This document shows positions 1 to 64,000 of a DNA stretch of 64,000 bases, piece by piece. Source of the DNA: Halorubrum sp. GN11_10-6_MGM. GTDB lineage: Archaea > Halobacteriota > Halobacteria > Halobacteriales > Haloferacaceae. A program made the position numbers and the translations under genes. The stretch lies in the NCBI RefSeq assembly GCF_005435165.1, contig NZ_SGUC01000004.1, positions 1 through 64,000 on the forward strand, in the 5' to 3' direction. A model generated the notes under the pieces. The model did no database searches. It saw nothing but the letters and a program-made list of their open reading frames with translations, and had not been told where the DNA came from. Positions within the stretch are counted from its first letter, which is position 1. The number at the start of each line of letters is the position of its first letter.

Positions 1-230
1 GCACGGCACCGCACAGCGCCTCACACCTCCCCAGCCTCGTCGGTGGTCCTCCGCCTCACACCTCCCCAGCCTCGTCGGTGGTCCTCCGCCTCACACCTCC
101 CCAGCCTCGTCGGTGGTCCTCCGCCTCACACCTCCCCAGCCTCGTCGGTGGTCCTCCGCTTCGCTCCGGACCACCGACTCCCTCGCGCGTGCTGCTCGGC
201 CGCAAGGCGGCCTCGCAGGCGCGCGCCACC
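1..230 (-). ncRNA. Candidate structured RNA element, copy A (runs off left edge)
   Basis: Read leftward from a TATA box at 239-246, the element has conserved GGTGGCGCG at 230-222, a small hairpin (GGCCG/CGGCC), the linker CACGCGCGAGGGAGTC, then a perfect 11-bp hairpin (arms 168-178 and 144-154) with a GGAGCGAAGCG loop, and the tail GAGGCTGGGGAGGTGTGAGG. All blocks recur in the same order at 20544-20671, where both hairpins have different stem sequence but still pair. The predicted transcription start, about 26 bases from the TATA centre, falls near 217. No protein frame is conserved between copies. I do not recognise a named RNA family. A non-coding mobile repeat is the main alternative. Confidence 0.5.
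19..158. repeat. Four 35-bp tandem repeats
   Basis: Four identical units start at 19, 54, 89 and 124. On the minus strand each unit carries the 3' arm of the large hairpin (GGACCACCGAC) followed by the conserved tail of candidate RNA copy A. The duplication therefore multiplies the arm-plus-tail block and not the whole element. Copy B at 20.6 kb has a single arm and tail. The small open frames here are by-products of the repeat. Confidence 0.95.
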
Positions 231-238
231 GACAAGTC

Positions 239-246
239 ATTTATAA
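239..246 (-). promoter_or_regulatory. TATA box of candidate RNA copy A
   Basis: TTATAAAT on the minus strand lies exactly 8 bases before GGTGGCGCG. Copy B has the same octamer with the same 8-base spacing, although the spacer bases differ, which argues for a kept promoter. Confidence 0.55.
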
Positions 247-324
247 GCACCATCGGTGGTCTCGATTCTTATCGCTCGCGCGAACTGCCACCCTTTTAGT
301 CGCGCGCCGTCGGAGTGACGCGTA

Positions 325-2208
325 ATGAGTACGGACGCGACCCCCGAGTACGACTACGAGGAGCTGGGGCTCGTCGCCGGGCTGGAGATCCACCAGCAGC
401 TCGACACGGAGACGAAGCTGTTCTGCGACTCTCCGACCGTCGAGCGCGACCCCGAGGAGTCCGACCGGTCGATCACCCGGCGGCTCCACCCGACGAAGAG
501 CGAACTGGGCGAGCTCGACGACGCCGCGGTCGAGGAGAGCCGCGTCGACCGCGAGTTCACCTACCTCGCGTACGACACCACCTGCCTCGTCGAGGAGGAC
601 GACGAGCCGCCCCGCCGCGTCGACGACGAGGCGCTCTCCGTGGCGCTCCAGATCGCCGACCTGCTCGATCTCTCCGTCGTCGACCAGGCCCACGTCATGC
701 GGAAGCTCGTCATCGACGGCTCGAACACCTCCGGCTTCCAGCGCTCGATCCTGCTCGGACAGGACGGCGCGATCGAGACCGAGTCGGGGTCGGTGTCGGT
801 CGTCGACCTCATGCTCGAAGAGGAGTCGGCCAAGCGCGTCGAGGAGACCGACGACGGCGTCGTCTACTCGCTCGACCGCCTCGGCGTCCCGCTCGTCGAG
901 ATCGGCACGGGCCCCGACATCCGCAGTCCCGAGGGCGCGCGGCAGGCCGCCGAGCGCATCGGGATGCTGCTCCGCTCGACCGGCGCGGTCAAGCGCGGGC
1001 TCGGCACCATCCGGCAGGACGTGAACGTCTCGATCGCGGAGGGCGCCCGGGTCGAGGTGAAGGGCGTCCAGGACCTCCAAGGGATCGAGGACATCGTCCG
1101 CGGCGAGGTCGGGCGGCAGGCCGAACTACTGGAGATCCGCGACGAGCTCCGCGACCGCGACGCGAGCGTCGGCGACGTCTCGGACGTGACCGACGTCTTC
1201 GCCGACACGGAGTCGGGGGTCATCCGCGGCGCGCTCGACTCCGGCGGGAAGGTCACCGCGGTCCCGCTGTTCGGCTTCGACGGCCTCGTCGGCCGCGAAC
1301 TCCAGCCGGACCGCCGGCTCGGCACGGAGCTGTCGGACCACGCGAAGCGCCACGGCGCGGGCGGGATCTTCCACACCGACGAGCTGCCGGCATACGGGGT
1401 CACGGACGACGAGGTCGCCGCGCTCCGCGACGCGGTCGGCGCCGGCGACGAGGACGCGGTCGCCATCGTCGCCGCAGACCCGGAGACCGCCGACCTCGCG
1501 ATCGAGGCGGCCGCGGAGCGCGCCGAGACGGCGATCGAGGGCGTCCCGGAGGAGACCCGCGGCGCGAACGACGACGGCACCACGCGCTACCTCCGCCCGC
1601 TCCCGGGCGCGGCGCGGATGTACCCCGAGACGGACGTGCCGCCGGTGGAACCGGACCCCTCCGACGTCGAGACGCCGGAGCTGCTCGACGAGAAGGCGGA
1701 GCGGTACGCCGAGGCGTTCGGGCTCGACGCCGGGCTCGCCGAGCAGGTCGCGTTCGGGCAGCGGTTCCCGCTGTTCGAGACCGCCGTAGAGCGCGGCGTC
1801 GACCCCACCTTCGCCGCGTCGACGCTGGAGTCGACGACGACGGAGATCCGTCGGGAGGGGGCGCCCGTCGAGAACCTCACCGACGATCACTTCCTCGACC
1901 TGTTCGCCCTCGTCGAGGACGGCGACCTCGCGAAGGAGGGCGTCCCCGAGGTGTTGACGACGCTCGCGGAGGATCCCGACCTCTCGGCGAGCGAGGCGGT
2001 CGAGGAGGCGGGCCTCTCGGGCGTGAGCGAGGACGAGGTCCGCGAGGCGGTCGTCGAGGTCGTCGAGCGCAACGCGGACCAGATCGAGGCCGAGGGGATG
2101 GGCGCGTTCTCCGGGCTGATGGGCGAGGCGATGGGCGCGCTCCGCGGGAAGGCCGACGGCGAGGTCGTCTCTGACGTGTTGCGCGAGGAGATCGGCAAGC
2201 GCTCGTAG
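325..2208 (+). CDS. gatE: Glu-tRNA(Gln) amidotransferase subunit E
   Basis: This is the tRNA-binding and kinase subunit of the archaeal GatDE amidotransferase, which turns Glu-tRNA(Gln) into Gln-tRNA(Gln) in the cytoplasm. The 627-residue length and the N-terminal GLVAGLEIHQQLDT motif are typical of GatE. The middle part (about residues 270-420) is the AspRS-like insertion that separates GatE from GatB, and the C-terminal 120 residues are the helical tail ending near MGAFSGLMGEAMGALRGKAD. The ATG lies about 27-35 bases after a CCTTTTA box, which suggests a nearly leaderless mRNA. The partner gatD is not in the window. Confidence 0.96.
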   Translation: MSTDATPEYDYEELGLVAGLEIHQQLDTETKLFCDSPTVERDPEESDRSITRRLHPTKSELGELDDAAVEESRVDREFTYLAYDTTCLVEEDDEPPRRVDDEALSVALQIADLLDLSVVDQAHVMRKLVIDGSNTSGFQRSILLGQDGAIETESGSVSVVDLMLEEESAKRVEETDDGVVYSLDRLGVPLVEIGTGPDIRSPEGARQAAERIGMLLRSTGAVKRGLGTIRQDVNVSIAEGARVEVKGVQDLQGIEDIVRGEVGRQAELLEIRDELRDRDASVGDVSDVTDVFADTESGVIRGALDSGGKVTAVPLFGFDGLVGRELQPDRRLGTELSDHAKRHGAGGIFHTDELPAYGVTDDEVAALRDAVGAGDEDAVAIVAADPETADLAIEAAAERAETAIEGVPEETRGANDDGTTRYLRPLPGAARMYPETDVPPVEPDPSDVETPELLDEKAERYAEAFGLDAGLAEQVAFGQRFPLFETAVERGVDPTFAASTLESTTTEIRREGAPVENLTDDHFLDLFALVEDGDLAKEGVPEVLTTLAEDPDLSASEAVEEAGLSGVSEDEVREAVVEVVERNADQIEAEGMGAFSGLMGEAMGALRGKADGEVVSDVLREEIGKRS

Positions 2209-2276
2209 CGTGCTCTCAGTCCGTTAGGCCCGTTCTTTACGTGGCGAGAGTTCGTGGCTCGACCCGAGACACACAG

Positions 2277-2804
2277 ATGGCAGACTCGTCTGCGACGGAT
2301 TCGCCGGACGGGCCATCCGCCTCGGATACACCCGACCCGGCGACCGCCCGAACGCGCGGCGACCGCGTCTCCGACGCGACGAACCGGTTCATCCACGGCG
2401 TCGAACTGGCCGCGGCGGCGCTTTTCGCGCTCCTCTTCGGCATCGGCGTCGTCGACCTCGCGATCCAGATCGCCGAGTCCGTCCCGACCGGCGCGATCAC
2501 CGACCCGAACACGGTCATCGGCTTCATCGAGACAGGACTGCTCCTCCTGATCATCGTCGAGGTGTACGAGACCGTCGTCGCCTACATCGAACAGAGCGAC
2601 ACCCGTCGGATCGTCAGGCTGGTGATCTACACCGGTGTGATCGCGATGGTCCGGAAGGTGATCATCTTCCGCACGACGGAGTACGCCACGACGCAGGACG
2701 CACTGTTCGCCGCGGTGTCGTACACGATCATCATCCTCGGTCTGGTGGCGCTGCTGTTCGTCGAGCGCTCGGTCGGCTCCTCCCTGCTACCGGAGACGGA
2801 GTAA
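2277..2804 (+). CDS. PsiE-like integral membrane protein
   Basis: A 175-residue protein with a polar, proline-rich N-terminus (about 45 residues) followed by four hydrophobic segments near residues 45-65, 85-105, 120-140 and 145-165. The charged IEQSDTRRIVRL loop between segments two and three and the overall layout fit the phosphate-starvation-inducible PsiE family, whose biochemical role is unknown. I chose the ATG at 2277 over an upstream GTG because it follows the gatE-distal promoter region directly. It is convergent with the Lrp gene, leaving 7 bases between stop codons. The family call rests on pattern, not alignment. Confidence 0.65.
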   Translation: MADSSATDSPDGPSASDTPDPATARTRGDRVSDATNRFIHGVELAAAALFALLFGIGVVDLAIQIAESVPTGAITDPNTVIGFIETGLLLLIIVEVYETVVAYIEQSDTRRIVRLVIYTGVIAMVRKVIIFRTTEYATTQDALFAAVSYTIIILGLVALLFVERSVGSSLLPETE

Positions 2805-2811
2805 GCCGCGC

Positions 2812-3294
2812 TCAGTCCGTCAGCTCCTCGATCAGCGTGTCGAGGTCGTACGTCGCCGGCGCGCGCGGCTCGTCGCGCAGCGTCGCGATGGTGAACGTCG
2901 AGTTCGTGCGCTCGACCTCCGGGATCGCCTCGAAGTCACTTATCAGGCGCTCGACGGTGTCGGACGAGGAGAGCCGCGCGAGGACGACGAAGTCCGTCTC
3001 GCCCATCGTGAAGAACGCCTCCGTGACGCCCTCGACCGCCAACAGCTCCTCGGCGAACTCGTCGTATGGCCCCTCGTAGCTCGCGAGCACCTCCACGATG
3101 ACGGTGACGCCGAGGCCGAGCGCCTCGTGGTCGAGGTCGTACAGGTCGTTCTCGATGATCCCCTCCTCCCGGAGACCGTTCAGCCGGTAATGGATCGTCG
3201 ATACCGGAATCCCCGTCTCCTCGTGGAGCCGCTCCGGGCTTCCGGTGCCGAGATCGGAGATGGCCTTTAACAGCCGCACGTCGCGCTCGTCCAT
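2812..3294 (-). CDS. Lrp/AsnC family transcriptional regulator
   Basis: A 160-residue one-domain regulator. Residues 1-55 (MDERDVRLLKAISDLGTGSP... STIHYRLNGLREEGII) form the winged helix-turn-helix, and the remainder is the RAM/AsnC ligand-binding domain with a TMGETDFVVLARL core. Such proteins form octamers that bind promoter DNA and sense amino acids. The frame stays open upstream to 3429, but ATG at 3294 matches the family start and has a CATATACA box 28-38 bases upstream. It is divergent from the EamA exporter gene, so the natural inference is that it controls that exporter and itself. The effector is unknown. Confidence 0.88.
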   Translation of the reverse strand: MDERDVRLLKAISDLGTGSPERLHEETGIPVSTIHYRLNGLREEGIIENDLYDLDHEALGLGVTVIVEVLASYEGPYDEFAEELLAVEGVTEAFFTMGETDFVVLARLSSSDTVERLISDFEAIPEVERTNSTFTIATLRDEPRAPATYDLDTLIEELTD

Positions 3295-3477
3295 GTGCCC
3301 CGATCGCCCCCCGATCGGTTGTATATGTCGCCAGACAGTCTTGGAGTCTGCTCTAAGATCCGGGTCGCGTTCGAGCGTCGAATCGGACCTGATTCGTATG
3401 TCTGATTTTTCATCCCGAATATCGGGCACACCGAGAGTGTAGTTTAACTATCTCTGCGTATTTCGAACTGATAGCAA
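3295..3477. promoter_or_regulatory. Divergent promoter region, Lrp and EamA genes
   Basis: A shared 183-base control region. A CATATACA-type box serves the leftward Lrp gene (about 3322-3332) and a GTTTAACTA box at about 3441-3449 serves the rightward exporter. The inverted repeat CCCGAATATCGGG at 3414-3426 lies just upstream of the exporter box and is a plausible Lrp operator. The boxes are seen directly; the operator role is inference. Confidence 0.45.
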
Positions 3478-4413
3478 GTGAATCTCAGAAACCTCCTCTC
3501 TACTCCAGAAGCGATCGTCGCCGCGTTCCTGCTGCTCGCGACGCTGTGGGGAACCTCCTTCGTCGCCATCGAGGCCGGCCTTCACTACTTCCCGCCGCTT
3601 TTGTTCGCCGGCGTCAGGTACGTCGTCGCGGGCGCGGTCGTGCTGGGCTACGCCGCGGTCGCCGCGGACCGGTGGCTCCCGCGCGGTCGCGACGAGTGGC
3701 TCGGCGTCGCCGTCGCGGGGACGTTCGTGATCGCGGCCTACCACGGCTTCCTCTACCTCGGCGAGATGCGGGTCTCGGGAGCGGTCGCCGCGGTCGTCGT
3801 GAGCCTCTCGCCGGTGTTGACTGCCGTTTTCGCGGCCGCGCTCCTCCCGAACGAACGAGTCGGTCCCGTCGAGATCGGCGGGTTCGCGCTCGGCGTCCTC
3901 GGCGTGGTCGTGGTCGCCGACCCGGCCGCAGCCGGGCTCGGCAGCGCGGCGGTCGTCGGCGTCGCGCTCGCGCTCGCGGGGGCGGCGGCCTTCTCGCTCG
4001 GCGCCGTCCTGCTGCGCCCGCTCCGCACCGACCTCCCGATCGCCGCGCTTCAGGGCTGGGCGATGGTCATCGGGGCCGGGCAGCTGCTCGTCGCCGCCGT
4101 CGCGATCGGCGAGTCGCCCGCCGCGATCGTCTGGAATCAGACCTCGGTCGCGTCGCTCGCGTACCTGACGCTGCTCTCCGGCGTCGTCGCGTTCCTCCTC
4201 TACTTCGCGCTGCTCGACGCGGTCGGCCCGTCGCAGCTCCACCTCGTCGGCTACGCGGAGCCCGTCGTCGCGGCGGTCGGCAGCTGGGCCCTGCTCGGCC
4301 ATCTGATCGACGCCGAGGCCCTGATCGGATTCGTCGCGATCCTCGCCGGCTTCCTCGTCTTGGAGCGCCGGGAGATCGCCGACTACGTCGGGATCGACCG
4401 GCTGGTCGGGTAG
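3478..4413 (+). CDS. EamA/DMT family transporter
   Basis: A 311-residue protein of ten hydrophobic segments in two five-helix halves, the usual plan and length of the drug/metabolite transporter superfamily. The first helix carries TLWGTSFVAIEAG and the second half begins near VGVALALAGAAAFSLGAVLL. Members export amino acids, metabolites or drugs across the cytoplasmic membrane, and the substrate cannot be read here. The start is GTG at 3478 (NLRNLLSTPEAIVAAF). The divergent Lrp-family neighbour suggests export of an amino acid or related compound under feedback control, which is inference from context only. Confidence 0.88.
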   Translation: MNLRNLLSTPEAIVAAFLLLATLWGTSFVAIEAGLHYFPPLLFAGVRYVVAGAVVLGYAAVAADRWLPRGRDEWLGVAVAGTFVIAAYHGFLYLGEMRVSGAVAAVVVSLSPVLTAVFAAALLPNERVGPVEIGGFALGVLGVVVVADPAAAGLGSAAVVGVALALAGAAAFSLGAVLLRPLRTDLPIAALQGWAMVIGAGQLLVAAVAIGESPAAIVWNQTSVASLAYLTLLSGVVAFLLYFALLDAVGPSQLHLVGYAEPVVAAVGSWALLGHLIDAEALIGFVAILAGFLVLERREIADYVGIDRLVG

Positions 4414-4452
4414 CGACTGCCGGCGGAACGCACTTCCTGCCCGCGAGAGCGG

Positions 4453-5016
4453 TTACTCGACGTCTCGGCTCAGCCCCGCGCGCAGGTCCCGGCCGAAGTA
4501 GTGGCCGAGCAGCGCGAGCACCAGCCCGACGCCCCCGCCGACCGCGACGAGCGGGAGCCCCCACTGCGAGAGGTAGTCGATCCCGATCGGGAGGAAGCCG
4601 ACGCCGAGGACGCTCGTCACCGCGCTGGCCGCGCCCGCCGCGCCCCCGGCGATCCCCGTCTCGACGTACCGGCGGGTCGAGAGGACGAGCCCGAGCAGGA
4701 ACGCGGCGAGGAACACGCCGCCCGCGGTCCCGATCGTCCCGCCGATCAGCGGGATCAGCCCGCCAACGAACACCCCGACCGCGACGGTGACGAGCGCGAG
4801 CGCGAACGCCTTCCCCGAGAACCACCGGCCGGAGACGCCGACCCTGCCGGAGCCCTCGGCGGTTCCGGCGCTCCCGGCGCTCGGTTCGGCGGTCGCGGCG
4901 CCGTCGGACCCGGCGTCGGACTCCCGGTCGCCGCCGGCGAGGTCGTCGTCGAGGAGGTCGTCGAGGTCGTCCATCGGATCCCCGTCGGACGACTCGCGCT
5001 CCTTGGAGGGTTGCAT
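4453..5016 (-). CDS. Hypothetical membrane protein with acidic N-terminus
   Basis: A 187-residue protein with a low-complexity acidic N-terminal part of about 75 residues (MDDLDDLLDDDLAGG, then Ala/Ser/Gly-rich) and four hydrophobic segments in the remainder, ending LGHYFGRDLRAGLSRDVE. I do not recognise the family. The layout, a disordered cytoplasmic acidic tail followed by small glycine-rich helices, recurs among uncharacterised haloarchaeal membrane proteins. The ATG at 5016 (MQPSKERES) was preferred because the upstream in-frame part is arginine-rich and unlike the protein. It is convergent with the EamA gene. Confidence 0.7.
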   Translation of the reverse strand: MQPSKERESSDGDPMDDLDDLLDDDLAGGDRESDAGSDGAATAEPSAGSAGTAEGSGRVGVSGRWFSGKAFALALVTVAVGVFVGGLIPLIGGTIGTAGGVFLAAFLLGLVLSTRRYVETGIAGGAAGAASAVTSVLGVGFLPIGIDYLSQWGLPLVAVGGGVGLVLALLGHYFGRDLRAGLSRDVE

Positions 5017-5157
5017 ACCCGACCGTTCGGGCCCGCGGACTTGGCTTTTGTGCCGCGCCCGGCCTCGAACCGCCGTCTCGCCGCGCGGTCGCGTGCGACG
5101 CGGTACCGTTCGCCGTTTCACCGGAAACGTGGTGTGGGGCGCGTCGGTTCGCGGCGC

Positions 5158-5559
5158 TTACCGACTCCCGGTCGGCTCCTCGTCTCCGTCGTTCGCGTCG
5201 GCCCGCCGCCCGCCCCACACGCGCTTGTCGACGAGCGCGACCGTCATCGGGCGGTCGACCGCGATCTGACAGGAGAGCCGAGGGTAGCCGAACCGGTCGG
5301 CGAGGCGGTCGTGCCAGTGGTCGGCCGGCGGTCCCTCCCTGACGCGGACGCCGCAGGTGGCGCAGAGCCCCCGCCCGCCGCAGTTGAGTCGCCGCGTCGC
5401 GGGCGCGTACGGCGACAGTCCGGCGTCGAGGAGGACTCGACGGAGGTTCCGACCGCGCTCGACGTCGAGCTCGACCCGCTCGTCGCCGTCGACGACGGCG
5501 AGCGGGACCGTCTCGCCGACCTCGGGTCCGGCGCCCGCTCTCCCGTCGCCGTCGGTCAT
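5158..5559 (-). CDS. 2Fe-2S ferredoxin-type protein
   Basis: A 133-residue electron-transfer protein with the beta-grasp ferredoxin fold. The cluster ligands are visible as CGGRGLCATC near residues 60-69 (C-x5-C-x2-C, adrenodoxin-like spacing) and the fourth Cys in RLSCQ about 29 residues later. N- and C-terminal extensions of about 20 residues are acidic and probably disordered. It differs from the main halophilic plant-type ferredoxin, which carries a large acidic insertion. It is transcribed away from birA with a 159-base divergent gap. Its redox partner cannot be named from context. Confidence 0.88.
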   Translation of the reverse strand: MTDGDGRAGAGPEVGETVPLAVVDGDERVELDVERGRNLRRVLLDAGLSPYAPATRRLNCGGRGLCATCGVRVREGPPADHWHDRLADRFGYPRLSCQIAVDRPMTVALVDKRVWGGRRADANDGDEEPTGSR

Positions 5560-5718
5560 GACCGGTCCTTCGCGCGCCGGACACAAAGCGTCCGGGGCGG
5601 GCGACCGGGGTCCAGCCTCCGGGCTCCGGCGGCCGAAGTCCAATCTCCGCGGCCTACCTCCGGAACCCGGCGCTCGGGACCCGGAACGGCTTTCGGCGCG
5701 GGCGCCGGAACGGGCGGT

Positions 5719-6708
5719 ATGGACACGCGGCGCGCGCTGCTGGATGCCCTCGCGGCCGACGACGGTCCCGTCTCCGGTCCCGCACTCGCCGAGTCGCTCG
5801 GCGTCTCGCGGGCGGCCGTCTGGAAGGCCGTCGAGGCGCTTCGCGAGGAGGGGTTCGCGGTCGAGTCGACGCCCGACGGGTACGTCGCTCCCGAGGACCC
5901 GGGCTACTCCGGCCCGGGAATCGCGTTCGGACTCGACGCTCCGTACTCGGTGGCGTACCGCGACCGGATCGGATCGACGAACGAGCGCGCCCGCGAACTC
6001 GCGGGCGAGGGCGCCGCCGACGTCGCCGTGGTCGCCGATGAGCAGACCGGAAGCCGGGGGCGCCTCGACCGCGAGTGGGTGGCGCCGAGCGGCGGCGTCT
6101 GGCTGTCGATCCTGACGCGTCCCGACGTGCCGACCGCGCGGGCGCCGCTGTTCACGCTCGCGGCCGCGGTGGCGACGACCGACGCCGCCCGCGAGGCCGG
6201 GGTCGACGCGCACATCAAGTGGCCGAACGACGTGCTCGTCGGCGGTGACGGAAGCGGCTCCGTCGACGCCGACCCGGAGGCGAGCGGCCGCGGCGGCCGG
6301 AAGCTGGCGGGGATCCTCACGGAGATGGAGGGCGAGGCCGACCGCGTCGGCTGGCTCGTCGTCGGCGTCGGCGTCAACGCCAACGTCGACCCCGAGACGC
6401 TCCCCGCGGGCGCGACCTCGCTGTCGGCGGAACGGGGCGGCCCGGTCGACCGCCGCCGGTTCGCCGCGACGCTGCTCGAACGGTACGCGGAGCTGACGGC
6501 GTCGCCAGCGGCGCTCGACCGAATCCTTCCGGCGTGGCGCGAGCGGGCGAGCACGCTCGGACGACGCGTTCGCGTCGAGGCCGCCGACGGCGTCGTGGAG
6601 GGCACCGCGGTCGACGTGGCGGAGCCGGGCGCGCTCGTGGTCGACACCGACGAGGGACGGCGGCGGGTCCACGCGGGCGACTGCGAACACCTCCGCGACG
6701 CGGAGTGA
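5719..6708 (+). CDS. birA: Biotin-[acetyl-CoA-carboxylase] ligase / biotin repressor type
   Basis: A 329-residue bifunctional-type BirA. An N-terminal winged helix (residues 1-60, SGPALAESLGVSRAAVWKAV) is followed by the catalytic domain with GSTNERARELA, the biotinyl-AMP loop EQTGSRGRLDREW (family GRGRxGRxW), HIKWPNDVLV and KLAGILTEM, and a C-terminal SH3-like domain. It attaches biotin to carboxylase carrier proteins, and the DNA-binding domain suggests it also represses biotin genes. An insertion of about 15 Gly/Asp/Ser residues after PNDVLVGG is typical halophilic padding. ATG at 5719 gives the usual family N-terminus. Confidence 0.95.
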   Translation: MDTRRALLDALAADDGPVSGPALAESLGVSRAAVWKAVEALREEGFAVESTPDGYVAPEDPGYSGPGIAFGLDAPYSVAYRDRIGSTNERARELAGEGAADVAVVADEQTGSRGRLDREWVAPSGGVWLSILTRPDVPTARAPLFTLAAAVATTDAAREAGVDAHIKWPNDVLVGGDGSGSVDADPEASGRGGRKLAGILTEMEGEADRVGWLVVGVGVNANVDPETLPAGATSLSAERGGPVDRRRFAATLLERYAELTASPAALDRILPAWRERASTLGRRVRVEAADGVVEGTAVDVAEPGALVVDTDEGRRRVHAGDCEHLRDAE

Positions 6709-6744
6709 GTCGCGTCGGTGACGCAGCGGGTCGCGGCGTTTCGT

Positions 6745-7320
6745 TCATCCCGTCTCCGTCGCGTCGGAGACCGACCCGTCCGCCTCGGCCCGGGTCGCGC
6801 CCGTTTCGTCGGCGGCCGCGGACTCCCCGGCTTCGGCCGCGCCGCTCGCGGTCGCCGACTCTGCGACGTCCGCGGCCTCCTCGTCGCCGATCCGGACCGT
6901 CAACACGGGCACGGACGAGCCGCGCACGACCTTCTCGGCGACGCTGCCGAGGAGCAGTCGGTCGATCCCGCCGCGCCCGTGAGTGCCCATCACGACGAGA
7001 TCGCAGCCCGCCTCCTCGGCGTGGGTAATGATCTCGCGGCTCGGGGATCCCTCGACGGCGGCGGTCTCGACGTCGACGTCGCGGTCCGCGGCCAGCGCCT
7101 CCACGGTTTCGAGCGCCGACTCCGCGTCGTCGTACAGCAGGTCGCCGACTCCCTCCCACGTCGTCTCCATGGGCATCCCGGCGTACCGCGCGGTGTCGAC
7201 CACGTAGATCGCGCGGACCGACGCCCCGTGGACCGCGGCGAGGTCGAGCGCGTGGCACACCGCCAGCTCGCCCTCGGAGGAGCCGTCGGTCGGAACCAGT
7301 ATCCGGTCGTATAGGGGCAT
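6745..7320 (-). CDS. Universal stress protein (UspA family) with acidic tail
   Basis: A 191-residue protein. Residues 1-145 are a standard Usp domain beginning MPLYDRILVPTDGSSEGE, with the nucleotide-binding loop GTHGRGGIDRLLLGS (G-2x-G-9x-G(S/T) pattern) followed by VPVLTVR. The last 45 residues are an Ala/Glu/Asp-rich, probably disordered tail not found in short Usp proteins. ATP-binding Usp proteins act as stress-linked signalling or chaperone-like factors in the cytoplasm. An in-frame alternative start 15 bases upstream exists, but the chosen Met gives the family N-terminus. It is convergent with birA. Confidence 0.92.
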   Translation of the reverse strand: MPLYDRILVPTDGSSEGELAVCHALDLAAVHGASVRAIYVVDTARYAGMPMETTWEGVGDLLYDDAESALETVEALAADRDVDVETAAVEGSPSREIITHAEEAGCDLVVMGTHGRGGIDRLLLGSVAEKVVRGSSVPVLTVRIGDEEAADVAESATASGAAEAGESAAADETGATRAEADGSVSDATETG

Positions 7321-7419
7321 GTTCACGTGTACCATGACACCGACGAGGGATAACCCTTTGCGGTTCTTGCCGGTTTCGCGCGGAGTCGCGTTTATTACCT
7401 CCGCGGCCGATACGAGGGT

Positions 7420-7677
7420 ATGGACGCCTCTATCCACCTCTCCCGGCTCGAAGCCGCGCTCGACGAACACGACTACCCGGCCCCGCGCGAGGAGTTCGCC
7501 GACTCGTTCGCGGGGACGACGGTGCTGTTCGCCGACGGCGAGGCCGACCTCGGCGACCTGATCGCCGAGACCGACCAACCGCGGTTCGCGGACCCCGAGG
7601 AGGCGTTCGTGGCGATACAGAACGTGCTCCCGATAGAGGCGGTCGGCGAACCCGGGCAGTCGGACGGCGACGCCTGA
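7420..7677 (+). CDS. Small conserved haloarchaeal protein (DUF5789 type)
   Basis: An 85-residue acidic protein, MDASIHLSRLEAALDEHDYP with the core TVLFADGEADLGDLI and the C-terminal NVLPIEAVGEPGQSDGD. This pattern matches the small haloarchaeal DUF5789 family, often encoded near nucleic-acid or post-transcriptional genes, with no proven function. No membrane segment or metal-binding motif is visible. The ATG is preceded at about 30 bases by a TTTATTACC box, consistent with a leaderless transcript. It stands alone between the divergent usp gene and the ychF promoter duplication. Confidence 0.78.
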   Translation: MDASIHLSRLEAALDEHDYPAPREEFADSFAGTTVLFADGEADLGDLIAETDQPRFADPEEAFVAIQNVLPIEAVGEPGQSDGDA

Positions 7678-7724
7678 GTCACCGCCTCGCGCGTCGGGGC
7701 GTTCGCCAGCGCTTCCCACGCCAC

Positions 7725-7782
7725 GCCGCGTCTCGCATCGCTTTTTACGCCGCGCCGCGTCTCGCATCGCTTTTTACGCCGC
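7725..7782. repeat. 29-bp direct duplication containing a core promoter
   Basis: Two perfect 29-bp copies (7725-7753 and 7754-7782), each containing TCGCATCGCTTTTTACGCC. The CTTTTTACG block has the look and position of a haloarchaeal TATA element: the second copy lies about 30 bases before the ychF start codon at 7800, the first about 59. The downstream gene may therefore have two tandem core promoters. Confidence 0.85.
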
Positions 7783-7799
7783 GCCGCCCACCGGTGGTA

Positions 7800-9002
7800 A
7801 TGAGCTACCGGATCGGCCTCGTCGGCAAGCCCTCGGTGGGGAAGTCGACGTTCTTCAACGCCGCGACCATGAACGACGTGCCCGAGGGCGCGTACCCGTT
7901 CACCACCATCGACCCGACCGTCGGCGAGGCGTACGTCCGCGTCGACTGCGCCGCGCCCGAGTTCGACGAGATCTGTACGCCGAGCGTCGGCGTCTGCCGC
8001 GAGGGGACGCGGTTCGTCCCCGTGAAGCTCGTCGACGTCGCCGGGCTCGTCCCGGGCGCCCACGAGGGGCGCGGCCTCGGCAACCAGTTCCTCACCGACC
8101 TCAACGAGACCGACGTGTTGATCCACGTCGTCGACTTCTCGGGGAAGACGGACATCGAAGGCGAGGCCACCGAGGGCCACGACCCCCGCGAGGATATCGA
8201 CTTCCTAGAGGAGGAGCTCGACGCGTGGTACCTCGACGTGTTGGAGAAGGGGCTAGAGAAGTACGAGACGCGCTATCAGGGCGCGGACGCAGCCATCGAG
8301 GAGGAGCTCGCGGACCAGATGTCCGCGTTCGGCACGGACAAAGACCGGATGAAGCGGACCATCCTCGCGCAGGGGCTCGAACTCGACCCGGAGACGTGGG
8401 ACGAGACGGACAAGATCGAGCTGGCCCGCGAGATCCGGAAGCGGACGAAGCCGATGGTGATCGCCGCCAACAAGATGGACACGCCCGAGGCGCAGGCCAA
8501 CTGGGAGGAGATTACGAGCGACCCCGACTACGACCACCTCTCCTTCGTCCCCGCGAGCGCCCACGCCGAGAAGGCCCTGAAGAACGCGGACGACGCCGGC
8601 GTCGTCGACTACACGCCGGGCGAGGACGCGTTCGACGTCGTCGGTGACGTCTCCGGCGAGCAGGCGGCCGGGCTCGACCAGATCGCCGAGTTCGCCGCCG
8701 AGTACGACGGGACCGGGGTTCAGGCCGCGCTCGAAGCCGCCGTCTTCGACGTGCTGGGCTGTATCGCCGTCTTCCCCGGCTCCGCGAACGGCAGCAAAGA
8801 CGAGAAGGGGGTGTTCCGCGACTGCTTCATCCTCCCGGAGGGGTCGACCACCGAGGACTTCGCGTACCACATCCACTCCGACATCGGCGAGGGGCTCCTC
8901 CACGGCACCGACTGTCGGAGCGGGCGACAGGTCGGGACCGACCGCGAGCTCTCCCACCGCGACGTGATCGAACTGGTCTCGACGAAGCAGGCGGCGCCCT
9001 GA
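7800..9002 (+). CDS. YchF/OLA1-type redox-regulated GTPase/ATPase
   Basis: A 400-residue member of the Obg-HflX superfamily, YchF branch. The P-loop GKPSVGKST lies at residues 8-16, the Walker B region DVAGLVPGAHEGRGLGNQFL and the base-recognition segment IAANKMDTPEAQ follow, and the C-terminal TGS domain ends at DRELSHRDVIELVS. These proteins bind ribosomes and respond to oxidative or translational stress, and the YchF branch prefers ATP over GTP. The archaeal form here is slightly longer than the bacterial one through an acidic insertion near residues 110-150. ATG at 7800 follows the duplicated promoter segment. Confidence 0.94.
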   Translation: MSYRIGLVGKPSVGKSTFFNAATMNDVPEGAYPFTTIDPTVGEAYVRVDCAAPEFDEICTPSVGVCREGTRFVPVKLVDVAGLVPGAHEGRGLGNQFLTDLNETDVLIHVVDFSGKTDIEGEATEGHDPREDIDFLEEELDAWYLDVLEKGLEKYETRYQGADAAIEEELADQMSAFGTDKDRMKRTILAQGLELDPETWDETDKIELAREIRKRTKPMVIAANKMDTPEAQANWEEITSDPDYDHLSFVPASAHAEKALKNADDAGVVDYTPGEDAFDVVGDVSGEQAAGLDQIAEFAAEYDGTGVQAALEAAVFDVLGCIAVFPGSANGSKDEKGVFRDCFILPEGSTTEDFAYHIHSDIGEGLLHGTDCRSGRQVGTDRELSHRDVIELVSTKQAAP

Positions 9003-9084
9003 ACGCTCGGGCCGATCCCCGATTTCCCCGTCCGGAACCCCGGACTCCGATCAGCTATTAGCCGCCGGGGTCCAATCCGTCCCC

Positions 9085-9387
9085 ATGGAACGGACCGTGA
9101 CGGTCGAACCCGAGGCCGGACTCCACGCGCGCCCCGCCTCGAAGCTGGTACAGACGGCGAACCGATTCGACGCCGACGTGTCGATCGGCCGGAGCGACGA
9201 CGGCGACGACGGCCTCGTGCGCGCCGACAGCATGCTCTCGGTGAGCGGACTGAACGTCGAGCACGGCGAGTCGGTGCGCGTGGTCGCCGAGGGCTCCGAC
9301 GCCGAGGCCGCGCTCGACGCGGTCTGTGACCTGCTCACGAGCCCGGTCGAGGAGTCCTCGGACGACGACGCGGAGGACGCGCCGTGA
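9085..9387 (+). CDS. ptsH: Phosphocarrier protein HPr
   Basis: A 100-residue HPr-type carrier with the active histidine in GLHARPAS (residue about 15) and the second conserved region DSMLSVSGLNVEHGE, where bacterial HPr has its regulatory Ser46 region. It takes phosphate from Enzyme I and passes it to the EIIA-like DhaM encoded in the convergent dha operon. The C-terminus has a 15-residue acidic extension (EESSDDDAEDAP). Its stop overlaps the GTG of ptsI by 4 bases, so the two are translationally coupled. Confidence 0.94.
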   Translation: MERTVTVEPEAGLHARPASKLVQTANRFDADVSIGRSDDGDDGLVRADSMLSVSGLNVEHGESVRVVAEGSDAEAALDAVCDLLTSPVEESSDDDAEDAP

Positions 9388-11105
9388 GGACGCTCGCCGG
9401 GGTCGGCAGCACGCCGCGCTCGGGGGTGGGAACGGCGCGCTGGTACCGTCCCGACGCCGACCTGACGCTCCCCGACCGTCCCGATCCGGACGCCGTCGAC
9501 GCCGAGGCGGAACTAGCGCGGTACGAGGCGGCCAGAGACGCGGTGCGGGAGGCCCTGCGCGACGCCCGGGACCGGACGGCCGAGCGCGTGGGCGAGGAGG
9601 AGGCGGCGGTGTTCGAGGCCCACGAGGGGTTCCTCGACGACCCGACGATAGTCGAGGACGTCGAGGCCGCGATCGACGACTGGACGCCAGCGGAACACGC
9701 CGTCGCGGACCGGTTCGACGAGGCGGTCGCGCAGTTCGAGGGGATGGAGGGCCGGATGGCCGAGCGCGCCGACGACCTCCGGGACGTCCGCGACCGACTG
9801 CTCCGCGCGCTCCTCGACGACGGGGGTGACGGACCCCCGGCCGCCGCCGACCTCGCCGCGCTCCCCGACGGAACGATACTGCTCGCGGAGCGGCTCACAC
9901 CGAGCGACACCGCCGCGCTCGACCCCGACGCGGTCGCCGGGATCGCGACGGTCGAGGGGGGTCGAACCTCCCACGCCGCGATCATCGCGCGGTCGCTCGC
10001 CATCCCCGCGGTCGTCGGCGTCGGCGGGGAACTCGAATCGGTCGCCGACGGCGAGACGGTCCTCGTCGACGGCGAGGCCGGCGAGGTCGTCGGCGACCCG
10101 GACAAGACGCAGCGCGCCGCCGCGAGAGAGTCCGGGCCGGACGCGATCCGCGAGCGCGTCGAGACCGACGACGGCCGCCCGGTCGAGGTCGCGGCGAACG
10201 TCGGCGGCGAGGCGGAGCTGGACCCAGCCGCCGAGCGCGGCGCCGACGGGATCGGGCTGTTCCGGACCGAGTTCCTCTTCGTCGACCGGGAGTCGCCCCC
10301 GACCGAGGACGAGCAGTACGCGGCCGTGACGGCCGCGCTGTCGGCGTTCCCGGACGACCGCGTCGTCGTCCGGACGCTGGACGTCGGCGGCGACAAGCCC
10401 GTCCCGTACCTCGATCTCCCCGACGAGCCCAACCCGTTCCTCGGGCGGCGCGGGATCCGGCTGTCGCTCGACGAACACGCCGACCTCTTCGAGACGCAGC
10501 TCCGGGTGCTGCTCCGCGCCGCGGCGACCGAGGAGGGTGACGGGCTCGCGGTGATGTTCCCCTTAGTCACCCGGGTCGAGGAGGTCGAGCGCGCTGTCGA
10601 CGCGGTCGAGTCAGTCGCGGCCGACCTCGCCGAGGAGGGAGTCGACCACGCGGTGCCCGAACTGGGCGCGATGATCGAGACGCCCGCGGCGGCGTTCCTC
10701 GCGGACGCGCTCGCCGAGCGGCTCGACTTCCTGAGCGTCGGGACGAACGACCTCGCTCAGTACGTGATGGCGGCCGACCGCGGGAACGACGCGGTCGCGG
10801 AGTACCACGACCCGCTCCACCCGGCGGTGGTACGCGCGCTCGACCGCACGACGGCGGCCGTCGAGGGGACCGACGCGTGGGTCGGCATGTGCGGCGAGAT
10901 GGCCGGCGACCCGGCGCTGACGGAGCTGCTGGTCGGACTCGGCTTCGACGAGCTCAGCATGAGCGCGGTGACGGTGCCGGAGGTGAAACGGCGGGTCCGC
11001 GAGGTCGACGCCGACGCCGCGGCGTCGCTCGCGAGCGAAGCCCTCGCCTGCGAGACGCGGGCCGAGGTGCTGGACGCGCTGGGGCTCGACGACCGCCCGG
11101 CGTAG
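9384..11105 (+). CDS. ptsI: PTS Enzyme I (PEP-protein phosphotransferase)
   Basis: A 573-residue Enzyme I. It autophosphorylates from PEP on the histidine in GGRTSHAAIIARS (about residue 197) and hands the phosphate to HPr. The N-terminal HPr-binding helical domain precedes this, and the C-terminal PEP-binding barrel shows GIGLFRTEFLF, RRGIRLSL, LGAMIETPAA, FLSVGTNDLAQY and the Cys in GMCGEMAGD. Start is GTG at 9384 inside the end of ptsH. Only general PTS proteins and dhaKLM are present here, so the visible acceptor is dihydroxyacetone kinase. Sugar EII components, if any, are elsewhere. Confidence 0.95.
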   Translation: MRTLAGVGSTPRSGVGTARWYRPDADLTLPDRPDPDAVDAEAELARYEAARDAVREALRDARDRTAERVGEEEAAVFEAHEGFLDDPTIVEDVEAAIDDWTPAEHAVADRFDEAVAQFEGMEGRMAERADDLRDVRDRLLRALLDDGGDGPPAAADLAALPDGTILLAERLTPSDTAALDPDAVAGIATVEGGRTSHAAIIARSLAIPAVVGVGGELESVADGETVLVDGEAGEVVGDPDKTQRAAARESGPDAIRERVETDDGRPVEVAANVGGEAELDPAAERGADGIGLFRTEFLFVDRESPPTEDEQYAAVTAALSAFPDDRVVVRTLDVGGDKPVPYLDLPDEPNPFLGRRGIRLSLDEHADLFETQLRVLLRAAATEEGDGLAVMFPLVTRVEEVERAVDAVESVAADLAEEGVDHAVPELGAMIETPAAAFLADALAERLDFLSVGTNDLAQYVMAADRGNDAVAEYHDPLHPAVVRALDRTTAAVEGTDAWVGMCGEMAGDPALTELLVGLGFDELSMSAVTVPEVKRRVREVDADAAASLASEALACETRAEVLDALGLDDRPA

Positions 11106-11122
11106 ACGGCTCCGGAAAAATC

Positions 11123-11138
11123 GGGGCGGCTCCGCCCC
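11123..11138. terminator. GC hairpin between convergent ptsI and dhaM
   Basis: GGGGCGG (11123-11129) can pair with CCGCCCC (11132-11138), closing a short loop between the two stop codons. It could end either transcript. No T-rich tract follows on the + strand, so the terminator role is weakly supported. Confidence 0.35.
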
Positions 11139-11563
11139 TACAGCTTCTCGATGTCGCGCGCCGCCTCCGCCTGCTCGCGCACGGACTCGACCGTGGCCGA
11201 CGGGTCGGTGGCCGCGACCGCCGCGTTGACCGCGCCTTCGAGGACGGGCGCGTCCGCGATGGCCGCCTCCGCGTCGCTCAGTTCGACCGCGACGTCCGCG
11301 TTCATCACCGCGCTGCCGAGGTCGACGAGGACGACGACGCCGTCCGCGTCGCCGTCGCTCTCATCGCCCGCGTCGCTCCCATCGGTGTCGCCCCCGGCCG
11401 CGTCCTCGATCGCCGCCTCGATCGCGTCCGGCACGGTTCCGATACCGCCCTTTCCGTCGCCGCCGACCGGTTCGATACAGGTGTCGCCGGCCATCTCCGC
11501 GGCGATCTCCGCGATCCCCTCGGCGGCGCGCTCGCTGTGCGAGACGACGACGATCCCGACCAT
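11138..11563 (-). CDS. dhaM: PTS-dependent dihydroxyacetone kinase, phosphotransferase subunit DhaM
   Basis: A 141-residue EIIA(Man)-like protein that carries phosphate from HPr to the ADP bound to DhaL. The phosphorylated histidine is in VVSHSERAAEG near residue 9, and VVLVDLGSAVMNADVAVEL is the second conserved block. Unlike E. coli DhaM it has no fused HPr or EI domains, which fits the separate ptsH and ptsI genes nearby. An Asp/Gly-rich linker near residues 55-70 interrupts the fold, probably as a surface loop. Its ATG overlaps the dhaL stop by one base. Confidence 0.92.
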   Translation of the reverse strand: MVGIVVVSHSERAAEGIAEIAAEMAGDTCIEPVGGDGKGGIGTVPDAIEAAIEDAAGGDTDGSDAGDESDGDADGVVVLVDLGSAVMNADVAVELSDAEAAIADAPVLEGAVNAAVAATDPSATVESVREQAEAARDIEKL

Positions 11564-12315
11564 CAGCTCTCCTCCGGGGCCGCGGCCGAGCCGTCGTCGG
11601 CCGCCCCGTCGGGGTCGTCGTCCGGGATCGTCGGCGACGCCGCGTCCGTCTCCGGGGCGTCGACGCCGAGCCGGTCCGCGGCGACCGCGAGCAGCTCTTC
11701 GAGGATGAACAGCGTGCTCGTCGCCCCCGGGTCTTGGTGACCGACCGACCGCCAGCCGAGGTAGGAGGCCCGGCCCTTCCGCGCGCGGATCGGGACGGTG
11801 AACGCGACGCCGCGCTCGGCGGCGTCGACCGCCTTCGTCAGCGCCTCGATCGGGTCGAGGTCGTCGACCTCGACCGACTTCTTGAACGTGTGGACCGCGG
11901 GCGTCAGCGCGTCCACCATCGTCTGGTCGCCGACGCGCGCGTCGCCGCGGTCCTCGACCTTCTCCAGGTAGGTCTCGGCGAACGCGACCGCGGTCTCCGG
12001 GGTGATTCCCCCGTCCAGCTCGCCCGCCGCGAACACGAGCGACCCGCCGAACAGCGGGCCGGAGGCGCCGCCGACCTCGGCCATCAGCGTCTTGCCGACC
12101 GTCTTCGCGACGGTCTCCGCGTCCGGGTCGTCGAGGTCGCGCGCCGCGTCGGCCGCCTCCGCCCAGCCGCGCGCCATGTTCCCGCCGTGGTCTGCGTCGC
12201 CGATGGCGGAGTCCAGCTGGGTGAGGTGGTCCCGTTCGTCCTCAAGTCGCTCGGCGACCGCCTCGACCGCGGCGACGACCGCCGCGCCGTCCTCCGTCGC
12301 TCGCTCCTCGGTCAT
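11563..12315 (-). CDS. dhaL: Dihydroxyacetone kinase ADP-binding subunit DhaL
   Basis: A 250-residue all-helical nucleotide subunit. It keeps ADP permanently bound and transfers the phosphate received from DhaM to dihydroxyacetone held by DhaK. The aspartates that bind Mg-ADP are seen in AIGDADHGGNMARGW (about residues 36-50), with GGASGPLFGG and DPGATS further on. The C-terminal 40 residues are acidic and low-complexity, a halophilic extension. The start ATG at 12315 overlaps the dhaK stop by 4 bases. The upstream in-frame residues come from dhaK DNA. Confidence 0.93.
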   Translation of the reverse strand: MTEERATEDGAAVVAAVEAVAERLEDERDHLTQLDSAIGDADHGGNMARGWAEAADAARDLDDPDAETVAKTVGKTLMAEVGGASGPLFGGSLVFAAGELDGGITPETAVAFAETYLEKVEDRGDARVGDQTMVDALTPAVHTFKKSVEVDDLDPIEALTKAVDAAERGVAFTVPIRARKGRASYLGWRSVGHQDPGATSTLFILEELLAVAADRLGVDAPETDAASPTIPDDDPDGAADDGSAAAPEES

Positions 12316-13310
12316 GTCGTCGTCAGCGCCGGGGTGTCGGCCGGCGCGTCGAACAGCTCCTTCAGCTCGTCGTCGACCGCACAGACCGTGATCGACGCGC
12401 CCGCCATGTCCAGCGAGGTCATGTAGTCGCCGACCCACGCGTCGTAGGTCTCGAGGCCGCGCTCGCCGAGCAGCTCCTGAAGACGGCGGTTGACGACGAA
12501 CAGCTCCATCTGCGGCGTGGCGCCCATCCCGTTGACGACCGTGAGCACTTCCTGTCCCTCGTCGAGGTCGAGGTCGTCGAGGACCGCGTCGGTCAGCGCC
12601 TCGGTGACCTCGTCCGCGGGCATCGTCTCGGTACGCTCGGTGCCGGGCTCGCCGTGGATACCGATGCCGAGCTCGATCTCGTCGTCGCCCAGATCGAAGG
12701 TGGGCTCGCCCTTCTCGGGGGTGACACAGGAGGTGAGCGCGGTGCCCATCGTGCCGACGTTGTCGACCACCTTCTCGGCGACGCGCTTGACCTCCGCGAG
12801 GTCGGCGCCCTGGGCGGCCTTCGCGCCCGCGGCCTTGTGGACGAGGATCGTCCCGCAGACGCCGCGGCGCCCGGAGGTGTACAGCGAGTCCTCGACGGCG
12901 ACGTCGTCGTTCACCACGACGCTTTCAACCTCCACGCCCTCCATCTCCGCGAGCTCGATGGCGGTCTCGAAGTTCATCACGTCGCCCTCGTAGTTCTTGA
13001 TTATCGCGAGGACGCCGTCGCCCGCGTCGCAGGCGCCGATCAGTTCCTCGAACTCGTCGGCGGTCGGCGACGAGAACACGTCGCCCGCGGCCGCCCCGTC
13101 GAGCATGCCGTCGCCGATGTACCCCGCGTGGGTCGGCTCGTGGCCGCTGCCCCCTCCGGTCACCAGCGCCACCTTCCCGTCGACCGGCCCGTCGTCGCGG
13201 ACGAGCACCTGCGTGTCCGGCAGGCGCCGCAGGCGGTCCGGGTGCGCCGCGGTCATCCCGTCGAGCATCTCGTCGACGACATCGTCCGGGTCGTTGATCA
13301 GCTTCTTCAT
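12312..13310 (-). CDS. dhaK: Dihydroxyacetone kinase substrate-binding subunit DhaK
   Basis: A 332-residue DhaK that binds dihydroxyacetone covalently as a hemiaminal through a histidine, here in GIGIHGEPG. The N-terminal half holds VTGGGSGHEPTHAGYIG and KNYEGDVMNFETA, typical of the K domain. First gene of dhaKLM, in the order K-L-M with overlapping codons, so one transcript is expected. The operon converges on ptsHI, which would supply its PEP-derived phosphate. Function: conversion of dihydroxyacetone, for example from glycerol or Dunaliella-type osmolyte breakdown, to DHAP. The ecological source is inference. Confidence 0.95.
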   Translation of the reverse strand: MKKLINDPDDVVDEMLDGMTAAHPDRLRRLPDTQVLVRDDGPVDGKVALVTGGGSGHEPTHAGYIGDGMLDGAAAGDVFSSPTADEFEELIGACDAGDGVLAIIKNYEGDVMNFETAIELAEMEGVEVESVVVNDDVAVEDSLYTSGRRGVCGTILVHKAAGAKAAQGADLAEVKRVAEKVVDNVGTMGTALTSCVTPEKGEPTFDLGDDEIELGIGIHGEPGTERTETMPADEVTEALTDAVLDDLDLDEGQEVLTVVNGMGATPQMELFVVNRRLQELLGERGLETYDAWVGDYMTSLDMAGASITVCAVDDELKELFDAPADTPALTTT

Positions 13311-13384
13311 GATCGTTGGTACCGACTCACGCTGACCGGTTAAACGTAGTGGGGGCCGGGGGTCGCCGCGTCGCTCGCCGAGGG

Positions 13385-13747
13385 TTAGTTCGGGTCGATA
13401 TCGAAGGTGCCGCACTCGCGACAGCGGAACACGCCGGCGTCGTTCCGATCGGGAACGCGGAACTCGTGGCCGTTCGAGCAGGCTCCGCCGTCGTCGAACG
13501 CCTCGGCGGCCGGGTCGAGGTCGACCGACTCGCAGGCCGGGCACGCGTACGTCCCGTTCCCCAACTCGGTCGGCGCGGCGAAGTAATGGCCCTTCAGACA
13601 GCGGCCACCGTTCTCGATCCCCTCCGCCCCCGGCGAGACGTTCTTCGCGTTACACCGCGGGCAGTAGTAGGTGCCGCCCCCGGTGCGCCCCGCCGACGCG
13701 AAGTGGTGGCCGTTCGAACAGGTCCCCGCGTTCTCGAACATGTCCAT
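13385..13747 (-). CDS. Triple zinc-ribbon protein of three repeated modules
   Basis: A 120-residue protein built from three modules of about 40 residues, each with C-x2-GH-x(n)-C-x2-C: CSNGHHF...CPRC, CLKGHYF...CPAC and CSNGHEF...CREC. Each looks like a metal site of one Cys, one His and a C-x2-C pair, with an acidic end (VDLDP, FDIDP). No other domain is present. Such proteins may bind nucleic acid or act as adaptors; I do not recognise a named family. Two close ATGs exist (13747 and 13741) and either would give the same modules. Confidence 0.8.
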   Translation of the reverse strand: MDMFENAGTCSNGHHFASAGRTGGGTYYCPRCNAKNVSPGAEGIENGGRCLKGHYFAAPTELGNGTYACPACESVDLDPAAEAFDDGGACSNGHEFRVPDRNDAGVFRCRECGTFDIDPN

Positions 13748-13856
13748 GCCCCGGCGGACGGCCAACCGCGGGATAAATTCCACCGGTCGATGTCGTTCCC
13801 GACTTCCGAAACGATGCGCGGTCGCCCGGCTCCGCGACGTCTCGCCCACCGTCGGG

Positions 13857-14063
13857 TCACAGGACCCAACTGGCGAGGACGCCGATCACCGCCGCCGCGC
13901 CGAGGGCGGTCAGCGCGCCGCCGACGAGCGGCGAGTCGGCGAGCAGCGGGACGCCGACCGCCACCCCCGCGAGACCGACGAGCAGGAGGAGGATTTTCAG
14001 GATAACGGTGGGGACGAACTCCAGGATGACGTCGAAGACGAGTTCGAAGATTTCGTCGAGCAT
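13857..14063 (-). CDS. Small two-helix membrane protein
   Basis: A 68-residue hydrophobic protein starting MLDEIFELVFDVILEF, with hydrophobic stretches at about residues 15-38 and 42-66 and almost no polar residues between. It is unusually rich in Leu, Val and Ala for this proteome. I do not recognise the family. The start at 14063 is preceded by an AT-rich stretch (CATTATTTTGAGGGC on the + strand) and there is no good alternative. It could be a small subunit or a membrane anchor for an unknown partner; nothing nearby identifies one. Confidence 0.6.
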   Translation of the reverse strand: MLDEIFELVFDVILEFVPTVILKILLLLVGLAGVAVGVPLLADSPLVGGALTALGAAAVIGVLASWVL

Positions 14064-14236
14064 TATTTTGAGGGCGTTTTTCGGTGGACGTTGACTGCTA
14101 AAAGTATTCGGTGGTTCGGACTCGGAACTCACGATGCGAAGATTGAGGGACCCCAAGGCGGCCAGAACCCACCGATACACGATGATACTCCCCGACGCGG
14201 ACGAAGCTATTTGATCGCTCGGAGCGATGCTCGAAC

Positions 14237-14686
14237 ATGGTCCTCAACCTACCGGACGACTTCGAAGCGCGGTTCTGGCGCCGTCACTCGAATCCAAAGA
14301 GCGGCTGGAGCCGCACGGTCCTGTTGCCGGCCCTCCTCTACGCCCTCTACCACCGGAACTGGCGACTCGCTGGCGCCGCGCTGCTCTTTACCGTCGCGAA
14401 CCCCGTCCTGTTCGCCCCGCCGGAAACCGACGACGCGTGGATGACCCGCGTTGTCCTGGCCGAGCGCTGGTGGACGCGAGAGGAGGACGCGGGCCTCCTC
14501 GATCGGGGCTACCCGAACGGACTCAACCTCCTCAACGTCCCCGTGTCGCTGTACGCGTTCGTCGCCGCGTATCGGCGGCGGCCCGTCCGCGCCGGCGTCG
14601 CGTGCGTGATCGCGATGGGGTTGAAGTTCTGGTACGTCGCCGCGCTGGTCCGACGGTACGACGCCGCCGAGGAGCGGGTGGCGTGA
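14237..14686 (+). CDS. Conserved haloarchaeal membrane protein (DUF6653-like)
   Basis: A 149-residue protein with a polar start (NLPDDFEARFWRRHSNPKSGW), three or four hydrophobic segments (around residues 27-60, 100-112 and 117-135) and a conserved-looking WMTRVVLAERWW segment between them. The arrangement matches small haloarchaeal proteins annotated as DUF6653, of unknown role. A TATA-like GCTATTTG lies about 30 bases upstream, and an inverted repeat (ATCGCT/AGCGAT, 14214-14228) sits between it and the start codon, so it would be in the short leader. Family assignment is by appearance only. Confidence 0.7.
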   Translation: MVLNLPDDFEARFWRRHSNPKSGWSRTVLLPALLYALYHRNWRLAGAALLFTVANPVLFAPPETDDAWMTRVVLAERWWTREEDAGLLDRGYPNGLNLLNVPVSLYAFVAAYRRRPVRAGVACVIAMGLKFWYVAALVRRYDAAEERVA

Positions 14687-14863
14687 CTGGCGGGGGTCGG
14701 TGTTCGGTCGGAAGCACGGTCGGCGTTCGTTAGCGTGGAACTGTGGCGGTTCCGCCGCGCTTCGACCTCGACGGTCGGGATCACGCACCTCCACCTCCCG
14801 CATCGAGGCCATCGTCGATCGCGGCGCTGCGCCCGCCTCAACACCCTCGTGCCAGACGGTCGC

Positions 14864-16063
14864 TCACGACACCGCGTCGCGGACCGCGTCGGGAACGTCC
14901 CGTCGGTCGGCCTCTCGAACCGACGAGCCGTCGGCGTCCGCGCCCCCGTATTTGTACCCCGACCCGGTCAGGATCACGGCGACGTCGTCCGCGGCGTCGA
15001 GTTCGCCCGACGCGGCGAGCTCCCGGACGGCGGCCGTCGCCACGGCGCAGGACGGCTCGACGGAGACGCCGGCGTCGGCCGCGAGCCGCTCCGTCTCGGC
15101 CAGCATCGCCTCCTCGGCGACCGAGACGACGCCGCCGTCCGTCTCCGAGACGGCCGCCAGCGCTCGGTTCCCGCTCGGCGGGTCCGCGTTGTTGATCGAG
15201 ACCGCCGCCGTCGGCTCGCCCGCGACCGGCTCGACGCGGGAATCCCCGCGTCGGTACGCCCGCGCGACCGGGTCACAGCGCGCGGCCTGTGCGAGGTAGA
15301 TCCGCGGGACAGACGGGAGCAGACCGGCCGCGGTCAGCTCGCGGAGCGCCTTCCAGACGCCGCTCGCCTGTCCGCCGCTGCTGACTGGCAAGACGATCGC
15401 GTCGGGAGCCTCGGGGGCGAACGCCTCGCAGATCTCGTACGCGACAGTCTTCTGTCCGGCCACCCGGAGCGGGGAGTCCGAGTTGAGGAACGCGACGCCG
15501 AGGTCGCGTTCGAGCGTGTCGTAGTAGAGTCGCCCGTACTCGCCGCGAACTCGGAACAGGTGCGGGTCGTGTTGGGCGATCATCGCGAGCCGGGCGTCCG
15601 GGGTGTCCTCCGCCACGAGGATGACCGCGTCCCGGTCCGCCGCGGCGGCGTGCGCGGCGACGCTCAGCGCCATGTTCCCGTGCGAGACGGTCCCGACCGG
15701 GCCGTCGACCCGACCGATGCCCACGGCGGTCCCCCGGTCTTTGAAACTCCCGGTCGGGTTGACGCCCTCGACTTTGAGATGGACCCGCGGGCCGTCAGTC
15801 GGTTCGATCGACGGCGCGCGAAACAGCGGCGTTCCCCCTGCGGCGGCGGCGAGGCCGGTTGGTGCCGTCGCGGGAAGCACGGACTCGTAGCGCCAGAGGG
15901 TGTCTCGCCCGAGCGAAACGGCGTCTTCCGTCGGGTTGCTCGCGTCGGGCCAGTCGAACCCGGCGGTGTCGGTCTCGAACCAGAGGGGCTCGCCGCACGC
16001 GCAGCGGGCCGCGTCCCCGAACGCGTACGTCTCGCCGCAGTCGTAACAGGTCAACCGGTCCAT
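14864..16063 (-). CDS. thrC: Threonine synthase (PLP-dependent)
   Basis: A 399-residue fold-type II PLP enzyme that makes threonine from O-phosphohomoserine. A small N-terminal zinc ribbon (CYDCGETY...CACG, residues 5-25) precedes the catalytic domain, where NPTGSFKDRG carries the PLP lysine. PVSSGGQASG binds the PLP phosphate and LTGSGYK closes the fold. The zinc-ribbon N-terminus is usual in archaeal threonine synthases. ATG at 16063 is followed immediately by the ribbon. No other threonine genes are adjacent. Some cysteate or related synthases share this fold, so the substrate is family-based. Confidence 0.88.
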   Translation of the reverse strand: MDRLTCYDCGETYAFGDAARCACGEPLWFETDTAGFDWPDASNPTEDAVSLGRDTLWRYESVLPATAPTGLAAAAGGTPLFRAPSIEPTDGPRVHLKVEGVNPTGSFKDRGTAVGIGRVDGPVGTVSHGNMALSVAAHAAAADRDAVILVAEDTPDARLAMIAQHDPHLFRVRGEYGRLYYDTLERDLGVAFLNSDSPLRVAGQKTVAYEICEAFAPEAPDAIVLPVSSGGQASGVWKALRELTAAGLLPSVPRIYLAQAARCDPVARAYRRGDSRVEPVAGEPTAAVSINNADPPSGNRALAAVSETDGGVVSVAEEAMLAETERLAADAGVSVEPSCAVATAAVRELAASGELDAADDVAVILTGSGYKYGGADADGSSVREADRRDVPDAVRDAVS

Positions 16064-16446
16064 ACCGCCCCCTCTCGGCCGGCGTACAAATGATTGGTTG
16101 CGGACCGTCGCAATTCTCGCCCCGCTGCGTGTACCGGAGTCGGAAGTACCGTCCGGCGCGTCCGATCGGCTTGTTCGGCCGAAGGACTTGAAGATCCTGT
16201 GCGCCCACTCGCCGTGGAAACCCCGCGAGTACGGCGTTCGATCGAGCCGCGCGCCCGCCCCTCCGAACGGTCACGGCGTCGGCATACGGGGACGGTGGAC
16301 TACGCAAAGATCGCCGTCCGTAGTGCCTGTTCCGGGTGTAGTACTGCCAGCAGTTCGCGTAAGCGTGAGGGAGGTCGAAGATTTCGCGTCGGAGTTCGCG
16401 GGCGGCCGCGGGGAGACGGTCGCCTTGCCGACGCACACAACTGTCG
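16064..16446. other. Gene-poor stretch, possible gene remnants
   Basis: There are 383 bases with no convincing gene. The thrC promoter is probably the CATTTGTAC block about 30 bases upstream of its ATG (minus strand). Open frames exist on both strands but have unlike codon use and no recognisable motif; one minus-strand frame reads LPHAYANCWQYYTRN, too short to assign. The stretch continues into a pseudogene and looks like decayed DNA. Confidence 0.5.
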
Positions 16447-16535
16447 TTACGAGCAGGTAAATCGGCCCAAGGCCAGCTCCGCGGCCACTCCCTCCTTGGT
16501 GAACGTGACCCTGACATCGTACTCGGCTTCGACCC

Positions 16536-16682
16536 CAACTGTCAGGCTGTCCCCCGGAACGAATCGCGAACGCTGCGTCGCCTCCAACTGTCAGGCTGTC
16601 CCCCGGAACGAATCGCGAACGCTGCGTCGCCTCCAACTGTCAGGCTGTCCCCCGGAACGAATCGCGAACGCTGCGTCGCCTC
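16536..16682. repeat. Three perfect 49-bp tandem repeats
   Basis: Units start at 16536, 16585 and 16634 and are identical. They lie inside the lipoprotein pseudogene and encode (minus strand) the block around RSRFVPGDSLTV. Because 49 is not a multiple of three, each copy is read in a different frame, and only 1, 4, 7... copies would restore the C-terminus. Confidence 0.95.
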
Positions 16683-17050
16683 GGCGAGCGTCGCTCCGTC
16701 GGTTGTAATGTCGGGGTCACTGCCCTCCGGATCCACTATGGTTCCGACGAACGCCAGTCTCTTCGCGGAAAGCGGTCCACCACCTTCATGTTTAACCGTC
16801 AGCACGCCGGTCTCGTCGCTGCGAGTCGCTGCCGAGTCGAACTCTGCTGCTAGGAAGACGGACGGGGGTCCAAGCGGCTCCTCGTCGATGATGAGCCCAC
16901 CGCCGACCAGAATCTGTTCGATGTACCACGCTTCTCTGGCTTCGGACATTCGAAAGGAGACCTCTTCCGTCCGCGATTTCCCTTGGTGCGCAATTGTGAG
17001 GGTTGTCTCGAGTATCACGTACGCGCTTTCTTGAGTCGTTCTCCGGAGAT

Positions 17051-17060
17051 CCCCCCCCCC
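17051..17060. other. Homopolymer run of ten C (G on coding strand)
   Basis: The longest homopolymer I noticed in the window lies in the lipoprotein pseudogene. Upstream coding is in one frame (IGEYTLERGG) and downstream coding in another (DLRRTTQESAYVI). Deleting one base, or adding two, would join them. It may be a slippage site, old decay or a sequencing error. Confidence 0.8.
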
Positions 17061-17310
17061 GCTCAAGCGTGTACTCTCCGATGTTGTCCGCTGTGAACCC
17101 ACCGCCGGCCCACGACCCTACGGATTCGTCCACTGCTTCGATGTTGTTCTCGTTCACGCCGGTGATGAACTGGTCGACAACCGCTTTCTGTGTCTGTAAC
17201 TCTCCGGACGAACCTCCGCTGAGTTACTTCGAATTCGCCGAGCAGCCGGTGAGAGCTACCATTGACAGGCTTCCCCCGGCCGTCAGAAACTGCCGGCGTC
17301 GATATGGCAT

Positions 17311-17669
17311 AGCGCGTACAAGTCGAGAGTAGGGCTTCAATCCACCGGGAAACGACGGGCCGTCGCCCGTTTTCGAAATGAGTGGGCGTTGTAGTCAGTC
17401 GCTAGTCTGGTGGTAGCTGTTGTGTCTCTGGTAATGAGTCGCACAGTAGTGTTCGAGGAGGCTCCGCTGCCGCTGCCGCAGTCGGGGCTACATCACGCCG
17501 AGATCATCTCGGTTAACCCGGATCGGGGGACGGTGGTGACTACCGGCTTAATTCTTGCCCGGACAAGACACGCTAGCGGTGTCTCTAGGGGAGTGGAACG
17601 ACGAAATTGGGTGGCTGGGGAGTCCCAGCCCACCAATCCCGCACGGCCAGAGACCGCGCGTTCAGTAGG
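17311..17669. other. Gene-poor stretch between pseudogene and tRNA-Ile
   Basis: There are 359 bases less GC-rich than the surroundings. A 92-codon + strand frame (17410-17688) has no family likeness, runs into the tRNA gene and is not credited. A GGCTGGG/CCCAGCC hairpin lies at about 17613-17633, downstream of the tRNA in its own direction. I see no attachment-site duplicate of the tRNA end. Confidence 0.5.
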
Positions 17670-17743
17670 TGGGCCAACACGGATTTGAACCGTGGACCTC
17701 CCGGTTATCAGCCGAGCGCTCAACCTGACTGAGCTATTGGCCC
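17670..17743 (-). tRNA. tRNA-Ile (GAT anticodon)
   Basis: A 74-base cloverleaf on the minus strand. The acceptor stem GGGCCAA/TTGGCCC closes it, the D-arm begins TAGCTCAGTCAGGTTGAGC, the anticodon loop is CTGATAA with anticodon GAT, and the T-arm has GGTTCAAATCC. The discriminator base is A. CCA is not encoded, as usual in haloarchaea. No intron is visible. It reads isoleucine AUC/AUU codons. Confidence 0.97.
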
Positions 17744-17845
17744 AGGTGAGCGCATTCAGTCGTTGCGCGGGTAGGATTTTAAGGGTTTCCTTTCGACAGC
17801 CGCCCGCCGTGTGGCGGTTTCACGTCCTCTCCAACGTCCGAGCCG

Positions 17846-18472
17846 TCAGTCGGTTCGCTGCTGCGTTTCGTCTTCGACCGTGTACTCCACGTCGACGACG
17901 TCGTCGCCGGCCGACGCGTCATCGTTCGCGGCGCCCGTCGACTCTCCGGCGGCGCCGGGACCGCCGGAACCGCCGCCGTCCTCCCCGCCGGGGAAGTCAC
18001 CGCCGTCGCCGGGGAACCCGCTGCCCATCGTGAACCCCCCCTCTCCGTCGTTCGGGAAGCCGCCGACGTACACGTTCCCGGAGAGGAACCCGTCCGTCTC
18101 GCGCTCGATGTACGGGACGACGACGTACTTCTTCAGGGCCACGCGGATCGGCACCCGCGAGAGCGGGAGCGCGAACAGGAAGCCGACCGCGTCGGTGACG
18201 AGCCCGGGGGTGAGCAGGAACGCGCCCGCGGCGATGAGCAGCCCGCCGTCGAGCAGCTCGTCGGTCGGTGGTTTCCCTTGCGCCGCCTTGCGTTGGATGC
18301 GCGCGAGCGTCGCGCGCCCCTCGGCGCGCAAGAGGAGCATCCCGAGGACGGCCGTCAACACGACGAGCGCGACCGTCACCGGCCACCCGAGCCGCGTCGC
18401 GACCACGATCAGAAACAGCGCGTCCACGAGGGGGACGACGAGGAGCAGCGCGAGCAGCGTTCGCGGGCGCAT
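17846..18472 (-). CDS. fxsA: FxsA family membrane protein
   Basis: A 208-residue protein. The first 110 residues hold the FxsA domain, with hydrophobic segments at about 5-25, 28-48 and 72-102 and the typical VTVALVVLTAVLGMLLLRAEG, then ELLDGGLLIAAGAFLLTPGLVTDAVG. The C-terminal 90 residues are Gly/Asp-rich and probably disordered outside the membrane. FxsA of E. coli suppresses F-exclusion of phage T7 when overproduced; its normal role is unknown. ATG at 18472 (MRPRTLLALLLV) begins the first helix directly. Upstream in-frame residues are Arg/Gly-rich and unlike coding. Confidence 0.9.
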   Translation of the reverse strand: MRPRTLLALLLVVPLVDALFLIVVATRLGWPVTVALVVLTAVLGMLLLRAEGRATLARIQRKAAQGKPPTDELLDGGLLIAAGAFLLTPGLVTDAVGFLFALPLSRVPIRVALKKYVVVPYIERETDGFLSGNVYVGGFPNDGEGGFTMGSGFPGDGGDFPGGEDGGGSGGPGAAGESTGAANDDASAGDDVVDVEYTVEDETQQRTD

Positions 18473-18696
18473 ACCCCCGCCTTCCCGCCGGGCGCCCATA
18501 GCCCTTTTCGTCGCGGCTGCGGAGCGGACGCGAATCCGGCCGTTCGCATCACCCAACTGCGCCGGTCGTTCGCCACGTACTCGCTGCGCCGGTCGAGAAC
18601 GCCGACGCTCGCCGCGATCGCCCCCCGCTAAACTCCCTCGACCGCCGCGACCGCCGCGACCGCCACGGCTTTGCCCGCCCGGTCCGAGCCGGCGGT

Positions 18697-19422
18697 ATGG
18701 ACATCCTCGGCGCGCTCGGACGCGACCCGCCGGACCGCGAGTCGCTGCCGCGGTGGGTCGCGCCGCTCCCGAAACGGCTGGAGGACATCGCCTTCCGGTT
18801 CGCGTGGCTCATCGTCGCGATCAACCTCGTCGGCACCGCCTTCGGCTTCTGGTACTACCGCTTCCAGTTTCGGGCCCTCCCGACCGAGATGTGGATCTTC
18901 ATCCCCGACAGCCCGGGCGCGACGCTGCTCATCGCGCTCGCGCTCGGCGCGTGGGCGCTGGGTCGGTCGAGCGACACCCTCGCGGCGCTCGCCTTCTTCG
19001 GCAACGTCAAACTCGGGCTGTGGACGCCGTACGTCCTCGTCGTCTTCTGGCCGGAGTTCCTCGCGGCCAACGGCCCGGCGCTGTACGCGTTCCTGCTGGT
19101 GAGCCACCTCGCGATGGTCGTTCAGGCGTTCGTCCTCCATCGGATCACCGACTTCCCGCTCCGCGCGGTGGCGGTCGCGACCGCGTGGTACACCGTCGAC
19201 CTGCTGATGGACTACTTCGTCCCCGTGATCGGCGAGGTGACGCACACCTCGCTGCCGTACGCCGACGGCGCGCCGTGGTTCACCACGACGGTCCTCCAGG
19301 TCGCGGCCGCGGGCGCGGTCGTACTCACCGTCGTCCCGCTGTTCTGGGCGCTCGGCACGCGGATCGCGACGCTCCGCGACCGCGGAGCGGACCCGGACCG
19401 CGAGTCCGGCTCCGCCGCGTGA
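18697..19422 (+). CDS. DUF1405 integral membrane protein
   Basis: A 241-residue multi-pass protein with seven hydrophobic segments. The segment LVGTAFGFWYYRFQ followed by PTEMWIFIPDSPGATLLIAL, and TAWYTVDLLMDYF further on, are characteristic of DUF1405, found in haloarchaea and Bacillus. The function is unknown. The charged N-terminus (PLPKRLEDIAF) is cytoplasmic by the positive-inside rule. It is divergent from fxsA with a 224-base gap that contains GC-rich sequence and no clear structure. The ATG at 18697 is the only good start. Confidence 0.88.
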   Translation: MDILGALGRDPPDRESLPRWVAPLPKRLEDIAFRFAWLIVAINLVGTAFGFWYYRFQFRALPTEMWIFIPDSPGATLLIALALGAWALGRSSDTLAALAFFGNVKLGLWTPYVLVVFWPEFLAANGPALYAFLLVSHLAMVVQAFVLHRITDFPLRAVAVATAWYTVDLLMDYFVPVIGEVTHTSLPYADGAPWFTTTVLQVAAAGAVVLTVVPLFWALGTRIATLRDRGADPDRESGSAA

Positions 19423-19462
19423 CGCGCCCCGATTTAAGTCGTCGCGTCGCCTCCGTTCACCC

Positions 19463-20509
19463 ATGAGTCTCTACGAGCGGATCGCCGACCTCCGGGTGAC
19501 GATCGAATCGGTCGACCGCCGGCGACACGTCGCGAACACGACGAGCGGGTTCGAGCGCACGACCACGGAGTACCGGCTCTCCGGCGACGGCGTCGTCGGC
19601 AAGGGGGAGGACGTGACCTACGAGACCGCCGACCACGACGCGCTCGCCGGGACCGATCCGATAGATCTCGAGGGGGAGTGGACGATCGACGGCCTCTCCG
19701 ACCGACTCGACGAGATCGACCTCTTCCACGGGCACTCGCCGGAAAGCGAGACCTCTCGAAACTACCGGCGGTGGGCGGTCGAGAGCGCGGCGCTCGACCT
19801 CGCGCTCCGCCAGCGCGGCGAGTCGCTCGGCGACGCGCTCGGGATCGACCCCGAGCCGCTCCGGTTCGTCGTCTCGACGCGGCTCGGCGACCCACCGTCG
19901 ACCGACCGCGTCGAGGTACTCCTCGCGCGCGACCCCGACTTGGAGTTCAAGCTCGACCCGACCCCCGAGTGGCCCGACGAGGCGTTCGAGACCCTCCGGA
20001 AGACCGACGCCGTGCGCGTCCTCGACCTGAAAGGCTGGTACGAGGGGACCGACGTCGACGTCGAGCCCGACCCGGAGCTGTACCGCGACGTGTTCGCGGC
20101 GTTCCCGGCCGCGGTCGTGGAGGACCCCGCGTTCACGCCGGCGACGGGCGCCTTGGTCGAGCCGCAGGCCGACCGCCTCTCGTTCGACTACCCGATCGAC
20201 GGCGTCGAGAGCCTGAAATCGCTCCCGGTCGAGCCCGGCTGGTGTAACGTCAAACCCTCGCGGTTCGGCACCCTCGAATCGCTGTTCGAGACGATCGCCT
20301 ACTGCGAGCGGGAGGGGATCGAGCTGTACGGCGGCGGGCAGTTCGAACTCGCGAGCGGCCGCACCGCGATCCAGACGCTCGCCGCGCTCTGTTACCCCGA
20401 CGGGCCGAACGACGTGGCGCCCCGCGCGTACAACGACCCCGACGCCGAGCCGCCGTACCCGAAGAGCCCGCTCCGCCCGAGCGGCGACGCGGTCGGCTTC
20501 GAGTTTTGA
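19463..20509 (+). CDS. Enolase-superfamily-like protein
   Basis: A 348-residue protein that resembles the enolase/mandelate-racemase fold in layout: an N-terminal capping part (residues 1-110, with EYRLSGDGVVGKGEDVTYE), then a barrel with VLDLKGWYEG near the second-strand position, VEDPAFTPATG and a C-terminal GQFELASGRTAIQTLAAL. The usual KxK and metal-binding Asp/Glu set is not plainly present: DLKGW has one lysine and the metal ligands cannot be placed with certainty. It may therefore have changed or lost the classical reaction. The ATG follows a 40-base gap after DUF1405, so the two may share a transcript. Confidence 0.7.
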   Translation: MSLYERIADLRVTIESVDRRRHVANTTSGFERTTTEYRLSGDGVVGKGEDVTYETADHDALAGTDPIDLEGEWTIDGLSDRLDEIDLFHGHSPESETSRNYRRWAVESAALDLALRQRGESLGDALGIDPEPLRFVVSTRLGDPPSTDRVEVLLARDPDLEFKLDPTPEWPDEAFETLRKTDAVRVLDLKGWYEGTDVDVEPDPELYRDVFAAFPAAVVEDPAFTPATGALVEPQADRLSFDYPIDGVESLKSLPVEPGWCNVKPSRFGTLESLFETIAYCEREGIELYGGGQFELASGRTAIQTLAALCYPDGPNDVAPRAYNDPDAEPPYPKSPLRPSGDAVGFEF

Positions 20510-20543
20510 GACCGCCGAACCGGACGGGTAGCTGCCCGACTAT

Positions 20544-20551
20544 TTATAAAT
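20544..20551 (+). promoter_or_regulatory. TATA box of candidate RNA copy B
   Basis: TTATAAAT lies 8 bases before GGTGGCGCG, as in copy A. It sits about 35 bases after the stop codon of the enolase-like gene, and the next annotated gene ahead (engB) is on the other strand, so this promoter has no protein gene to serve. Confidence 0.55.
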
Positions 20552-20559
20552 CGATCCGC

Positions 20560-20690
20560 GGTGGCGCGTGCCTGCGAGCGGTCGCCCACGGCGACCGCGA
20601 GACAGCACGCGCGAGGGAGTCAGTCGCCGGAGCGAAGCGACGGCGACTGACGAGGCTGGGGAGGTGTGAGGCTGCGGTTGCGGTGCGGGG
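20560..20690 (+). ncRNA. Candidate structured RNA element, copy B
   Basis: Order of blocks: GGTGGCGCG (20560-20568); outer inverted repeat GCGCGTGC/GCACGCGC (20564-20571, 20605-20612); inner hairpin of 9 bp with a CAC loop (20578-20598); linker CACGCGCGAGGGAGTC; second hairpin with 11-bp arms 20619-20629 and 20641-20651 and a GAGCGAAGCGA loop; tail GAGGCTGGGGAGGTGTGAGG (20652-20671). The stems differ from copy A at many positions but still pair. The start expected from the TATA box is near 20574, so the outer repeat may lie partly outside the RNA. Function and family are unknown. Confidence 0.5.
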
Positions 20691-20888
20691 GGGGAATCGA
20701 AGGGGCAGCCGCGAGGGCGAAGACGCGCGACGTAAGGACCGCAGGAGCGAACGCAGTGAGCGACGAGGACCGCAGCGAGCGCATCGAGTCCTCGCGGCTG
20801 GGGCTTCGGTGGTCGTGTTCTCGACAGCAACCGTGTCGTAACGACCGACTGAGACTTCGGTGGTCTCGTCTCGAACCGACTCAACCAC
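20691..20888. other. Structured spacer between RNA element B and engB
   Basis: There is no gene. It holds further inverted repeats, for example CGAGGAC (20764-20770) with GTCCTCG (20788-20794), and CGGCTGGGGCTTCGGTGGTC, which is loosely like the element tail. It may be a decayed partial copy of the element or its 3' end. Confidence 0.4.
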
Positions 20889-21509
20889 TTAAGAGACGAA
20901 CTTCAGCAGGTCGTCGCGGTTGTGGTCGTGGAAGCGCGTCCGGAGACACTCCTCTAACGCCTCGATGTCGCCGCGCTTCGCGCAGATGGGCGCCACGCGG
21001 TCGGACCACTGCTGCCACGGCGGGTACAGCCCCAACCGATCGCAGATCTCGTCGAGCCGCTCGTCGAGGTCGTCGATCTTGTCGGTCTTGTTGACGGCGA
21101 CGATGGGCTCGACGCCCACGTCCTCCAGGAAGCCGAACATCTCCACGTCGTGGGGGACGTTCCCGCGCTCGGCGTGGCGGTCGATGATGTCGACGGCGGC
21201 CTTGCCGTCCATCACGACGACGCCGGCCAGAATGGAGTCGGCGTTCTCCTCTAGGTAGCGCACGATGTCGGTCTTGATCTGCTCGCGGTGCTCCTCCTCG
21301 ACGCCGGACATGAACCCGAATCCGGGCAGGTCGGTGAACATGAAGCTCTCGCTGGCCCAGTCGAAGTGGTTCGGCTGCCGGGTGACGCCCGGCTTCCCGC
21401 CGGTCGAAAAGTCGTGGCCCGTCAACTCGCGCATCAGCGTGGACTTGCCGACGTTCGAGCGTCCCACGAGGACGACCTCGGCGTCGCGGTCCGGCCGGTC
21501 TTCGAACAT
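20889..21509 (-). CDS. engB: GTP-binding protein EngB
   Basis: A 206-residue single-domain GTPase of the EngB/YihA family, which assists assembly of the large ribosomal subunit. G1 is GRSNVGKST (about residues 16-24), G3 is DLPGFGF and G4 is NKTD, with [14 protein letters not shown]-like G5 surroundings (ICAKRGD). The segment [16 protein letters not shown] before G3 is the usual switch region with the G2 threonine. ATG at 21509 gives [19 protein letters not shown]. The longer in-frame extension upstream overlaps the divergent gene's promoter and is rejected. Confidence 0.95.
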
Positions 21510-21588
21510 ACCCGACCGTGCGCGCCTGAGCGGGTTAAAAGGCGCGTCGCGGCGGCGGCTACTTACCAGTGCCCCGCCACGGACCGAC

Positions 21589-22338
21589 ATGGACAAGCAG
21601 GCAGTTCGCGAGGCGGTGTGGGACGCCTTCGACGCGGGCGACCAGGCGCGGTTCCCGTTCCCGCCCCACGACCGGATCCCGAACTTCGCCGGCGCCGACG
21701 ACGCGGCGGAGCGACTCGCGGCGACCGAGGCGTGGGCGCAAGCCGCGACGCTGAAGGCTAATCCCGACGCGCCACAGCTGCCGGTCCGCCGGGCCGCGCT
21801 CCGCGCGGGCAAGACCGTCTACGTCGCGCAGCCGCGGCTCCGCGATCCGGACCCCTTCCTTCGGCTCGACCCGGCCGACGTCCCGCCCGACGAGATCGAC
21901 GACGCCACGACCGTCTCCGGGATCTCCGAGTACGGGACGCCGACCGCGCCCGAGGACGTCGCTGCCGTCGACCTGATCGTCGCCGGCTCGGTGGGCGTGA
22001 CGACCGACGGCGCCCGGATCGGCAAAGGCGAGGGGTACAGCGACTTGGAATGGGCGGTCCTCCGCGAGCTCGGCGCGGCCGACGAAGCCACGACGGTCGC
22101 GACGACCGTCCACGAACTCTCGGTGCTCGACGGCCCCGAGTCCGCGGTGGGCACGGAGACCGACCTCCCCGAGCCCGACGCGCACGACGTGCCGCTCGAC
22201 CTCGTCGTGACGCCCGAGCGGACGGTCCGCACCGACACGCCGTACGCCCGGCCGGCCGGAGTCGATTGGGACGCCCTCGACGCGGAGAAGCTGTCGGAAA
22301 TCCCCGTCCTCGCGGAGCGAGCGCCCGAAAGAGAGTAG
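21589..22338 (+). CDS. 5-formyltetrahydrofolate cyclo-ligase family protein
   Basis: A 249-residue member of the 5-FTHF cyclo-ligase (MTHFS) family, which converts 5-formyl-THF with ATP to 5,10-methenyl-THF. The conserved block [20 protein letters not shown], matching the family's GxRxGxGxGYYD region, lies near residues 142-160, and the N-terminal [20 protein letters not shown] is the substrate/ATP region. Archaeal members are somewhat longer than bacterial ones. It is divergent from engB with a 79-base gap. Activity in haloarchaea is not proven for all paralogues, so specificity is family-level. Confidence 0.85.
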
Positions 22339-22354
22339 ACGACGGGTATCCGTC

Positions 22355-22436
22355 CGCGTGTCGGCGGTCAGTTCGCGTGTCGGCGGTCAGTTCGCGTGCC
22401 GGCGGTCAGTCCGCGTGCCGGCGGTCAGTCCGCGTG
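22355..22436. repeat. 19-bp tandem repeats (four units and a start of a fifth)
   Basis: Units of CGCGTG(T/C)CGGCGGTCAGT(T/C) start at 22355, 22374, 22393, 22412 and 22431. The array begins 16 bases after the cyclo-ligase stop and runs into the last codons of the convergent zinc-ribbon gene, whose stop (TCA on the + strand, 22425-22427) lies in one unit. Related CGGGCGGTCAGCCG copies occur at about 23969-24014. Confidence 0.9.
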
Positions 22437-22628
22437 CTGCGGCGTCGGCGCCGACCGCTCGGAGCGGTGATCGGCGACGTGACCGCACTCCGGACAGACG
22501 ATCGTGCGCTCGTCGCCGTCGCTGACGACGAGCCACCCCTCCGACAGGGGGCTCTCGAAGCGACACTCCGGACAGAAGAGGACCGACTTCCCGCGGGAGG
22601 GCGGGGAACCGCTGGCGTCTGCGTTCAT
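22425..22628 (-). CDS. Small zinc-ribbon protein
   Basis: A 67-residue protein with two C-x2-C pairs, FCPECRFESP and VCPECGHVADH, about 25 residues apart, forming one zinc ribbon. The core WLVVSDGDERTIVCPECG is like many small haloarchaeal zinc-ribbon proteins of unknown function. A strong Shine-Dalgarno (AGAGGTGA) lies about 5 bases before the ATG and a TATA-like CTTATAGC further up, so this gene, unlike many here, has a leader. Its 3' end lies in the 19-bp repeat array, which may have altered the last residues (PTPQHAD). Confidence 0.75.
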   Translation of the reverse strand: MNADASGSPPSRGKSVLFCPECRFESPLSEGWLVVSDGDERTIVCPECGHVADHRSERSAPTPQHAD

Positions 22629-22826
22629 GGTTCACCTCTAGAGCCCGAGCTATAAGGGTCTTTTTCGACCTGATCGTTCAGTATGATCGGGTTTCACACA
22701 CTGGGTTGTCGATCAAACTGGAGTAAAACAGATCGATTATTTCTAAAAACAGAGTATTTTTGATCGGTATCTGTCACCATCGTTTCGGAGACACCGGCTG
22801 CGGGCGTCGGCCCCGTCGCCACAGCG
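22629..22826. promoter_or_regulatory. AT-rich upstream region of the zinc-ribbon gene
   Basis: The 198 bases are much richer in A/T than the neighbourhood, holding the promoter and Shine-Dalgarno of the leftward zinc-ribbon gene and the 3' flank of the RaSEA gene. TGATCG or CGATCA words recur (near 22669, 22684, 22712, 22731 and 22760), spaced irregularly, which may be chance or operator sites. Confidence 0.4.
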
Positions 22827-23921
22827 TTATCGCGCCAGCGGCATGTTGTAGCTCGTCTCCTCGTCCATCACGTACTCCCACGTCGCCTCGCACTCGCAGG
22901 TCACCTGCTCGAAGACGCTCGGGTCCTGCCGCCTGTCGAAGTCCTTGATCGCGGTCTGGACGCGGTCGTCGCACTCGCCGCAGTTGTGCGCGCCGCGGTC
23001 GGAGCCGTGCCCGACGGGGTCGGAGACGACGATGGCGTCGGCGTCGGCCGTCTCCGCCAAGACGTGCGCGACCGACCAGAGCCACGGCGGGCGGTACCCC
23101 CCCTCGAAGAACAGCTCGTCGACCATCGTGTACCGCTGGACGTTCGTCGGGTTCATCGAGACGGTGTGACAGCCGTCGACGTCGGCACAGCGGCGGATCG
23201 AACTGATCATGTCGGCGGCGGCCTCCGGCTCCGCGAGGAACGGCGGCTTCATGAGGAGGTACGCCTTGATCCCCACGTCCGCGTCGAACTCGCCGTCGGC
23301 CGCGGCCGCCTCGGCGCAGGCGTCCTCGAAGTCGGCGAAGTCGAAGTACTTGTTCACGCAGTCGTGGCGCACCCGGTCCGTCGCGGTCTCTAACCCGACC
23401 GCCACGTCGGTGGCGATCCCGTACTCCGCGAAGTCGGCGATCTTCTCGCGGTCGACGAAGTCGGGAAGCGACTCGACGACGATCCGGTCGCGGTCCGCGA
23501 ACGTCTCGGCGATCGCTCGCCGGGTCTCCGCGGACACCTCGCGCTCGTCGAGGAAGGAGCCGGAGGTGTAGATCTTGATCAGCTCCGCGGGTTCGTCCGC
23601 CTCCTCGGCCTCGTGGTCGAGGCACGCGTCGATCTGGGTCATGAGGTCCTCGTGAGCGACGCTGCCGCCCTCGACCGACTCGGCGACGTACCCGCACATC
23701 GTACAGCCGCCGGCGCGGGCCCAGCGGCACCCTCCTGTATTGAGGATGATAGTCAGGGAGTTCACCACGCCGTCCGGCGTGTTGTCCTCGTCGATCCACA
23801 CGCGCGTCGGCTCCGTCGGGTCGTACGTCTCCGAGCGCTCGGCGCGGATGTCGCGCATCACGGCGTTGTGCGCGTCCATCCCGCGCCCCTGCTCGTACGC
23901 TCCGGGGCTCGGCTGACTCAT
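22827..23921 (-). CDS. Archaeosine biosynthesis radical SAM protein RaSEA
   Basis: A 364-residue radical SAM enzyme. The 4Fe-4S site is in NTGGCRWARAGGCTMCGY (residues about 63-80), with a wider cysteine spacing than the classical CxxxCxxC, as in the RaSEA family that works with ArcS to form archaeosine at position 15 of tRNA. IKIYTSGSFLDEREV and VGLETATDRVRHDCVNKYF are conserved parts of the barrel. C-terminal cysteines (CGECDD, CECEA) may bind another metal. Two Mets occur near the start; 23921 is the longer. ArcS and tgtA are not in the window. Confidence 0.88.
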   Translation of the reverse strand: MSQPSPGAYEQGRGMDAHNAVMRDIRAERSETYDPTEPTRVWIDEDNTPDGVVNSLTIILNTGGCRWARAGGCTMCGYVAESVEGGSVAHEDLMTQIDACLDHEAEEADEPAELIKIYTSGSFLDEREVSAETRRAIAETFADRDRIVVESLPDFVDREKIADFAEYGIATDVAVGLETATDRVRHDCVNKYFDFADFEDACAEAAAADGEFDADVGIKAYLLMKPPFLAEPEAAADMISSIRRCADVDGCHTVSMNPTNVQRYTMVDELFFEGGYRPPWLWSVAHVLAETADADAIVVSDPVGHGSDRGAHNCGECDDRVQTAIKDFDRRQDPSVFEQVTCECEATWEYVMDEETSYNMPLAR

Positions 23922-24046
23922 TGTCTGGAGGTGCGGCCGAGCGCGTAAAGCGGTGTCGTCATCGCTGACCGGGCGGTCTCAGGCGGTCAGCCGTCGACGG
24001 GCGGTCAGCCGCCGACTGAGGACGAGTCCGTGCTCCCGTTCGACCC

Positions 24047-24493
24047 TCACCGACCGCCCGACGACGGCGAGGTGGGTGCGCGAACCGCGGCGGTCCCCGC
24101 CCCGACGAGGGCCCCGAGGCCGTTGACCGCCGCGTCGGTCCACGCGAACGACCGCCAGGGGACCGGAGCCTGAACGAGTTCGACGCCGAATCCGAGGCCG
24201 GTCGCGACCGCGACACCGACGGCCGCCGCGGCCACCCGACCGCGGTGTCCGTGTCGGACCGCTCTCGTCACGAGCACGGCGAGCCCCGTGTACCCGACGA
24301 GGTGAAACGCCGTCGTGACCCCGACCCACGCCGGGAGGACACCGCTCGGGCGTCCGCTCGCGGACGCTGCGTCCGGTACCGGGACGAGAGACGCGGCGAC
24401 GAGGACCGCCGCGAACGCGACGGCGAGACGGCGCTGATCGCGGCCGCTCGCTCCGCGCCGCGCTCCCTGCTCGTCGTCCGGTGCGGTCCCCAT
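24047..24493 (-). CDS. VanZ-like membrane protein
   Basis: A 148-residue protein with a signal-like first helix (residues 20-40) and three more segments. The family marks of VanZ are visible: an HLVGYTGLAVLV segment and the C-terminal GVELVQAPVPWRSFAWTDAAVNGLGAL, which matches the E-x-x-Q...R...D...N...G pattern. VanZ gives low-level teicoplanin resistance in enterococci, but the archaeal members have no known role and haloarchaea lack the peptidoglycan target, so another envelope function is likely. ATG at 24493. It is divergent from the aldehyde oxidoreductase gene. Confidence 0.82.
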   Translation of the reverse strand: MGTAPDDEQGARRGASGRDQRRLAVAFAAVLVAASLVPVPDAASASGRPSGVLPAWVGVTTAFHLVGYTGLAVLVTRAVRHGHRGRVAAAAVGVAVATGLGFGVELVQAPVPWRSFAWTDAAVNGLGALVGAGTAAVRAPTSPSSGGR

Positions 24494-24696
24494 TGCGACC
24501 CGACCGTCGGTCCCCTTCCGAGTTAACTCCCCGTTTCGACGCGTTCGCCCGGACTCTCCGTCCGAACCGCAGGACTGGAGGGTCCTGCCCGAACGGCGCC
24601 CGAACCGCGGTCCCGACCGGATGGTAATTGGTTCCGGTTACAACGCCGAATCAACACCTAACACGGTGTGGCCCCAATATAATGATAGAGCATTAC

Positions 24697-26628
24697 ATGA
24701 CTGAAATGGGCGGCTACAGAGACCGTGTGGCACAGGTCGATCTGACCGGCGGCGAGGTCAGCTACCGCGGGATCGACGACGACGACGCGAAGAAGTACAT
24801 CGGCGCGCGCGGGCTCGGCGTCAAGTACGTCTTCGACAAGGGGCCCGACGTGGACCCGCTGGGACCGGAGAACCGACTGGCGTTCATGACCGGCCCGCTC
24901 ACGGGCACCCAGACCGTGATGAGCGGCCGGATCGCGCTGGTGACGAAGTCCCCGCTGACGGGGACGGTCACCGACTCGCACCACGGCGGCTGGTCCGGCG
25001 CCCGGCTCAAGTGGGCCGGCCTCGACGGGATCCTGCTCGACGGCGCGAGCGACGAGCCGGTGTACCTGTTCGTCGAGGACGGCGACGTGGAGGTACGCGA
25101 CGCCTCCCACCTCTGGGGGCAGGGCGTCCACGACACGATCGACCAACTCGGCGAGGAGGTCGAGGGCAAGGTCGGTCGCGACGTCTCCGTGATGGCGATC
25201 GGACAGGGCGGCGAGAACGAGGTGCGCTACGGCTGCGTCATCAACGAGGACGACCGCGCCTCGGGCCGCGGCGGCACCGGCGCCGTGATGGGCTCGAAGA
25301 ACGTGAAGGCGGTCGTCGTGAAGTCGGGCACGGACATGCCGAAACCGTCCGACCCCGAGACGTTCCAGGAGGGGTACCAGCAGGCGATGGAGGTTATCCG
25401 CGAGTCCGACGTCACCGCGCCCAACGAGGGCGGGCTCTCGATGTACGGGACGAACGTCCTGATGAACGCGACCGAGGAGATGGACGGGCTCCCGTCGAAG
25501 AACGCGAAGTACACCTCGACGGAGGCGTACCACGACGCCGAGGGCGTCGACATCGAGGCGGAGCGCGTCTCCGGCGAGAACGTCCGCGAGAACATCCTCG
25601 TGGACGAGCCGACCTGTCACTCCTGTCCGGTGGCGTGTAAGAAGGAAGTTGAGGTCAACGTCACCCACAAGGGGCAGGACATGAACGTCCGCACGGAGTC
25701 GTACGAGTACGAGTCCGCGTGGGCGCTCGGTCCGAACTCGGGGCACTCCGACCGCGACGAGATCGCCCTGATGCTCCAGCGCTGTAACGACCTCGGCATC
25801 GACACCATCGAGTCGGGCAACATGATGGCGATGGCGATGGAGATGAGCGAGGAGGGCAAACTGGAGGGTGTCGGCCACCTCGACTGGGGCGACTCCGAGA
25901 CGATGATCGACCTCCTCGACGAGATCGGTCACCGCTCGTCGGATCTGGGCGACCTCCTCGCGGAGGGTCCCGAGCGCGTCGCCGACGCGAAGGACGCGCA
26001 CGGCAACAAACTCTCGGTGAAGGGCCAGACGATGGCCGCCTACGACCCGCGCTGTATGAAGGGCATGGGGATCGCGTACGCGACCTCCAACCGCGGCGCC
26101 TGCCACCTGCGCGGCTACACGCCGGCCGCCGAGATCCTCGGGATCCCGGAGAAGGTCGACCCGTACGAGTGGGAGGGCAAAGGCGAACTCACCGCCACCT
26201 TCCAGGACCTCCACGCGGTGTCGGACTCGTTCGACATCTGTAAGTTCAGCGCGTTCGCGGAGGGGATCGAGGAGTACGTGCTCCAGTACAACGGCGTGAC
26301 CGGTCGCGACGTCAGCGAGGACGAGCTGTTCGAGGCCGGCGAGCGCGTCTACAACCTCGAACGCTACTACAACAACCTCGCCGGCTTCGACGGCGCGGAC
26401 GACACGCTGCCGAACCGCTTTGTCGAGGGGCACCCGGACGCCATCCCCGGCACGGGCGCCAGCGAGGGCGAACTCGTCGAGCTCGACCAGCTGAAGGCCG
26501 AGTACTACGAGACCCGCGACTGGGTCGACGGCGTCGTCCCCGACGAGAAGCTGGAGGCGCTCGGCATCGACATCGGCCCCGGCACCGGCGTCTCCGCCGG
26601 CGACTCCGCGGCCCCGGCCGACGACTGA
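24697..26628 (+). CDS. Aldehyde ferredoxin oxidoreductase family protein
   Basis: A 643-residue tungsten/molybdo-bispterin enzyme that oxidises aldehydes to acids with ferredoxin as acceptor. The N-terminal domain has GARGLGVKYVFDKG and SGRIALVTKSPLTG, the cluster ligands are CHSCPVAC near residue 310 with a fourth Cys in DICKFSAF, and ASGRGGTGAVMGSKN is the pterin-binding region. Start uncertain: ATG at 24697 (MTEMGGYRDRV) matches relatives, while ATG at 24682 adds MIEHY. An AATATAATG block sits just before. The aldehyde is unknown. It stands alone between unlinked genes. Confidence 0.93.
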   Translation: MTEMGGYRDRVAQVDLTGGEVSYRGIDDDDAKKYIGARGLGVKYVFDKGPDVDPLGPENRLAFMTGPLTGTQTVMSGRIALVTKSPLTGTVTDSHHGGWSGARLKWAGLDGILLDGASDEPVYLFVEDGDVEVRDASHLWGQGVHDTIDQLGEEVEGKVGRDVSVMAIGQGGENEVRYGCVINEDDRASGRGGTGAVMGSKNVKAVVVKSGTDMPKPSDPETFQEGYQQAMEVIRESDVTAPNEGGLSMYGTNVLMNATEEMDGLPSKNAKYTSTEAYHDAEGVDIEAERVSGENVRENILVDEPTCHSCPVACKKEVEVNVTHKGQDMNVRTESYEYESAWALGPNSGHSDRDEIALMLQRCNDLGIDTIESGNMMAMAMEMSEEGKLEGVGHLDWGDSETMIDLLDEIGHRSSDLGDLLAEGPERVADAKDAHGNKLSVKGQTMAAYDPRCMKGMGIAYATSNRGACHLRGYTPAAEILGIPEKVDPYEWEGKGELTATFQDLHAVSDSFDICKFSAFAEGIEEYVLQYNGVTGRDVSEDELFEAGERVYNLERYYNNLAGFDGADDTLPNRFVEGHPDAIPGTGASEGELVELDQLKAEYYETRDWVDGVVPDEKLEALGIDIGPGTGVSAGDSAAPADD

Positions 26629-26689
26629 GCGCGACCGCCGCCGACGGCTCCCGTTTATTTTTAACTGTCCCGCGCCGGTAGCGTCGCCC

Positions 26690-27022
26690 ATGGCGCATGA
26701 CCCGCTTTCGCCGTCCGAAGCCCTCCGCACGCGCGCCGGCACGGTTCTGGGTACCCTGAGCCTGTTCGTGCTCGTCTACTCCCTGCTGATCGTGGGGCAG
26801 ATCCTGCTCGGCGTCGTCGTCGTCACGCTGCTCTCGGTCGGCCCGTACGTCTCGTACCGGCTGTTCGCCGCGCTCGACTCGCTCGCCGACGCCGCTCAGC
26901 GGATCGCCGACGCCCGCGAGCGCGAGTCAGGCGACCGCTCGCGGTTCGACCCTCCCGTCGACCGCGGCGCTCCCGACACCAGTGAGCGCCCCTCGGAGCG
27001 CGAAACCGAGCGCGAGCGCTGA
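26690..27022 (+). CDS. Hypothetical membrane protein with charged C-tail
   Basis: A 110-residue protein with a hydrophobic pair at about residues 20-60 (LSLFVLVYSLLIVGQILLGV) followed by a helical charged stretch (LDSLADAAQRIADARERE) and a disordered Arg/Glu/Ser tail. I do not recognise the family. It may be a membrane-anchored coiled-coil protein. TTTATTTTTAAC lies about 33 bases before the ATG and is a good TATA candidate. It stands 61 bases after the oxidoreductase and probably has its own promoter. Confidence 0.7.
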   Translation: MAHDPLSPSEALRTRAGTVLGTLSLFVLVYSLLIVGQILLGVVVVTLLSVGPYVSYRLFAALDSLADAAQRIADARERESGDRSRFDPPVDRGAPDTSERPSERETERER

Positions 27023-27116
27023 ATGGTCGGTCCGTCGCCCTCGGTACGGTCGCCCCGACTCGTCGACGCCGCGCCCGGAGCGACGATTTATGCCTCCTCG
27101 CGGCGACCGGAAGGGC

Positions 27117-27485
27117 ATGAACTGGCGACTCGTCGCGACCGTGGGCGTCGGCGTGACCGCGTTCCTCCTCGTCGCCGCCGCGGTCACCGAACTGCTCGCG
27201 GCGAGGATCGCGTTCTCCGCGCTCGTCGGGCTCCCGGTCGGCCTCCTCGTCGCCGCCGCGGCGGCGGCCGCGACGTGGCTCCGTCTCTGGGACAGTCCGC
27301 GCGCTCGCCCCGTCCTGCTCGGCGCCGCCGCGCTCGGTTACGCGCTCGTGGTCGTCGCGGCCGCGTCGTATTCGGTCCCGCCGGTCCGCGGGGTCGTGAG
27401 CGTCGAGCGCGCGCTCGCCGGGTCCCTCCTGGTCGGTGTCGTCGTCTTCGCGCTCGCGCGGCGGTATCCGGACCGGATCGACTGA
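27117..27485 (+). CDS. Hypothetical four-helix membrane protein
   Basis: A 122-residue hydrophobic protein with segments at about residues 5-25, 30-55, 65-85 and 95-115, connected by short Arg-containing loops (LRLWDSPRARPVLLG). I recognise no family. ATG at 27117 (MNWRLVATVGVG) was chosen because TTTATGCC, ending in the other possible ATG at 27090, looks like the TATA box of a leaderless gene. It is convergent with azlD (36-base gap). Confidence 0.68.
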   Translation: MNWRLVATVGVGVTAFLLVAAAVTELLAARIAFSALVGLPVGLLVAAAAAAATWLRLWDSPRARPVLLGAAALGYALVVVAAASYSVPPVRGVVSVERALAGSLLVGVVVFALARRYPDRID

Positions 27486-27521
27486 CGCGAGGCCGCCTAG
27501 CGGGGGAGCGTCGCGGCCGTC

Positions 27522-27878
27522 TCACGCGAACACGACGAACCGGAAGAGCCACAGCGTGGCCATCCCGGTCGCGATCGTCGCGAACACGTTCTCGGTCCGC
27601 CACGCGACCGCGCCGGCGACGGCGCCCGCGATCAGTCGCTCGTCGAGGAGAGTGGCGGCGACGGACGGGCGCAGCGTCACCAGGTCGGGGAGGACGAGCG
27701 CCGCGAGGACCGCCGGCGGGACGTACCGCAGCGGGCGCTGGACGCGCGTCGGGACCCCGTCGATCCGGCCGAACAGGTGGATGAAGGAGAGCCGGATCCC
27801 GTAGGTGACGACGCCGATGACGACGATGGCGACCCACGCGCGCGGCGAGGCGACGACCCCCGCGAGCGCGTCGGTCAC
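27522..27878 (-). CDS. azlD: AzlD family branched-chain amino acid exporter subunit
   Basis: A 118-residue protein of four hydrophobic segments with the AzlD marks YGIRLSFIHLFGRI, RYVPPAVLAALVLPDL and the C-terminal ATIATGMATLWLFRF. Together with AzlC it forms an exporter of branched-chain amino acids and analogues (BrnFE in Corynebacterium). The GTG start at 27878 overlaps the azlC stop as GTGA, which decides this start against longer in-frame possibilities. Substrate in haloarchaea is not proven. Confidence 0.9.
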   Translation of the reverse strand: MTDALAGVVASPRAWVAIVVIGVVTYGIRLSFIHLFGRIDGVPTRVQRPLRYVPPAVLAALVLPDLVTLRPSVAATLLDERLIAGAVAGAVAWRTENVFATIATGMATLWLFRFVVFA

Positions 27879-28564
27879 GACGCCGTCACCTCCGTCACGA
27901 GGCCCGCCGCGATACCGCACAGCGCGCCGACGAGCAGCCCGAGGTTAAGCGGGAGCCCGGCCGCGACGACCGCGACCGCGCCGCCGGCGACGCCCGCGAC
28001 CGTGGTCGGTCGGTCCTTCATCGCGGGCACGAGGAGCGCGAGGAACACGAGCGGCACCGCGAAGGTGAGCCCCCACGCGTCGGGGACGCCGGCGCCGAGG
28101 ACGACGCCCGCGACCGTGCCGATCTGCCAGACGATCCACAGCGAGGCGGCCGCGCCGAGGTAGTAGCGCCACCGGCTGCGGTCGGGGTTCTCGTCGAACT
28201 CGGCGACCGAGAGCGCGTACGCCTGATCGGTGAGGAGGTACGCGAGCCCGGCGCGGAGCCGCCGCCCGTAGTCGGCGAAGTGCGGCGCGATGGAGGCCGA
28301 GTACATCAGCATCCGGAGGTTGATGACGACGGCCGTGCCGACGACGACCGCGAGCGGCGCGTTCTCGCCGAGCAGCTCCAGCGCCGCCAGCTGGGAGGCG
28401 CCCGCGAACACGATCACGGACATCCCGACCGCCTCGGCGAGTCCGAGCCCGGCGTCGACCGCGGCGATCCCCGCGACGAGCGCGAACGGCGCGATCCCCA
28501 ACATTAGCGGCGAGACGTCTCGGACGCCCGCCAGCAGGTCCTCGTCGAAGACGGTGTCTGGCAC
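27875..28564 (-). CDS. azlC: AzlC family branched-chain amino acid exporter subunit
   Basis: A 229-residue large subunit of the AzlCD exporter. Conserved parts are SPLMLGIAPFALVAGIAAVD, FAGASQLAALELLG, NLRMLMYSASIAPH and LLTDQAYALSVAEF, in the usual family order, with seven or so hydrophobic segments. The start is GTG at 28564 (PDTVFDEDLLAGVRDVSP), three bases past the trmJ stop codon. The azlCD pair probably follows trmJ and the zinc-site protein on one transcript, although the functions are unrelated. Confidence 0.92.
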   Translation of the reverse strand: MPDTVFDEDLLAGVRDVSPLMLGIAPFALVAGIAAVDAGLGLAEAVGMSVIVFAGASQLAALELLGENAPLAVVVGTAVVINLRMLMYSASIAPHFADYGRRLRAGLAYLLTDQAYALSVAEFDENPDRSRWRYYLGAAASLWIVWQIGTVAGVVLGAGVPDAWGLTFAVPLVFLALLVPAMKDRPTTVAGVAGGAVAVVAAGLPLNLGLLVGALCGIAAGLVTEVTAS

Positions 28565-28566
28565 GG

Positions 28567-29406
28567 CTACCCGTCCCGCGGATACGGGTGTTCGTCGTAC
28601 TTCGCCGCGAGGTGGTCGGCGTGTTCCAGCTTGGTGTTCGCCTTCCGGAAGGTGCCGAGCAGGGTGTGTATCTCGCGCTCCGTCGGATGCGCGCGGCCGA
28701 GCAGTCGGCGCATCAGCAGCGCGTTCTTCTCGCGGACGTGATCGCGCTGGCCGGTCGCCGCGAGGAAGTCGCCGAAGAACTCGTGGAAGCGCTCGATGTC
28801 GGCCTCGGGGGCGCGCGTGACCTCCGTGTCGGGCAGCTGCGTCTCGTCGACCGTGAGCTCGCGGAGCTCGTAGAGGAGGACGGTGGCGGCCTGCCCGAGG
28901 TTCAACACGGGGTAGTCGTCGTCGGCCGGGATCGAACACACCTCGTCGAGCCGCGAGAGCTCCTCGTTGTTGAGCCCGCGCCCCTCGCGGCCGAAGACGA
29001 TCGCGGTGGGCGCGTCGACCGACTTCAGCGACTCGCGCAGTTCGGCGGGCGTCTTGAACGGGAACCGCTCGTGGCTGCGGTCGTCCTCGCCGGTGATCGC
29101 CGTGGTGCCGACGGTGTGGTAGTTCGCGACGACCTCGTCGAAGGTGACCTCGTCGGCGTTCGGGAGCACGTCCTCGCGGGCGTGGCCGGCGAAGCCGTAC
29201 GCCTCGCCGTCCTCCGACAGCTCCGGCGGGTTCACGAGCTTGAGGTCCGTGAGGCCGAAGTTCTTCATCGCTCGCGCGATGGTGCCGACGTTGCCCGGCG
29301 TCTCCGGCTCGACGACGACGACCACGGGCTTCCGCCGATCCGCGTCGCCCTCGACGCGCTTCGAGCCGTCGGCGTCGGCTCCATCGGCCGGTCTCTCGCC
29401 GCTCAT
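28567..29406 (-). CDS. trmJ: tRNA 2'-O-ribose methyltransferase, TrmJ type
   Basis: A 279-residue SPOUT-class methyltransferase. The knotted domain (residues 25-185) shows [44 protein letters not shown] and [15 protein letters not shown], the three TrmH/TrmJ motifs that bind SAM. The C-terminal 90 residues ([16 protein letters not shown] ... [19 protein letters not shown]) are the TrmJ-specific helical tail. Archaeal TrmJ methylates C32 in the tRNA anticodon loop. ATG at 29406 overlaps the upstream stop by 4 bases. An acidic N-terminal extension of about 25 residues is present. Confidence 0.92.
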
Positions 29407-29996
29407 CGGTCGGTGGGGTAGTCGGTCGAGAGGTCGAGATCGGAGTCGGCGAGCTCCTCGTCGGTCACCGCCTCGTCCTCGTCGCGCTTCTCTCCACCGG
29501 CGAGTTCGAGGATATCGATGCGATCGCCCTCGAACCCCTCTTCGAGCCGTTCTTGAACCTCCTGCTGATCCGGGAGATCGGGGAGCCCGTCGGGGTCCTC
29601 CTCGACGTGCTCGACGGAGCCGTACCCCTCGGAGGCCTCGTTGCCCGCGGCGACCCACTCGTGGAAGCGGTCGGCGAACTCGACGGACCCCTTGTGCTCG
29701 CTGCCGCCTTCCTCGCGGAACCAGTAGAGCAGTTCGGGCTCGTGTTCGGGACAGAGAAGCACCTCTCCGTCCGGCTCTCCGTACACGATCTCCGCCTCGC
29801 GACAGCGGTGGATCTCCTCCTCGCCGTAGTCGAGGTAACAGACGTCGCAGGGCTCCTCGACGAGGCCGACGAGCCGCAGGAGCCGCTCCCGCGGATCTTC
29901 CGGGATCTCGTCGAGGGGCTTCAGCTCCTCGTCGTCGGTGAATATCTCGTCCTCCTCGAAGCGCCACCCGCGGAGGCCGATGCTCACTTTCGCCAT
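29403..29996 (-). CDS. Conserved haloarchaeal protein with Cys-rich (probable zinc) site
   Basis: A 197-residue acidic protein. The N-terminus [19 protein letters not shown] is followed by [10 protein letters not shown], an HRC and LLCPEHE, together likely one zinc site (residues about 49-82). The C-terminal half is low-complexity acidic. I do not know a named function. The 4-base ATGA overlap with trmJ implies coupled translation, and co-occurrence with an RNA methyltransferase hints at RNA work, which is inference. Confidence 0.78.
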
Positions 29997-30127
29997 GTCG
30001 CACGCTACGCTCCGGCGGCGATAAAAGCGCGTCCTTCCCGGCACGAGAGCGGGCGTTCCGCCGATCGCCGCTTGCCGTCCGGCCGTCGACGCGGCCGTTT
30101 ATCACGCCGGGGCCCCTCCCGGCCGTC

Positions 30128-30709
30128 ATGGACCGACGGCGACTCCTCGGGCTGACCGCGGCCGCGGCCGCCGGCGTCTCCGCGGGCTGTCTCGGGGACG
30201 GCGACGCGGCGGATGACGGCGACGCGGGCGACGCTGACTCCGGCGACGCCGATAGGTCGGGAAACGGCGGAGCGGACGGAGACGCAGCGTCCGCGTGGCC
30301 CAGCGAACCGTACGCGGACTACGAGACGACGACCGTGACCGTCTCGGGACCCGACGGAGAGAGTCGGGGGACCGTGACCGCCGCGATCGCCGACGACCGC
30401 GACAAGCGCTTCCTCGGCCTCAGCGACGCCGAGTCGCTGCCCGAGGACGCCGGGATGCTGTTCGTCTACGACGCGCCCCGAGACTCGCTCACCTACGTGA
30501 TGCGTCGGATGAGCTTCGGCATCGACATCGTCTACGTCGACGGGGATCGGGAGGTGGTCCGGATCCACAACGCGCCCGAGCCGGGACCGAACGAGGACGG
30601 CGAGGAACAGCGGTACCCCGGATCGGGTCAGTACGTGCTAGAAGTTCCCTTCGAGTGGACCGACCGCCACGGCGTCGAGGTCGGCGACCGACTCGCGTTC
30701 GATTTGTGA
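30128..30709 (+). CDS. DUF192 Tat-type lipoprotein
   Basis: A 193-residue secreted protein. The N-terminus MDRRRLLGLTAAAAAGVSAG with lipobox SAGC (about residue 21) is a Tat/lipoprotein signal, followed by a 35-residue Asp/Gly/Ala linker. Residues 75-190 are a DUF192 domain (RFLGLSDAESLPEDAGMLF, MRRMSFGIDIVYVD, YVLEVPFEWTDRHGVEVGD). DUF192 is a small beta-barrel fold of unknown function, often on exported proteins. It would sit on the outer face of the membrane. ATG at 30128 is about 30 bases after a TTTATCACG box. Confidence 0.9.
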   Translation: MDRRRLLGLTAAAAAGVSAGCLGDGDAADDGDAGDADSGDADRSGNGGADGDAASAWPSEPYADYETTTVTVSGPDGESRGTVTAAIADDRDKRFLGLSDAESLPEDAGMLFVYDAPRDSLTYVMRRMSFGIDIVYVDGDREVVRIHNAPEPGPNEDGEEQRYPGSGQYVLEVPFEWTDRHGVEVGDRLAFDL

Positions 30710-30787
30710 GCGATCGTCGCCGCCGCACCCCCGGCGAGCGCGTCGGGTACGCGCCCCGTTTATGTCGCTCGCGCCCGTGGTGAGCGT

Positions 30788-32077
30788 ATGCGAAACGTGG
30801 ACGCCGCGGGGCTCGGGATCGGCGACGACCACCCGCCCCGGATCATGGGCGTGCTCAACGTCTCCGAGGAGTCGCCGTACGACCCCAGCGTGTACGACGA
30901 CCCCGGCGAGGCCGCCGCGTACGTCGACGAGGAACTGATCGGCGAGGGCGCCGACATCGTCGACGTCGGCCTCGAATCGGCGAACAAGGACCTCGACGTG
31001 CTCTCGGCCGAACAGGAGTTAGAGCGGCTCGACACCGCGATAGAGACGCTCGAATCGACCTCCGGGGACGCCGTCTGGTCGATCGAGACGCGCTACCACG
31101 AGGTCGCCGACGAGGCGCTCTCGCGCGGCTTCGACATGGTCAACGACATCTGCGGCTTCGCCGACCCGGAGATGCCCCGGATCTGCCGCGAACACGACGC
31201 GGCCGTCTCGAAGATGGCCTCGCCGCCGGACTTGGAACGCCCGGGCGCGATCGAGGAGGTCGACGACATCTACAAGGCGCTGTCGATGAACGGCCTCACC
31301 AACAAGACGATACTCGACCCCGCGTTCGGCGGCTGGTCCGAGGCGAAGACCCACGAGGACGACCGCGAGACGTTCCACCGTCTCCGGGAGTTCCGCGGCT
31401 ACGGTCGCCCGCTCCTCGTCTCGATCAACCGCAAGAGCTTCCTCAAGACGATCGCGGGCCGCGACACCGAGGGGGCGCTGCCGGTGTCGCTCGCCGCCAC
31501 GTCGATGGCGGTCGAGCGCGGCGCCCACGTGATACGCACCCACGACGTGGCCGAGACGCGCGACGCCGCCCTGGTCGGCGCCGAGTTCGCCCGCGACCGG
31601 TTCCGCTCGGGCGAGGCCTCCGACGCCGTCGCGGTCGAGGAGCTCGACGTGACGACGGCCCGCGAGGCCGAGCGCCACCTCGACCGGATCGGTGCGGCGA
31701 GTGCGAGGCAGGGGGACCGCGACGTCGCCGACGCCGCGGTCGTCCGCACCTACGAGCTCTCCGGGCTCGACGACGAGGCCGTCGGGGCCCTGCGCGCCGC
31801 GACGGTCGGCGGGGGTGCGGGCGGCGCGACGATCAGCGGAGACGCGAGCGGCGCGGCGTTCGCGCTTGGCGACCCGAACCGAGCCGAGGCCGCGGCGACC
31901 CCTTCGGCGACCGACGGGGGCTCGGAGAACGGTTCCGTCCCCGACGCGCCCGTGGACGACCGCCGCGGGCTCCTGATCGGGACGTCCGCCGGGCTCGACG
32001 CCGTTAGAGAGTCGGTATCCGGGGTTTCGGAGTCGCTCGACGCTGCGCTCGACGGTATCGACCGACACGTGAGTTAA
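30788..32077 (+). CDS. Dihydropteroate synthase family protein with C-terminal extension
   Basis: A 429-residue protein. Residues 15-285 are a DHPS-type TIM barrel: MGVLNVSEESPYDPSV (family NxTPDSF region), ADIVDVGLESAN, FDMVNDICGF, ILDPAFG and LVSINRKSFLKTIAG, which matches the family SRKSF motif. The last 145 residues (from about ATVGGGAGGATISGDASGA) are low-complexity with no folC-like motif. It should join a pterin diphosphate to p-aminobenzoate, or act in a related pterin step. The next gene is mptE, the archaeal enzyme that makes the pterin diphosphate, which supports the role. The Asn/Thr substitutions in the first motif leave room for altered substrate. Confidence 0.82.
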   Translation: MRNVDAAGLGIGDDHPPRIMGVLNVSEESPYDPSVYDDPGEAAAYVDEELIGEGADIVDVGLESANKDLDVLSAEQELERLDTAIETLESTSGDAVWSIETRYHEVADEALSRGFDMVNDICGFADPEMPRICREHDAAVSKMASPPDLERPGAIEEVDDIYKALSMNGLTNKTILDPAFGGWSEAKTHEDDRETFHRLREFRGYGRPLLVSINRKSFLKTIAGRDTEGALPVSLAATSMAVERGAHVIRTHDVAETRDAALVGAEFARDRFRSGEASDAVAVEELDVTTAREAERHLDRIGAASARQGDRDVADAAVVRTYELSGLDDEAVGALRAATVGGGAGGATISGDASGAAFALGDPNRAEAAATPSATDGGSENGSVPDAPVDDRRGLLIGTSAGLDAVRESVSGVSESLDAALDGIDRHVS

Positions 32078-32239
32078 GAGAAAGTTTATGCCCTCGTGTA
32101 GACAACCGATCGACCGGACGCCGGAGGGGCACGCGGGTAGGGGTACTCTGTGCCACTCCGGCCCATACCATATTCCGACCGGCGAGCGGCGGCGCCGTTC
32201 AGCGGTCGCTACCGCCCGCGTCCAGAGCGTGATCCGTCC

Positions 32240-32965
32240 GTGAACTTCGCGACCTTCGAGCCCGCCTACGAGGCGATCCTCGACGACTTCGGCTTCGACC
32301 GCGCGGCCGACGAGCGCGCCCGGGACATCGCGGCGGACCTCGCGACGCCGTTCCCCCTCGACCGCCTCGGCGACTGGCGGGGGAAGACCGTCGCCGTCGC
32401 GGGCGCGGCGCCGTGTCTCGCCGCCGAGGTCGCCCTCGCCCGCGACGCCGACGTCGTCGTCGCCGCGTCCACGGCCGCGGACGTCCTCGCCGACCGGGGC
32501 GTCGCCGTCGACTGTATGGTGACCGACCTCGACAAGAACCCCGAGACGGCGGCCGCGCTCACTCGCGAGGGCGTCCCCGTCGCCGCCCACGCCCACGGCG
32601 ACAACGTCCCCGCGGTCCGCGAGTGGCTCCCGCGCTTCGCCGACGACTGGACGCTGGCGACGACGCAGGCTGCTCCGGTCGGGCCGGTCCGCAACACGGG
32701 CGGGTTCACCGACGGCGACCGCGCGGCCTTCCTCGCCGACCACGTCGGGGCCGGCGAACTCGTCTTCCCGGGCTGGAACTTCGAGGACCCCGCCGTCGAC
32801 CCGATGAAGGCGCGCAAGCTCGACTGGGCCGCCCGGCTGCTGCGCTGGCTGGAACGCCGCCGCGGCGAACGGTTCGCGGTGCTCGACGGGCGGCGCGAAG
32901 ACGCCGACGCGGCGTTACGGGAGGTTCTCGGTGACGCGGTCGAACGCGATCGCTCCGACGGATAG
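32240..32965 (+). CDS. mptE: 6-hydroxymethyl-7,8-dihydropterin pyrophosphokinase MptE
   Basis: A 241-residue DUF115-type protein that diphosphorylates 6-hydroxymethyl-dihydropterin in archaea in place of bacterial FolK. Visible are VAVAGAAPCLAAEVALARD, the metal-binding VTDLDKNPE near residue 90, HAHGDN and LVFPGWNFEDPA. The GTG at 32240 (NFATFEPAYEAILDDFGF) matches the family start; the longer frame upstream is Arg-rich and rejected. It lies 162 bases after the DHPS-like gene, so they may have separate promoters, but both belong to folate synthesis. Confidence 0.9.
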   Translation: MNFATFEPAYEAILDDFGFDRAADERARDIAADLATPFPLDRLGDWRGKTVAVAGAAPCLAAEVALARDADVVVAASTAADVLADRGVAVDCMVTDLDKNPETAAALTREGVPVAAHAHGDNVPAVREWLPRFADDWTLATTQAAPVGPVRNTGGFTDGDRAAFLADHVGAGELVFPGWNFEDPAVDPMKARKLDWAARLLRWLERRRGERFAVLDGRREDADAALREVLGDAVERDRSDG

Positions 32966-32970
32966 CCGCC

Positions 32971-33753
32971 TCAGTCCTCTCGCTCCACGCGCGGCTCGGG
33001 GAACAGCTCGCTCTCGTCGCGGTCGCCGATCCACTCCGCCAGCTGGACGAGCTGGTCCGCGGCGGCCTCGAACAGCCGCTCGCTCTTCTCCGGCGTCACG
33101 TCGGTCGGGTCGCCGAACGCGCCGTTCGGCGAGTTGTCGACCGCGTCGTAGAAGGTGCGCGCGCCGTGGACGGTCGTGTCCGCCTCGTTCAGGTCGGGGA
33201 GGCCGCCGTCGCGGGCGTCTTCGAGCCGGTCCTCGCGGACGAGGTCGGGCGCGAGGTGGGTGATCATCGCCGTCTCCTTCGGTCCGGCGTGGGGGCCGTT
33301 GCGCTCGAAGAGGTCGTCGACAAGCTCCGGGATCGACTCGTCCCACATCCACTCGACCGCGTAGGCGACCTCGTCCTCGTGGAGCCGTCGCCCGACCTCG
33401 CGGAGGTGCTGGACGTTGCCGCCGTGGGCGTTCACGAACACCACGCGGTCGATGCCGTGGTACGCGAGGTTCCGCGCGAACGACTCGACGTAGTCGCGGA
33501 ACTCGGGCGGGTCGACCCACATCGTTCCCGGGAACTGCCGGTGATGCGGGCTGACGCCGACGTTGATCGTCGGCGTCCGGAACGCGTCGGAGCGGTCCGC
33601 GGCCGCCGTCGCGAGCCCCTCGGCGATCAGGTGGTCGGTCGCGAGCGGCAGGTGCGGGCCGTGCTGTTCGGTCGAGCCGAGCGGGACGAGCGCGACGGAG
33701 CCGGGAGCGAGCGCGTCGCCCAGCTCCGGCCAGGTGTGGTCCGCGAGGTACAT
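32971..33753 (-). CDS. Creatininase family metal-dependent amidohydrolase
   Basis: A 260-residue protein with the creatininase-family metal ligands: GSTEQHGPHLPLATDH near residues 27-42, VVFVNAHGGNVQHL and the Glu of AGPKETAMITHLAPD. In archaea the family includes ArfB, the formamide hydrolase of the riboflavin/F420 route after GTP cyclohydrolase III. The two pterin genes just upstream on the other strand make a pterin- or flavin-linked role attractive but unproven. It ends 6 bases from the mptE stop (convergent). ATG at 33753 is the only good start. Confidence 0.85.
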   Translation of the reverse strand: MYLADHTWPELGDALAPGSVALVPLGSTEQHGPHLPLATDHLIAEGLATAAADRSDAFRTPTINVGVSPHHRQFPGTMWVDPPEFRDYVESFARNLAYHGIDRVVFVNAHGGNVQHLREVGRRLHEDEVAYAVEWMWDESIPELVDDLFERNGPHAGPKETAMITHLAPDLVREDRLEDARDGGLPDLNEADTTVHGARTFYDAVDNSPNGAFGDPTDVTPEKSERLFEAAADQLVQLAEWIGDRDESELFPEPRVERED

Positions 33754-33895
33754 ACGCTCGCCTCGCGCGCGACACGTATCAACCCCGGCGTCGCGGTCCG
33801 GTTCGCCGCAACCGAGACCGCGGGGATTCCGCGGCGGGCCGCCGCCTCGGCCCGTGTCGACACCCTTTTTGTGTCCTCCGGCCGAAACGGCGTCC

Positions 33896-34303
33896 ATGTT
33901 CGGAGGCGGCGGCATGAATCCGCGGAAGATGAAACAGATGATGAAACAGATGGGGATCGACGTCGAGGAGCTCGACGCCGAGCGGGTCGTCATCGAGACG
34001 GCCGACGGCGACGACCTCGTCTTCGACGGCGCGCAGGTCACCAAGATGGACGCCCAAGGCCAAGAGACCTACCAGATCGTCGGCTCGCCCGACGCGGTGG
34101 CCGACGCGGGAGCGGGCGGCGCGACCGCGGTCGAGGGCGCCGACGATCCGGCGCTCGACGACGCGGACGACGGGGACGACGAGATCCCCGAAGAGGACGT
34201 GAAGCTGGTCGCCCAGCAGGCCGGCGTCTCGAAGGATGCGGCCCGCGAGGCGCTGGAGGCGGCCAACGGCGAGCCCGCGCGAGCGATCTCCGACCTGCAG
34301 TGA
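33896..34303 (+). CDS. nac: Nascent polypeptide-associated complex protein
   Basis: A 135-residue archaeal NAC alpha-type protein, a homodimer that shields new chains at the ribosome exit. MFGGGGMNPRKMKQMMKQMG is the typical start, a NAC beta-barrel follows (residues 20-65: IETADGDDLVFDGAQVTKM, ETYQIVG), then an acidic linker, and a C-terminal UBA domain (EDVKLVAQQAGVSKDAAREA) at about residues 95-135. Its stop overlaps the GTG of trmI by 4 bases, a link seen widely in haloarchaea. TTTTTGTG upstream is a plausible TATA element. Confidence 0.95.
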   Translation: MFGGGGMNPRKMKQMMKQMGIDVEELDAERVVIETADGDDLVFDGAQVTKMDAQGQETYQIVGSPDAVADAGAGGATAVEGADDPALDDADDGDDEIPEEDVKLVAQQAGVSKDAAREALEAANGEPARAISDLQ

Positions 34304-35040
34304 CGGACGCCGCGTACCTGCTCGTCCACGACGACCGCGAGTACCTGCTGGAGCCGGGCGAGGAGTTCGGCACCGACCTCGGCGTGATCGAGGTCCCCGA
34401 GGACGTCGCGGCCGGCGACGAGGTCGAGACCCACCTCGGCACCGTCTTCGAGGTCCGCGCGCTCCGCGGCCCGGACCTGTTCAACCACCTCGAACGCACC
34501 GGCGCCCCGATGATGCCCCGGGACGTGGGGCTCGTCATGGGCCACACCGGCGCGTCCGGCGGCGACCGCGTCCTCGACGCCGGCACCGGCACCGGCATCC
34601 TCGCGGCCTACCTCGGCCGCGCCGGAGCGGACGTGACCACCTACGAGGTCGACCCCGAGTTCGCCGACGTCGCCCGCGAGAACATGGTGACCGCGGGCGT
34701 CGCCGACCGCGTCGAGGTCCGCACCGGCGACCTCACCGACGAGCTGGACGCGCTGGCCGACGAGGAGCCGTTCGACGCCCTCACGCTCGACACCGGCGAC
34801 GCCCCCGCCGTCGTCGAGCGCGCGGACGACCTGCTCGCGTCCGGCGGTCGCCTCGCCGTCTACTCCCCCTTCGTCGAGGGCACCCGCGAGGCGGCGCTCG
34901 CGGCCCGCGACGCCGGGTTCGACGAGGTCGAAACCCTCGAAACGATCCAGCGCGAGATGGACTTCTCCGACCGCGGCTCGCGCCCCTCCACCGCCGGCGT
35001 CGGCCACACGGGATACCTCGTGTTCGGCCGCGCGCCCTGA
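34300..35040 (+). CDS. trmI: tRNA (adenine-N1)-methyltransferase TrmI
   Basis: A 246-residue class I SAM methyltransferase that makes m1A at positions 57/58 in tRNA. A small N-terminal beta domain (YLLVHDDREYLLEPGEEF) precedes the Rossmann fold with VLDAGTGTGILAAYLGRAGA (motif I), VTTYEVDPEFADVARENM and the catalytic-side ALTLDTGDAP. The GTG start at 34300 lies inside the nac stop (GTGA), which fixes it. Co-translation with NAC links tRNA maturation with ribosome function. Confidence 0.93.
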   Translation: MTDAAYLLVHDDREYLLEPGEEFGTDLGVIEVPEDVAAGDEVETHLGTVFEVRALRGPDLFNHLERTGAPMMPRDVGLVMGHTGASGGDRVLDAGTGTGILAAYLGRAGADVTTYEVDPEFADVARENMVTAGVADRVEVRTGDLTDELDALADEEPFDALTLDTGDAPAVVERADDLLASGGRLAVYSPFVEGTREAALAARDAGFDEVETLETIQREMDFSDRGSRPSTAGVGHTGYLVFGRAP

Positions 35041-35082
35041 GTCGGCGCAACGCTCTTTCCGCTCGCCGCGGTCATCGACCGT

Positions 35083-36138
35083 ATGCCCGCGGACGACGCC
35101 GACACCGAGGCCGACTCGGAGCCCGCGAGCGACGAGTTCGACCCGGCAAGCCATCCCGGCGACCTCGCGAGCGACGGCGGCGACGGTGCGCGGGAGGTCT
35201 CCGACGCGCTCCCCCGGTCCGACGACCAGCTCGCCGAGGCGGTCGAGACCGCGCTGTCGGGGCGGTCCGAGGTCGTCGCGGTCGGCGTTCCGATCCGGCT
35301 GCTCCCGGCGGTGCTGGCGGCCCGGGTGCGCTCGTCGGGCGCGCCGTGGCGGATCGCGTGTCGTCCCGGCGTCGTCGACGCGCTCTCCCGGGCCCTCGTC
35401 CTCGGCACCGCGGTCGCGGAGGCGGTCGAGCGCGACGAACTCCGGGTCCGGACCGGCGAGCCGTTCGGGCACGGGACGGGGGGAACGCTGTTCGCGAGTC
35501 ACGACCGCGCCGACGTCGTCGTCGGTCCCCGCGGGGAGCGGTCGCTCGCGACGACCGCGGTCGACTCCGATACGGGTACCGACTCGTGTGCCGAGGCCGT
35601 CGCGGGCGCTCACGCGGCCGCCGCGGCGCGCTTCGACGCCGCGACGGTCGACCCCGTCGGGATGCCCTCGCGGAGACGGTTGCTCGCGGCCGCGCGGGCG
35701 ACGCTCGACGACCGCTTCGCCGACGACCTCGCGACCGTGCTAGCGTCGCTCCCGCCCGGCGAGTTCGGCCGCACGACCGAGCCGTCGGACCGGACGCTCC
35801 TCGTCGCGCTCGCGGCCCGGCACGACCACCTCTTCCGCGACCTCCGGACGTGGGTCGGCGTCGACGGCGTCGGGATCGCCCCGGGACAGGAGTTCACGGG
35901 CGACCGGCAGGCGCTCGTCAATCGGGAGCTCATCGAGTCGATCAAGGTACCGATGGGTCCGGGACGACCGATGCTCCGGCTCCGCGCGGTCGACGACGGG
36001 CTGCTCCGCGCCCGGGCCGAGGAGGTGCCGAGCGTCCTCCGGGGGCGGTTCGAGCTGCCGACCGACGCGGACGGCCGGGTCCGGAACGACGCCGCCCGCG
36101 GCGAGCGGCGGCCGGTCTGGGAGCGGCGGCGGTTGTGA
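35083..36138 (+). CDS. TbsP-like (DUF5821-type) winged-helix regulator, probable
   Basis: A 351-residue acidic protein. Residues 50-180 form an alpha/beta domain (VVAVGVPIRLLPAVLAARVR ... WRIACRPGVVDALSRALVLG). Residues 235-325 look like a winged helix (RTLLVALAARHDHLFRDLRTW ... VNRELIESIKVPMGPGRPMLRL). The same two-domain plan is found in the haloarchaeal DUF5821 family, to which I believe the transcription factor TbsP belongs; that link comes from memory. A regulatory role fits, but targets are unknown. The N-terminal 45 residues are disordered and acidic. Confidence 0.6.
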   Translation: MPADDADTEADSEPASDEFDPASHPGDLASDGGDGAREVSDALPRSDDQLAEAVETALSGRSEVVAVGVPIRLLPAVLAARVRSSGAPWRIACRPGVVDALSRALVLGTAVAEAVERDELRVRTGEPFGHGTGGTLFASHDRADVVVGPRGERSLATTAVDSDTGTDSCAEAVAGAHAAAAARFDAATVDPVGMPSRRRLLAAARATLDDRFADDLATVLASLPPGEFGRTTEPSDRTLLVALAARHDHLFRDLRTWVGVDGVGIAPGQEFTGDRQALVNRELIESIKVPMGPGRPMLRLRAVDDGLLRARAEEVPSVLRGRFELPTDADGRVRNDAARGERRPVWERRRL

Positions 36139-36205
36139 GTCCGGGGACGCGACGCGGCGCCCCGACGTGACAAGAACTAACTCTCGGCGGCGCCCCCGGA
36201 ACTGT

Positions 36206-37327
36206 ATGACGACGTTCTCCGACAGGGTCGAGCGGATCTCGATAAGCGGGATCCGCGAGGTGTTCGAGGCGGCCGGCGACGACGCGATCAACCTCGGGCT
36301 CGGCCAGCCCGACTTCCCGACGCCGGACCGCGCCCGGCGGGCCGCGGTCGACGCCATCGAGTCCGGGAAGGCGGACGCCTACACCGAGAACAAGGGCACC
36401 CGGTCGCTGCGCGAGGCGATCGCCGAGAAGCACCGCGCCGACCAGGGGATCGACCTCGACCCCGGAAACGTCATCGCGACCGCCGGCGGCAGCGAGGCGC
36501 TCCACGTCGCGCTGGAGGCGCACGTCGACGCCGGCGACGAGGTGTTGATCCCGGACCCCGGCTTCGTCTCCTACGACGCCCTGACGAAACTGACCGGCGG
36601 CGAGCCCGTCCCGGTCCCGCTGCGCGACGACCTCACGATCGACCCCGCCGCGATCGAGGCCGCGATCACCGACGACACCGCGGCGTTCGTCGTCAACTCC
36701 CCCGGCAACCCCACCGGCGCCGTCTCCGCCGAGGAGGACGTGCGCGAGTTCGCGCGCATTGCCGACGAGCACGACGTGCTCTGTATCTCCGACGAGGTGT
36801 ACGAGTACACCGTCTTCGACGGCGAGCACTACTCGCCGATCGAGTTCGCCGAGACGGACAACGTCGTGGTCGTCAACTCCGCCTCGAAGCTGTTCTCGAT
36901 GACCGGCTGGCGGCTCGGCTGGGTGTACGGCGCGGGGGAGCGCGTCGAGCGCATGCTCCGCGTCCACCAGTACGCGCAGGCGTGCGCCTCGGCGCCGGCG
37001 CAGTACGCCGCGGAGGCGGCCCTCCGAGGTGATCGCGACGTGGTCGACGAGATGACCGACTCCTTCGAGCGGCGGCGAGACATCGTCTTAGAGGGGCTCG
37101 CGGAGATCGGCATCGACTGCCCGACGCCGCAGGGCGCCTTCTACGCGATGCCGCGCGTTCCGGACGGGTTCGTCGACGAGTGTCTGGACCGCGGGGTGGT
37201 CGTCGTCCCCGGCGAGGCGTTCGGCGAGGGCGGCGCCGGCCACGCGCGCATCTCGTACGCGACCGACGAGGAAGAGCTCCGCGAGGCGCTCGACGTGATG
37301 GGCGAGGCGTACGCGGCGGTTCGCTGA
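36206..37327 (+). CDS. Class I/II PLP-dependent aminotransferase
   Basis: A 373-residue fold-type I aminotransferase of the aspartate-aminotransferase subgroup. INLGLGQPDFPTP (substrate), YTENKGTRSLREAIAEK, NSPGNPTGAV, ISDEVYEYTVFDG and NSASKLFSMTGWRLGW (PLP lysine) are all in order, and the arginine that binds the substrate carboxylate is in HARISYA near the C-terminus. Likely donors are aromatic amino acids or aspartate; the sequence alone does not decide. ATG at 36206 lies 67 bases after the regulator stop. Confidence 0.93.
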   Translation: MTTFSDRVERISISGIREVFEAAGDDAINLGLGQPDFPTPDRARRAAVDAIESGKADAYTENKGTRSLREAIAEKHRADQGIDLDPGNVIATAGGSEALHVALEAHVDAGDEVLIPDPGFVSYDALTKLTGGEPVPVPLRDDLTIDPAAIEAAITDDTAAFVVNSPGNPTGAVSAEEDVREFARIADEHDVLCISDEVYEYTVFDGEHYSPIEFAETDNVVVVNSASKLFSMTGWRLGWVYGAGERVERMLRVHQYAQACASAPAQYAAEAALRGDRDVVDEMTDSFERRRDIVLEGLAEIGIDCPTPQGAFYAMPRVPDGFVDECLDRGVVVVPGEAFGEGGAGHARISYATDEEELREALDVMGEAYAAVR

Positions 37328-37351
37328 GGCGGGTTCGACGGCCTCGCCCGG

Positions 37352-38389
37352 TCAGTCGTCGGACGCCTCCGATAACCGGAGGTAGCGCTCGTAGTACGCC
37401 TCGCCGTACCGAATCATCTCCTCGCTGTCCACACCGAGGCCGCCGTCCTTGCGAATGTTGCCGTCGATGAAGTGTCGCGCGTCGATCGCCCGCAGCAGTT
37501 CGACGTAGGCGTCGGAGTACGGGTGCGTCTCGCTGTACTCCTCGGCGGCCGCCCGCTCGACGATCCGCCTCGCCTCCGGCGAGAGGTCGTCCGGCGCGAC
37601 TCTCGGGCCGACGAGCCTCGCTCGGAGGATAGCCTCCATTCGGTCGGGACTCCCGGCGACCGCCTCGGCGGTCGGTCGGTAGACGGCCTCGTGGAACCGC
37701 TCGTGCTCGATATCAACCCGATACGTGGTGTCTCGGAAGACGACGCGGTCGGGACCGTCGCCGGCGAGCAGCGCGCTGTCGTCGCGGGCCGAGGGGGACC
37801 GGTACGCGTACCCGCCGCGCTCGACCAGCCCGACCGGGTACCCGCCCACGTTCCCGCGGGCCCGCGCGGCGAAGTGCGCGATCCGGACCGCGCGCCGGTC
37901 GGCCTCGGGAAGGTCCCCGTCTTCGCCGGCGTCGACCGCCGAACCGCCGTCGCCGTCGGCGGTCGAATCGCCGTCGTCGGTCGAATCGTCGCCGCCGTCG
38001 ACCGCGAACAGCCGGAGGACCGGGTAGGTCTCGGCGACCTCGTCGACGACCACGGAGCCGAGCTCGTAGTACGTCTCGCCGTCGAGGACGTACGTCGGGT
38101 CGTCCGCGCTCGCGAAGAACGGCTCCCGGCCCCGGATCGTGTACCGTTCGTCGGCGAGGGCGGCGTCGAGCGCCGCCTCGTCCCACCGCTCCGGCGGGTC
38201 GTCGCGATCGCGAACGTAGCGGTCGCGCAGGGATCCGTCGACCCGCGAGAGCGAGAGCCGGAGCGCCGATCCGTCGCCGCCGCTCGGTTCGCCGCCGTCG
38301 CCGGTCCCGAGACACCCCGCGACGGCGCCGAGGCCGCCCGCGACCGCACCGGCGAGGAAGCGTCGCCGAGAAGAGACGAGTCCGTCCAT
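37352..38389 (-). CDS. Hypothetical Tat-type lipoprotein
   Basis: A 345-residue exported protein. The start MDGLVSSRRRFLAGAVAGGL with lipobox VAGC near residue 26 gives a Tat lipoprotein signal. The mature part has an acidic Asp/Gly insertion (about residues 125-155) and aromatic-rich blocks (PTYVLDGETYYELG, YRVDIEHERFHEAVYRPT, EEYSETHPYSDAYVELLRAI). I recognise no family. It would be anchored outside the membrane. It is convergent with the aminotransferase and divergent from the S-adenosylmethionine synthetase gene. Confidence 0.8.
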   Translation of the reverse strand: MDGLVSSRRRFLAGAVAGGLGAVAGCLGTGDGGEPSGGDGSALRLSLSRVDGSLRDRYVRDRDDPPERWDEAALDAALADERYTIRGREPFFASADDPTYVLDGETYYELGSVVVDEVAETYPVLRLFAVDGGDDSTDDGDSTADGDGGSAVDAGEDGDLPEADRRAVRIAHFAARARGNVGGYPVGLVERGGYAYRSPSARDDSALLAGDGPDRVVFRDTTYRVDIEHERFHEAVYRPTAEAVAGSPDRMEAILRARLVGPRVAPDDLSPEARRIVERAAAEEYSETHPYSDAYVELLRAIDARHFIDGNIRKDGGLGVDSEEMIRYGEAYYERYLRLSEASDD

Positions 38390-38560
38390 GGAGACCGTAC
38401 CGAAGGACGACTGAAAGACGTTGCCGAAACGCAAACGATCGCTTGTGCGACGCGCCGGTCGAAACGAACGACCCGAGGATCTACCGATAACTGGTGGTAA
38501 TTCACCGTCGTCAGAGAGTTTCCGCAAGTTATACTGCCGGTGGCGGAGTACCGTCTCGTA

Positions 38561-39763
38561 ATGGACCGGAACATACAGGTCAGCCGGCTCGACCGGCAGG
38601 CGGTCGAGGACCAGGAGGTCGAAATCGTCGAGCGAAAGGGGATCGGTCACCCCGATTCGATCTGCGACGGAGTCGCGGAGTCGGTCTCGCGGGCGCTCTC
38701 GCAGCTCTACTTGGACCGCGTCGGCAAGGTGCTCCACTACAACACCGACGAGACGCAGCTGGTCGCCGGCCGCGCGGCCCCCGCGTTCGGCGGCGGCGAG
38801 GTCGTCGAGCCCATCTACATCCTCGTCGTCGGCCGCGCCACGAAGGAGTACGACGGACAGCAGCTCCCGGTCGACTCGACCGCGCTCGCGGCCGCCCGGG
38901 ACTACCTCTCCGAGGCGATCCCGGAGCTGGAGTACGGCACCGACGTCGTCGTCAACGTCAAGCTCGGCGAGGGCTCGGGCGACCTCCAAGACGTCTTCGG
39001 CGAGGAAACCCAGGAGGTCCCGATGGCCAACGACACCTCCTTCGGCGTCGGCCACGCCCCGCTCACCGAGACGGAGACCATCGTCCGCGAGGCCGAGCGC
39101 GCGCTCAACACGACCTACCACGACGACAACCCCGAGCTCGGCCCCGACGTGAAGATCATGGGCAAACGCGAGGGCGACCAGATCGACATCACGGTCGCCG
39201 CCGCGATGGTCGACGCGCACGTCGACGGCCTCGACGAGTACGACGACGCGGTCGCGTCCGTCCGCGAGTACGTCGATGACCTCGCCCGCGAGTACACCGA
39301 CCGCGAAGTCACCGTCGACGTCAACACCGCCGACGACTACGACGAGGGCTCCGTCTACCTCACCGTCACCGGCACCTCCGCCGAGCAGGGCGACGACGGC
39401 TCCGTCGGGCGCGGCAACCGCGCGAACGGGCTCATCACGCCGAACCGCCCGATGTCGATGGAGGCGACCTCCGGGAAGAACCCCGTCAACCACATCGGGA
39501 AGATCTACAACCTGCTCTCCACCCGGGTCGCCGAGTCCGTCACGGACGAGGTCGACGGAATCCGCGACCTCCAGATCCGGCTGCTCTCGCAGATCGGCCG
39601 CCCGATCGACGAGCCCCACGTCGCCGACGCGCAGATCGTCACCGAAGGGGACGTGACGCTGGCCGACATCGAGGCGGACGTCATCGACATCGTCGACCGC
39701 GAACTGGCCGACGTGACCGACGTAACTCGCAGCGTCATCGAGGGCGACGTCTCGACGTTCTGA
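38561..39763 (+). CDS. mat: Archaeal S-adenosylmethionine synthetase
   Basis: A 400-residue archaeal-type MAT, which makes S-adenosylmethionine from ATP and methionine. It shows [17 protein letters not shown] (the His and Asp of the ATP site), [65 protein letters not shown] and [13 protein letters not shown]. Archaeal MAT is only distantly like bacterial MetK and all these blocks fit the archaeal type. A TTATAC box lies about 30 bases before the ATG. It supplies the methyltransferases in the region, but no operon link exists. Confidence 0.96.
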
Positions 39764-39796
39764 GCGGCGGCGACCGAGTACCGGCCCGCTCGACTC

Positions 39797-39848
39797 CAAC
39801 GGATTTGCGCCGCCGGCCGACCGCAACGGATTTGCGCCGCCCGGTCCG
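39797..39848. repeat. 27-bp tandem duplication over a promoter
   Basis: CAACGGATTTGCGCCGCC occurs at 39797-39814 and again at 39824-39841, inside a 27-bp repeat that degenerates at its end. The second copy places GATTTGCG about 25-30 bases before the ATG at 39859, where the TATA element of a leaderless gene would be, so the core promoter seems doubled, as at 7725. Confidence 0.75.
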
Positions 39849-39858
39849 AGGTGCGCGC

Positions 39859-40311
39859 ATGACGCGGGTGTGTCTCCTCGGCGACCCCGACGTGGAGCTC
39901 TCCTACGAGCTGCTCTCCCGCGAGACGGCTCGCGACGCGCTCGCCACGTACGAGATCGAAGAGCCGTTCGAGAACAGCGTCGCCGTCGACACCGTGAGCC
40001 TCGGCGCCGCGGTCTCCCTCCTCAACGACCTCGACTGGTACCTCGTTCGCTTCGTCGAGGAGGCCTTGGTACTGGAGCCGTCCGTCGCGGCCGACGAGTG
40101 GCTCTCGCGGGACCTCGCCCGCGAGGTCCGCGACGGCGACGTGCCGCCCGAGGAGACCGACCAACGTTTGAAGCTGTTCGGCCTCGTCGACGGCCGCCCG
40201 GTCGAACCCCTCTTCGTCCGGCGGCGACAGGGCGAGACGCCCGAGTACGACCTCCGCGACGTCGAGGAGACCGTCACCGTCCGCGTGAGCGAGTCCGAGT
40301 TCTCGGGATAG
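39859..40311 (+). CDS. Conserved haloarchaeal protein (DUF5804 type)
   Basis: A 150-residue acidic cytoplasmic protein starting MTRVCLLGDPDVELSYELLS, with blocks AVSLLNDLDWYLVRFVEEAL and KLFGLVDGRPVEPLFVRRR. This agrees with the DUF5804 family limited to haloarchaea. No catalytic motif or membrane helix is visible and the role is unknown. The gene seems to be leaderless with a doubled promoter segment. It is convergent with the next gene. Confidence 0.75.
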   Translation: MTRVCLLGDPDVELSYELLSRETARDALATYEIEEPFENSVAVDTVSLGAAVSLLNDLDWYLVRFVEEALVLEPSVAADEWLSRDLAREVRDGDVPPEETDQRLKLFGLVDGRPVEPLFVRRRQGETPEYDLRDVEETVTVRVSESEFSG

Positions 40312-40335
40312 AGAGCCGACCGCCGCTCTCGCCCC

Positions 40336-40881
40336 TCACTCGTCGACTTCGGCGAGGATCCGCGTCCGAACCGGCTCGACGTCGACCGGCGCCCACGCCT
40401 CCACGTCGTAGGTCACGTCCGCGAGCGTCTCCAGCCGTTCGGTGTCCCCCTCGCCTATCGCCGCGACCGCCTCCTCGCGCAGTCGGCCGAGGACCGCGTC
40501 CGCGAGCGCCTCGCGGTCGACCCCCCGGTCCGGGACGTCGAGGATGTGCGGGAGGTCCGCGGCGCCCTCGGGAAGGGTCGGGAACGCGGCGGGACCGACG
40601 GCGAGGGCGGTCCGCTCGTCGGCCGCCTCGGTCTCTCCGTCGGGGACGTCGTCCGCCCCCTCCCCGGAGAGCGCCCCGGCCGGCGCGGGCACGAGCGCGT
40701 ACTCGGCGACCGCGAGGTCGATGGCGGCGTCGATGGCCGCCTCGTCGACCTCGGCCCGTCGCTTGAACGCCAGCTCCGAGAGCGCGTTCGAGAGCTCCGC
40801 GCGCGTGAGCCACCCGAACAGGTCGACGACGCCCGCGAGGTCGTCGCGCGCGGCGACGCTCGGCCTGTTTCCGTCACCCAT
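40336..40881 (-). CDS. Conserved haloarchaeal protein, helical, possible wHTH
   Basis: A 181-residue acidic protein. The N-terminal part (LAGVVDLFGWLTRAELSNAL...EVDEAAIDAAIDLAVAEYALV) looks like a small helical, perhaps winged-helix, domain, and the rest is helical with repeated acidic stretches (GRLREEAVAAIGEGDTERLETLADV). I know no function for it. The ATG at 40881 lies 2 bases past the stop of the glycosyltransferase gene, so the pair is almost surely one operon and the protein may serve the same pathway. Confidence 0.75.
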   Translation of the reverse strand: MGDGNRPSVAARDDLAGVVDLFGWLTRAELSNALSELAFKRRAEVDEAAIDAAIDLAVAEYALVPAPAGALSGEGADDVPDGETEAADERTALAVGPAAFPTLPEGAADLPHILDVPDRGVDREALADAVLGRLREEAVAAIGEGDTERLETLADVTYDVEAWAPVDVEPVRTRILAEVDE

Positions 40882-40883
40882 CG

Positions 40884-42068
40884 TCAGTCCTCCCCCGGCG
40901 CGGGCTCCGCCTGTCCGCTGTCCGTTCCCGAGCCGCCGACGATATCGACGCCGCCGGTCGCCTCCTCGTCCCTGACGGCGTCGAGATCCGCGCGCGCGGC
41001 CTCGCGGACCTCGTCGGGATCGACCGGGGCGCGCTCCCACGCCGGGAGCCGGGTGTCGGGACCGGGCTCGGAGAGCGCCTCGGCGTAGGTCGCCACCTGC
41101 GAGCGCTCGTCGGCGGCGTCGTACGAGAGCCCGTTGAACGCGGCGTCGGTCGCGTAGCCGTCGATCAGCGCCTCGGCGGCCTCGCGGTAGCGCTCGGTGA
41201 GGCCGTCGTAGTCGACGTCGACGCCCGCGTCCTCGACCGCGCGCAGCGTCGCCGCGCCGACCGCCCGGCTCATGTCCGCGAGGCCGGTCGGCCCCTCGAC
41301 GGAGCGGTGGTCGTGTTCGTAGCGGCCGAGGTCGACCTGCGCGCTGTCCGCGAAGCCCGCGTGCCCGAACGCCTCGCCGAGCGTCCCGACCTCCAGCCCC
41401 CAGCCGCGCTGGACGCGGAGCCGGGAGACGAGGTCGCTCGTCGCCGCGAACTCGCCGGCGAGCGCGTAGCGGAACGCCGAGAGGTACGCGAGGACGTCCG
41501 GCTCGCGGCCGGGCGCGGCGTCCGACAGCGCGCGGACGAGCGGCCGGAAGAACAGCCGGAACAGCCGCCCGTACAGCGATCCGTCCTCGACGCGGGCGTA
41601 GTACCCCTTCGAGAACGCGTACCCCTGCCCCAACGGGAACAGCAGCCGGTTCACGAACGCGGGCGAGTACGTCTTCGTGTCGGCGTCGTGGACGACGACG
41701 AACTCCTCGTCGAGCGCGCGACCCAGCGCGAGCCACACGTCGCGGCCCTTGCCGCGCTCGCCGTCGAGCCCCCGCGCCTCCAGCAGCGACGCGAGCCGGG
41801 TGCCGTCGCACCACAGCGTCTCGACGTCGAGGTCGAACCCGTCGAGCCAGTCCGCGAACGGCCCGGCCCGGTCGGCCGACGCCCGCAGCGGGACGATCAC
41901 TCTGGCCGGGTCGACGGTCTCCAGCGTCGAGAGCACGCGTTCGGCGGCGAGCGTCCCGTACTCGCGCTCGGTCATCGGCACGACCACCGCCGCGCGGTCC
42001 GTCGGCGCCGCCGGCCGGTGGTCGGTCAACGCGTGGAGGGTCGTCACGCGCTCCTGAACGTACTCCAT
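40884..42068 (-). CDS. GT81-like glycosyltransferase (glucosyl-3-phosphoglycerate synthase type)
   Basis: A 394-residue GT-A fold transferase. PTDRAAVVVPMTEREY begins the nucleotide-sugar domain, FVVVHDADTKTYSP carries the DxD metal site near residue 127, and AFSKGYYARVEDGSLYGRLFRLFFRPLV plus RVQRGWGLEVGTLGEAFG form the acceptor half. This agrees with the glucosyl-3-phosphoglycerate synthase group, which makes an osmolyte or glycolipid precursor. Two substitutions in the acceptor part could change substrate. The C-terminal 60 residues are a halophile tail. The gene seems to be first in the two-gene operon. Confidence 0.82.
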   Translation of the reverse strand: MEYVQERVTTLHALTDHRPAAPTDRAAVVVPMTEREYGTLAAERVLSTLETVDPARVIVPLRASADRAGPFADWLDGFDLDVETLWCDGTRLASLLEARGLDGERGKGRDVWLALGRALDEEFVVVHDADTKTYSPAFVNRLLFPLGQGYAFSKGYYARVEDGSLYGRLFRLFFRPLVRALSDAAPGREPDVLAYLSAFRYALAGEFAATSDLVSRLRVQRGWGLEVGTLGEAFGHAGFADSAQVDLGRYEHDHRSVEGPTGLADMSRAVGAATLRAVEDAGVDVDYDGLTERYREAAEALIDGYATDAAFNGLSYDAADERSQVATYAEALSEPGPDTRLPAWERAPVDPDEVREAARADLDAVRDEEATGGVDIVGGSGTDSGQAEPAPGED

Positions 42069-42162
42069 TTACCGATCACACGGGAGCGACGCCCAAAACA
42101 GGTGCGGTACCACCAACCGGACCGGCCCCCGGTCGCGGGAGCGACCGGCCGTCCGGGACGGC

Positions 42163-43338
42163 TCAGACCGCGCCCGCGGCGCCCCCCGGCACGCGACCGA
42201 GGCGGTAGAGGACCGCGTAGGCGGCCACGAGGACCGACAGGCCGCCCGCGAGCGCGAGGAAGACGGCGTCGTACGTCGCGCCCGCCTCGATCGCCTCGCC
42301 GACGACCCACGAGCCGGCCGCCTGCGCCGACATCATCCCCGCGGAGAACACCGCGTACGCCGACGCCCGCGACTCGTCCGGCAGCGACGCCAGCAGGTAC
42401 GTGTCGCCCGCCGGGAACAGCATGTGGATGGCGAAGCCGACGACGACGCTCGCGGCGACCACCGCCGCCAGCCCCTCGGCGACGACGACGAGGACGACCC
42501 CGACGACGAACGACGTGACGATGCCGAGCAGGTACGGGACGTGGGGAAGCCGGTCAGCGAGGTCGCCCGACACGAGGAACGCGGGCACGCCCGCGGCGAA
42601 GATCACCGTCAGGAGGTTCCGGGCGGTCGCCGGCGGGAGGTCCTTCTGTATCATGTACAGCTCGTAGAAGTTGAACAGGCCCTGCCAGACGAAGCTCGTG
42701 AGTCCCGTCAGGACGACCCCCGCGACGATCAGCTTCCACTCGCCGCGGGCGGCCCCGAGGAAGTCGGTGTCGCCCGCGCCGGCGTCCGGGAGGTCGGCCC
42801 GGCGAGCGAGCGCGTAGAACGCGACCGTGCTGACCGCCGCGACGACGGCGAGGACGTAGAAGGCGTATCGCCAGTCGTACCACAGCGCGACGGTGACCGC
42901 GGGCGCGGCGATGACCGCGGCGAGCTGGCTGGCCATTCCGTGGACGCCCATCACGCGGCCGACGCGCCGCGGGAACAGCTCCGCGATGAACGGGTTCGCG
43001 GCGACGAAGTAGACGCCGGAGGCGAGTCCGATCGCGAAGGCCGCGACCAGCAGCGCGAGGACGCTCGGCGCGAGCGCGACGCCGAGCGCGCCCGCGGTCA
43101 GCATCCCGCCGGAGACGAGGATCACCGCCCGACGCGTGAAGCGCGTGAGCGCCCAGCCGGCGGGGAGCCGCGGCGCGGCCGACCCGAGCCACACGAGCGT
43201 GACGATGAGCCCGGCGGTCCCCTCGCGGATCCCGAACGCGTCGATGAACTCCCCCACGAGGGGTGCGAACACGACGCGCGCGAAGTTGACGAGGAAGACC
43301 AGCGCGCAAAGCGATCCGAACAGCCGGGTCCGTGACAC
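42163..43338 (-). CDS. MFS transporter
   Basis: A 391-residue major facilitator protein with 12 hydrophobic segments in two sixes. Between TM2 and TM3 it has the region LVWLGSAAPRLPAGWALTRF, a rough match to the family loop, and in TM5 the GMASQLAAVIAAPAV block. FNFYELYMIQKDLPPATARN and GDLADRLPHVPYLLG form the mid-loop in the second half. Substrate unknown. GTG at 43338 (SRTRLFGSLCALVFLVNFA) gives the first helix directly; longer frames upstream run through non-coding DNA. Confidence 0.9.
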   Translation of the reverse strand: MSRTRLFGSLCALVFLVNFARVVFAPLVGEFIDAFGIREGTAGLIVTLVWLGSAAPRLPAGWALTRFTRRAVILVSGGMLTAGALGVALAPSVLALLVAAFAIGLASGVYFVAANPFIAELFPRRVGRVMGVHGMASQLAAVIAAPAVTVALWYDWRYAFYVLAVVAAVSTVAFYALARRADLPDAGAGDTDFLGAARGEWKLIVAGVVLTGLTSFVWQGLFNFYELYMIQKDLPPATARNLLTVIFAAGVPAFLVSGDLADRLPHVPYLLGIVTSFVVGVVLVVVAEGLAAVVAASVVVGFAIHMLFPAGDTYLLASLPDESRASAYAVFSAGMMSAQAAGSWVVGEAIEAGATYDAVFLALAGGLSVLVAAYAVLYRLGRVPGGAAGAV

Positions 43339-43506
43339 GGCGGCGCTTCTCCGCGCCCGGAGACAAGCGTTGCGAAACGCCTCTCGGACTCCGGACCCCT
43401 GATCTGGGAGCGACGCCGGCTTCGCTCCGCCCGACATCGATCTCGGCCGACGCGTCTGACCGATGTCGTACAGGGTTTTTATGCGCCCCGGCGACAAACT
43501 CCGGGT

Positions 43507-43677
43507 ATGAAATCCACGCGCAAGGGGCTCCGCGACGGGGACCTCGTCAAGGACACCTACGAGCGGCTCAACTGCGCCGACTGCGACCAAGTGCTGAAAA
43601 AGGAGAACGACCCGGACGAGGTGTTCTCGGTCCGGATCTGTCCGGAGTGCGAGAGTCGGTACAAGGAGCTCCGCTGA
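43507..43677 (+). CDS. HVO_0758-family zinc finger protein
   Basis: A 56-residue protein, MKSTRKGLRDGDLVKDTYER then LNCADCDQVLKKENDPDEVF and ICPECESRYKELR. The two C-x2-C pairs form one zinc ribbon. It matches the small haloarchaeal zinc finger family typified by HVO_0758, in which KSTRKGLRDG and KKxNDPDEVF are near-constant. Function unknown. A TTTTTATG box lies 26-33 bases before the ATG, so the mRNA is probably leaderless. A divergent MFS gene is upstream. Confidence 0.92.
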   Translation: MKSTRKGLRDGDLVKDTYERLNCADCDQVLKKENDPDEVFSVRICPECESRYKELR

Positions 43678-43777
43678 ACGCCCTCGTCCGCACCCGGTGG
43701 CGAACCTCTCGCCCCGCATCCGGTGCCGAACTCCCCGCCGCGCCGCCCCTCTCTCTTCTCTCGCTGACCGTCGCCGC

Positions 43778-45133
43778 TCACGAGCCGAGCGACGCCTCGA
43801 CCGCCTCGGCCACCGTCCGCCCCTCCCTCGCGACGATCTCGATCCACCGGTACGCGGTACACGCCTCGACCGTCGAGCGGGCGGTCCGTTCGTCGGACGC
43901 GAGCGCCTCGTCGGACTCCGAGAACAGCCGGAGGAACTCGGTCGCCAGCCACCGCCCGAGCGGGTTCTCGCCGCCTGCGAGCGACGCCGCCGACTCGACA
44001 GCCGCGTCGCGCGCCGTGTCGACCGCCCCGGCGTCGTCGGGGAACATCGTCTCCCCGTTCTCGATCCGCGACGCGACGGCGTCGAGCGCGCGGAGCCGGG
44101 TCCGCGCGAGCGCGGTCCGCGTGAGCGCGGTCGCCGGGTGGTCCGGCTCGTAGTCGTCGACCGGAACGGGGTCGAACCGGAGATCCTCGAACGTCCGGTA
44201 GGCCGCCGTCGAGAGCAGCGAGGCGCTCGGCGCGTCCCGGGCGACGGGGCGGTCGTCGAGGAACGCCTCGGTCCCCGGGTTCGACCTGAGCCGGTCCGTC
44301 TCTCCCCCGTGGAGTTCCCGGAGCCGGTCGCCGATCTCGGCCCCCAAGCGCTCCGCCTCACGACGGAGCGGCTCGGCGACCGACACCGAGTCGTCGAGCG
44401 ACTCCCGGTAGCGGTCGCGGAGGTACCGCCCTGCCTCGACGTACGACTGGACGCGCTCGGCGTCTCCGACCGATTCGCCGACGCGGAGGGGGTTCGCCCG
44501 GCCGGCCGGACCGGCGTTCCCGCCGACCAGCGTCCGTCGCCGCGACTCGTCGTACCAGCGCTCGATCGGGCCGTACGCCGCGGCGCCGGCGAGCGGGTCC
44601 GCCGCGGGGCCGGGCAGTGAACTCAGCGTGTCGGACGCCCGCCGTCGGACCGTCCCGATGTCGGCGGCCACCGCTTCCGGGTCGCCCTCGACCGTCACGG
44701 CCGCCCACGTGCCGGTGGCGGTGGCGGCGTGATCGCGCGCCGCGGCGTACCGCTCCGCGGTCCGCAGCGGCGGGAGCGTCTCGTCGGGACCGGGTAGTGC
44801 CTCTCGGGCCGCCGCCCGCTCCGTTTCGATCTGCGCCCGGATCTCGCCGTTCGGCAGCGTCGCCGCGGTCAGGGGGTCCGGGATCGGGCCGAGCAGGCGG
44901 TCGACACGGTCGGCGAACGCGGCGGCGACCGCGGGCTCGACGTCGACGGGGACGAGCCGCGGCGCCTCCGGAACGGGCTCGTCGAATCCGCGCGGAACCG
45001 CGGCGACGTCGAGCGAGGGCGGATCGTCCCAGAACCGGGACTCGCTCCGCCTGCCGGAACAGCCGGCGACCGAGCCGAGCGCGGCGGCGACGCCGGCGGC
45101 GAGCGCGTCGCGTCGGGTGAAGCGTCGCGGCAT
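43778..45133 (-). CDS. Hypothetical Tat-type lipoprotein, helical
   Basis: A 451-residue exported protein. The start MPRRFTRRDALAAGVAAALG with lipobox VAGC at about residue 25 is a Tat lipoprotein signal. The mature protein is almost wholly helical and Ala/Arg/Glu-rich (RTAERYAAARDHAATATGTW, RVQSYVEAGRYLRDRYRESL, RREAERLGAEIGDRLREL), without known motifs. Its ATG overlaps the stop of the preceding lipoprotein gene by one base (TGATG), so both are translated together and probably act together outside the cell. I cannot assign a role. Confidence 0.8.
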   Translation of the reverse strand: MPRRFTRRDALAAGVAAALGSVAGCSGRRSESRFWDDPPSLDVAAVPRGFDEPVPEAPRLVPVDVEPAVAAAFADRVDRLLGPIPDPLTAATLPNGEIRAQIETERAAAREALPGPDETLPPLRTAERYAAARDHAATATGTWAAVTVEGDPEAVAADIGTVRRRASDTLSSLPGPAADPLAGAAAYGPIERWYDESRRRTLVGGNAGPAGRANPLRVGESVGDAERVQSYVEAGRYLRDRYRESLDDSVSVAEPLRREAERLGAEIGDRLRELHGGETDRLRSNPGTEAFLDDRPVARDAPSASLLSTAAYRTFEDLRFDPVPVDDYEPDHPATALTRTALARTRLRALDAVASRIENGETMFPDDAGAVDTARDAAVESAASLAGGENPLGRWLATEFLRLFSESDEALASDERTARSTVEACTAYRWIEIVAREGRTVAEAVEASLGS

Positions 45134-45789
45134 CAGAACTCACTCCACTCGTCGGCGGCCGTGGCGTTGCCGGGCACGGTCGCGTTCCCGTCGATCACCG
45201 CGTACTCGGTGTCCGTGGTCTGACAGGGCGAGCGCCCGCTGGAGCCGGAGCCGGTGATCCGCCCGTCGAGGGCGACCGGGAGCCGGAAGAGGAGAGCGAG
45301 GACGACCCGCGTGTCCGTCTCGCACGCCTCGTCGGGCGGCCTGAGCTCGCGGCAGTACTCGTACTCGACGCGTTGGGGGTTCCACGAGACGGAGTCGATG
45401 TGGAGCCGCTCGCACGACTCGATACCGGCGGGCGCGACGTACACCGTCTCGGCGTCGTAGTCCGTCTCGTCGAGGAACGACCGGATCCGATCGCGGTCCG
45501 CGTCAGTGACGCCCTCGGCGACCAGCAGCTCGGCCGCCCGGTCCGCGCTCGTGACGAGTTCACGGCCCACGGAGATCGGATCGCCCTCGCCGTCGGTCTC
45601 CGCCCCGTCGACCAGGACGGCCTCGCCGTTCGGATTCCGGGGTTTCAGGACGGTCGGATCGGTGTCGGTCCCGGAGGCTCGTCGCTGTACGGACTCCGCC
45701 TCCGGATCGCTCGCGCCGGAGCAGCCGGCGAGCGCGCCGACGACTCCGGCGGCCGCGCTCCCGAGGAGGGCTCGTCGCGTGGGGGACAT
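45133..45789 (-). CDS. Hypothetical Tat-type lipoprotein with paired cysteines
   Basis: A 218-residue exported protein. MSPTRRALLGSAAAGVVGAL with lipobox LAGC at about residue 23 is the Tat lipoprotein signal. The mature part contains cysteines in ESCERLHID, EYCREL, EACETD and SPCQTTD, likely two disulphides outside the cell. The block SFLDETDYDAETVYVAP may begin a small folded domain. No family is recognised. It is the first gene of a coupled pair. Confidence 0.8.
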   Translation of the reverse strand: MSPTRRALLGSAAAGVVGALAGCSGASDPEAESVQRRASGTDTDPTVLKPRNPNGEAVLVDGAETDGEGDPISVGRELVTSADRAAELLVAEGVTDADRDRIRSFLDETDYDAETVYVAPAGIESCERLHIDSVSWNPQRVEYEYCRELRPPDEACETDTRVVLALLFRLPVALDGRITGSGSSGRSPCQTTDTEYAVIDGNATVPGNATAADEWSEF

Positions 45790-45873
45790 ACGAGCGGGTT
45801 GAACCGGTCGGAACAAACGTCTTGTGGGGCGGGGACGGTACGAGACGGCGGTCGCTCTGTCACGCCCCCGCCC

Positions 45874-46986
45874 TCACTCGAAGACGGCGTCGAACGCCGA
45901 CGCGCCGAGCGGGTCGAAGGTGCCGGCCGCGACGTTCTCGCGGACGTGGTCGGGATCGGTCGTCCCGACGAGCGAGGAGGTGACGCCCGGCGCGCTCCGC
46001 GCGAAGTTGAGCGCGCGCTGCGCCGGCGTCTCCCCCGCCAGCGTCGCGTTGACGTCGGCGGGGATCGCGCCCTCGACCGCCAGCTCGCCCTGTCCGACGC
46101 TCGCGCTCGTGACCACGGAGAGGCCGGCCTCGTGGGCGAGTTCGAGCGTCGAGACGGACCCCTCGGCGTCGCCGCCGGGCGGCGCGGGCTGGTTCCGACG
46201 GGTGAACGCGTCCGCCATCGCGACGTTGAAGGGGAGTTGGATCGCCGCGAACCCGTGGTCGTCGTCGGGGCCGACCGCCTCCCCGGCCGCCTCGGCCCGC
46301 GACCGCACCTCGCCGAGCGAGAGATAGCGGTCGGCGCCCCGCGGGACGCGGAACGCGTCCCACGCCGCGACGCCGTACACGCCGACGTCGCCCGCGACCC
46401 GCCGACGCTCTAAGGCCTCGAACGCGGCCTCAATCCGGTCGTACACGTCCTCACGGGACCGCGCGGCGAGCTGCGTCTCGGGGTTGTGGAGGTAGAAACA
46501 GTCGACGGAGTCGAGGCCGAGCCGGTCGAGCGATCGGTCCAGCGACCACTCCAAGAAGTCGGGGGCGATGCTGTGGGCGCCGTTCGCGAGGTCGTCGGGG
46601 TCGACGATCCCCGGCTCGACGAACCGCTCGCGGACGTACGCGCTCGGATCGTCGGGACGCTCCCCGTCGAACGGGAGGAAGCCGCCCTTCGTCGCGACGA
46701 CGACCGACTCGCGGTCGACGGGGGCGTCTCGGACCGCCTCGCCGACGACGCGTTCGGCTCGGCCGCAGCGGTAGTTGGCCGCGGTGTCGACGTGGTTCAC
46801 CCCCGACCGGAGCGCCAGCTCGATCGACTCGCGCGAGGCCGCGTCGACGTCGGCGGTCGGTTCGCCGAGGTACGTCCCGATGCCGACGCTGGAGACGACG
46901 CCCGGCCCGAAGCGCCGGAAGTAGGTGCGGCCGAAGGCGTCGCCGAACCGGTTCCGGTACCCCCAGAGGGCCTCGCGAGTCGCCAT
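45874..46986 (-). CDS. Aldo/keto reductase
   Basis: A 370-residue NADPH-dependent oxidoreductase with the AKR tetrad visible: Asp in VNHVDTAANY, Tyr in the same block, Lys in VVATKGG and His in CFYLHNPETQ. The barrel end has FAAIQLPFNVAMADAF and SSLVGTTDPDHVRENV, the cofactor phosphate loop. It is longer than most AKRs (about 320-330) because of a 40-residue N-terminal lead (WGYRNRFGDAFGRTYFRRFG). Substrate unknown. The gene stands alone, convergent on nothing and with a short gap to the methyltransferase. Confidence 0.92.
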   Translation of the reverse strand: MATREALWGYRNRFGDAFGRTYFRRFGPGVVSSVGIGTYLGEPTADVDAASRESIELALRSGVNHVDTAANYRCGRAERVVGEAVRDAPVDRESVVVATKGGFLPFDGERPDDPSAYVRERFVEPGIVDPDDLANGAHSIAPDFLEWSLDRSLDRLGLDSVDCFYLHNPETQLAARSREDVYDRIEAAFEALERRRVAGDVGVYGVAAWDAFRVPRGADRYLSLGEVRSRAEAAGEAVGPDDDHGFAAIQLPFNVAMADAFTRRNQPAPPGGDAEGSVSTLELAHEAGLSVVTSASVGQGELAVEGAIPADVNATLAGETPAQRALNFARSAPGVTSSLVGTTDPDHVRENVAAGTFDPLGASAFDAVFE

Positions 46987-47068
46987 GTGGTCGGGGTAGT
47001 CGGCTCGCGGGTAAAAGTCGCGCGGGAGGTCGGCACACCGTCTCCGGGAGGTCCCACCGCGGGGCCGG

Positions 47069-47689
47069 TCAGTCGGTCGCGCGGAAGGTCCGCGTGACGT
47101 CCCTGTCGCCGCGGACGACGTCGACCTCGACGAGGCCCAGCGAGGTGAAGATCTCGCCCCAATCCCGGTAGTACAGCGGCGTCTCGTCGTCGACGTAGTT
47201 CACGTCCGCGTCGGCCGACGCCGACTCGCGCGTCGGCTCCTCGATCTCGGCCGTGACGAGGAGTTCGTCGGTGATCCGCGCGATCTCTCCGAAGACCGCC
47301 TCGACGTCGGGGTGGAGGTGTTGGAGCGTCTCGACCGAGTACACCGCGTCGAACGCGTCGTCGTCGAACTTCTCGACGAAGTCCTCTATCGATTCGCAGT
47401 AAAACGTCCCGTCGGCGGCCAGTTCGGAGTAGGTCTCTCGCATCGTGTCGAACGCCTCGGCGTTGATGTCGACGCCCGAGAGATCCTCGAAGCCGTTGGC
47501 CGCGAGGTGCGCGAGGTGCCGGCCCGACCCGCACCCGAGTTCGAGGACGGCTGCGTCGCGGTCGAGGTGCGAGTCGAGGGCCTCACGGATCAGCGCACTG
47601 GTCTCGTTCGGCCCGCGGTACGCGTAGTACGCCGGCGAGTACTCTCCCGCCCGGTTCGTCCACGAGTCTCGGACGGAGTGGGGTTCCAC
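47069..47689 (-). CDS. Class I SAM-dependent methyltransferase
   Basis: A 206-residue protein with the class I fold: AVLELGCGSGRHLAHLAANGF (SAM motif I), LSGVDINAEAFDTM (motif II), DAVYSVETLQHLHPD (post-II) and ITDELLVTAEIEEPT. The acceptor cannot be told; the C-terminal part (YYRDWGEIFTSLGLVEVDVV) resembles small-molecule rather than rRNA methylases. GTG at 47689 (EPHSVRDSWTNRAGEYS) is taken as start; a TTG at 47698 would add three residues. Confidence 0.88.
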   Translation of the reverse strand: MEPHSVRDSWTNRAGEYSPAYYAYRGPNETSALIREALDSHLDRDAAVLELGCGSGRHLAHLAANGFEDLSGVDINAEAFDTMRETYSELAADGTFYCESIEDFVEKFDDDAFDAVYSVETLQHLHPDVEAVFGEIARITDELLVTAEIEEPTRESASADADVNYVDDETPLYYRDWGEIFTSLGLVEVDVVRGDRDVTRTFRATD

Positions 47690-47888
47690 GTGTGCCAACG
47701 CGGTCAGAGAGGGAAAACGTCGTCGGACGCAATCTCGCTACCAGACGCACCCCGACATCGGACGGACTCCCGCCGTCGGCGTCTCGGCGCGGAAACACGG
47801 CGCCTTTCGCCGGAAATGCGTTGCCCCCCCGGCGTCAGACGCGCGCACGACGCAACGACTATACGGACTCCGGGAGTCACGTCCGGTA

Positions 47889-48698
47889 ATGGCCTCGCTC
47901 ATCGACCACTTGACGGACCTCGTCACGGACGTCGACGCCGCGCTCCTGTTCTCTCCGACGAGCTCGTTTTACGAGCAGTTCGCGGACGACGAGGTCGAGG
48001 TCGTCGTCGTCGCGCCCGACAACGACGTCGACGCGGAGACGTTCGTCGAGCTCCCCCTCCCGTTCGACAACGTCAAAGACCGGATCCGGTTCGGCATCGA
48101 GGGCGCGATGGACGCCGACCTCCTCGCGGAGGGCGACGAGGTGGCCTGCGTCGCAAGCGTGTTCGACGGGGGCTCGGACGCCGTGGTCCGCGTCACCGTC
48201 GACGAGGGGATACACACGGGTATCTTCGACCTGTTCGCCAACTCCCGGGCGGAGCCGAGCGTCATCCGCGACGTGTTCGAGGTCGCGATCGAACTCGGCA
48301 AGAAGGGACAGAAGGGCAAGCCCGTCGGCGCGCTGTTCGTCGTCGGCGACGCGGGGAAGGTGATGAACAAGTCGCGGCCGCTGTCGTACAACCCCTTCGA
48401 GAAGAGTCACGTCCACGTCGGCGACCCCATCGTGAACGTGATGTTAAAGGAGTTCTCGCGGCTCGACGGCGCGTTCGTCGTCTCCGACTCGGGGAAGATC
48501 GTCTCCGCGTACCGCTACCTCGAACCCGCCGCAGAGGGGGTCGACATCCCGAAGGGGCTCGGCGCGCGCCACATGGCGGGCGGCGCGATCACCCGCGACA
48601 CCAACGCGACCGCTATCGTCCTCTCGGAGTCCGACGGGCTCGTCCGGGCGTTCAAGGCCGGCGAACTCGTCTTGGAGATCGATCCGGAGGAGTACTGA
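47889..48698 (+). CDS. dacZ: Diadenylate cyclase DacZ
   Basis: A 269-residue protein that makes cyclic di-AMP from two ATP. The DAC domain in the C-terminal 130 residues has LDGAFVVSDSG (family DGA) and GLGARHMAGGA (family RHR/RHxA region), with KPVGALFVVGDAGKVMNKSR before it. The N-terminal 110 residues are the archaeal DacZ-specific part. In Haloferax DacZ is essential and c-di-AMP acts in osmoregulation. A mechanosensitive channel follows by 3 bases, a likely effector. CTATACGG about 30 bases upstream is a good promoter. Confidence 0.94.
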   Translation: MASLIDHLTDLVTDVDAALLFSPTSSFYEQFADDEVEVVVVAPDNDVDAETFVELPLPFDNVKDRIRFGIEGAMDADLLAEGDEVACVASVFDGGSDAVVRVTVDEGIHTGIFDLFANSRAEPSVIRDVFEVAIELGKKGQKGKPVGALFVVGDAGKVMNKSRPLSYNPFEKSHVHVGDPIVNVMLKEFSRLDGAFVVSDSGKIVSAYRYLEPAAEGVDIPKGLGARHMAGGAITRDTNATAIVLSESDGLVRAFKAGELVLEIDPEEY

Positions 48699-48701
48699 CC
48701 C

Positions 48702-49490
48702 ATGTCTGCGGCTCAGATCGCGATCGTCGAGATCGTCGCGAACGTCCCGTATCGCATCTGGCTGGCGCTCGGGGTGCTCCTGCTGGGGCTCCTCTTAGCG
48801 TACGTCACCGGCGTGGTCAACCGGCGGCTGCTCCGCCGCGCGGGTGTCCCCGAGGTGATCGAGGGGACCGCCTTCGAGCGGACGGCCCGCGAGTTCGACA
48901 CCTCGACCGTGCGGATACTGGCGCAGCTTTCGAGCTACTTCATCGTCGCCGTCACCGTCATCGTCGCCTTAACCGTCGCGGACGTGAACTACCTCGAACA
49001 GTTCTGGTCGGGCGTCGCCGCCTTCCTCCCGCGGCTGTTCGTCGCCGTGATCGTCTTCATCGTCGGGATCGTCGTCGGCGACAAGGCGGAGCTGCTCGTC
49101 GCCGAGCGCCTCCGGGGGATCAAGCTCCCCGAACTCGGCGTCCTCCCGACCGTCGTCAAGTACAGCGTCGTGTACGTCGCCGCGCTCATCGCCCTGGGAC
49201 AGGTCGGCGTCCAGACGCTCGCGCTCATCGTGCTGCTCGCGGCGTACGCGTTCGCGCTCGTGCTGTTCGCCGCGCTCGCGACGAAGGACCTGGTCGCCTC
49301 GGCCGCGGCCGGCGTCTTCCTCCTCCTCCGCCAGCCGTACGGCATCGGCGACGAGGTGCGGGTCGCTGGCGAGCGCGGCGTCGTTCAGGAAGTCGATCTG
49401 TTCGTCACCCACATCGAGACGGACGGCGAGGAGCACGTGATTCCGAACCACGCGGTGTTCCGCGACGGCATCGTGTTGATCCGGGAGTGA
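48702..49490 (+). CDS. MscS-type mechanosensitive channel
   Basis: A 262-residue channel protein with four or so hydrophobic segments (residues about 13-35, 75-95, 110-130 and 150-200). The pore helix with LVASAAAGVFLLLRQPYGIGDEVRV and the beta domain (GERGVVQEVDLFVTHIETDGEEHVIPNHAVF) are typical of MscS. It ends shortly after the beta domain, without the alpha/beta C-terminal vestibule of E. coli MscS. Located in the membrane as a heptamer, it would release solute on hypo-osmotic shock. Close coupling with dacZ implies c-di-AMP control. Confidence 0.93.
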   Translation: MSAAQIAIVEIVANVPYRIWLALGVLLLGLLLAYVTGVVNRRLLRRAGVPEVIEGTAFERTAREFDTSTVRILAQLSSYFIVAVTVIVALTVADVNYLEQFWSGVAAFLPRLFVAVIVFIVGIVVGDKAELLVAERLRGIKLPELGVLPTVVKYSVVYVAALIALGQVGVQTLALIVLLAAYAFALVLFAALATKDLVASAAAGVFLLLRQPYGIGDEVRVAGERGVVQEVDLFVTHIETDGEEHVIPNHAVFRDGIVLIRE

Positions 49491-49531
49491 GGCGCGCGAC
49501 GACGAGTTCGGAACGCACTTACTCCCTTGTG

Positions 49532-49549
49532 TTTTAGGCCGGCCTAAAA
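49532..49549. promoter_or_regulatory. Perfect 18-bp palindrome abutting a start codon
   Basis: TTTTAGGCCGGCCTAAAA is an exact palindrome whose last A is the first base of the histidine kinase ATG (49549). It has the TTAGGnnnnnnCCTAA-like layout of DtxR/IdeR-type metal-responsive repressor sites. For a leaderless mRNA the transcription start would lie within it, so a bound repressor would block initiation. Operator identity is inference. Confidence 0.6.
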
Positions 49550-50766
49550 TGAGGCGACAAGAGGAACAGCTGGTCGGCGCCCTGTTCGACGTGTTAGAGG
49601 CGGAGGGACACGGTGAAGCGCGACAGCGCTTGCTGCGCGCGTACGATTCGACCGCGTCCGAGAGCCGGGACGAACTGATAGAGCGGTTGATAGCCGAGCT
49701 CGTCACCGTCCTCAACGAGCAGCTCGACCCCGAAGAGGGGGCCGACGCTCTCACCGACGCCATCGAGTTCCTCTTCGACCGGCTCGTCTCCGTCGTCGAG
49801 GTCGCCCCCGTCGCCATCGTCGTCGTCGACGCCGACGGCGCGGTCCAGCTCTGGAACGACGGCGCCGAGCGCCTGTTCGGCTGGACCGAGGCGGACGCCC
49901 TCGGTAGCCGCCTCGTTTCGCGGGAGGCCGAAGCGACCGAGCCGTTCGGCGACTCCCTCTCCCGGCTCGAACGCGGCGAGCGGCTGACCGGCGTCGAGAC
50001 CCGACACCCCCATCGCGACGGCTCGCTGGTCGATATTCGGTACTGGGCCGCCCCGCTCCGCGATCGCGACGGCGCGTTCGACGGCGCGACGTACGTCGCG
50101 ACCGACGTGGGAGAGCGGAAGCGCCGCGAACAGCGGTTAACCGTGCTCAACCGAGTGCTGCGACACAACATCCGGAACGACGTGAACGTCGTGTTCGGGC
50201 ACCTCGAGGCGCTCGCGGCCGAGCGTCCAGACGACGACCCGCACGTGGAGGCGATGGAACGGCGGCTCGCCGGTATCGTCGACCTGAGCGACGCGGCCAG
50301 ACGCGTCGAACGGCTCCAGGATTCGGAGGGAGAAGCGAGTCGGACGACGTTCGACCTGTCGGCGCTCGTTTCCGGTCGGGTCGAGGAGTTCGAGGCGACC
50401 TACGCCGAGGCCGAGTTCACCGTCGAGGCCCCCGGCGGCGTCGAGGCCGTCGCCCACGACCTCCTGCCGTACGCCCTCGACAACCTGCTGGAGAACGCGG
50501 TCGAACACTCCGGGCCGTCTCCGCGGGTGCGCGCGGCGGTCCGCGAAGCCGGCGACCGCGCGCTCTTCGCGGTCGCCGACGACGGCCCGGGACTCCCAGC
50601 CCACGAGCGCGAGGTCCTGACGCGGTCGAACGAGACGCAACTCACTCACAGCACGGGCATGGGGATCTGGCTGGTCCGCTGGATCGTCCGCGCCTCCGGG
50701 GGCGAGCTTGGCGTCGCGGAGAGCGACATCGGCGGCACGGAGATCACCGTCACCCTCCGCGGCTGA
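49549..50766 (+). CDS. PAS-domain sensor histidine kinase, soluble
   Basis: A 405-residue haloarchaeal-type kinase with no membrane helix. Residues 1-75 are helical and unknown (EEQLVGALFDVLEAEGHGEA). A PAS domain follows (about 80-200: APVAIVVVDADGAVQLWNDG, ATYVATDVGERKRREQ). The H-box is RVLRHNIRNDVNVVFGHLE with the phosphorylated His, and the ATPase domain shows NLLENAVEHSG, ADDGPGLP and GMGIWLVRWIV. No response regulator gene is beside it. An 18-bp palindrome touches its start codon, so expression is probably repressor-controlled. Confidence 0.93.
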   Translation: MRRQEEQLVGALFDVLEAEGHGEARQRLLRAYDSTASESRDELIERLIAELVTVLNEQLDPEEGADALTDAIEFLFDRLVSVVEVAPVAIVVVDADGAVQLWNDGAERLFGWTEADALGSRLVSREAEATEPFGDSLSRLERGERLTGVETRHPHRDGSLVDIRYWAAPLRDRDGAFDGATYVATDVGERKRREQRLTVLNRVLRHNIRNDVNVVFGHLEALAAERPDDDPHVEAMERRLAGIVDLSDAARRVERLQDSEGEASRTTFDLSALVSGRVEEFEATYAEAEFTVEAPGGVEAVAHDLLPYALDNLLENAVEHSGPSPRVRAAVREAGDRALFAVADDGPGLPAHEREVLTRSNETQLTHSTGMGIWLVRWIVRASGGELGVAESDIGGTEITVTLRG

Positions 50767-50841
50767 GCGCGCCGGACCAACGTTCCCACGCTGTGGGACC
50801 GCCTCTCACGATATAACTCCCTGCGCAACCGACCGACAGGT

Positions 50842-51504
50842 ATGAGCCACGACGCCACCGCCGCCTGCGACGGCTGGGACGGTGCCGAGTGCGAGGGGAC
50901 GCCCCACTGCCCGCCGCGCTGTCCCCGGTTCGTCGACAAGGAGGGGGCGCGCTGGACGATCCGACCCGCGGTCGACGCGGACGAACCGTTCCTCGCGGAG
51001 ATGTACGAGCGGTTCCACCGCACCGACCGCGCGCAAGGGCTCCCGCCCGCGAGCCGGCGTCGGTGCGTCGAGTGGATCCGCTCGATGCTCACCGAGGGGA
51101 ACAACATCGTCGCGGAGCGCGACGGCGAGATCTTCGGGCACGCGATGTACACGCCGACCGACGCCGCAGTCCCCGAACTCGCCGTCTTCGTCCACCCCGA
51201 CGCGCAGGACCGCGGCGTCGGAACGGAGCTGTGCCGACACGTGATCGCCAACGCCGCGGCCGCGGACCGCGACGGGATCGAACTCCACGTCGAGACCGGT
51301 AACCGCGTCGCGCGGAACGTCTACCGGACGGTCGGGTTCGAGGTCGCGGAGCGTCGCGGGGACCTCCGGATGCGGCTCGACCTCGACGACCCGATCGCCG
51401 CCGAGGTTCGCTGGCCGCCGCTCGCCCGGGAGGGCTCCGCGGAGCCCGCCGTCGAACTCTCGCCGACCGAGAGCGGAGGCGAACGCTCTCCGGCCGACGA
51501 CTGA
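50842..51504 (+). CDS. GNAT family N-acetyltransferase with N-terminal Cys cluster
   Basis: A 220-residue protein. Residues 35-175 are a GNAT fold with ELAVFVHPDAQDRGVGTELC, the acetyl-CoA pyrophosphate loop (Q-x-x-G-x-G/A), and NRVARNVYRTVGFEVAERRG. The N-terminus (MSHDATAACDGWDGAECEGT with CPPRCPRF after it) has five or six cysteines which could bind zinc and is not part of a minimal GNAT. Acceptor is unknown. The 3' end (GCCGACGACTGA) is the seed of the 17-bp tandem repeats that follow. Confidence 0.88.
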   Translation: MSHDATAACDGWDGAECEGTPHCPPRCPRFVDKEGARWTIRPAVDADEPFLAEMYERFHRTDRAQGLPPASRRRCVEWIRSMLTEGNNIVAERDGEIFGHAMYTPTDAAVPELAVFVHPDAQDRGVGTELCRHVIANAAAADRDGIELHVETGNRVARNVYRTVGFEVAERRGDLRMRLDLDDPIAAEVRWPPLAREGSAEPAVELSPTESGGERSPADD

Positions 51505-51636
51505 GATCGACCGACGACTGCGATCGACCGACGACTGCGATCGACCGACGACTGCGATCGACCGACGACTGCGATCGACCGACGACTGCGATCGACCGAC
51601 GACTGCGATCGACCGACGACTGCGATCGACCGACGA
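51505..51636. repeat. 17-bp tandem array (seven units and a part)
   Basis: GATCGACCGACGACTGC starts at 51505 and repeats every 17 bases to 51623, with a 13-base part ending at 51636. It begins directly at the acetyltransferase stop; the gene's last bases (CCGACGACTGA) match the end of the unit. No spacers, so it is not a CRISPR. The GATCGA part carries the GATC palindrome. It lies 76 bases before the helicase gene. Confidence 0.95.
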
Positions 51637-51711
51637 ACCGCGCCGCCCTCCGGCGCTCGAACCGCCCCCACCGCAACCGTTAGGCCCCGCCGACCCCAGT
51701 GTCCCGTAACC

Positions 51712-54159
51712 GTGGACGACGCCATCGAGTGGCTGCGAAATCGCCCCTTCTACGAGGGACAGATCGCCGACCACCGGCGGCTCCCGGCTCGCGAGCCCGA
51801 GTTCGCCGCCGTCGACCTCGAACCGCGGCTCGCGGACGCCCTCGCGGACCGCGGGATCGACCGACTCTACCGTCATCAGGCCGACGCGATCGAGGCGGTC
51901 CGCGACGGCGACGACGCCGTCCTCGCCACCGAGACGGCCAGCGGCAAGTCGCTCGCGTACACCGTGCCCGCCTTCGAGGCCGCGATGGACCGCGGCGCCC
52001 GAACGCTGTATCTCGGGCCGCAGAACGCGCTGATCGCCGACCAGGAGGAGTCTCTCTCGGAGCTCGCCGCCGACCTCGGCTTCGGCAGCCGCGTCTCCGT
52101 CGACTCCTACACCGGGCGGCTCTCGCGGTCGGAGAAGCGCGACGTGCGCGACCGCCGCCCGACCGTCCTCCTCTCGAACCCGGACATGCTCCACTACGCG
52201 CTGCTGCCGTACGCCGGACGCCTGTGGGACTGGTTCTTCTCCTCCTTAGAGTACGTCGTGATCGACGAGGTCCACAGCTACCGCGGCGTGTTCGGCTCGC
52301 AGGTCGCCCTCACGCTCCGACGGCTCGCCCGGACCTGCGAGCGGTTCGGCGCCTCCCCGCAGTTCGTCTGCTGTTCGGCGACGATCAACAACCCCGTCGA
52401 CCACGTCGCGACCGTCACGGGCCGCGACCCGGACGGGATCGCCTTGGTCGACGAGGACGCGTCCGGGCGCGGCCCGCGCGACTGGGTGCTGTGGAACCCG
52501 CCGGAGTACGACGACAACTGGCAGGAGCGCGGCAGCGGCCGCCGCAAGTCGAGCCACACGGAGTCGAAGCGGCTGTTCGTCGACCTCGTGACGGCGGGCG
52601 CACAGACCCTCGCGTTCACCCGAGCGCGACAGACCGCCGAGCAGTACGCGACGGACAGCGCGAGCGACCTCCGCGAGCGGGGCGAGCGCGACCTCGCCGG
52701 GAAGGTGAGCGCCTATCAGGCGGCGCTCACCGACGACCGTCGCCGCGAGATCGAAGCCGACCTCCACGCCGGCGACCTGCGGGGCGTCTGGTCGACGAGC
52801 GCGCTCGAACTCGGCGTCGACGTGGGCGGGCTCGACGCGGTCGTCCTCGACGGCTACCCCGGCACGCGGATGTCGGCGTACCAGCGCGCCGGTCGGGCCG
52901 GTCGCGGCGACGACCCGGCCTTGGTCGTGATGGTCGGCGGCGAGGACCAGCTCGACCAGTACCTGATGCGCAACCCCGCCGACTTCTTCGACGCGCCGCC
53001 CGAGGACGCGATCTGCGACCCGGCGAACGGCCAGCTGATGCCCGGGCACGTCGCCTGCGCGGCCGACGAGAGCTGGCTCTCGCCCGAGGACGAGCGGTTC
53101 TTCGGCGACTCCTTCCCGGGGGTCGTGGCCGACCTCACCGACGAGGGCGTCCTGAACCGGCGCGAGGCCGCGAAGGGGACGCGGTGGGTTCACGCGGGCG
53201 GGTCCAGCCCGCAGCAGTCCGTGAACCTCCGCACCGCGGAGGAGCGGGAGATATCGCTGATCGAGCGGTCGAGCGGCGAGACGGTCGCGACGCTCGGGTT
53301 CGCCGACGCGCTCCGCGACGCCCACCCCGGCGCCATCTACCACCAGCAGGGCCGCACCTACGAGGTGGTCGAGCTGGACCTCGACCGCGACGTCGCCGAG
53401 CTCCAGCAGTCGTGGGCCGACTACTACACGCAGGTGCGCTCGGACAAGGACATCGTCGTCAACGACGACCTCGACGAGCGCGCGCTCTCGGCGCGCCCCG
53501 ACGTGCCCGTCCGGTTCGCGGACGTGACCGTGACGGAGCAGATCACGGGGTTCGTCCGGAAGGACGCCGCGACGGGGGAGTCGCTCGGCGAGTCGACGCT
53601 CGACCTCCCGGAGACGACGCTGCGGACGAAGTCGCTGTACTTCCCGGTGCCCGAGGACGTCGAGCGCGAGATGCGCCGACTCGGCGATGCGCTCGACGGC
53701 GACGGCGCGGGGGCGGAAGGCGGGGCGGCCGGCACCGACGGCGGCCTCCCGGGCGACGGGTCGGACGGCACCGACGGTGAACCGATCCCGGGCGGCGAGC
53801 ACGCGTTCAACGGCGGCATCCACGCCGCCGAACACGGGATCATCTCGCTGTTCCCGTTCCACCTGCTGTGCGACCGGGCCGACGTCGGCGGCATCTCGAC
53901 GCCGCACCATCCCCACACCGCGGGACCGGCGGTGTTCGTCTACGACGGCTACCCGGGCGGCGTCGGACTCACGCGACGCGGGCACGACCGGATCGAGGAA
54001 CTGATGACCCGGACGGCGCGGCTCATCGACACCTGCGACTGCGAGGGCGGCTGTCCCGCCTGCGTCCAGTCGCCCCACTGCGGCAACGGGAACGACCCGC
54101 TCGCGAAGGCGCCGGCGGTCCGCCTCTTGGAGGCGCTGACCGGGACCGACGCCGCGTGA
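51712..54159 (+). CDS. Hrq1-like superfamily 2 helicase (DEAD/DEAH, DUF1998)
   Basis: An 815-residue SF2 helicase. Walker A is ATETASGKSLAYT (about residues 72-84), the DEAH-like box is VVIDEVHSYRGVFG, motif III CCSATINNP, and motifs V-VI are STSALELGVDVGG and YQRAGRAGRGDDP. The C-terminal 130 residues contain AEHGIISLFPFHLLCDRADV and the four cysteines CDCEGGCPACVQSPHC, the DUF1998 metal site of the Hrq1/YprA group, which works in DNA repair. A low-complexity Gly/Asp insertion lies near residues 660-690. Start is GTG at 51712. Confidence 0.92.
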   Translation: MDDAIEWLRNRPFYEGQIADHRRLPAREPEFAAVDLEPRLADALADRGIDRLYRHQADAIEAVRDGDDAVLATETASGKSLAYTVPAFEAAMDRGARTLYLGPQNALIADQEESLSELAADLGFGSRVSVDSYTGRLSRSEKRDVRDRRPTVLLSNPDMLHYALLPYAGRLWDWFFSSLEYVVIDEVHSYRGVFGSQVALTLRRLARTCERFGASPQFVCCSATINNPVDHVATVTGRDPDGIALVDEDASGRGPRDWVLWNPPEYDDNWQERGSGRRKSSHTESKRLFVDLVTAGAQTLAFTRARQTAEQYATDSASDLRERGERDLAGKVSAYQAALTDDRRREIEADLHAGDLRGVWSTSALELGVDVGGLDAVVLDGYPGTRMSAYQRAGRAGRGDDPALVVMVGGEDQLDQYLMRNPADFFDAPPEDAICDPANGQLMPGHVACAADESWLSPEDERFFGDSFPGVVADLTDEGVLNRREAAKGTRWVHAGGSSPQQSVNLRTAEEREISLIERSSGETVATLGFADALRDAHPGAIYHQQGRTYEVVELDLDRDVAELQQSWADYYTQVRSDKDIVVNDDLDERALSARPDVPVRFADVTVTEQITGFVRKDAATGESLGESTLDLPETTLRTKSLYFPVPEDVEREMRRLGDALDGDGAGAEGGAAGTDGGLPGDGSDGTDGEPIPGGEHAFNGGIHAAEHGIISLFPFHLLCDRADVGGISTPHHPHTAGPAVFVYDGYPGGVGLTRRGHDRIEELMTRTARLIDTCDCEGGCPACVQSPHCGNGNDPLAKAPAVRLLEALTGTDAA

Positions 54160-54193
54160 CTGGTCGGAGACGCGCCGCCGCGGTGCGACTGCC

Positions 54194-54282
54194 CGGCCGG
54201 AAAGGCGTCACCGCGGCCTGAACATCCGGGCGGAAAGGCGTCACTGCGGCCTGATTCTCCGGCCGGAAAGGCGTCGCCGCGG
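54194..54282. repeat. Three imperfect 33-bp repeats
   Basis: Units start at 54194, 54227 and 54260, sharing GGAAAGGCGTC and GCGGCCTGA with a few substitutions. They fill the gap between the helicase stop and the LIV operon promoter. No open frame is kept across them. Purpose unknown. Confidence 0.8.
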
Positions 54283-54380
54283 CGCGCTCAGTGTCAGGCG
54301 CCGCGCCGACCGGCGACCGAGCCGCCCGATCGACCGCCGAGCGAGGCGACGCGCGACGGCGAATTGTCCTGATCGACCTG

Positions 54381-54390
54381 TATATTTATG
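54381..54390 (+). promoter_or_regulatory. Promoter of the LIV-type transporter operon
   Basis: TATATTTATG lies about 32-41 bases before the ATG at 54422 in a short AT-rich patch (54361-54421). The spacing predicts a leader of about 5-10 bases. No other promoter is visible up to 61741, agreeing with one long transcript of seven genes. Confidence 0.6.
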
Positions 54391-54421
54391 TGGGGCGGAC
54401 ACACACGGACAATCGTTAACA

Positions 54422-55747
54422 ATGGTAGCTCCAAATTCGGATGACGGAAACAACCGAAACCGTACCGGAGATGCGAAGGCGAATTCGGAAACCGGATCGC
54501 CGGTCCGACGGCGGCGGTTCCTACAGGCCGCCGGCGCCGGGACGGCGGTCGCGCTCGCCGGCTGTTCCGGGGGCGGCGGCGACAGCGGACCCGTGACTCT
54601 GGGCGCCGCGTACATCCTCTCGGGATTCGCGTCGCTGTACGGCGAGGAGGCCGAGCGAGGGATCGAGTTCGCGCAGTCGCGGATCAACGATAACGGCGGT
54701 ATCGACGGCCGCGACCTGGAAGTGCTCGTCCGCGACACCGAGGCCAGCGGTGACACGGCGATCCAGCAGATCCGCAGCCTCGTCCAAGAGGACAACGTCG
54801 ACGGGTTGTTCGGCCTCGACTCCAGCGGCGTCGCGCAGGCCGTGGCGCCGCAGATCTCGCAGCTCCAAATGCCGTTCATGATCACCCACGCGGCGACTCC
54901 GTTCGTCACCTCGCCGCAGGGCGAACACGAAGACTCCGTCGGGAACGAGTACGTGTTCCGCGACTCCAACAGTCTCGCACAGGACATTTACGGGGCCGCG
55001 CGCGTCGCTCAGGAGCTCGACGCCACCGAGTGGGCGACCATCGGTCCGGACTACGCGTTCGGGTACGAGACGTGGGACTACTTCCAGGCGTACTGTAACG
55101 GGCTCGGCGTCGACGCCGAGTTCACGGCCGAGCAGTTCCCGGCGCTGGCGACGAGCGACTACACGCCCTTCATCAGCTCCATCCTCGACGCCGACCCGGA
55201 CGCGGTGCTCACCCCGCTGTGGGGCGCCGACCTCACGACGTTCATCGGGCAGGCCGAGGACGCGGGCTGGTTCGACCAGATCGACCACACGCTGTTCAGC
55301 GTCGGCATGGGGACGGACTACCCGAGCGACGGCAGTCCGCTCCCGGAAGGCGAGTACGCCTCCACCCGCTACGACCCGTTCGTCCCGGACAGCGAGACGA
55401 ACAACTCGTTCCGCGAGGCGTACTACGAGGAGTACGGGTCGCTCCCGACGTACAACGCCGAAGGGGCGTACCGCGCGCTCTACCTGTACAAGGAGGCGAT
55501 CGAATCGGCCGGGAGCACGGACGCCGACGCGCTCGTCGACGAGTTCACCGGCATGGAGCACTCCGGTCCCGTCGGCGACTACCAGTTCAGCGAGACGAAC
55601 CAGGCGACGGTCGCGTCCATCTGGGGGACCGTCACGTACGACGACGAGTGGGAGAGCAACGTGCTCGATCCCGTGAACCGATACGACGCGGGTCCCGACG
55701 TGCTGTCGGAGGCGCTCGGCGACTCCGACCTCCCGACGGGTATCTAA
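54422..55747 (+). CDS. LIV-type ABC transporter substrate-binding lipoprotein
   Basis: A 441-residue periplasmic-binding protein of the type I fold. A charged lead of about 28 residues precedes the twin-arginine RRRRFLQAAGAGTAVALAG with lipobox LAGC, then a Gly-rich linker. The mature part follows the leucine-binding protein pattern: TLGAAYILSGFASLYGEEAE, GLFGLDSSGVAQAVAPQIS and TIGPDYAFGYETWDYFQ. It binds substrate outside the cell and docks on the two permeases encoded next. The family carries amino acids but also amides, urea and organic acids; here the acyl-CoA genes point to a carboxylic acid. Confidence 0.93.
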   Translation: MVAPNSDDGNNRNRTGDAKANSETGSPVRRRRFLQAAGAGTAVALAGCSGGGGDSGPVTLGAAYILSGFASLYGEEAERGIEFAQSRINDNGGIDGRDLEVLVRDTEASGDTAIQQIRSLVQEDNVDGLFGLDSSGVAQAVAPQISQLQMPFMITHAATPFVTSPQGEHEDSVGNEYVFRDSNSLAQDIYGAARVAQELDATEWATIGPDYAFGYETWDYFQAYCNGLGVDAEFTAEQFPALATSDYTPFISSILDADPDAVLTPLWGADLTTFIGQAEDAGWFDQIDHTLFSVGMGTDYPSDGSPLPEGEYASTRYDPFVPDSETNNSFREAYYEEYGSLPTYNAEGAYRALYLYKEAIESAGSTDADALVDEFTGMEHSGPVGDYQFSETNQATVASIWGTVTYDDEWESNVLDPVNRYDAGPDVLSEALGDSDLPTGI

Positions 55748-55762
55748 CCCCGCGCCGTCCCC

Positions 55763-56656
55763 ATGAGTTTCACATCCCTCGTTCCACTGATCGGTATCTC
55801 CGATGTCGTCATCGGGCTGAGCCTCGGCAGTCGGCTCTTCCTGATCGCCGTCGGGCTGAGTCTCATCTTCGGTGTCCTCGGCGTGCTCAACTTCGCGCAC
55901 GGCGGGTTCTACATGCTCGGTGCGTACGTCACCCTCGCCGTCGTCTCGAACGTGATCGACAACTTCTGGGTCGCCGCCGCCGCGGGCGCCCTCGCGGTCG
56001 GCGTCGTCGGCGCCGCGATCGAGCTCTCGGCGATACGGCGGCTGTACAATCGCGTCGACTCGGATCTCGATCAGCTCATCGTCACGTTCGGGTTCGTGCT
56101 CGTGATCCACGAGACGGTCCGGTTCATCTGGGGCTCGGGGTCGTACTCGATCGACCCGCCGGACGTGTTCAACTTCTCCGTGGCGCTCGGCGGGAGCACG
56201 TTCAACGCCTACCGGCTGGTCGTCATCGGCTTGGCCGTCGCGGTGCTGGTCGGACTCTGGCTGTTCATCACGCGCACGTACTTCGGCTCGTTGGTCAGGG
56301 GGACGTCCTCGGACCGCGAGATGGCGGCCATGCTCGGCGTCGACGTGCCCCGACTCTACACCGGGGTCTTCTTCCTCGGTAGCGTGTTGGCCGGGCTCGG
56401 CGGCGCCCTCTCGGCGCCGCTACAGGCGACCAGTCCGGCGCTCGGCGACCAGGTGATCATCGACGCGTTCATCGTCGTGGTCATCGGCGGACTCGGCTCG
56501 ATGAGCGGCGCCTTCGTCGGCGCCATGCTCATCGGGATGATGCAGAGCCTCGGCCCGCAGTTCATCAGCGCAGGCAGCATCGCGATTCCGTTCCTCGCTA
56601 TGGTAATCGTGTTACTCCTCCGTCCGGAGGGACTGTTCGGGGGGATCGGCGAATGA
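55763..56656 (+). CDS. LIV-type ABC transporter permease (LivH family)
   Basis: A 297-residue permease with eight or so hydrophobic segments. LGVLNFAHGGFYMLGAYVTL, matching the family NxAHG block, is in TM2, TSSDREMAAMLGVDVPRLYT is the cytoplasmic EAA-like coupling loop and VVIGGLGSMSGAFVGAMLIG lies in the last third, as in LivH. It pairs with the next gene in the membrane. The stop overlaps the next ATG by 4 bases. Confidence 0.94.
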   Translation: MSFTSLVPLIGISDVVIGLSLGSRLFLIAVGLSLIFGVLGVLNFAHGGFYMLGAYVTLAVVSNVIDNFWVAAAAGALAVGVVGAAIELSAIRRLYNRVDSDLDQLIVTFGFVLVIHETVRFIWGSGSYSIDPPDVFNFSVALGGSTFNAYRLVVIGLAVAVLVGLWLFITRTYFGSLVRGTSSDREMAAMLGVDVPRLYTGVFFLGSVLAGLGGALSAPLQATSPALGDQVIIDAFIVVVIGGLGSMSGAFVGAMLIGMMQSLGPQFISAGSIAIPFLAMVIVLLLRPEGLFGGIGE

Positions 56657-57813
56657 GCGCGACCGACACCGGCGGCCGAGTCAGTCAGTTCGGCTCGGCC
56701 GTCGCCGAGGGGTGGACCCGCGAGCGGTTCGGCCTCCTCGGCGCCGTCGCGCTGATCCTGATCGCCTTCGGGCCGCCGTTCCAGGTGTACCTCTTCACCG
56801 ACTTCCTCGTCGTTGCCCTGTTCGCGCTCGGGTTCAACCTGCTGTACGGGTACACGGGGCTGCTCTCGTTCGGTCACGGCCTGTTCTACGCGGGCGGCGC
56901 CTATGGGATCGCGATCGTGTTGCGGGACCTCGGACCGGTGTTCGCCGACGTCGTCGGGGCCGGGATCTCGCCGCTCGTCACTTTCGTCGTCGGCGGGGTC
57001 GTCGGGCTCGCGCTCGTCGTCGTCGTGGCCGTCCCCGTCGGGTGGCTCAGCGTCCGGTTGGAGGAGATCTACTTCGCGCTGATCACCCTCGCGTTCGGGA
57101 TGTTGGGCTACTCGCTGATCATTCAGGACCCGGCGGGGCTGACGAACGGAACCGACGGCGTCATCGTCCTGCTCGGGACCGTCGACCTCGGCGGCGTGAG
57201 CATTCGGGTCGGCGGCCGGCGGCTCTACTACGTGATCTCGGCGATCACCGTGGTCGCGGCGACGTACGGGGTGTGGCGGATCGTCAACTCCCCGTTCGGG
57301 ACCGTCTGTAAAGCGATCCGCGAGAGCCCCGACCGCGCGGGTGCGCTCGGTATCGACGTCAGACACCATCGCTGGATGACGTTCATCGTCTCGGCGGCGA
57401 TCGTCGGGATCGCCGGCGTGTTGCGTGCGGGACTCGCCAGCGTCGCGTCCCCGGGGCTCACGCACTGGTCGACGAGCGCGATCGCCGTCATCGCGACCGT
57501 GATCGGCGGCGCGACCTACTTCTCCGGTCCGATCGTGGGCGCGTTCATCTTCCTGTACATCCGGTGGGGGATCAGCCGGTTCCCGGCGCTGGAGGCGTAC
57601 TGGGAGCTGTTCTTCGGCGCACTGCTCATCGCCGTCGTCCTGTTCTTCAAGCAGGGCGCCGTCGGCGGCCTCCACCTGCTCCGCGACCGGCTGGTCGGGG
57701 ACGGAGGCGGTGGCGGCGCCGCCGAGGCCGGCTCTCGGGCGACCAGCGCGCCGGACGAAGCGACCGAATCGAGCGACGACGACGCGCGGACCGACAGAGG
57801 TGATACCTCGTGA
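56653..57813 (+). CDS. LIV-type ABC transporter permease (LivM family)
   Basis: A 386-residue second permease. GFNLLYGYTGLLSFGHGLFYAGG and IRESPDRAGALGIDVRHHRW, the coupling loop, are typical for LivM, with ten or so hydrophobic segments. The last 50 residues are an acidic cytoplasmic tail (ATSAPDEATESSDDDARTD) not found in bacterial LivM. It overlaps the livG-like gene by 4 bases (GTGA). Confidence 0.94.
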   Translation: MSATDTGGRVSQFGSAVAEGWTRERFGLLGAVALILIAFGPPFQVYLFTDFLVVALFALGFNLLYGYTGLLSFGHGLFYAGGAYGIAIVLRDLGPVFADVVGAGISPLVTFVVGGVVGLALVVVVAVPVGWLSVRLEEIYFALITLAFGMLGYSLIIQDPAGLTNGTDGVIVLLGTVDLGGVSIRVGGRRLYYVISAITVVAATYGVWRIVNSPFGTVCKAIRESPDRAGALGIDVRHHRWMTFIVSAAIVGIAGVLRAGLASVASPGLTHWSTSAIAVIATVIGGATYFSGPIVGAFIFLYIRWGISRFPALEAYWELFFGALLIAVVLFFKQGAVGGLHLLRDRLVGDGGGGGAAEAGSRATSAPDEATESSDDDARTDRGDTS

Positions 57814-58583
57814 CGACCGTCCTCAAGACCGAAGATCTCCGCAAACAGTTCGGGGAACTGACCGCCGTCGACAACGTCTCCATCGAGATCGACGACGACA
57901 AGATTACCAGCATCATCGGGCCGAACGGGGCCGGGAAAACCACGTTCTACAACCTGTTGACCGGCGTGCTCCAGCCGACGGCGGGTTCGATCTGGCTCCG
58001 GAGCGGGGACGGGGACGAACTCGTCGACGTCACCGACGCGGAGCCCCACGAGGTGGCACAGGCCGGGCTCTCGCGCTCGTACCAGATCACGAATATCTTC
58101 GAGGGGCTCACCGTCCGAGAGAACGTCCGCGTCGCCCGGATCAGCCACGAGGGGACCCGCCTCGACTTCCGATCGCGCGCGACCGGCGACGAGTCGGTCG
58201 AGGCCGACGTCGAGGAGCTGTTGGAGCTCACCGGACTCACGCACATCGCGGACACGCCCTGCGACACGCTGAGCCACGGCGAAAAGCGGACCGTCGAGAT
58301 CGCCTTGGCGCTCGCCATCGAGCCGAACGTGTTCCTGATGGACGAGCCCACCGCGGGGATGAACCCGACGGAGGTCGCGGAGATCGTGTCGCTGATCCGG
58401 GAGCTCGACGCCGACCTCGACGCCACGTTCGTCGTGACCGAACACAACATGGACGTGGTCACCGACATCTCCGACCGGATCGTCGTGCTCGCCGAGGGGG
58501 CGATCCTCGCGGACGGGACGCCGGAGGACGTGCTGACGGACGAACGGGTGACCGAAGCGTACCTCGGAAGTGATAGCGTATGA
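57810..58583 (+). CDS. LIV-type ABC transporter ATPase (LivG family)
   Basis: A 257-residue ABC ATPase. Walker A is GPNGAGKTT, the Q-loop lies in SRSYQITNIFEGLTVREN, the signature is LSHGEKRTVEIALAL and Walker B is VFLMDEPTAGMNPTE, followed by the H-loop VTEHNMD. MNP after Walker B and the 30-residue insertion before the signature are features of LivG. It starts at GTG 57810 and gives way to the second ATPase by an ATGA overlap. Confidence 0.95.
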   Translation: MTTVLKTEDLRKQFGELTAVDNVSIEIDDDKITSIIGPNGAGKTTFYNLLTGVLQPTAGSIWLRSGDGDELVDVTDAEPHEVAQAGLSRSYQITNIFEGLTVRENVRVARISHEGTRLDFRSRATGDESVEADVEELLELTGLTHIADTPCDTLSHGEKRTVEIALALAIEPNVFLMDEPTAGMNPTEVAEIVSLIRELDADLDATFVVTEHNMDVVTDISDRIVVLAEGAILADGTPEDVLTDERVTEAYLGSDSV

Positions 58584-59293
58584 CGATACTCACGGTCGAC
58601 GACATCAACACGTACTACGGCAACAGCCACGTGCTCCACGGGGTCTCTCTCGAGATCGACGAAGGAGAGGTGGTGACGCTGCTCGGACGCAACGGCGCGG
58701 GGAAGACGACGACGATGCGCTCCATCGTCGGCGCGTCACCCCCGCGCTCCGGGTCGATCACCTACCGCGGCGAGGAGATTTCGGGGCTGTCGTCCGACGA
58801 GATCAACGGCCTCGGGATCTCGCTCGTCCCGGAGGACCGCCGGGTGTTCCCCACCCTGACCGTCCAAGAGAACCTTCGGTTGGCGCACAACTTGGCGAGC
58901 GACCCGCGACCGGTCGAGGAGATGTACGAGCTGTTCCCCGCGCTCGACGATCTCAGGGGTAGCAACGGACGGAACCTCAGCGGCGGCGAACAACAGATGG
59001 TGTCAGTCGCCCGCGCGCTCGTCCAAGCGCCCGACGTACTGCTGTTAGACGAGCCGACCGAGGGGCTCGCGCCGGTGATCGTCGACGATCTCAAGGAGAT
59101 CGTTCAGACGGTCGTCGACCAGAACGTCACCGTCCTGTTGACCGAACAGAACGTCGACTTCGCCTTCGATCTCGCCGAGCGAGGGTACATCATGGACACC
59201 GGAGAGATCGTTTTCGACGGCACCGTCGAGGAGATTCGCGACCGCGAGGACCTCCTCGAAACGTACCTCTCCGTGGGGACCGCCGATGCCTGA
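58580..59293 (+). CDS. LIV-type ABC transporter ATPase (LivF family)
   Basis: A 237-residue second ABC ATPase. It has YYGNSHVLHGVSLEIDEGE, Walker A GRNGAGKTTTMRSI, Q-loop LVPEDRRVFPTLTVQENL, signature LSGGEQQMVSVARALV, Walker B VLLLDEPTEGLAPV and H-loop LTEQNVDF. These are the hallmarks of LivF. Its end overlaps the acyl-CoA ligase start by 8 bases, which ties transporter and ligase to one translation unit. Confidence 0.95.
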   Translation: MTILTVDDINTYYGNSHVLHGVSLEIDEGEVVTLLGRNGAGKTTTMRSIVGASPPRSGSITYRGEEISGLSSDEINGLGISLVPEDRRVFPTLTVQENLRLAHNLASDPRPVEEMYELFPALDDLRGSNGRNLSGGEQQMVSVARALVQAPDVLLLDEPTEGLAPVIVDDLKEIVQTVVDQNVTVLLTEQNVDFAFDLAERGYIMDTGEIVFDGTVEEIRDREDLLETYLSVGTADA

Positions 59294-60935
59294 GGAACTC
59301 ACGCTCCGCCCGTTCTTCTGGCGGGCGACTCGGCTCTTCCCGGAGACGGAGGTGGTCTCGCGGACCCACGACGGGGTCGACCGGTACACCTACGCCGACT
59401 TCGGCGACCGCGTCCGGCGGCTCGCGGCCGCGCTAGCCGACCTCGGTGTCGAGCCCGGCGACCGCGTCGGGACGCTCGGGTGGAACACCCACCGCCACCT
59501 CGAGGCGTACTACGCGGTCCCCCTCTCCGGCGCACAGCTACACACGGTGAATCTCCTGCTACAGGACGACAACGTCGAGCACATCGTCAACGACGCGGCG
59601 GACGACGTGCTGATCGCCGACCGCGACGCAGTGTCGATCCTCGACCGCCTGTGGGACCGGATCGACGGCGTCCGCGAGGTCGTCGTGATGGACGACTCGG
59701 TGCCGGAAACGGAGGCGGAACTGCCGCTGTCGGCGTACGAGGAACTGATCGCGGACGCGGAGCCGACGACGTCGTGGCCGTCGCTCTCCGAGGACGACCC
59801 GGCCGGGATGTGTTACACCTCCGGGACGACGGGAAAGCCGAAGGGCGTCGAGTACACCCACAAGATGATCTACGCCCACGCGATGATGGTGATGACGCCC
59901 GCCGCGCTCGACATCGCCGAAGACGACGTGGTGATGCCCGTCGTCCCCATGTTCCACGTGAACTCTTGGGAGTTCCCGTACGCCGTGACGATGGCGGGCG
60001 CGAAGCAGGTGTATCCCGGGCCGTCTCCGGACCCCGCGGACCTCGTCGATCTGATCGAGTCCGAGGGCGTAACGCTCACCGCGGGCGTCCCGACGGTCTG
60101 GATCGACGTGCTCGATCACTTGGACGAACACGGCGGCGACCTCTCCTCGCTCGAACGCATCGTCGTCGGTGGCAGCGCCGCACCGCGGGAGGTAATGCGT
60201 CGGTACGAGGACGAACACGACGTGACGATCGAACACGCGTGGGGGATGACCGAGACGATGAGCATCGGGTCCGTCTCGCGCCCGACGTCGGGGATCTCCG
60301 GCGGCGACCGCGAGGCGGAGCTCAACAAGCGAGCGAAACAGGGATTGCTCTCTCCCGGTCTGGAGATGCGGGTCGTCGGGGACGACGGCGAGCCGATAGC
60401 CTGGGACGGCGAGTCGTTCGGCGAGCTGCTCGTCCGGGGCCCGAGCGTCGTCGGGGAGTATTACAACCGCCCGGAGGCCAACGAGACGGACTTCGTCGAA
60501 GCCGACGACGGCGGCGCTCGGTGGCTCCGCACCGGCGACATCGCCACCGTCGACGAGGACGGGTACGTCGAGGTCGTCGACCGCGCCAAGGACGTGATCA
60601 AGTCGGGCGGCGAGTGGATCTCCAGCATCGAGTTGGAGAACGCCCTGATGGCGCACGACGACGTCGCCGAGGCGGTCGTTATCGCGGCCCCGCACGAGCG
60701 CTGGCAGGAGCGTCCACTGGCGTTCGTCGTGCCGAAGGCGGGTCGCGAGATCGACGTGGAGTCCGTCCGGGCGTTCCTTGAGGAGGAGTTCCCGCGCTGG
60801 TGGCTCCCGGACGACGTTCGGTTCCGCGAGGAGATTCCGAAGACCGCGACCGGGAAGTTCGACAAGAAGACCCTCCGAGAGACGGTCGAGGAGCCGGAGC
60901 TCCCGTACGCACCGGGCGAGGGAGGTGACGAATGA
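59286..60935 (+). CDS. AMP-forming acyl-CoA ligase
   Basis: A 549-residue adenylate-forming ligase. Motifs: YTSGTTGKPKGVEYTH (P-loop, about residue 178), HAWGMTETMS, RTGDIATVDEDGYVEVVDRA and the catalytic lysine in KTATGKFDKKTLRE near the C-terminus. It activates a carboxylic acid to its CoA thioester in the cytoplasm. The group includes medium- and short-chain ligases and LvaE-like enzymes. The overlap with the transporter ATPase gene and with the SDR gene shows that it acts on the imported compound. Confidence 0.94.
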   Translation: MPEELTLRPFFWRATRLFPETEVVSRTHDGVDRYTYADFGDRVRRLAAALADLGVEPGDRVGTLGWNTHRHLEAYYAVPLSGAQLHTVNLLLQDDNVEHIVNDAADDVLIADRDAVSILDRLWDRIDGVREVVVMDDSVPETEAELPLSAYEELIADAEPTTSWPSLSEDDPAGMCYTSGTTGKPKGVEYTHKMIYAHAMMVMTPAALDIAEDDVVMPVVPMFHVNSWEFPYAVTMAGAKQVYPGPSPDPADLVDLIESEGVTLTAGVPTVWIDVLDHLDEHGGDLSSLERIVVGGSAAPREVMRRYEDEHDVTIEHAWGMTETMSIGSVSRPTSGISGGDREAELNKRAKQGLLSPGLEMRVVGDDGEPIAWDGESFGELLVRGPSVVGEYYNRPEANETDFVEADDGGARWLRTGDIATVDEDGYVEVVDRAKDVIKSGGEWISSIELENALMAHDDVAEAVVIAAPHERWQERPLAFVVPKAGREIDVESVRAFLEEEFPRWWLPDDVRFREEIPKTATGKFDKKTLRETVEEPELPYAPGEGGDE

Positions 60936-61741
60936 CCGGCGACGACCCGGCTTCGGCCGACCTCGCCTCGATGCCGGACGACGCCCTCCCGGACCTCTCG
61001 GGGAAGGTCGCCGTCGTCACCGGCGGCGGGCGCGGGATCGGACGCGCTATCACCCTCGGGATGGCAGCGGCGGGGGCGACGGTCGTCCCCTCGGCGCGGA
61101 CCGCCTCGGAGGTCGAGGTCGTCGCGGACGAGGCCCGCGAACTGGGCGTCGAAGCGCGCGGGATCACCGCCGACGTGACCGTCGACGCCGACGTGGAGTC
61201 GTTGGTCTCGGAGACCGTCGACGAGTTCGGTTCGCTCGACGTCCTCGTCAACAACGCCGGGTTCAACCCCGGCGACGCGCTCGGCGACCCGACCGAGATC
61301 GAGTCCGACGCGGTCGACGGGGTGCTCGACGTGAATCTCCGGGGCTCGTTCCGAACGCTCCGGGCCGCCGGCCCGCACCTACGCGAGGCCGGCGGGAGCG
61401 TCGTCAACGTCGCCAGCGTGGCGGGAGAGGTCGGCCTCCCGAGGCAGCACCCGTACGTCGCCTCGAAGCACGGACTCGTCGGGCTGACGAAGAGCGCGGC
61501 GATGGACTGGGCACCGTCCGTGCGGGTGAACGCGGTCGCTCCCGGGTACGTCGCGACCGACCTCACGGAGACCCTCCAGGAGAACGAGCGGCTTCGGCGT
61601 TCGATCCTCGACCGGACGCCGCTCGACCGCTTCGCGGAGCCGATGGAGATCGCCGGCCCGGTCGTCTTCCTCGCGAGCGACGCGGCGAGTTTCGTCACCG
61701 GCGAAACGCTCGCCGCGGACGGCGGGTGGACGGCGCGGTAA
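60932..61741 (+). CDS. SDR family NAD(P)-dependent oxidoreductase
   Basis: A 269-residue classical short-chain dehydrogenase. TGGGRGIGRAITLG binds the cofactor, NNAG is at about residue 108, the catalytic Ser is in NVASVAGEVG and the Tyr/Lys pair is in PYVASKHGLVG. FVTGETLAADGGWTAR is the usual end. It would reduce or oxidise a keto/hydroxy group. In an Lva-like pathway it would be the step between 4-keto- and 4-hydroxyacyl-CoA. It overlaps the ligase by 4 bases and is the last gene of the operon. Confidence 0.93.
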   Translation: MTGDDPASADLASMPDDALPDLSGKVAVVTGGGRGIGRAITLGMAAAGATVVPSARTASEVEVVADEARELGVEARGITADVTVDADVESLVSETVDEFGSLDVLVNNAGFNPGDALGDPTEIESDAVDGVLDVNLRGSFRTLRAAGPHLREAGGSVVNVASVAGEVGLPRQHPYVASKHGLVGLTKSAAMDWAPSVRVNAVAPGYVATDLTETLQENERLRRSILDRTPLDRFAEPMEIAGPVVFLASDAASFVTGETLAADGGWTAR

Positions 61742-61800
61742 CGGGGTACTCTCTCGCCTCGCTACCGCCGTAAACGGTCCCCGGCGCCCGCCGGCGTGGG

Positions 61801-62868
61801 CTACAGCCGGTCGGTGTCGCCTTCGACGTACGCGAGCGTCCGCGCCGCGAGCTCGGGCACCTGCGTCTCCATCTTCGGGTACAGCGGGTCGTCGCTGTCG
61901 CCGTTCAAATGCCGCGCGAGGAACATCTCGCCGAGCCCCGCCATCTTGTACGCCGCGAGCGCGCGGTAGAACCGCTCGTGAGCGAACTCGCGTCCCGTCG
62001 CCGCCTCGTACCGCTCGATCAGCTCTTCGCGGGTCGGATACCCCTCGGAGGCGGTAAACGTCGACATCAGGTCGGGCATCGCCGGGTCCGGGTCCCCCTC
62101 GTCGTACCAGAACAGCAGCAGCCAGCCGAGGTCGGCGAGGGGGTCTCCGAGCGTCGACAGCTCCCAGTCGAAGACGGCCACGACCTCCGGCGGCGTTCCG
62201 GGGCCGTACATCACGTTGTCGAGCTTGAAATCGCCGTGGACGAGCGTCTCCGGGTGATCGTCCGGAACGTTGTCGGCGAGCCAGTCGCCGACGGCGACGA
62301 GGTCCGGTACCGCTCTCACCGACTCGGTCGTCCCGAACGCCCACTCGAGCTGTTCCGTCCAGCGTTCGACCTGCCGGACCGTGTACCCATCCGGGCGACC
62401 GAACTCGCCGAGGCCGATCGCCTCGTAGTCGACCGCGTGGATCGCCGCCAGCGTGTCGACGAGTTCGGCGCCGATTTGCTCGCGGGCGACCGGGTCGGCG
62501 AACCGATCCGGCTCGGCGTCGCGTAGTACGTCGCCGTCGGTGCGTTCCATCACGTAGAAGTCGCTCCCGAGCACCGCGGCGTCGTCGCAGGCACGCAGCG
62601 TCGGCGGAACCGGCACACCGGTGTCGCCGAGCGCGTCGACGACGCGGTACTCCCGGAGCACGTCGTGGGCCGTGTCGGCCGTCTCGCCGGGCGGCGGTCG
62701 CCGGATCACCAGCTCGCGGTCGCCCCACGTGACGAACAGCGTCTCGTTCGAGTGGCCCTCGGCGTGGCGCTCGACGTCGAACGCGCCGGCCGGACCGAAC
62801 GCGTCGGTCAGGTACGCACGGAGGGCGTCGGCGTCGACCAGCCGGTCGAGGTACTCGGGATCGCTCAT
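61801..62868 (-). CDS. APH-fold phosphotransferase (ACAD10/11 N-domain and LvaA-like)
   Basis: A 355-residue protein-kinase-like small-molecule kinase. SNETLFVTWGDRELVIRRPP holds the ATP-binding lysine-like position, VHGDFKLDNVMYG is the catalytic loop (Brenner motif) and VFDWELSTLGDPLADLGWLL has the metal-binding DFG-equivalent Asp. The group with GDPLADLGWLL is the one fused to acyl-CoA dehydrogenase in ACAD10/11 and separate in LvaA, where it phosphorylates the 4-hydroxyl of hydroxyacyl-CoA. The neighbouring, divergent gene is an acyl-CoA dehydrogenase, so the split pair is preserved. It is convergent with the SDR operon. Confidence 0.9.
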   Translation of the reverse strand: MSDPEYLDRLVDADALRAYLTDAFGPAGAFDVERHAEGHSNETLFVTWGDRELVIRRPPPGETADTAHDVLREYRVVDALGDTGVPVPPTLRACDDAAVLGSDFYVMERTDGDVLRDAEPDRFADPVAREQIGAELVDTLAAIHAVDYEAIGLGEFGRPDGYTVRQVERWTEQLEWAFGTTESVRAVPDLVAVGDWLADNVPDDHPETLVHGDFKLDNVMYGPGTPPEVVAVFDWELSTLGDPLADLGWLLLFWYDEGDPDPAMPDLMSTFTASEGYPTREELIERYEAATGREFAHERFYRALAAYKMAGLGEMFLARHLNGDSDDPLYPKMETQVPELAARTLAYVEGDTDRL

Positions 62869-63155
62869 CCGCGGCGGGCCCCCGGACGACTCGTCTCCGT
62901 TCGTCGTCGTCTGAACGGGTGCGCCGCCGATCGGCTCGCCCCCGCTCGTCGTCCGGTGGGTCGGCCCCCGTCGACTCGGCGTTCTCCGAGGCGGACTGTC
63001 GCCGCTTCACCGTCCGAACGGATTTCGGTCACAGTCCCGAATATGGATAACATTGTAAATCTTTGTGCGCTACCCAAACGGTTATATTCGGGGCTTATAG
63101 CCTTTTGGGGAGGTCCGGACGGAAAATCTATTTACATTGCTAAATACGGGTGTGT
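62869..63155. promoter_or_regulatory. Divergent control region, kinase and acyl-CoA dehydrogenase
   Basis: In these 287 bases the right half is AT-rich. A TATTTACA box (63129-63136) lies 20-27 bases before the dehydrogenase ATG. ACATTG(C)TAAAT-like words occur at about 63050-63060 and 63134-63145, and CCCGAATAT (63036-63044) is matched by its inverse ATATTCGGG (63084-63092). These could be operator sites for a regulator not in the window. The kinase promoter is less clear. Confidence 0.45.
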
Positions 63156-64000
63156 ATGGAGTACGACGATATCGGGCGCGGACCCGCGGTCGCCGAATCG
63201 GTCAGGGAGTTCATCGAGGAGACGGTGCTCCCGGTCGAGCGCGAGTGGCTCGGGCGGGGACCGATCCCCCCCGCGGAGGTCGAGGCGCTCCGCGATGCCG
63301 CGCGCGACAGGGGGATCTACGCCCCGCAGGTCGACGAGGAGTACGGCGGGCTGGGACTCGGATTCCGCGAGATGCTCCCCGTCTTCGAGGAGGCGGGCCG
63401 CAGCCTGCTCGGGCCGACCGCGCTCCGGTGTGCGGCGCCCGACGAGGGGAACATGCACACGCTGGAGATCGCGGCGACGGACGACCAGAAGGAGCGCTGG
63501 CTCCGGCCGCTGGCGGCCGCCGAGATCGACTCCGGGTTCGCGATGACGGAGCCAATGCAGGGCGGCGGGTCGGACCCGAAGATGCTGGCGACGACCGCCG
63601 AGAAGGACGGCGACGAGTGGGTGATAAACGGCCACAAGTGGTGGACCACCGGCGGGCTGGACGCCGATCTCCTCTTGACGTTCGCGCGCACCGACCCGGA
63701 CGCGCACCCGTACGCCGGCTGTTCGGTGATCCTCGTCCCCGGCGACGCCGACGGCGTCGAGGTGATCCGGAACGTGCCGCACCTCGGCGAGGGGCTCGTC
63801 GGGACGACCCACGCCGAGATCCGGTTCGACGACGTGCGCGTCCCCGTCGAGAACACGCTCGGCGAGGAGAACGAGGGGTTCACGCTCGTGCAGCGTCGAC
63901 TCGGTCCGGCCCGCCTCACGCACTGTATGCGCTACGCCGGGATGGCCGACCGCGCGCTCGACATCGCGACCGCGTACCTCTCCGAGCGAGAGGGGTTCGG
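63156..64000 (+). CDS. Acyl-CoA dehydrogenase (ACAD10/11 group), cut by window end
   Basis: The first 281 residues are present and the frame is open at the end. The N-terminal helical domain (ESVREFIEETVLPVEREWLG) is followed by DEEYGGLGLGFREMLPVFEE and the FAD-binding middle part with FAMTEPMQGGGSD (family TEP) and INGHKWWTTGG. It then has MRYAGMADRALDIATAYL. In ACAD10/11 and LvaC the enzyme acts on a 4-phospho-acyl-CoA made by the partner kinase. The catalytic Glu is beyond the window. ATG at 63156 is preceded by a fitting TATA box. Confidence 0.93.
   Translation, partial: MEYDDIGRGPAVAESVREFIEETVLPVEREWLGRGPIPPAEVEALRDAARDRGIYAPQVDEEYGGLGLGFREMLPVFEEAGRSLLGPTALRCAAPDEGNMHTLEIAATDDQKERWLRPLAAAEIDSGFAMTEPMQGGGSDPKMLATTAEKDGDEWVINGHKWWTTGGLDADLLLTFARTDPDAHPYAGCSVILVPGDADGVEVIRNVPHLGEGLVGTTHAEIRFDDVRVPVENTLGEENEGFTLVQRRLGPARLTHCMRYAGMADRALDIATAYLSEREGF

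Follow-up and report, generated by a model that had tools for sequence, protein, structure and literature searches.

A gene of Halorubrum sp. GN11_10-6_MGM that resembles genes for surface lipoproteins is interrupted at three sites, two of them prone to slippage. This raises the question of whether the gene is switched on and off by changes in tract length or is dead. It lies on the minus strand at 16447..17310 of the window, the 64,000-nucleotide stretch of contig NZ_SGUC01000004.1 that we analysed, with its ATG at 17310 and its terminal stop at 16449-16447. An in-frame TAA forms codon 29 (17224..17226, minus strand), right after the lipobox region. A run of exactly ten G (17051..17060, minus strand) shifts the frame, and the coding frame upstream of the run differs from that downstream. 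A 49-bp unit occurs three times, all copies being perfect (16535..16682, minus strand; exact copies starting at 16535, 16584 and 16633; 100% match in TRF). The 98 bp added by the array are not divisible by three, and the final coding piece lies in a third frame. The first-pass annotation had listed these three lesions, and both the lesions and their positions were correct. Alignment to intact orthologues over the whole length demonstrated that the pieces are certainly coding, and relative to these homologues the lesions are disabling, making the gene a pseudogene. Its identification draws on 74–76% amino acid identity to the orthologues over the longest piece, piecewise alignment of the rest and the modelled fold of one orthologue.

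A search for intact orthologues, proposed in the same annotation, yielded two. One is in the congener G025 (L003:7660-8418, plus strand) and the other in Halosegnis rubeus, a member of another family (G415; L022:8043-8807, minus strand). Both are single-copy and are 74% and 76% identical, respectively, over the searched piece, which represents the second half of the gene. With the same piece, the pseudogene was found to be single-copy in its own genome. DNA identity to the orthologues is ~80–81%, with similarity beginning ~60–90 bp upstream of the ATG. In both orthologues the G run is shorter or interrupted, and the 49-bp unit is present once in each. Because the orthologues are without these tracts, both slippage-prone sites are private to the broken copy, having arisen in its lineage only.

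Matches to the gene were obtained in 2/52 genomes of the genus, 5/170 of the family and 23/392 of the order, mostly remote (E limits of 1e-3, 1e-3 and 0.01, respectively; own genome included). More distant two-domain relatives, with an architecture similar to that of the two intact lipoproteins, are present in a few other haloarchaeal genera. Scanning genome contigs with the window piece gave no match, and scanning them with an alignment of the family gave Halosegnis rubeus as the sole match.

As judged from sequence and a structural model, the intact protein is a predicted Tat lipoprotein in which an NTF2-like domain precedes a type IV pilin head. In sequence, the twin arginine and the lipobox cysteine C23 are invariant in all five aligned intact proteins, and in the pseudogene RRR...LTGC marks the Tat signal and lipobox. 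The Tat lipobox of the first-pass annotation is thus readable as a motif, but the Pfam TAT_signal profile stays under its cut-off (14.2 versus 22.7 bits). The Tat route is described as that used by most predicted haloarchaeal lipoproteins (PMC2945643). The family shares with these the twin arginine and the lipobox; it differs in that the window copy is broken and in that Pfam and NCBIfam searches of the intact relatives returned nothing above cut-off.

In the G025 model, residues 30–142 form an NTF2-like domain and residues 144–252 a pilin head that fits the type IV pilin 8fj5_A of Haloferax volcanii (Z = 13.2, rmsd 1.4 over 93 residues, 24% identity), confirming the pilin-like C-domain annotated earlier. 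Model confidence is middling (pLDDT 72.9, pTM 0.52), with residues 1–33 unreliable, and the fold reading is based on domain-wise alignment, not on the whole-model Foldseek ranking. Penicillin-binding proteins, the top Foldseek rows for this model, were set aside at an rmsd of 17–21. While the head fold is common to both, the lipoprotein family differs from the Haloferax volcanii pilin in the absence of the prepilin signal and of a hydrophobic N-terminal helix leading into the head; it has a lipobox signal and then the NTF2-like domain before the head. Remote sequence matches to the C-terminal part (L015, L016, L017, L019 and L020) resemble ordinary pilins with the usual N-terminal helix, as judged by the pilin motif. 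In L014 and L021, longer lipoprotein-like frames combine a different N-terminal part with a similar pilin-like C-terminal part, a pattern which suggests that the head may be a reusable module.

The pseudogene lies among scraps of other genes. Its start lies ~360 bp downstream of tRNA-Ile(GAT) (17668..17743, minus strand), after which the DNA varies among congeners. An intact gene for a thrC-like PLP enzyme forms the other flank (14864..16063, minus strand; PF00291; 86–89% identity in congeners). In the congeners G022, G010 and G048, the thrC-like gene follows tRNA-Ile after ~200 bp and the site is empty, with ~31 bp in G022 against ~1.4 kb of extra DNA in the window genome (16099..17514). Each recognised gene piece in this gap is broken. 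At the tRNA end, ~32 bp match the start region of a DUF7563 gene in congeners (17482..17513, minus strand), probably a remnant; a DUF7563 gene follows tRNA-Ile in 5 of the 12 longer congener stretches fetched. At the thrC end lie two scraps, both on the minus strand. The first, from an Orc1/Cdc6-like AAA ATPase gene (16329..16434), has 27 recognisable codons, with 79% DNA identity to copies in G045 and G006 and 74% identity over the 27 amino acids; its family was assigned from the G045 protein. The second, from a D12-class DNA adenine methyltransferase gene (16101..16276), is itself frameshifted, with protein pieces in two frames and 76–79% DNA identity to G045, G038 and G037 (PF02086 in the G045 protein). 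Both genes are whole in G045, where the stretches matching the scraps are ~1.5 kb apart. The G045 genes are adjacent (L062:2356-4657), at a distance of ~20 kb downstream from the tRNA-Ile match, and probably belong to an integrated element of which the window retains scraps.

The close relatives of the pseudogene also lie beside tRNA genes, and for all three close copies a tRNA or tRNA repeat is found less than 400 bp upstream of the gene start. In G025, the tRNA upstream of the intact gene is a tRNA-Trp with an intron, and a 16-bp stretch of its 3′ end is repeated in the interval before the gene. In Halosegnis rubeus, a tRNA-Gly adjoins a tyrosine integrase gene (PF00589), and this tRNA and a 60-bp perfect copy of its 3′ part bound a 13.5-kb element (L022:9012-16001 and L068:1-6631). 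The lipoprotein gene lies outside this element, starting ~200 bp past the distal 60-bp repeat. The element carries what look like genes for a type I restriction system, a putative assignment. For the distant relatives L023–L025 (15 kb each), ARAGORN found no convincing tRNA nearby, only two doubtful long-intron calls in L025. We took these two as spurious, together with a tRNA-Gly call in the window (35252-36283) and a tRNA-Glu call in L003; the L003 tRNA-Trp was accepted.

tRNA genes are described as the usual integration sites in archaea (PMC8371274), and partial tRNA duplications and deletion-coupled insertions are described for Haloquadratum proviruses (PMC3119063). The Halosegnis rubeus relative shows the tRNA site, partial tRNA repeat and integrase of archaeal integrative elements of the tyrosine-recombinase type, and the window has remnant genes. 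The window locus differs from such elements in keeping scraps only. Against delivery by such an element, a search for the vehicle found no relative among plasmids, phages or IMG/VR, no tRNA repeat longer than 11 bp within window positions 10001-24000 and no tblastn match of the Halosegnis rubeus integrase in the window; the lack of a convincing tRNA near L023–L025 counts in the same direction.

Sequence identities point to transfer between families. The lipoprotein piece is 74% identical to G025 and 76% to G415, at odds with thrC (87% and 53%, respectively) and a YchF-type GTPase (97% and 74%). The lipoprotein gene thus departs from the species tree and has passed from one family to another. 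Local GC, 0.585–0.64 compared with a window mean of 0.70, also speaks for horizontal transfer. A vertically inherited resident gene of the genus was rejected on the same pattern and on its presence in only 2/52 genomes.

Taken together, the evidence makes it very probable that this is a passenger gene, acquired by horizontal transfer and inactivated recently, in a graveyard of mobile-element remains that separates tRNA-Ile from thrC. The gene would have arrived on one or more elements that used the tRNA-Ile site, and most of the incoming element DNA would then have been deleted. No longer needed, it may have lost its frame through a single point mutation and two slippage events during replication.

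The time of death was estimated from 247 codon columns, lesions excluded. On the window branch, dS is 0.323 and dN 0.115, giving a dN/dS of 0.35 (bootstrap 95% 0.23–0.55), which is not above that of the intact branches (difference −0.06, −0.30 to 0.18). Given this constraint, selection acted on the gene along most of the branch, and the break came late. That the three 49-bp copies are identical likewise indicates a late event. Against decay, the absence of relaxation would also be expected if some cells of a population kept the gene on.

That last point bears on the suggestion of the first-pass annotation that the locus resembles a phase-variable surface gene. Here, slippage of the G run and the 49-bp array, both prone to it, would toggle a surface lipoprotein, and the sequenced clone would be an off state. 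The intact protein, resembling a surface lipoprotein with a pilin head, and the purifying selection still visible on the branch would fit such a gene. A homopolymer run and a repeat array in a surface-protein gene are also features of bacterial simple-sequence contingency loci. However, the pseudogene differs from these loci in two respects. The TAA at codon 29 lies ahead of the domains and is irreversible by slippage, so that not every off state could be reversed by a change in tract length; because it separates the signal peptide from the rest, the length of either tract makes no difference. Ordinary translation of this gene cannot yield a protein that carries both the signal peptide and the pilin domain. 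In addition, neither tract is kept in the orthologues, 2/2 of which have one 49-bp unit and no long G run.

The host genome also argues against switching. Runs of at least nine G are not rare by chance in the window (2 matches versus 1.19 expected from shuffling), and scaling the window shuffle rate to the genome gives an expectation of ~62 matches. Only 11 matches at 9 sites occur in 3.32 Mb; this scarcity shows that G-run switching is no habit of this genome. Poly-G runs are described as generally under-represented in prokaryotic genes (PMC2831843). Judged by a crude choice of ORFs, four other near-perfect arrays in the window, at 17-159 (35 bp × 4.1), 7718-7787 (29 bp × 2.4), 22352-22437 (19 bp × 4.5) and 51494-51636 (17 bp × 8.4), are intergenic or overlap gene ends that are doubtful. 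Their positions suggest that such arrays tend toward apparently unselected DNA, and the 49-bp array behaves likewise. The copy number of the four might serve as a strain marker. Among the titles searched on haloarchaeal phase variation, none concerned a slippage-switched haloarchaeal chromosomal gene. With the neighbouring genes reduced to scraps as well, phase variation is left as a very improbable reading, and the alternative raised by the first-pass annotation, final decay, is the one that the irreversible stop, the tract-free orthologues and the scraps support.

Sequencing or assembly errors in a working gene could have produced some of the lesions, and we rate this just as improbable. The assembly is a draft in 200 contigs, and G10 runs are error-prone on some sequencing platforms. 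Nonetheless, an exact triplication of 49 bp and a stop of the substitution type would be two different sorts of error within one 864-bp gene, and neighbouring genes, that of the thrC-like enzyme among them, have clean reading frames. Least plausible of all, and to be given hardly any weight, is continued use of a shortened, soluble or cytoplasmic product from an internal start: a 186-codon open frame does take in most of the pilin head together with the latter half of the NTF2-like part, but it has no signal peptide, it begins in a different frame from the real gene and its end lies in frameshifted repeat sequence.

The case is a real and explained one of ordinary decay, and it removes one candidate for archaeal phase variation. 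It also illustrates the gain and loss of a rare surface gene at a tRNA-side insertion site. As to the living family, we offer as speculation, with a low chance of being right, that it may be mobile cargo that settles beside tRNA genes and anchors a pilin head to the surface by a lipid, for example as a dock for pili or a decoy against pilus-dependent viruses or adhesion, the host here having later discarded the gene. With its lipid-anchored pilin head and NTF2-like domain, this family is a more interesting by-product than the dead copy and might deserve a study of its own.

Follow-up and report, generated by a model that had tools for sequence, protein, structure and literature searches.

Structured intergenic elements in an order of haloarchaea: a conserved fold with hairpins replaced at fixed sites in Halorubrum

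Background

The REP/BIME, ERIC and BOX sequences of bacteria are intergenic repeats found in many dispersed copies which form hairpins. They are modular, few of them lie in divergent promoter regions and their sequence is largely kept. The element described here is also dispersed, intergenic, hairpin-forming, modular and scarce in divergent regions, but its stem sequences change completely; what persists is pairing, site and orientation, with a preference for G.U pairs. Among haloarchaeal sequences it may be compared with PATEs and SMRs, which are also non-coding, short and palindromic, with no target duplication (PMC3119063). PATEs show strain-specific insertion, and the palindromes near their ends resemble those of IS605-type transposons (PMC3119063), whereas the sites of our element are conserved between species. 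In comparison with MITEs a target-site duplication is missing, and the one sequence shared by both element ends is the palindromic TTATAA.

A conserved fold and covariation are features shared with the structured RNA families of Rfam. However, a covariance search of Rfam gave no match at the gathering threshold, in agreement with the earlier note on this DNA, which knew of no named family; below the threshold there was a single match at chance level (17.5 bits, E 0.72, for a gathering score of 55). The intergenic small RNAs of Haloferax volcanii and Halobacterium salinarum are another parallel, since they are haloarchaeal, intergenic and, as may be the case here, TATA-driven. In contrast, no match to our model was found in H. 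salinarum DSM 3754 or Haloferax sulfurifontis, in a genome search without its own positive control.

Structure of the element

We have analysed a window of 64,000 nucleotides from Halorubrum sp. GN11_10-6_MGM. It contains two copies, A and B, and all the letters which the earlier note quoted for them are present. A core covariance model gives 154.9 bits for B and 87.5 for A, with at most 13 bits for unrelated sequence in the window: their resemblance is not due to chance. The features are as follows.

20543–20551, plus strand: copy B, box TTTATAAAT, a mark of the 5' end found only in Halorubrum (letters checked)
8 nt after the box, plus strand: copy B, gap, followed by GGTGGCGCG at 20560–20568
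20558–20571, plus strand: copy B, conserved 5' block and P1 5' arm (GCGGTGGCGCGTGC), from alignments; its partner is 20605–20612
20579–20597, plus strand: copy B, inner hairpin of P1, CGGTCGCC-CAC-GGCGACCG, from covariation
20605–20621, plus strand: copy B, P1 3' arm and linker GCACGCGCGAGGGAGTC, near-invariant alignment columns
20619–20651, plus strand: copy B, exchangeable hairpin P2, with compensatory changes at all modelled P2 pairs
20619–20629 and 20641–20651, plus strand: copy B, P2 arms GTCAGTCGCCG and CGGCGACTGAC
20652–20671, plus strand: copy B, conserved tail GAGGCTGGGGAGGTGTGAGG, with GGGG in 99–100% of copies
20672–20693, plus strand: copy B, variable G-rich spacer of GCGGT type, from the alignment
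20694–20809, plus strand: copy B, P3, GAATCGAAGGGG-CAGCCGCGAGG ... CCTCGCGGCTG-GGGCTTCGG, where two pairs covary with no mismatch
within 20694–20809, plus strand: copy B, P3 motif GACGTAAGGACCGCAG / GAGGACCGCAGCGAG
20811–20819, plus strand: copy B, conserved 3' block of GGTGTTC type, from alignments
102–246, minus strand: copy A, box, P1, P2 and tail, recognised by the core model
239–246, minus strand: copy A, box TTATAAAT
222–230, minus strand: copy A, GGTGGCGCG
168–178 and 144–154, minus strand: copy A, P2 arms
124–143, minus strand: copy A, tail
17–159, minus strand: copy A, exact tandem repeat at the contig edge, 4.1 copies of a 35-bp unit made of the P2 3' arm and tail

The P3 of copy A is not visible because the tandem repeat follows the tail and the contig begins at base 1; this repeat may be genuine or an effect of assembly. 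Copy B had been described as ending at 20690. The conserved P3 extends to about 20809, however, and a block of GGNGGTGTTC type comes after it.

An alignment of 30 copies with their flanks gives an element length of about 250–290 bp, with three stem domains and invariant linkers containing GGGG. A box of TTTATAAAT type lies about 14 nt upstream of GCGGTGGCGCGTGCC. P1 is formed by GCGCGTGC/GCACGCGC and an inner helix, with a tandem GA/GA loop and a terminal hairpin. P2 lies between GAGGGAGTC and GAGGCTGGGGAGGYGTGAGG, after which comes a GCGG-rich spacer. The base of P3 is GACTC(A/G)AAG-GGG-CAG...CTG-GGG-CTT(T/C)GG and its inner motif GACGYAAGCACCGCAG / GAGGAGCGCAGCGAG. At the 3' end we find GGNGGTGTTCG and then a second TTATAA, 31 (or 23–28) nt beyond CTTYGG. 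Non-canonical internal loops (tandem GA, GGG/GGG, A.A) are conserved. At least four GGG tracts are present in 99–100% of copies; support for G-quadruplex folding is weak, as a quadruplex appears in the predicted minimum-energy fold of 7 of 30 copies. A coding repeat is ruled out: hairpins do not come in multiples of three nucleotides, their lengths being spread over all three modulo-3 classes.

Some loci have additional repeats. Two types of double-hairpin unit, about 45–65 bp long (for example CCGGCGC..GCGCCGGCTGCCAGAGAATC..GATTCTCGCTG), are found inside P3 or P2 (L005, L029, L087 and L070, L071, L076, L311); they are possibly separate small mobile units. On the 3' side of the element in L027 there is a tandem array whose 69-nt units contain a TATTTATAA box together with a short segment similar to P3 (GCGACTGGGGCTTCGG); single units of this type come after many copies.

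Number of copies and distribution

The earlier note took this for a two-copy element, which is refuted: a DNA search finds it at no fewer than 40 places in the window's own genome and the core covariance model R1 (155 positions) at 124 or more. It is present in every genome of the same genus that was searched. Three near-complete Halorubrum genomes have at least 150, 144 and at least 150 copies, eight further genomes have 17 to 131, and most Halorubrum chromosomes examined carry more than 100, up to about 200. The relatives that R1 detects in other genera have the same architecture with different stems, and are without the TTATAA box. R2, a second covariance model based on several genera, detects the element in 227 of the 392 genomes from the order, representing 53 of 95 genera; in a phylum-wide sample R2 had no listed match in the sampled genomes outside the order.

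Over a hundred dispersed intergenic copies which form hairpins are what one expects of a REP- or SINE-like repeat, which a structure-recognising enzyme would have spread in the past and which would now be immobile, its fold kept uniform by gene conversion or homing between existing copies, with little function for the host. The distribution among replicons speaks against such a repeat. A search of plasmids gave three weak records, phages and viral contigs gave no match, and in the multi-contig genomes among the eight the listed matches fall on one large contig each, with one exception (G113). This apparent restriction would instead suit an element acting as DNA, through extruded hairpins and its G-rich strand, in chromosome organisation, pairing or recombination.

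One contig (G140:C1) has 26 listed copies on the plus and 5 on the minus strand along its whole length, unlike other genomes. Polarity with respect to the replication strand was ruled out: orientations are mixed in the match lists of most genomes. In the G000 assembly about 20 contig ends lie in a copy or a few hundred bases from one (C116:1, C149:1, C41:5 and the ends of C120 and C155, among others), so the element is probably a main cause of its assembly breaks.

Conservation of the fold

With a MAFFT alignment as input the fold predicted by RNAalifold was poor, since the stems of different alleles misalign; pairs were therefore named by hand and refined with the covariance model. Alignments of this kind are fitted to the structure and lean toward standard pairs, G.U included, and for this reason the shuffle and slide controls matter. 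A stretch of 800 kb from a second species (G126) gave 63 matches, in which 96.3% of stem cells pair, so that the pairing-breaking changes which the earlier note set as a refutation are not seen across many copies. Both sides have changed at 22 of 30 pairs; compensated cells are 180, against 39.5 in shuffles, and fall to 5–18 when the partner is slid by 1–3 columns. When several genera are compared, compensatory changes occur at 28 of the 30 core pairs, with 273 compensated cells against 76.5 in shuffles and 34–46 when slid. Two pairs of P3 were counted by pattern, independently of the fitted alignment. The first is C-G in 77 copies and G-C in 19; the second is A-T in 77, G-C in 46 and G-T in 2. 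Neither has a broken cell, which counts against a REP- or SINE-like repeat of little function.

Mismatches in the stems also point to one strand. On the G-rich strand G.T mismatches number 58 and A.C mismatches 22 (p 7e-5); in G126 they are 28 and 6 (p 2e-4). A DNA cruciform should prefer neither, and the excess of G.U over A.C supports an RNA made from the G-rich strand. Compensatory changes and a pairing preference on one strand are both features of structured RNA families. The G-rich-strand fold is thus shown to be under strong constraint. Selection on the fold, proposed at first for RNA or extruded DNA, is borne out by the covariation and the P3 pairs, and is best read as acting on RNA.

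The GGG tracts of nearly all copies, the free orientation and the signs of gene conversion (see below) would agree with an element acting as DNA. The G.U excess, which extruded DNA would not favour, the conserved non-canonical loops and the small number of predicted quadruplexes are against it, and we regard it as improbable.

Genomic sites and neighbours

The site of copy B was followed by scanning for the EngB-like protein, which identified it in about 40 Halorubrum genomes. The element is found downstream of engB in about 20 Halorubrum species, always in identical orientation; many other engB loci have a different neighbour at that position. Between the window genome and G126, 17 of 19 orthologous intergenic regions retain the element, 16 of these 17 in the same orientation; the other has two elements, one each way. 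Mobility of the PATE kind should leave empty as well as occupied sites in close relatives, which is not what this comparison between species shows. Such stable occupation also argues against a REP- or SINE-like repeat. The lack of a target-site duplication does so too: flanks of the same copy are identical at 7.4 of 21 positions and those of different copies at 7.3, although a duplication equal to the box is still conceivable. The engB intergenic region of L102 has an insertion with two ORFs, similar to TnpA and TnpB of IS200/IS605, beside the element.

Neighbouring genes were taken from our own codon-bias calls, not from curated annotation. Both neighbours were called for 148 copies. Tandem regions contain 88 of these, convergent regions 43 and divergent ones 17, although the stretch of G126 examined has 143 regions of each of the last two kinds. 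A scarcity in divergent, promoter-containing regions is also expected of REP- or SINE-like repeats. Copy B is flanked by what we take to be genes for a GatE-like protein and an EngB-like GTPase, and other copies by ORFs presumably similar to RadB, PhoU and cobalamin genes (names from outside Pfam are our attribution). A pathway-specific riboswitch is ruled out, as the flanking genes are unrelated and have no common pathway.

The element might act in cis on the upstream gene, as its 3' UTR, as a terminator or in processing. Copy B is downstream of a co-oriented gene, convergent regions are enriched and several orthologues start 5–25 nt past the stop codon, all in line with this possibility. In tandem regions, however, antisense copies are as frequent as sense ones (49 and 39); the antisense excess in the first genome examined (36 against 20) is not repeated in the second. 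The free orientation makes it unlikely that the element is part of a neighbour's mRNA, and for the same reason a sense 3' UTR element was rejected. There is no poly-T run within the element and, as noted, the flanking genes have no common pathway. We consider a cis-acting role quite improbable.

Replacement of hairpins

Sequence identity is 77.5% between copies at orthologous sites and 77.0% between non-orthologous copies. The P2 hairpin is different at all 16 comparable orthologous sites. Among 170 copies there are 114 alleles of P2; twelve exact alleles are common to both species and cover 23 of 97 and 28 of 57 copies. Alleles of P1 and P2, and of P2 and P3, are unlinked within a genome (p 0.2–0.7). 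It is apparent that hairpins are replaced wholesale, independently of one another, at fixed sites. Frequent ectopic gene conversion of single hairpins, with the invariant linkers as anchors, would explain this most simply. Such conversion would also account for the differences between A and B: the two-sided changes reported for them do keep pairing, but are mainly exchanges of whole alleles from a common pool rather than stepwise compensation. A common hairpin pool and unlinked modules also fit a REP- or SINE-like repeat.

The TTATAA box

TTATAA is found within 35 nt upstream of 39 of 105 copies in the window's own genome and of 34 of 54 copies in G126, where 0.008 is expected per 35 nt. It is also present downstream, at +28 or +31, in 38 of 53 copies of G126. 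TTATAA is very rare in the 800 kb of this genome, with 186 occurrences, of which about 39% flank the element. The box is a genuine component of the Halorubrum form.

The earlier note gave the element its own promoter. The upstream box is indeed far above background and is present with co-oriented (23 of 53) and opposed (16 of 52) neighbours. On the other hand, its exact form is missing upstream of 66 of the 105 own copies, it was not found in copies from other genera, and it is absent in orthologous copies which start right after the upstream stop codon (L097–L102). No BRE-like bases precede the box. A start about 30 nt past it would land in or just beyond the 5' arm of P1, trimming P1. A role as promoter is thus uncertain. 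Boxes at both ends would also be natural in a REP- or SINE-like repeat, which on all the evidence we find doubtful.

Interpretation

We are highly confident that these sequences form an order-wide haloarchaeal family of structured elements of about 250–290 bp, with fixed intergenic sites in Halorubrum, a constrained fold and wholesale replacement of hairpins. As to mechanism, each copy may be a small non-coding RNA locus. Its G-rich strand would be transcribed, in Halorubrum probably with the help of the TTATAA box; the RNA would fold into P1-P2-P3, and a protein or complex would recognise it by its fold and its invariant GGGG linkers, whatever the sequence of the stems. Free orientation with respect to neighbours implies that the element would act as an RNA unit of its own. 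This mechanism, drawn from sequence comparison, is tentative, at best evenly balanced. Over a hundred copies of a trans-acting RNA would be unusual, which counts against it; conversion from a few functional copies could maintain the fold in copies which are themselves inactive. The family and the RNA-locus mechanism taken together are our best explanation, as likely to be right as wrong. The wider picture of RNA loci throughout haloarchaea, at fixed sites, with interchangeable hairpin cassettes from a common pool, where selection keeps fold and position but not sequence, is plausible, a little short of an even chance.

We know of no system which combines fixed sites, a kept fold and interchangeable pooled hairpins. 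Our literature search covered open-access papers in PubMed Central and gave no description of the element: within that literature and Rfam the family is new. The best-studied haloarchaeal genera may be without it. The lack of a match in the two genomes of model genera may explain why RNA-seq on those genera missed it. If our reading is true, haloarchaeal genome annotation has overlooked an abundant RNA or RNA-like element: by extrapolation G126 would have about 215 copies of about 270 bp, that is about 58 kb or about 2% of its chromosome. It would also provide a naturally occurring case of sequence turnover at constant position and fold, in which gene conversion in polyploid archaea and selection on structure only would become directly measurable.
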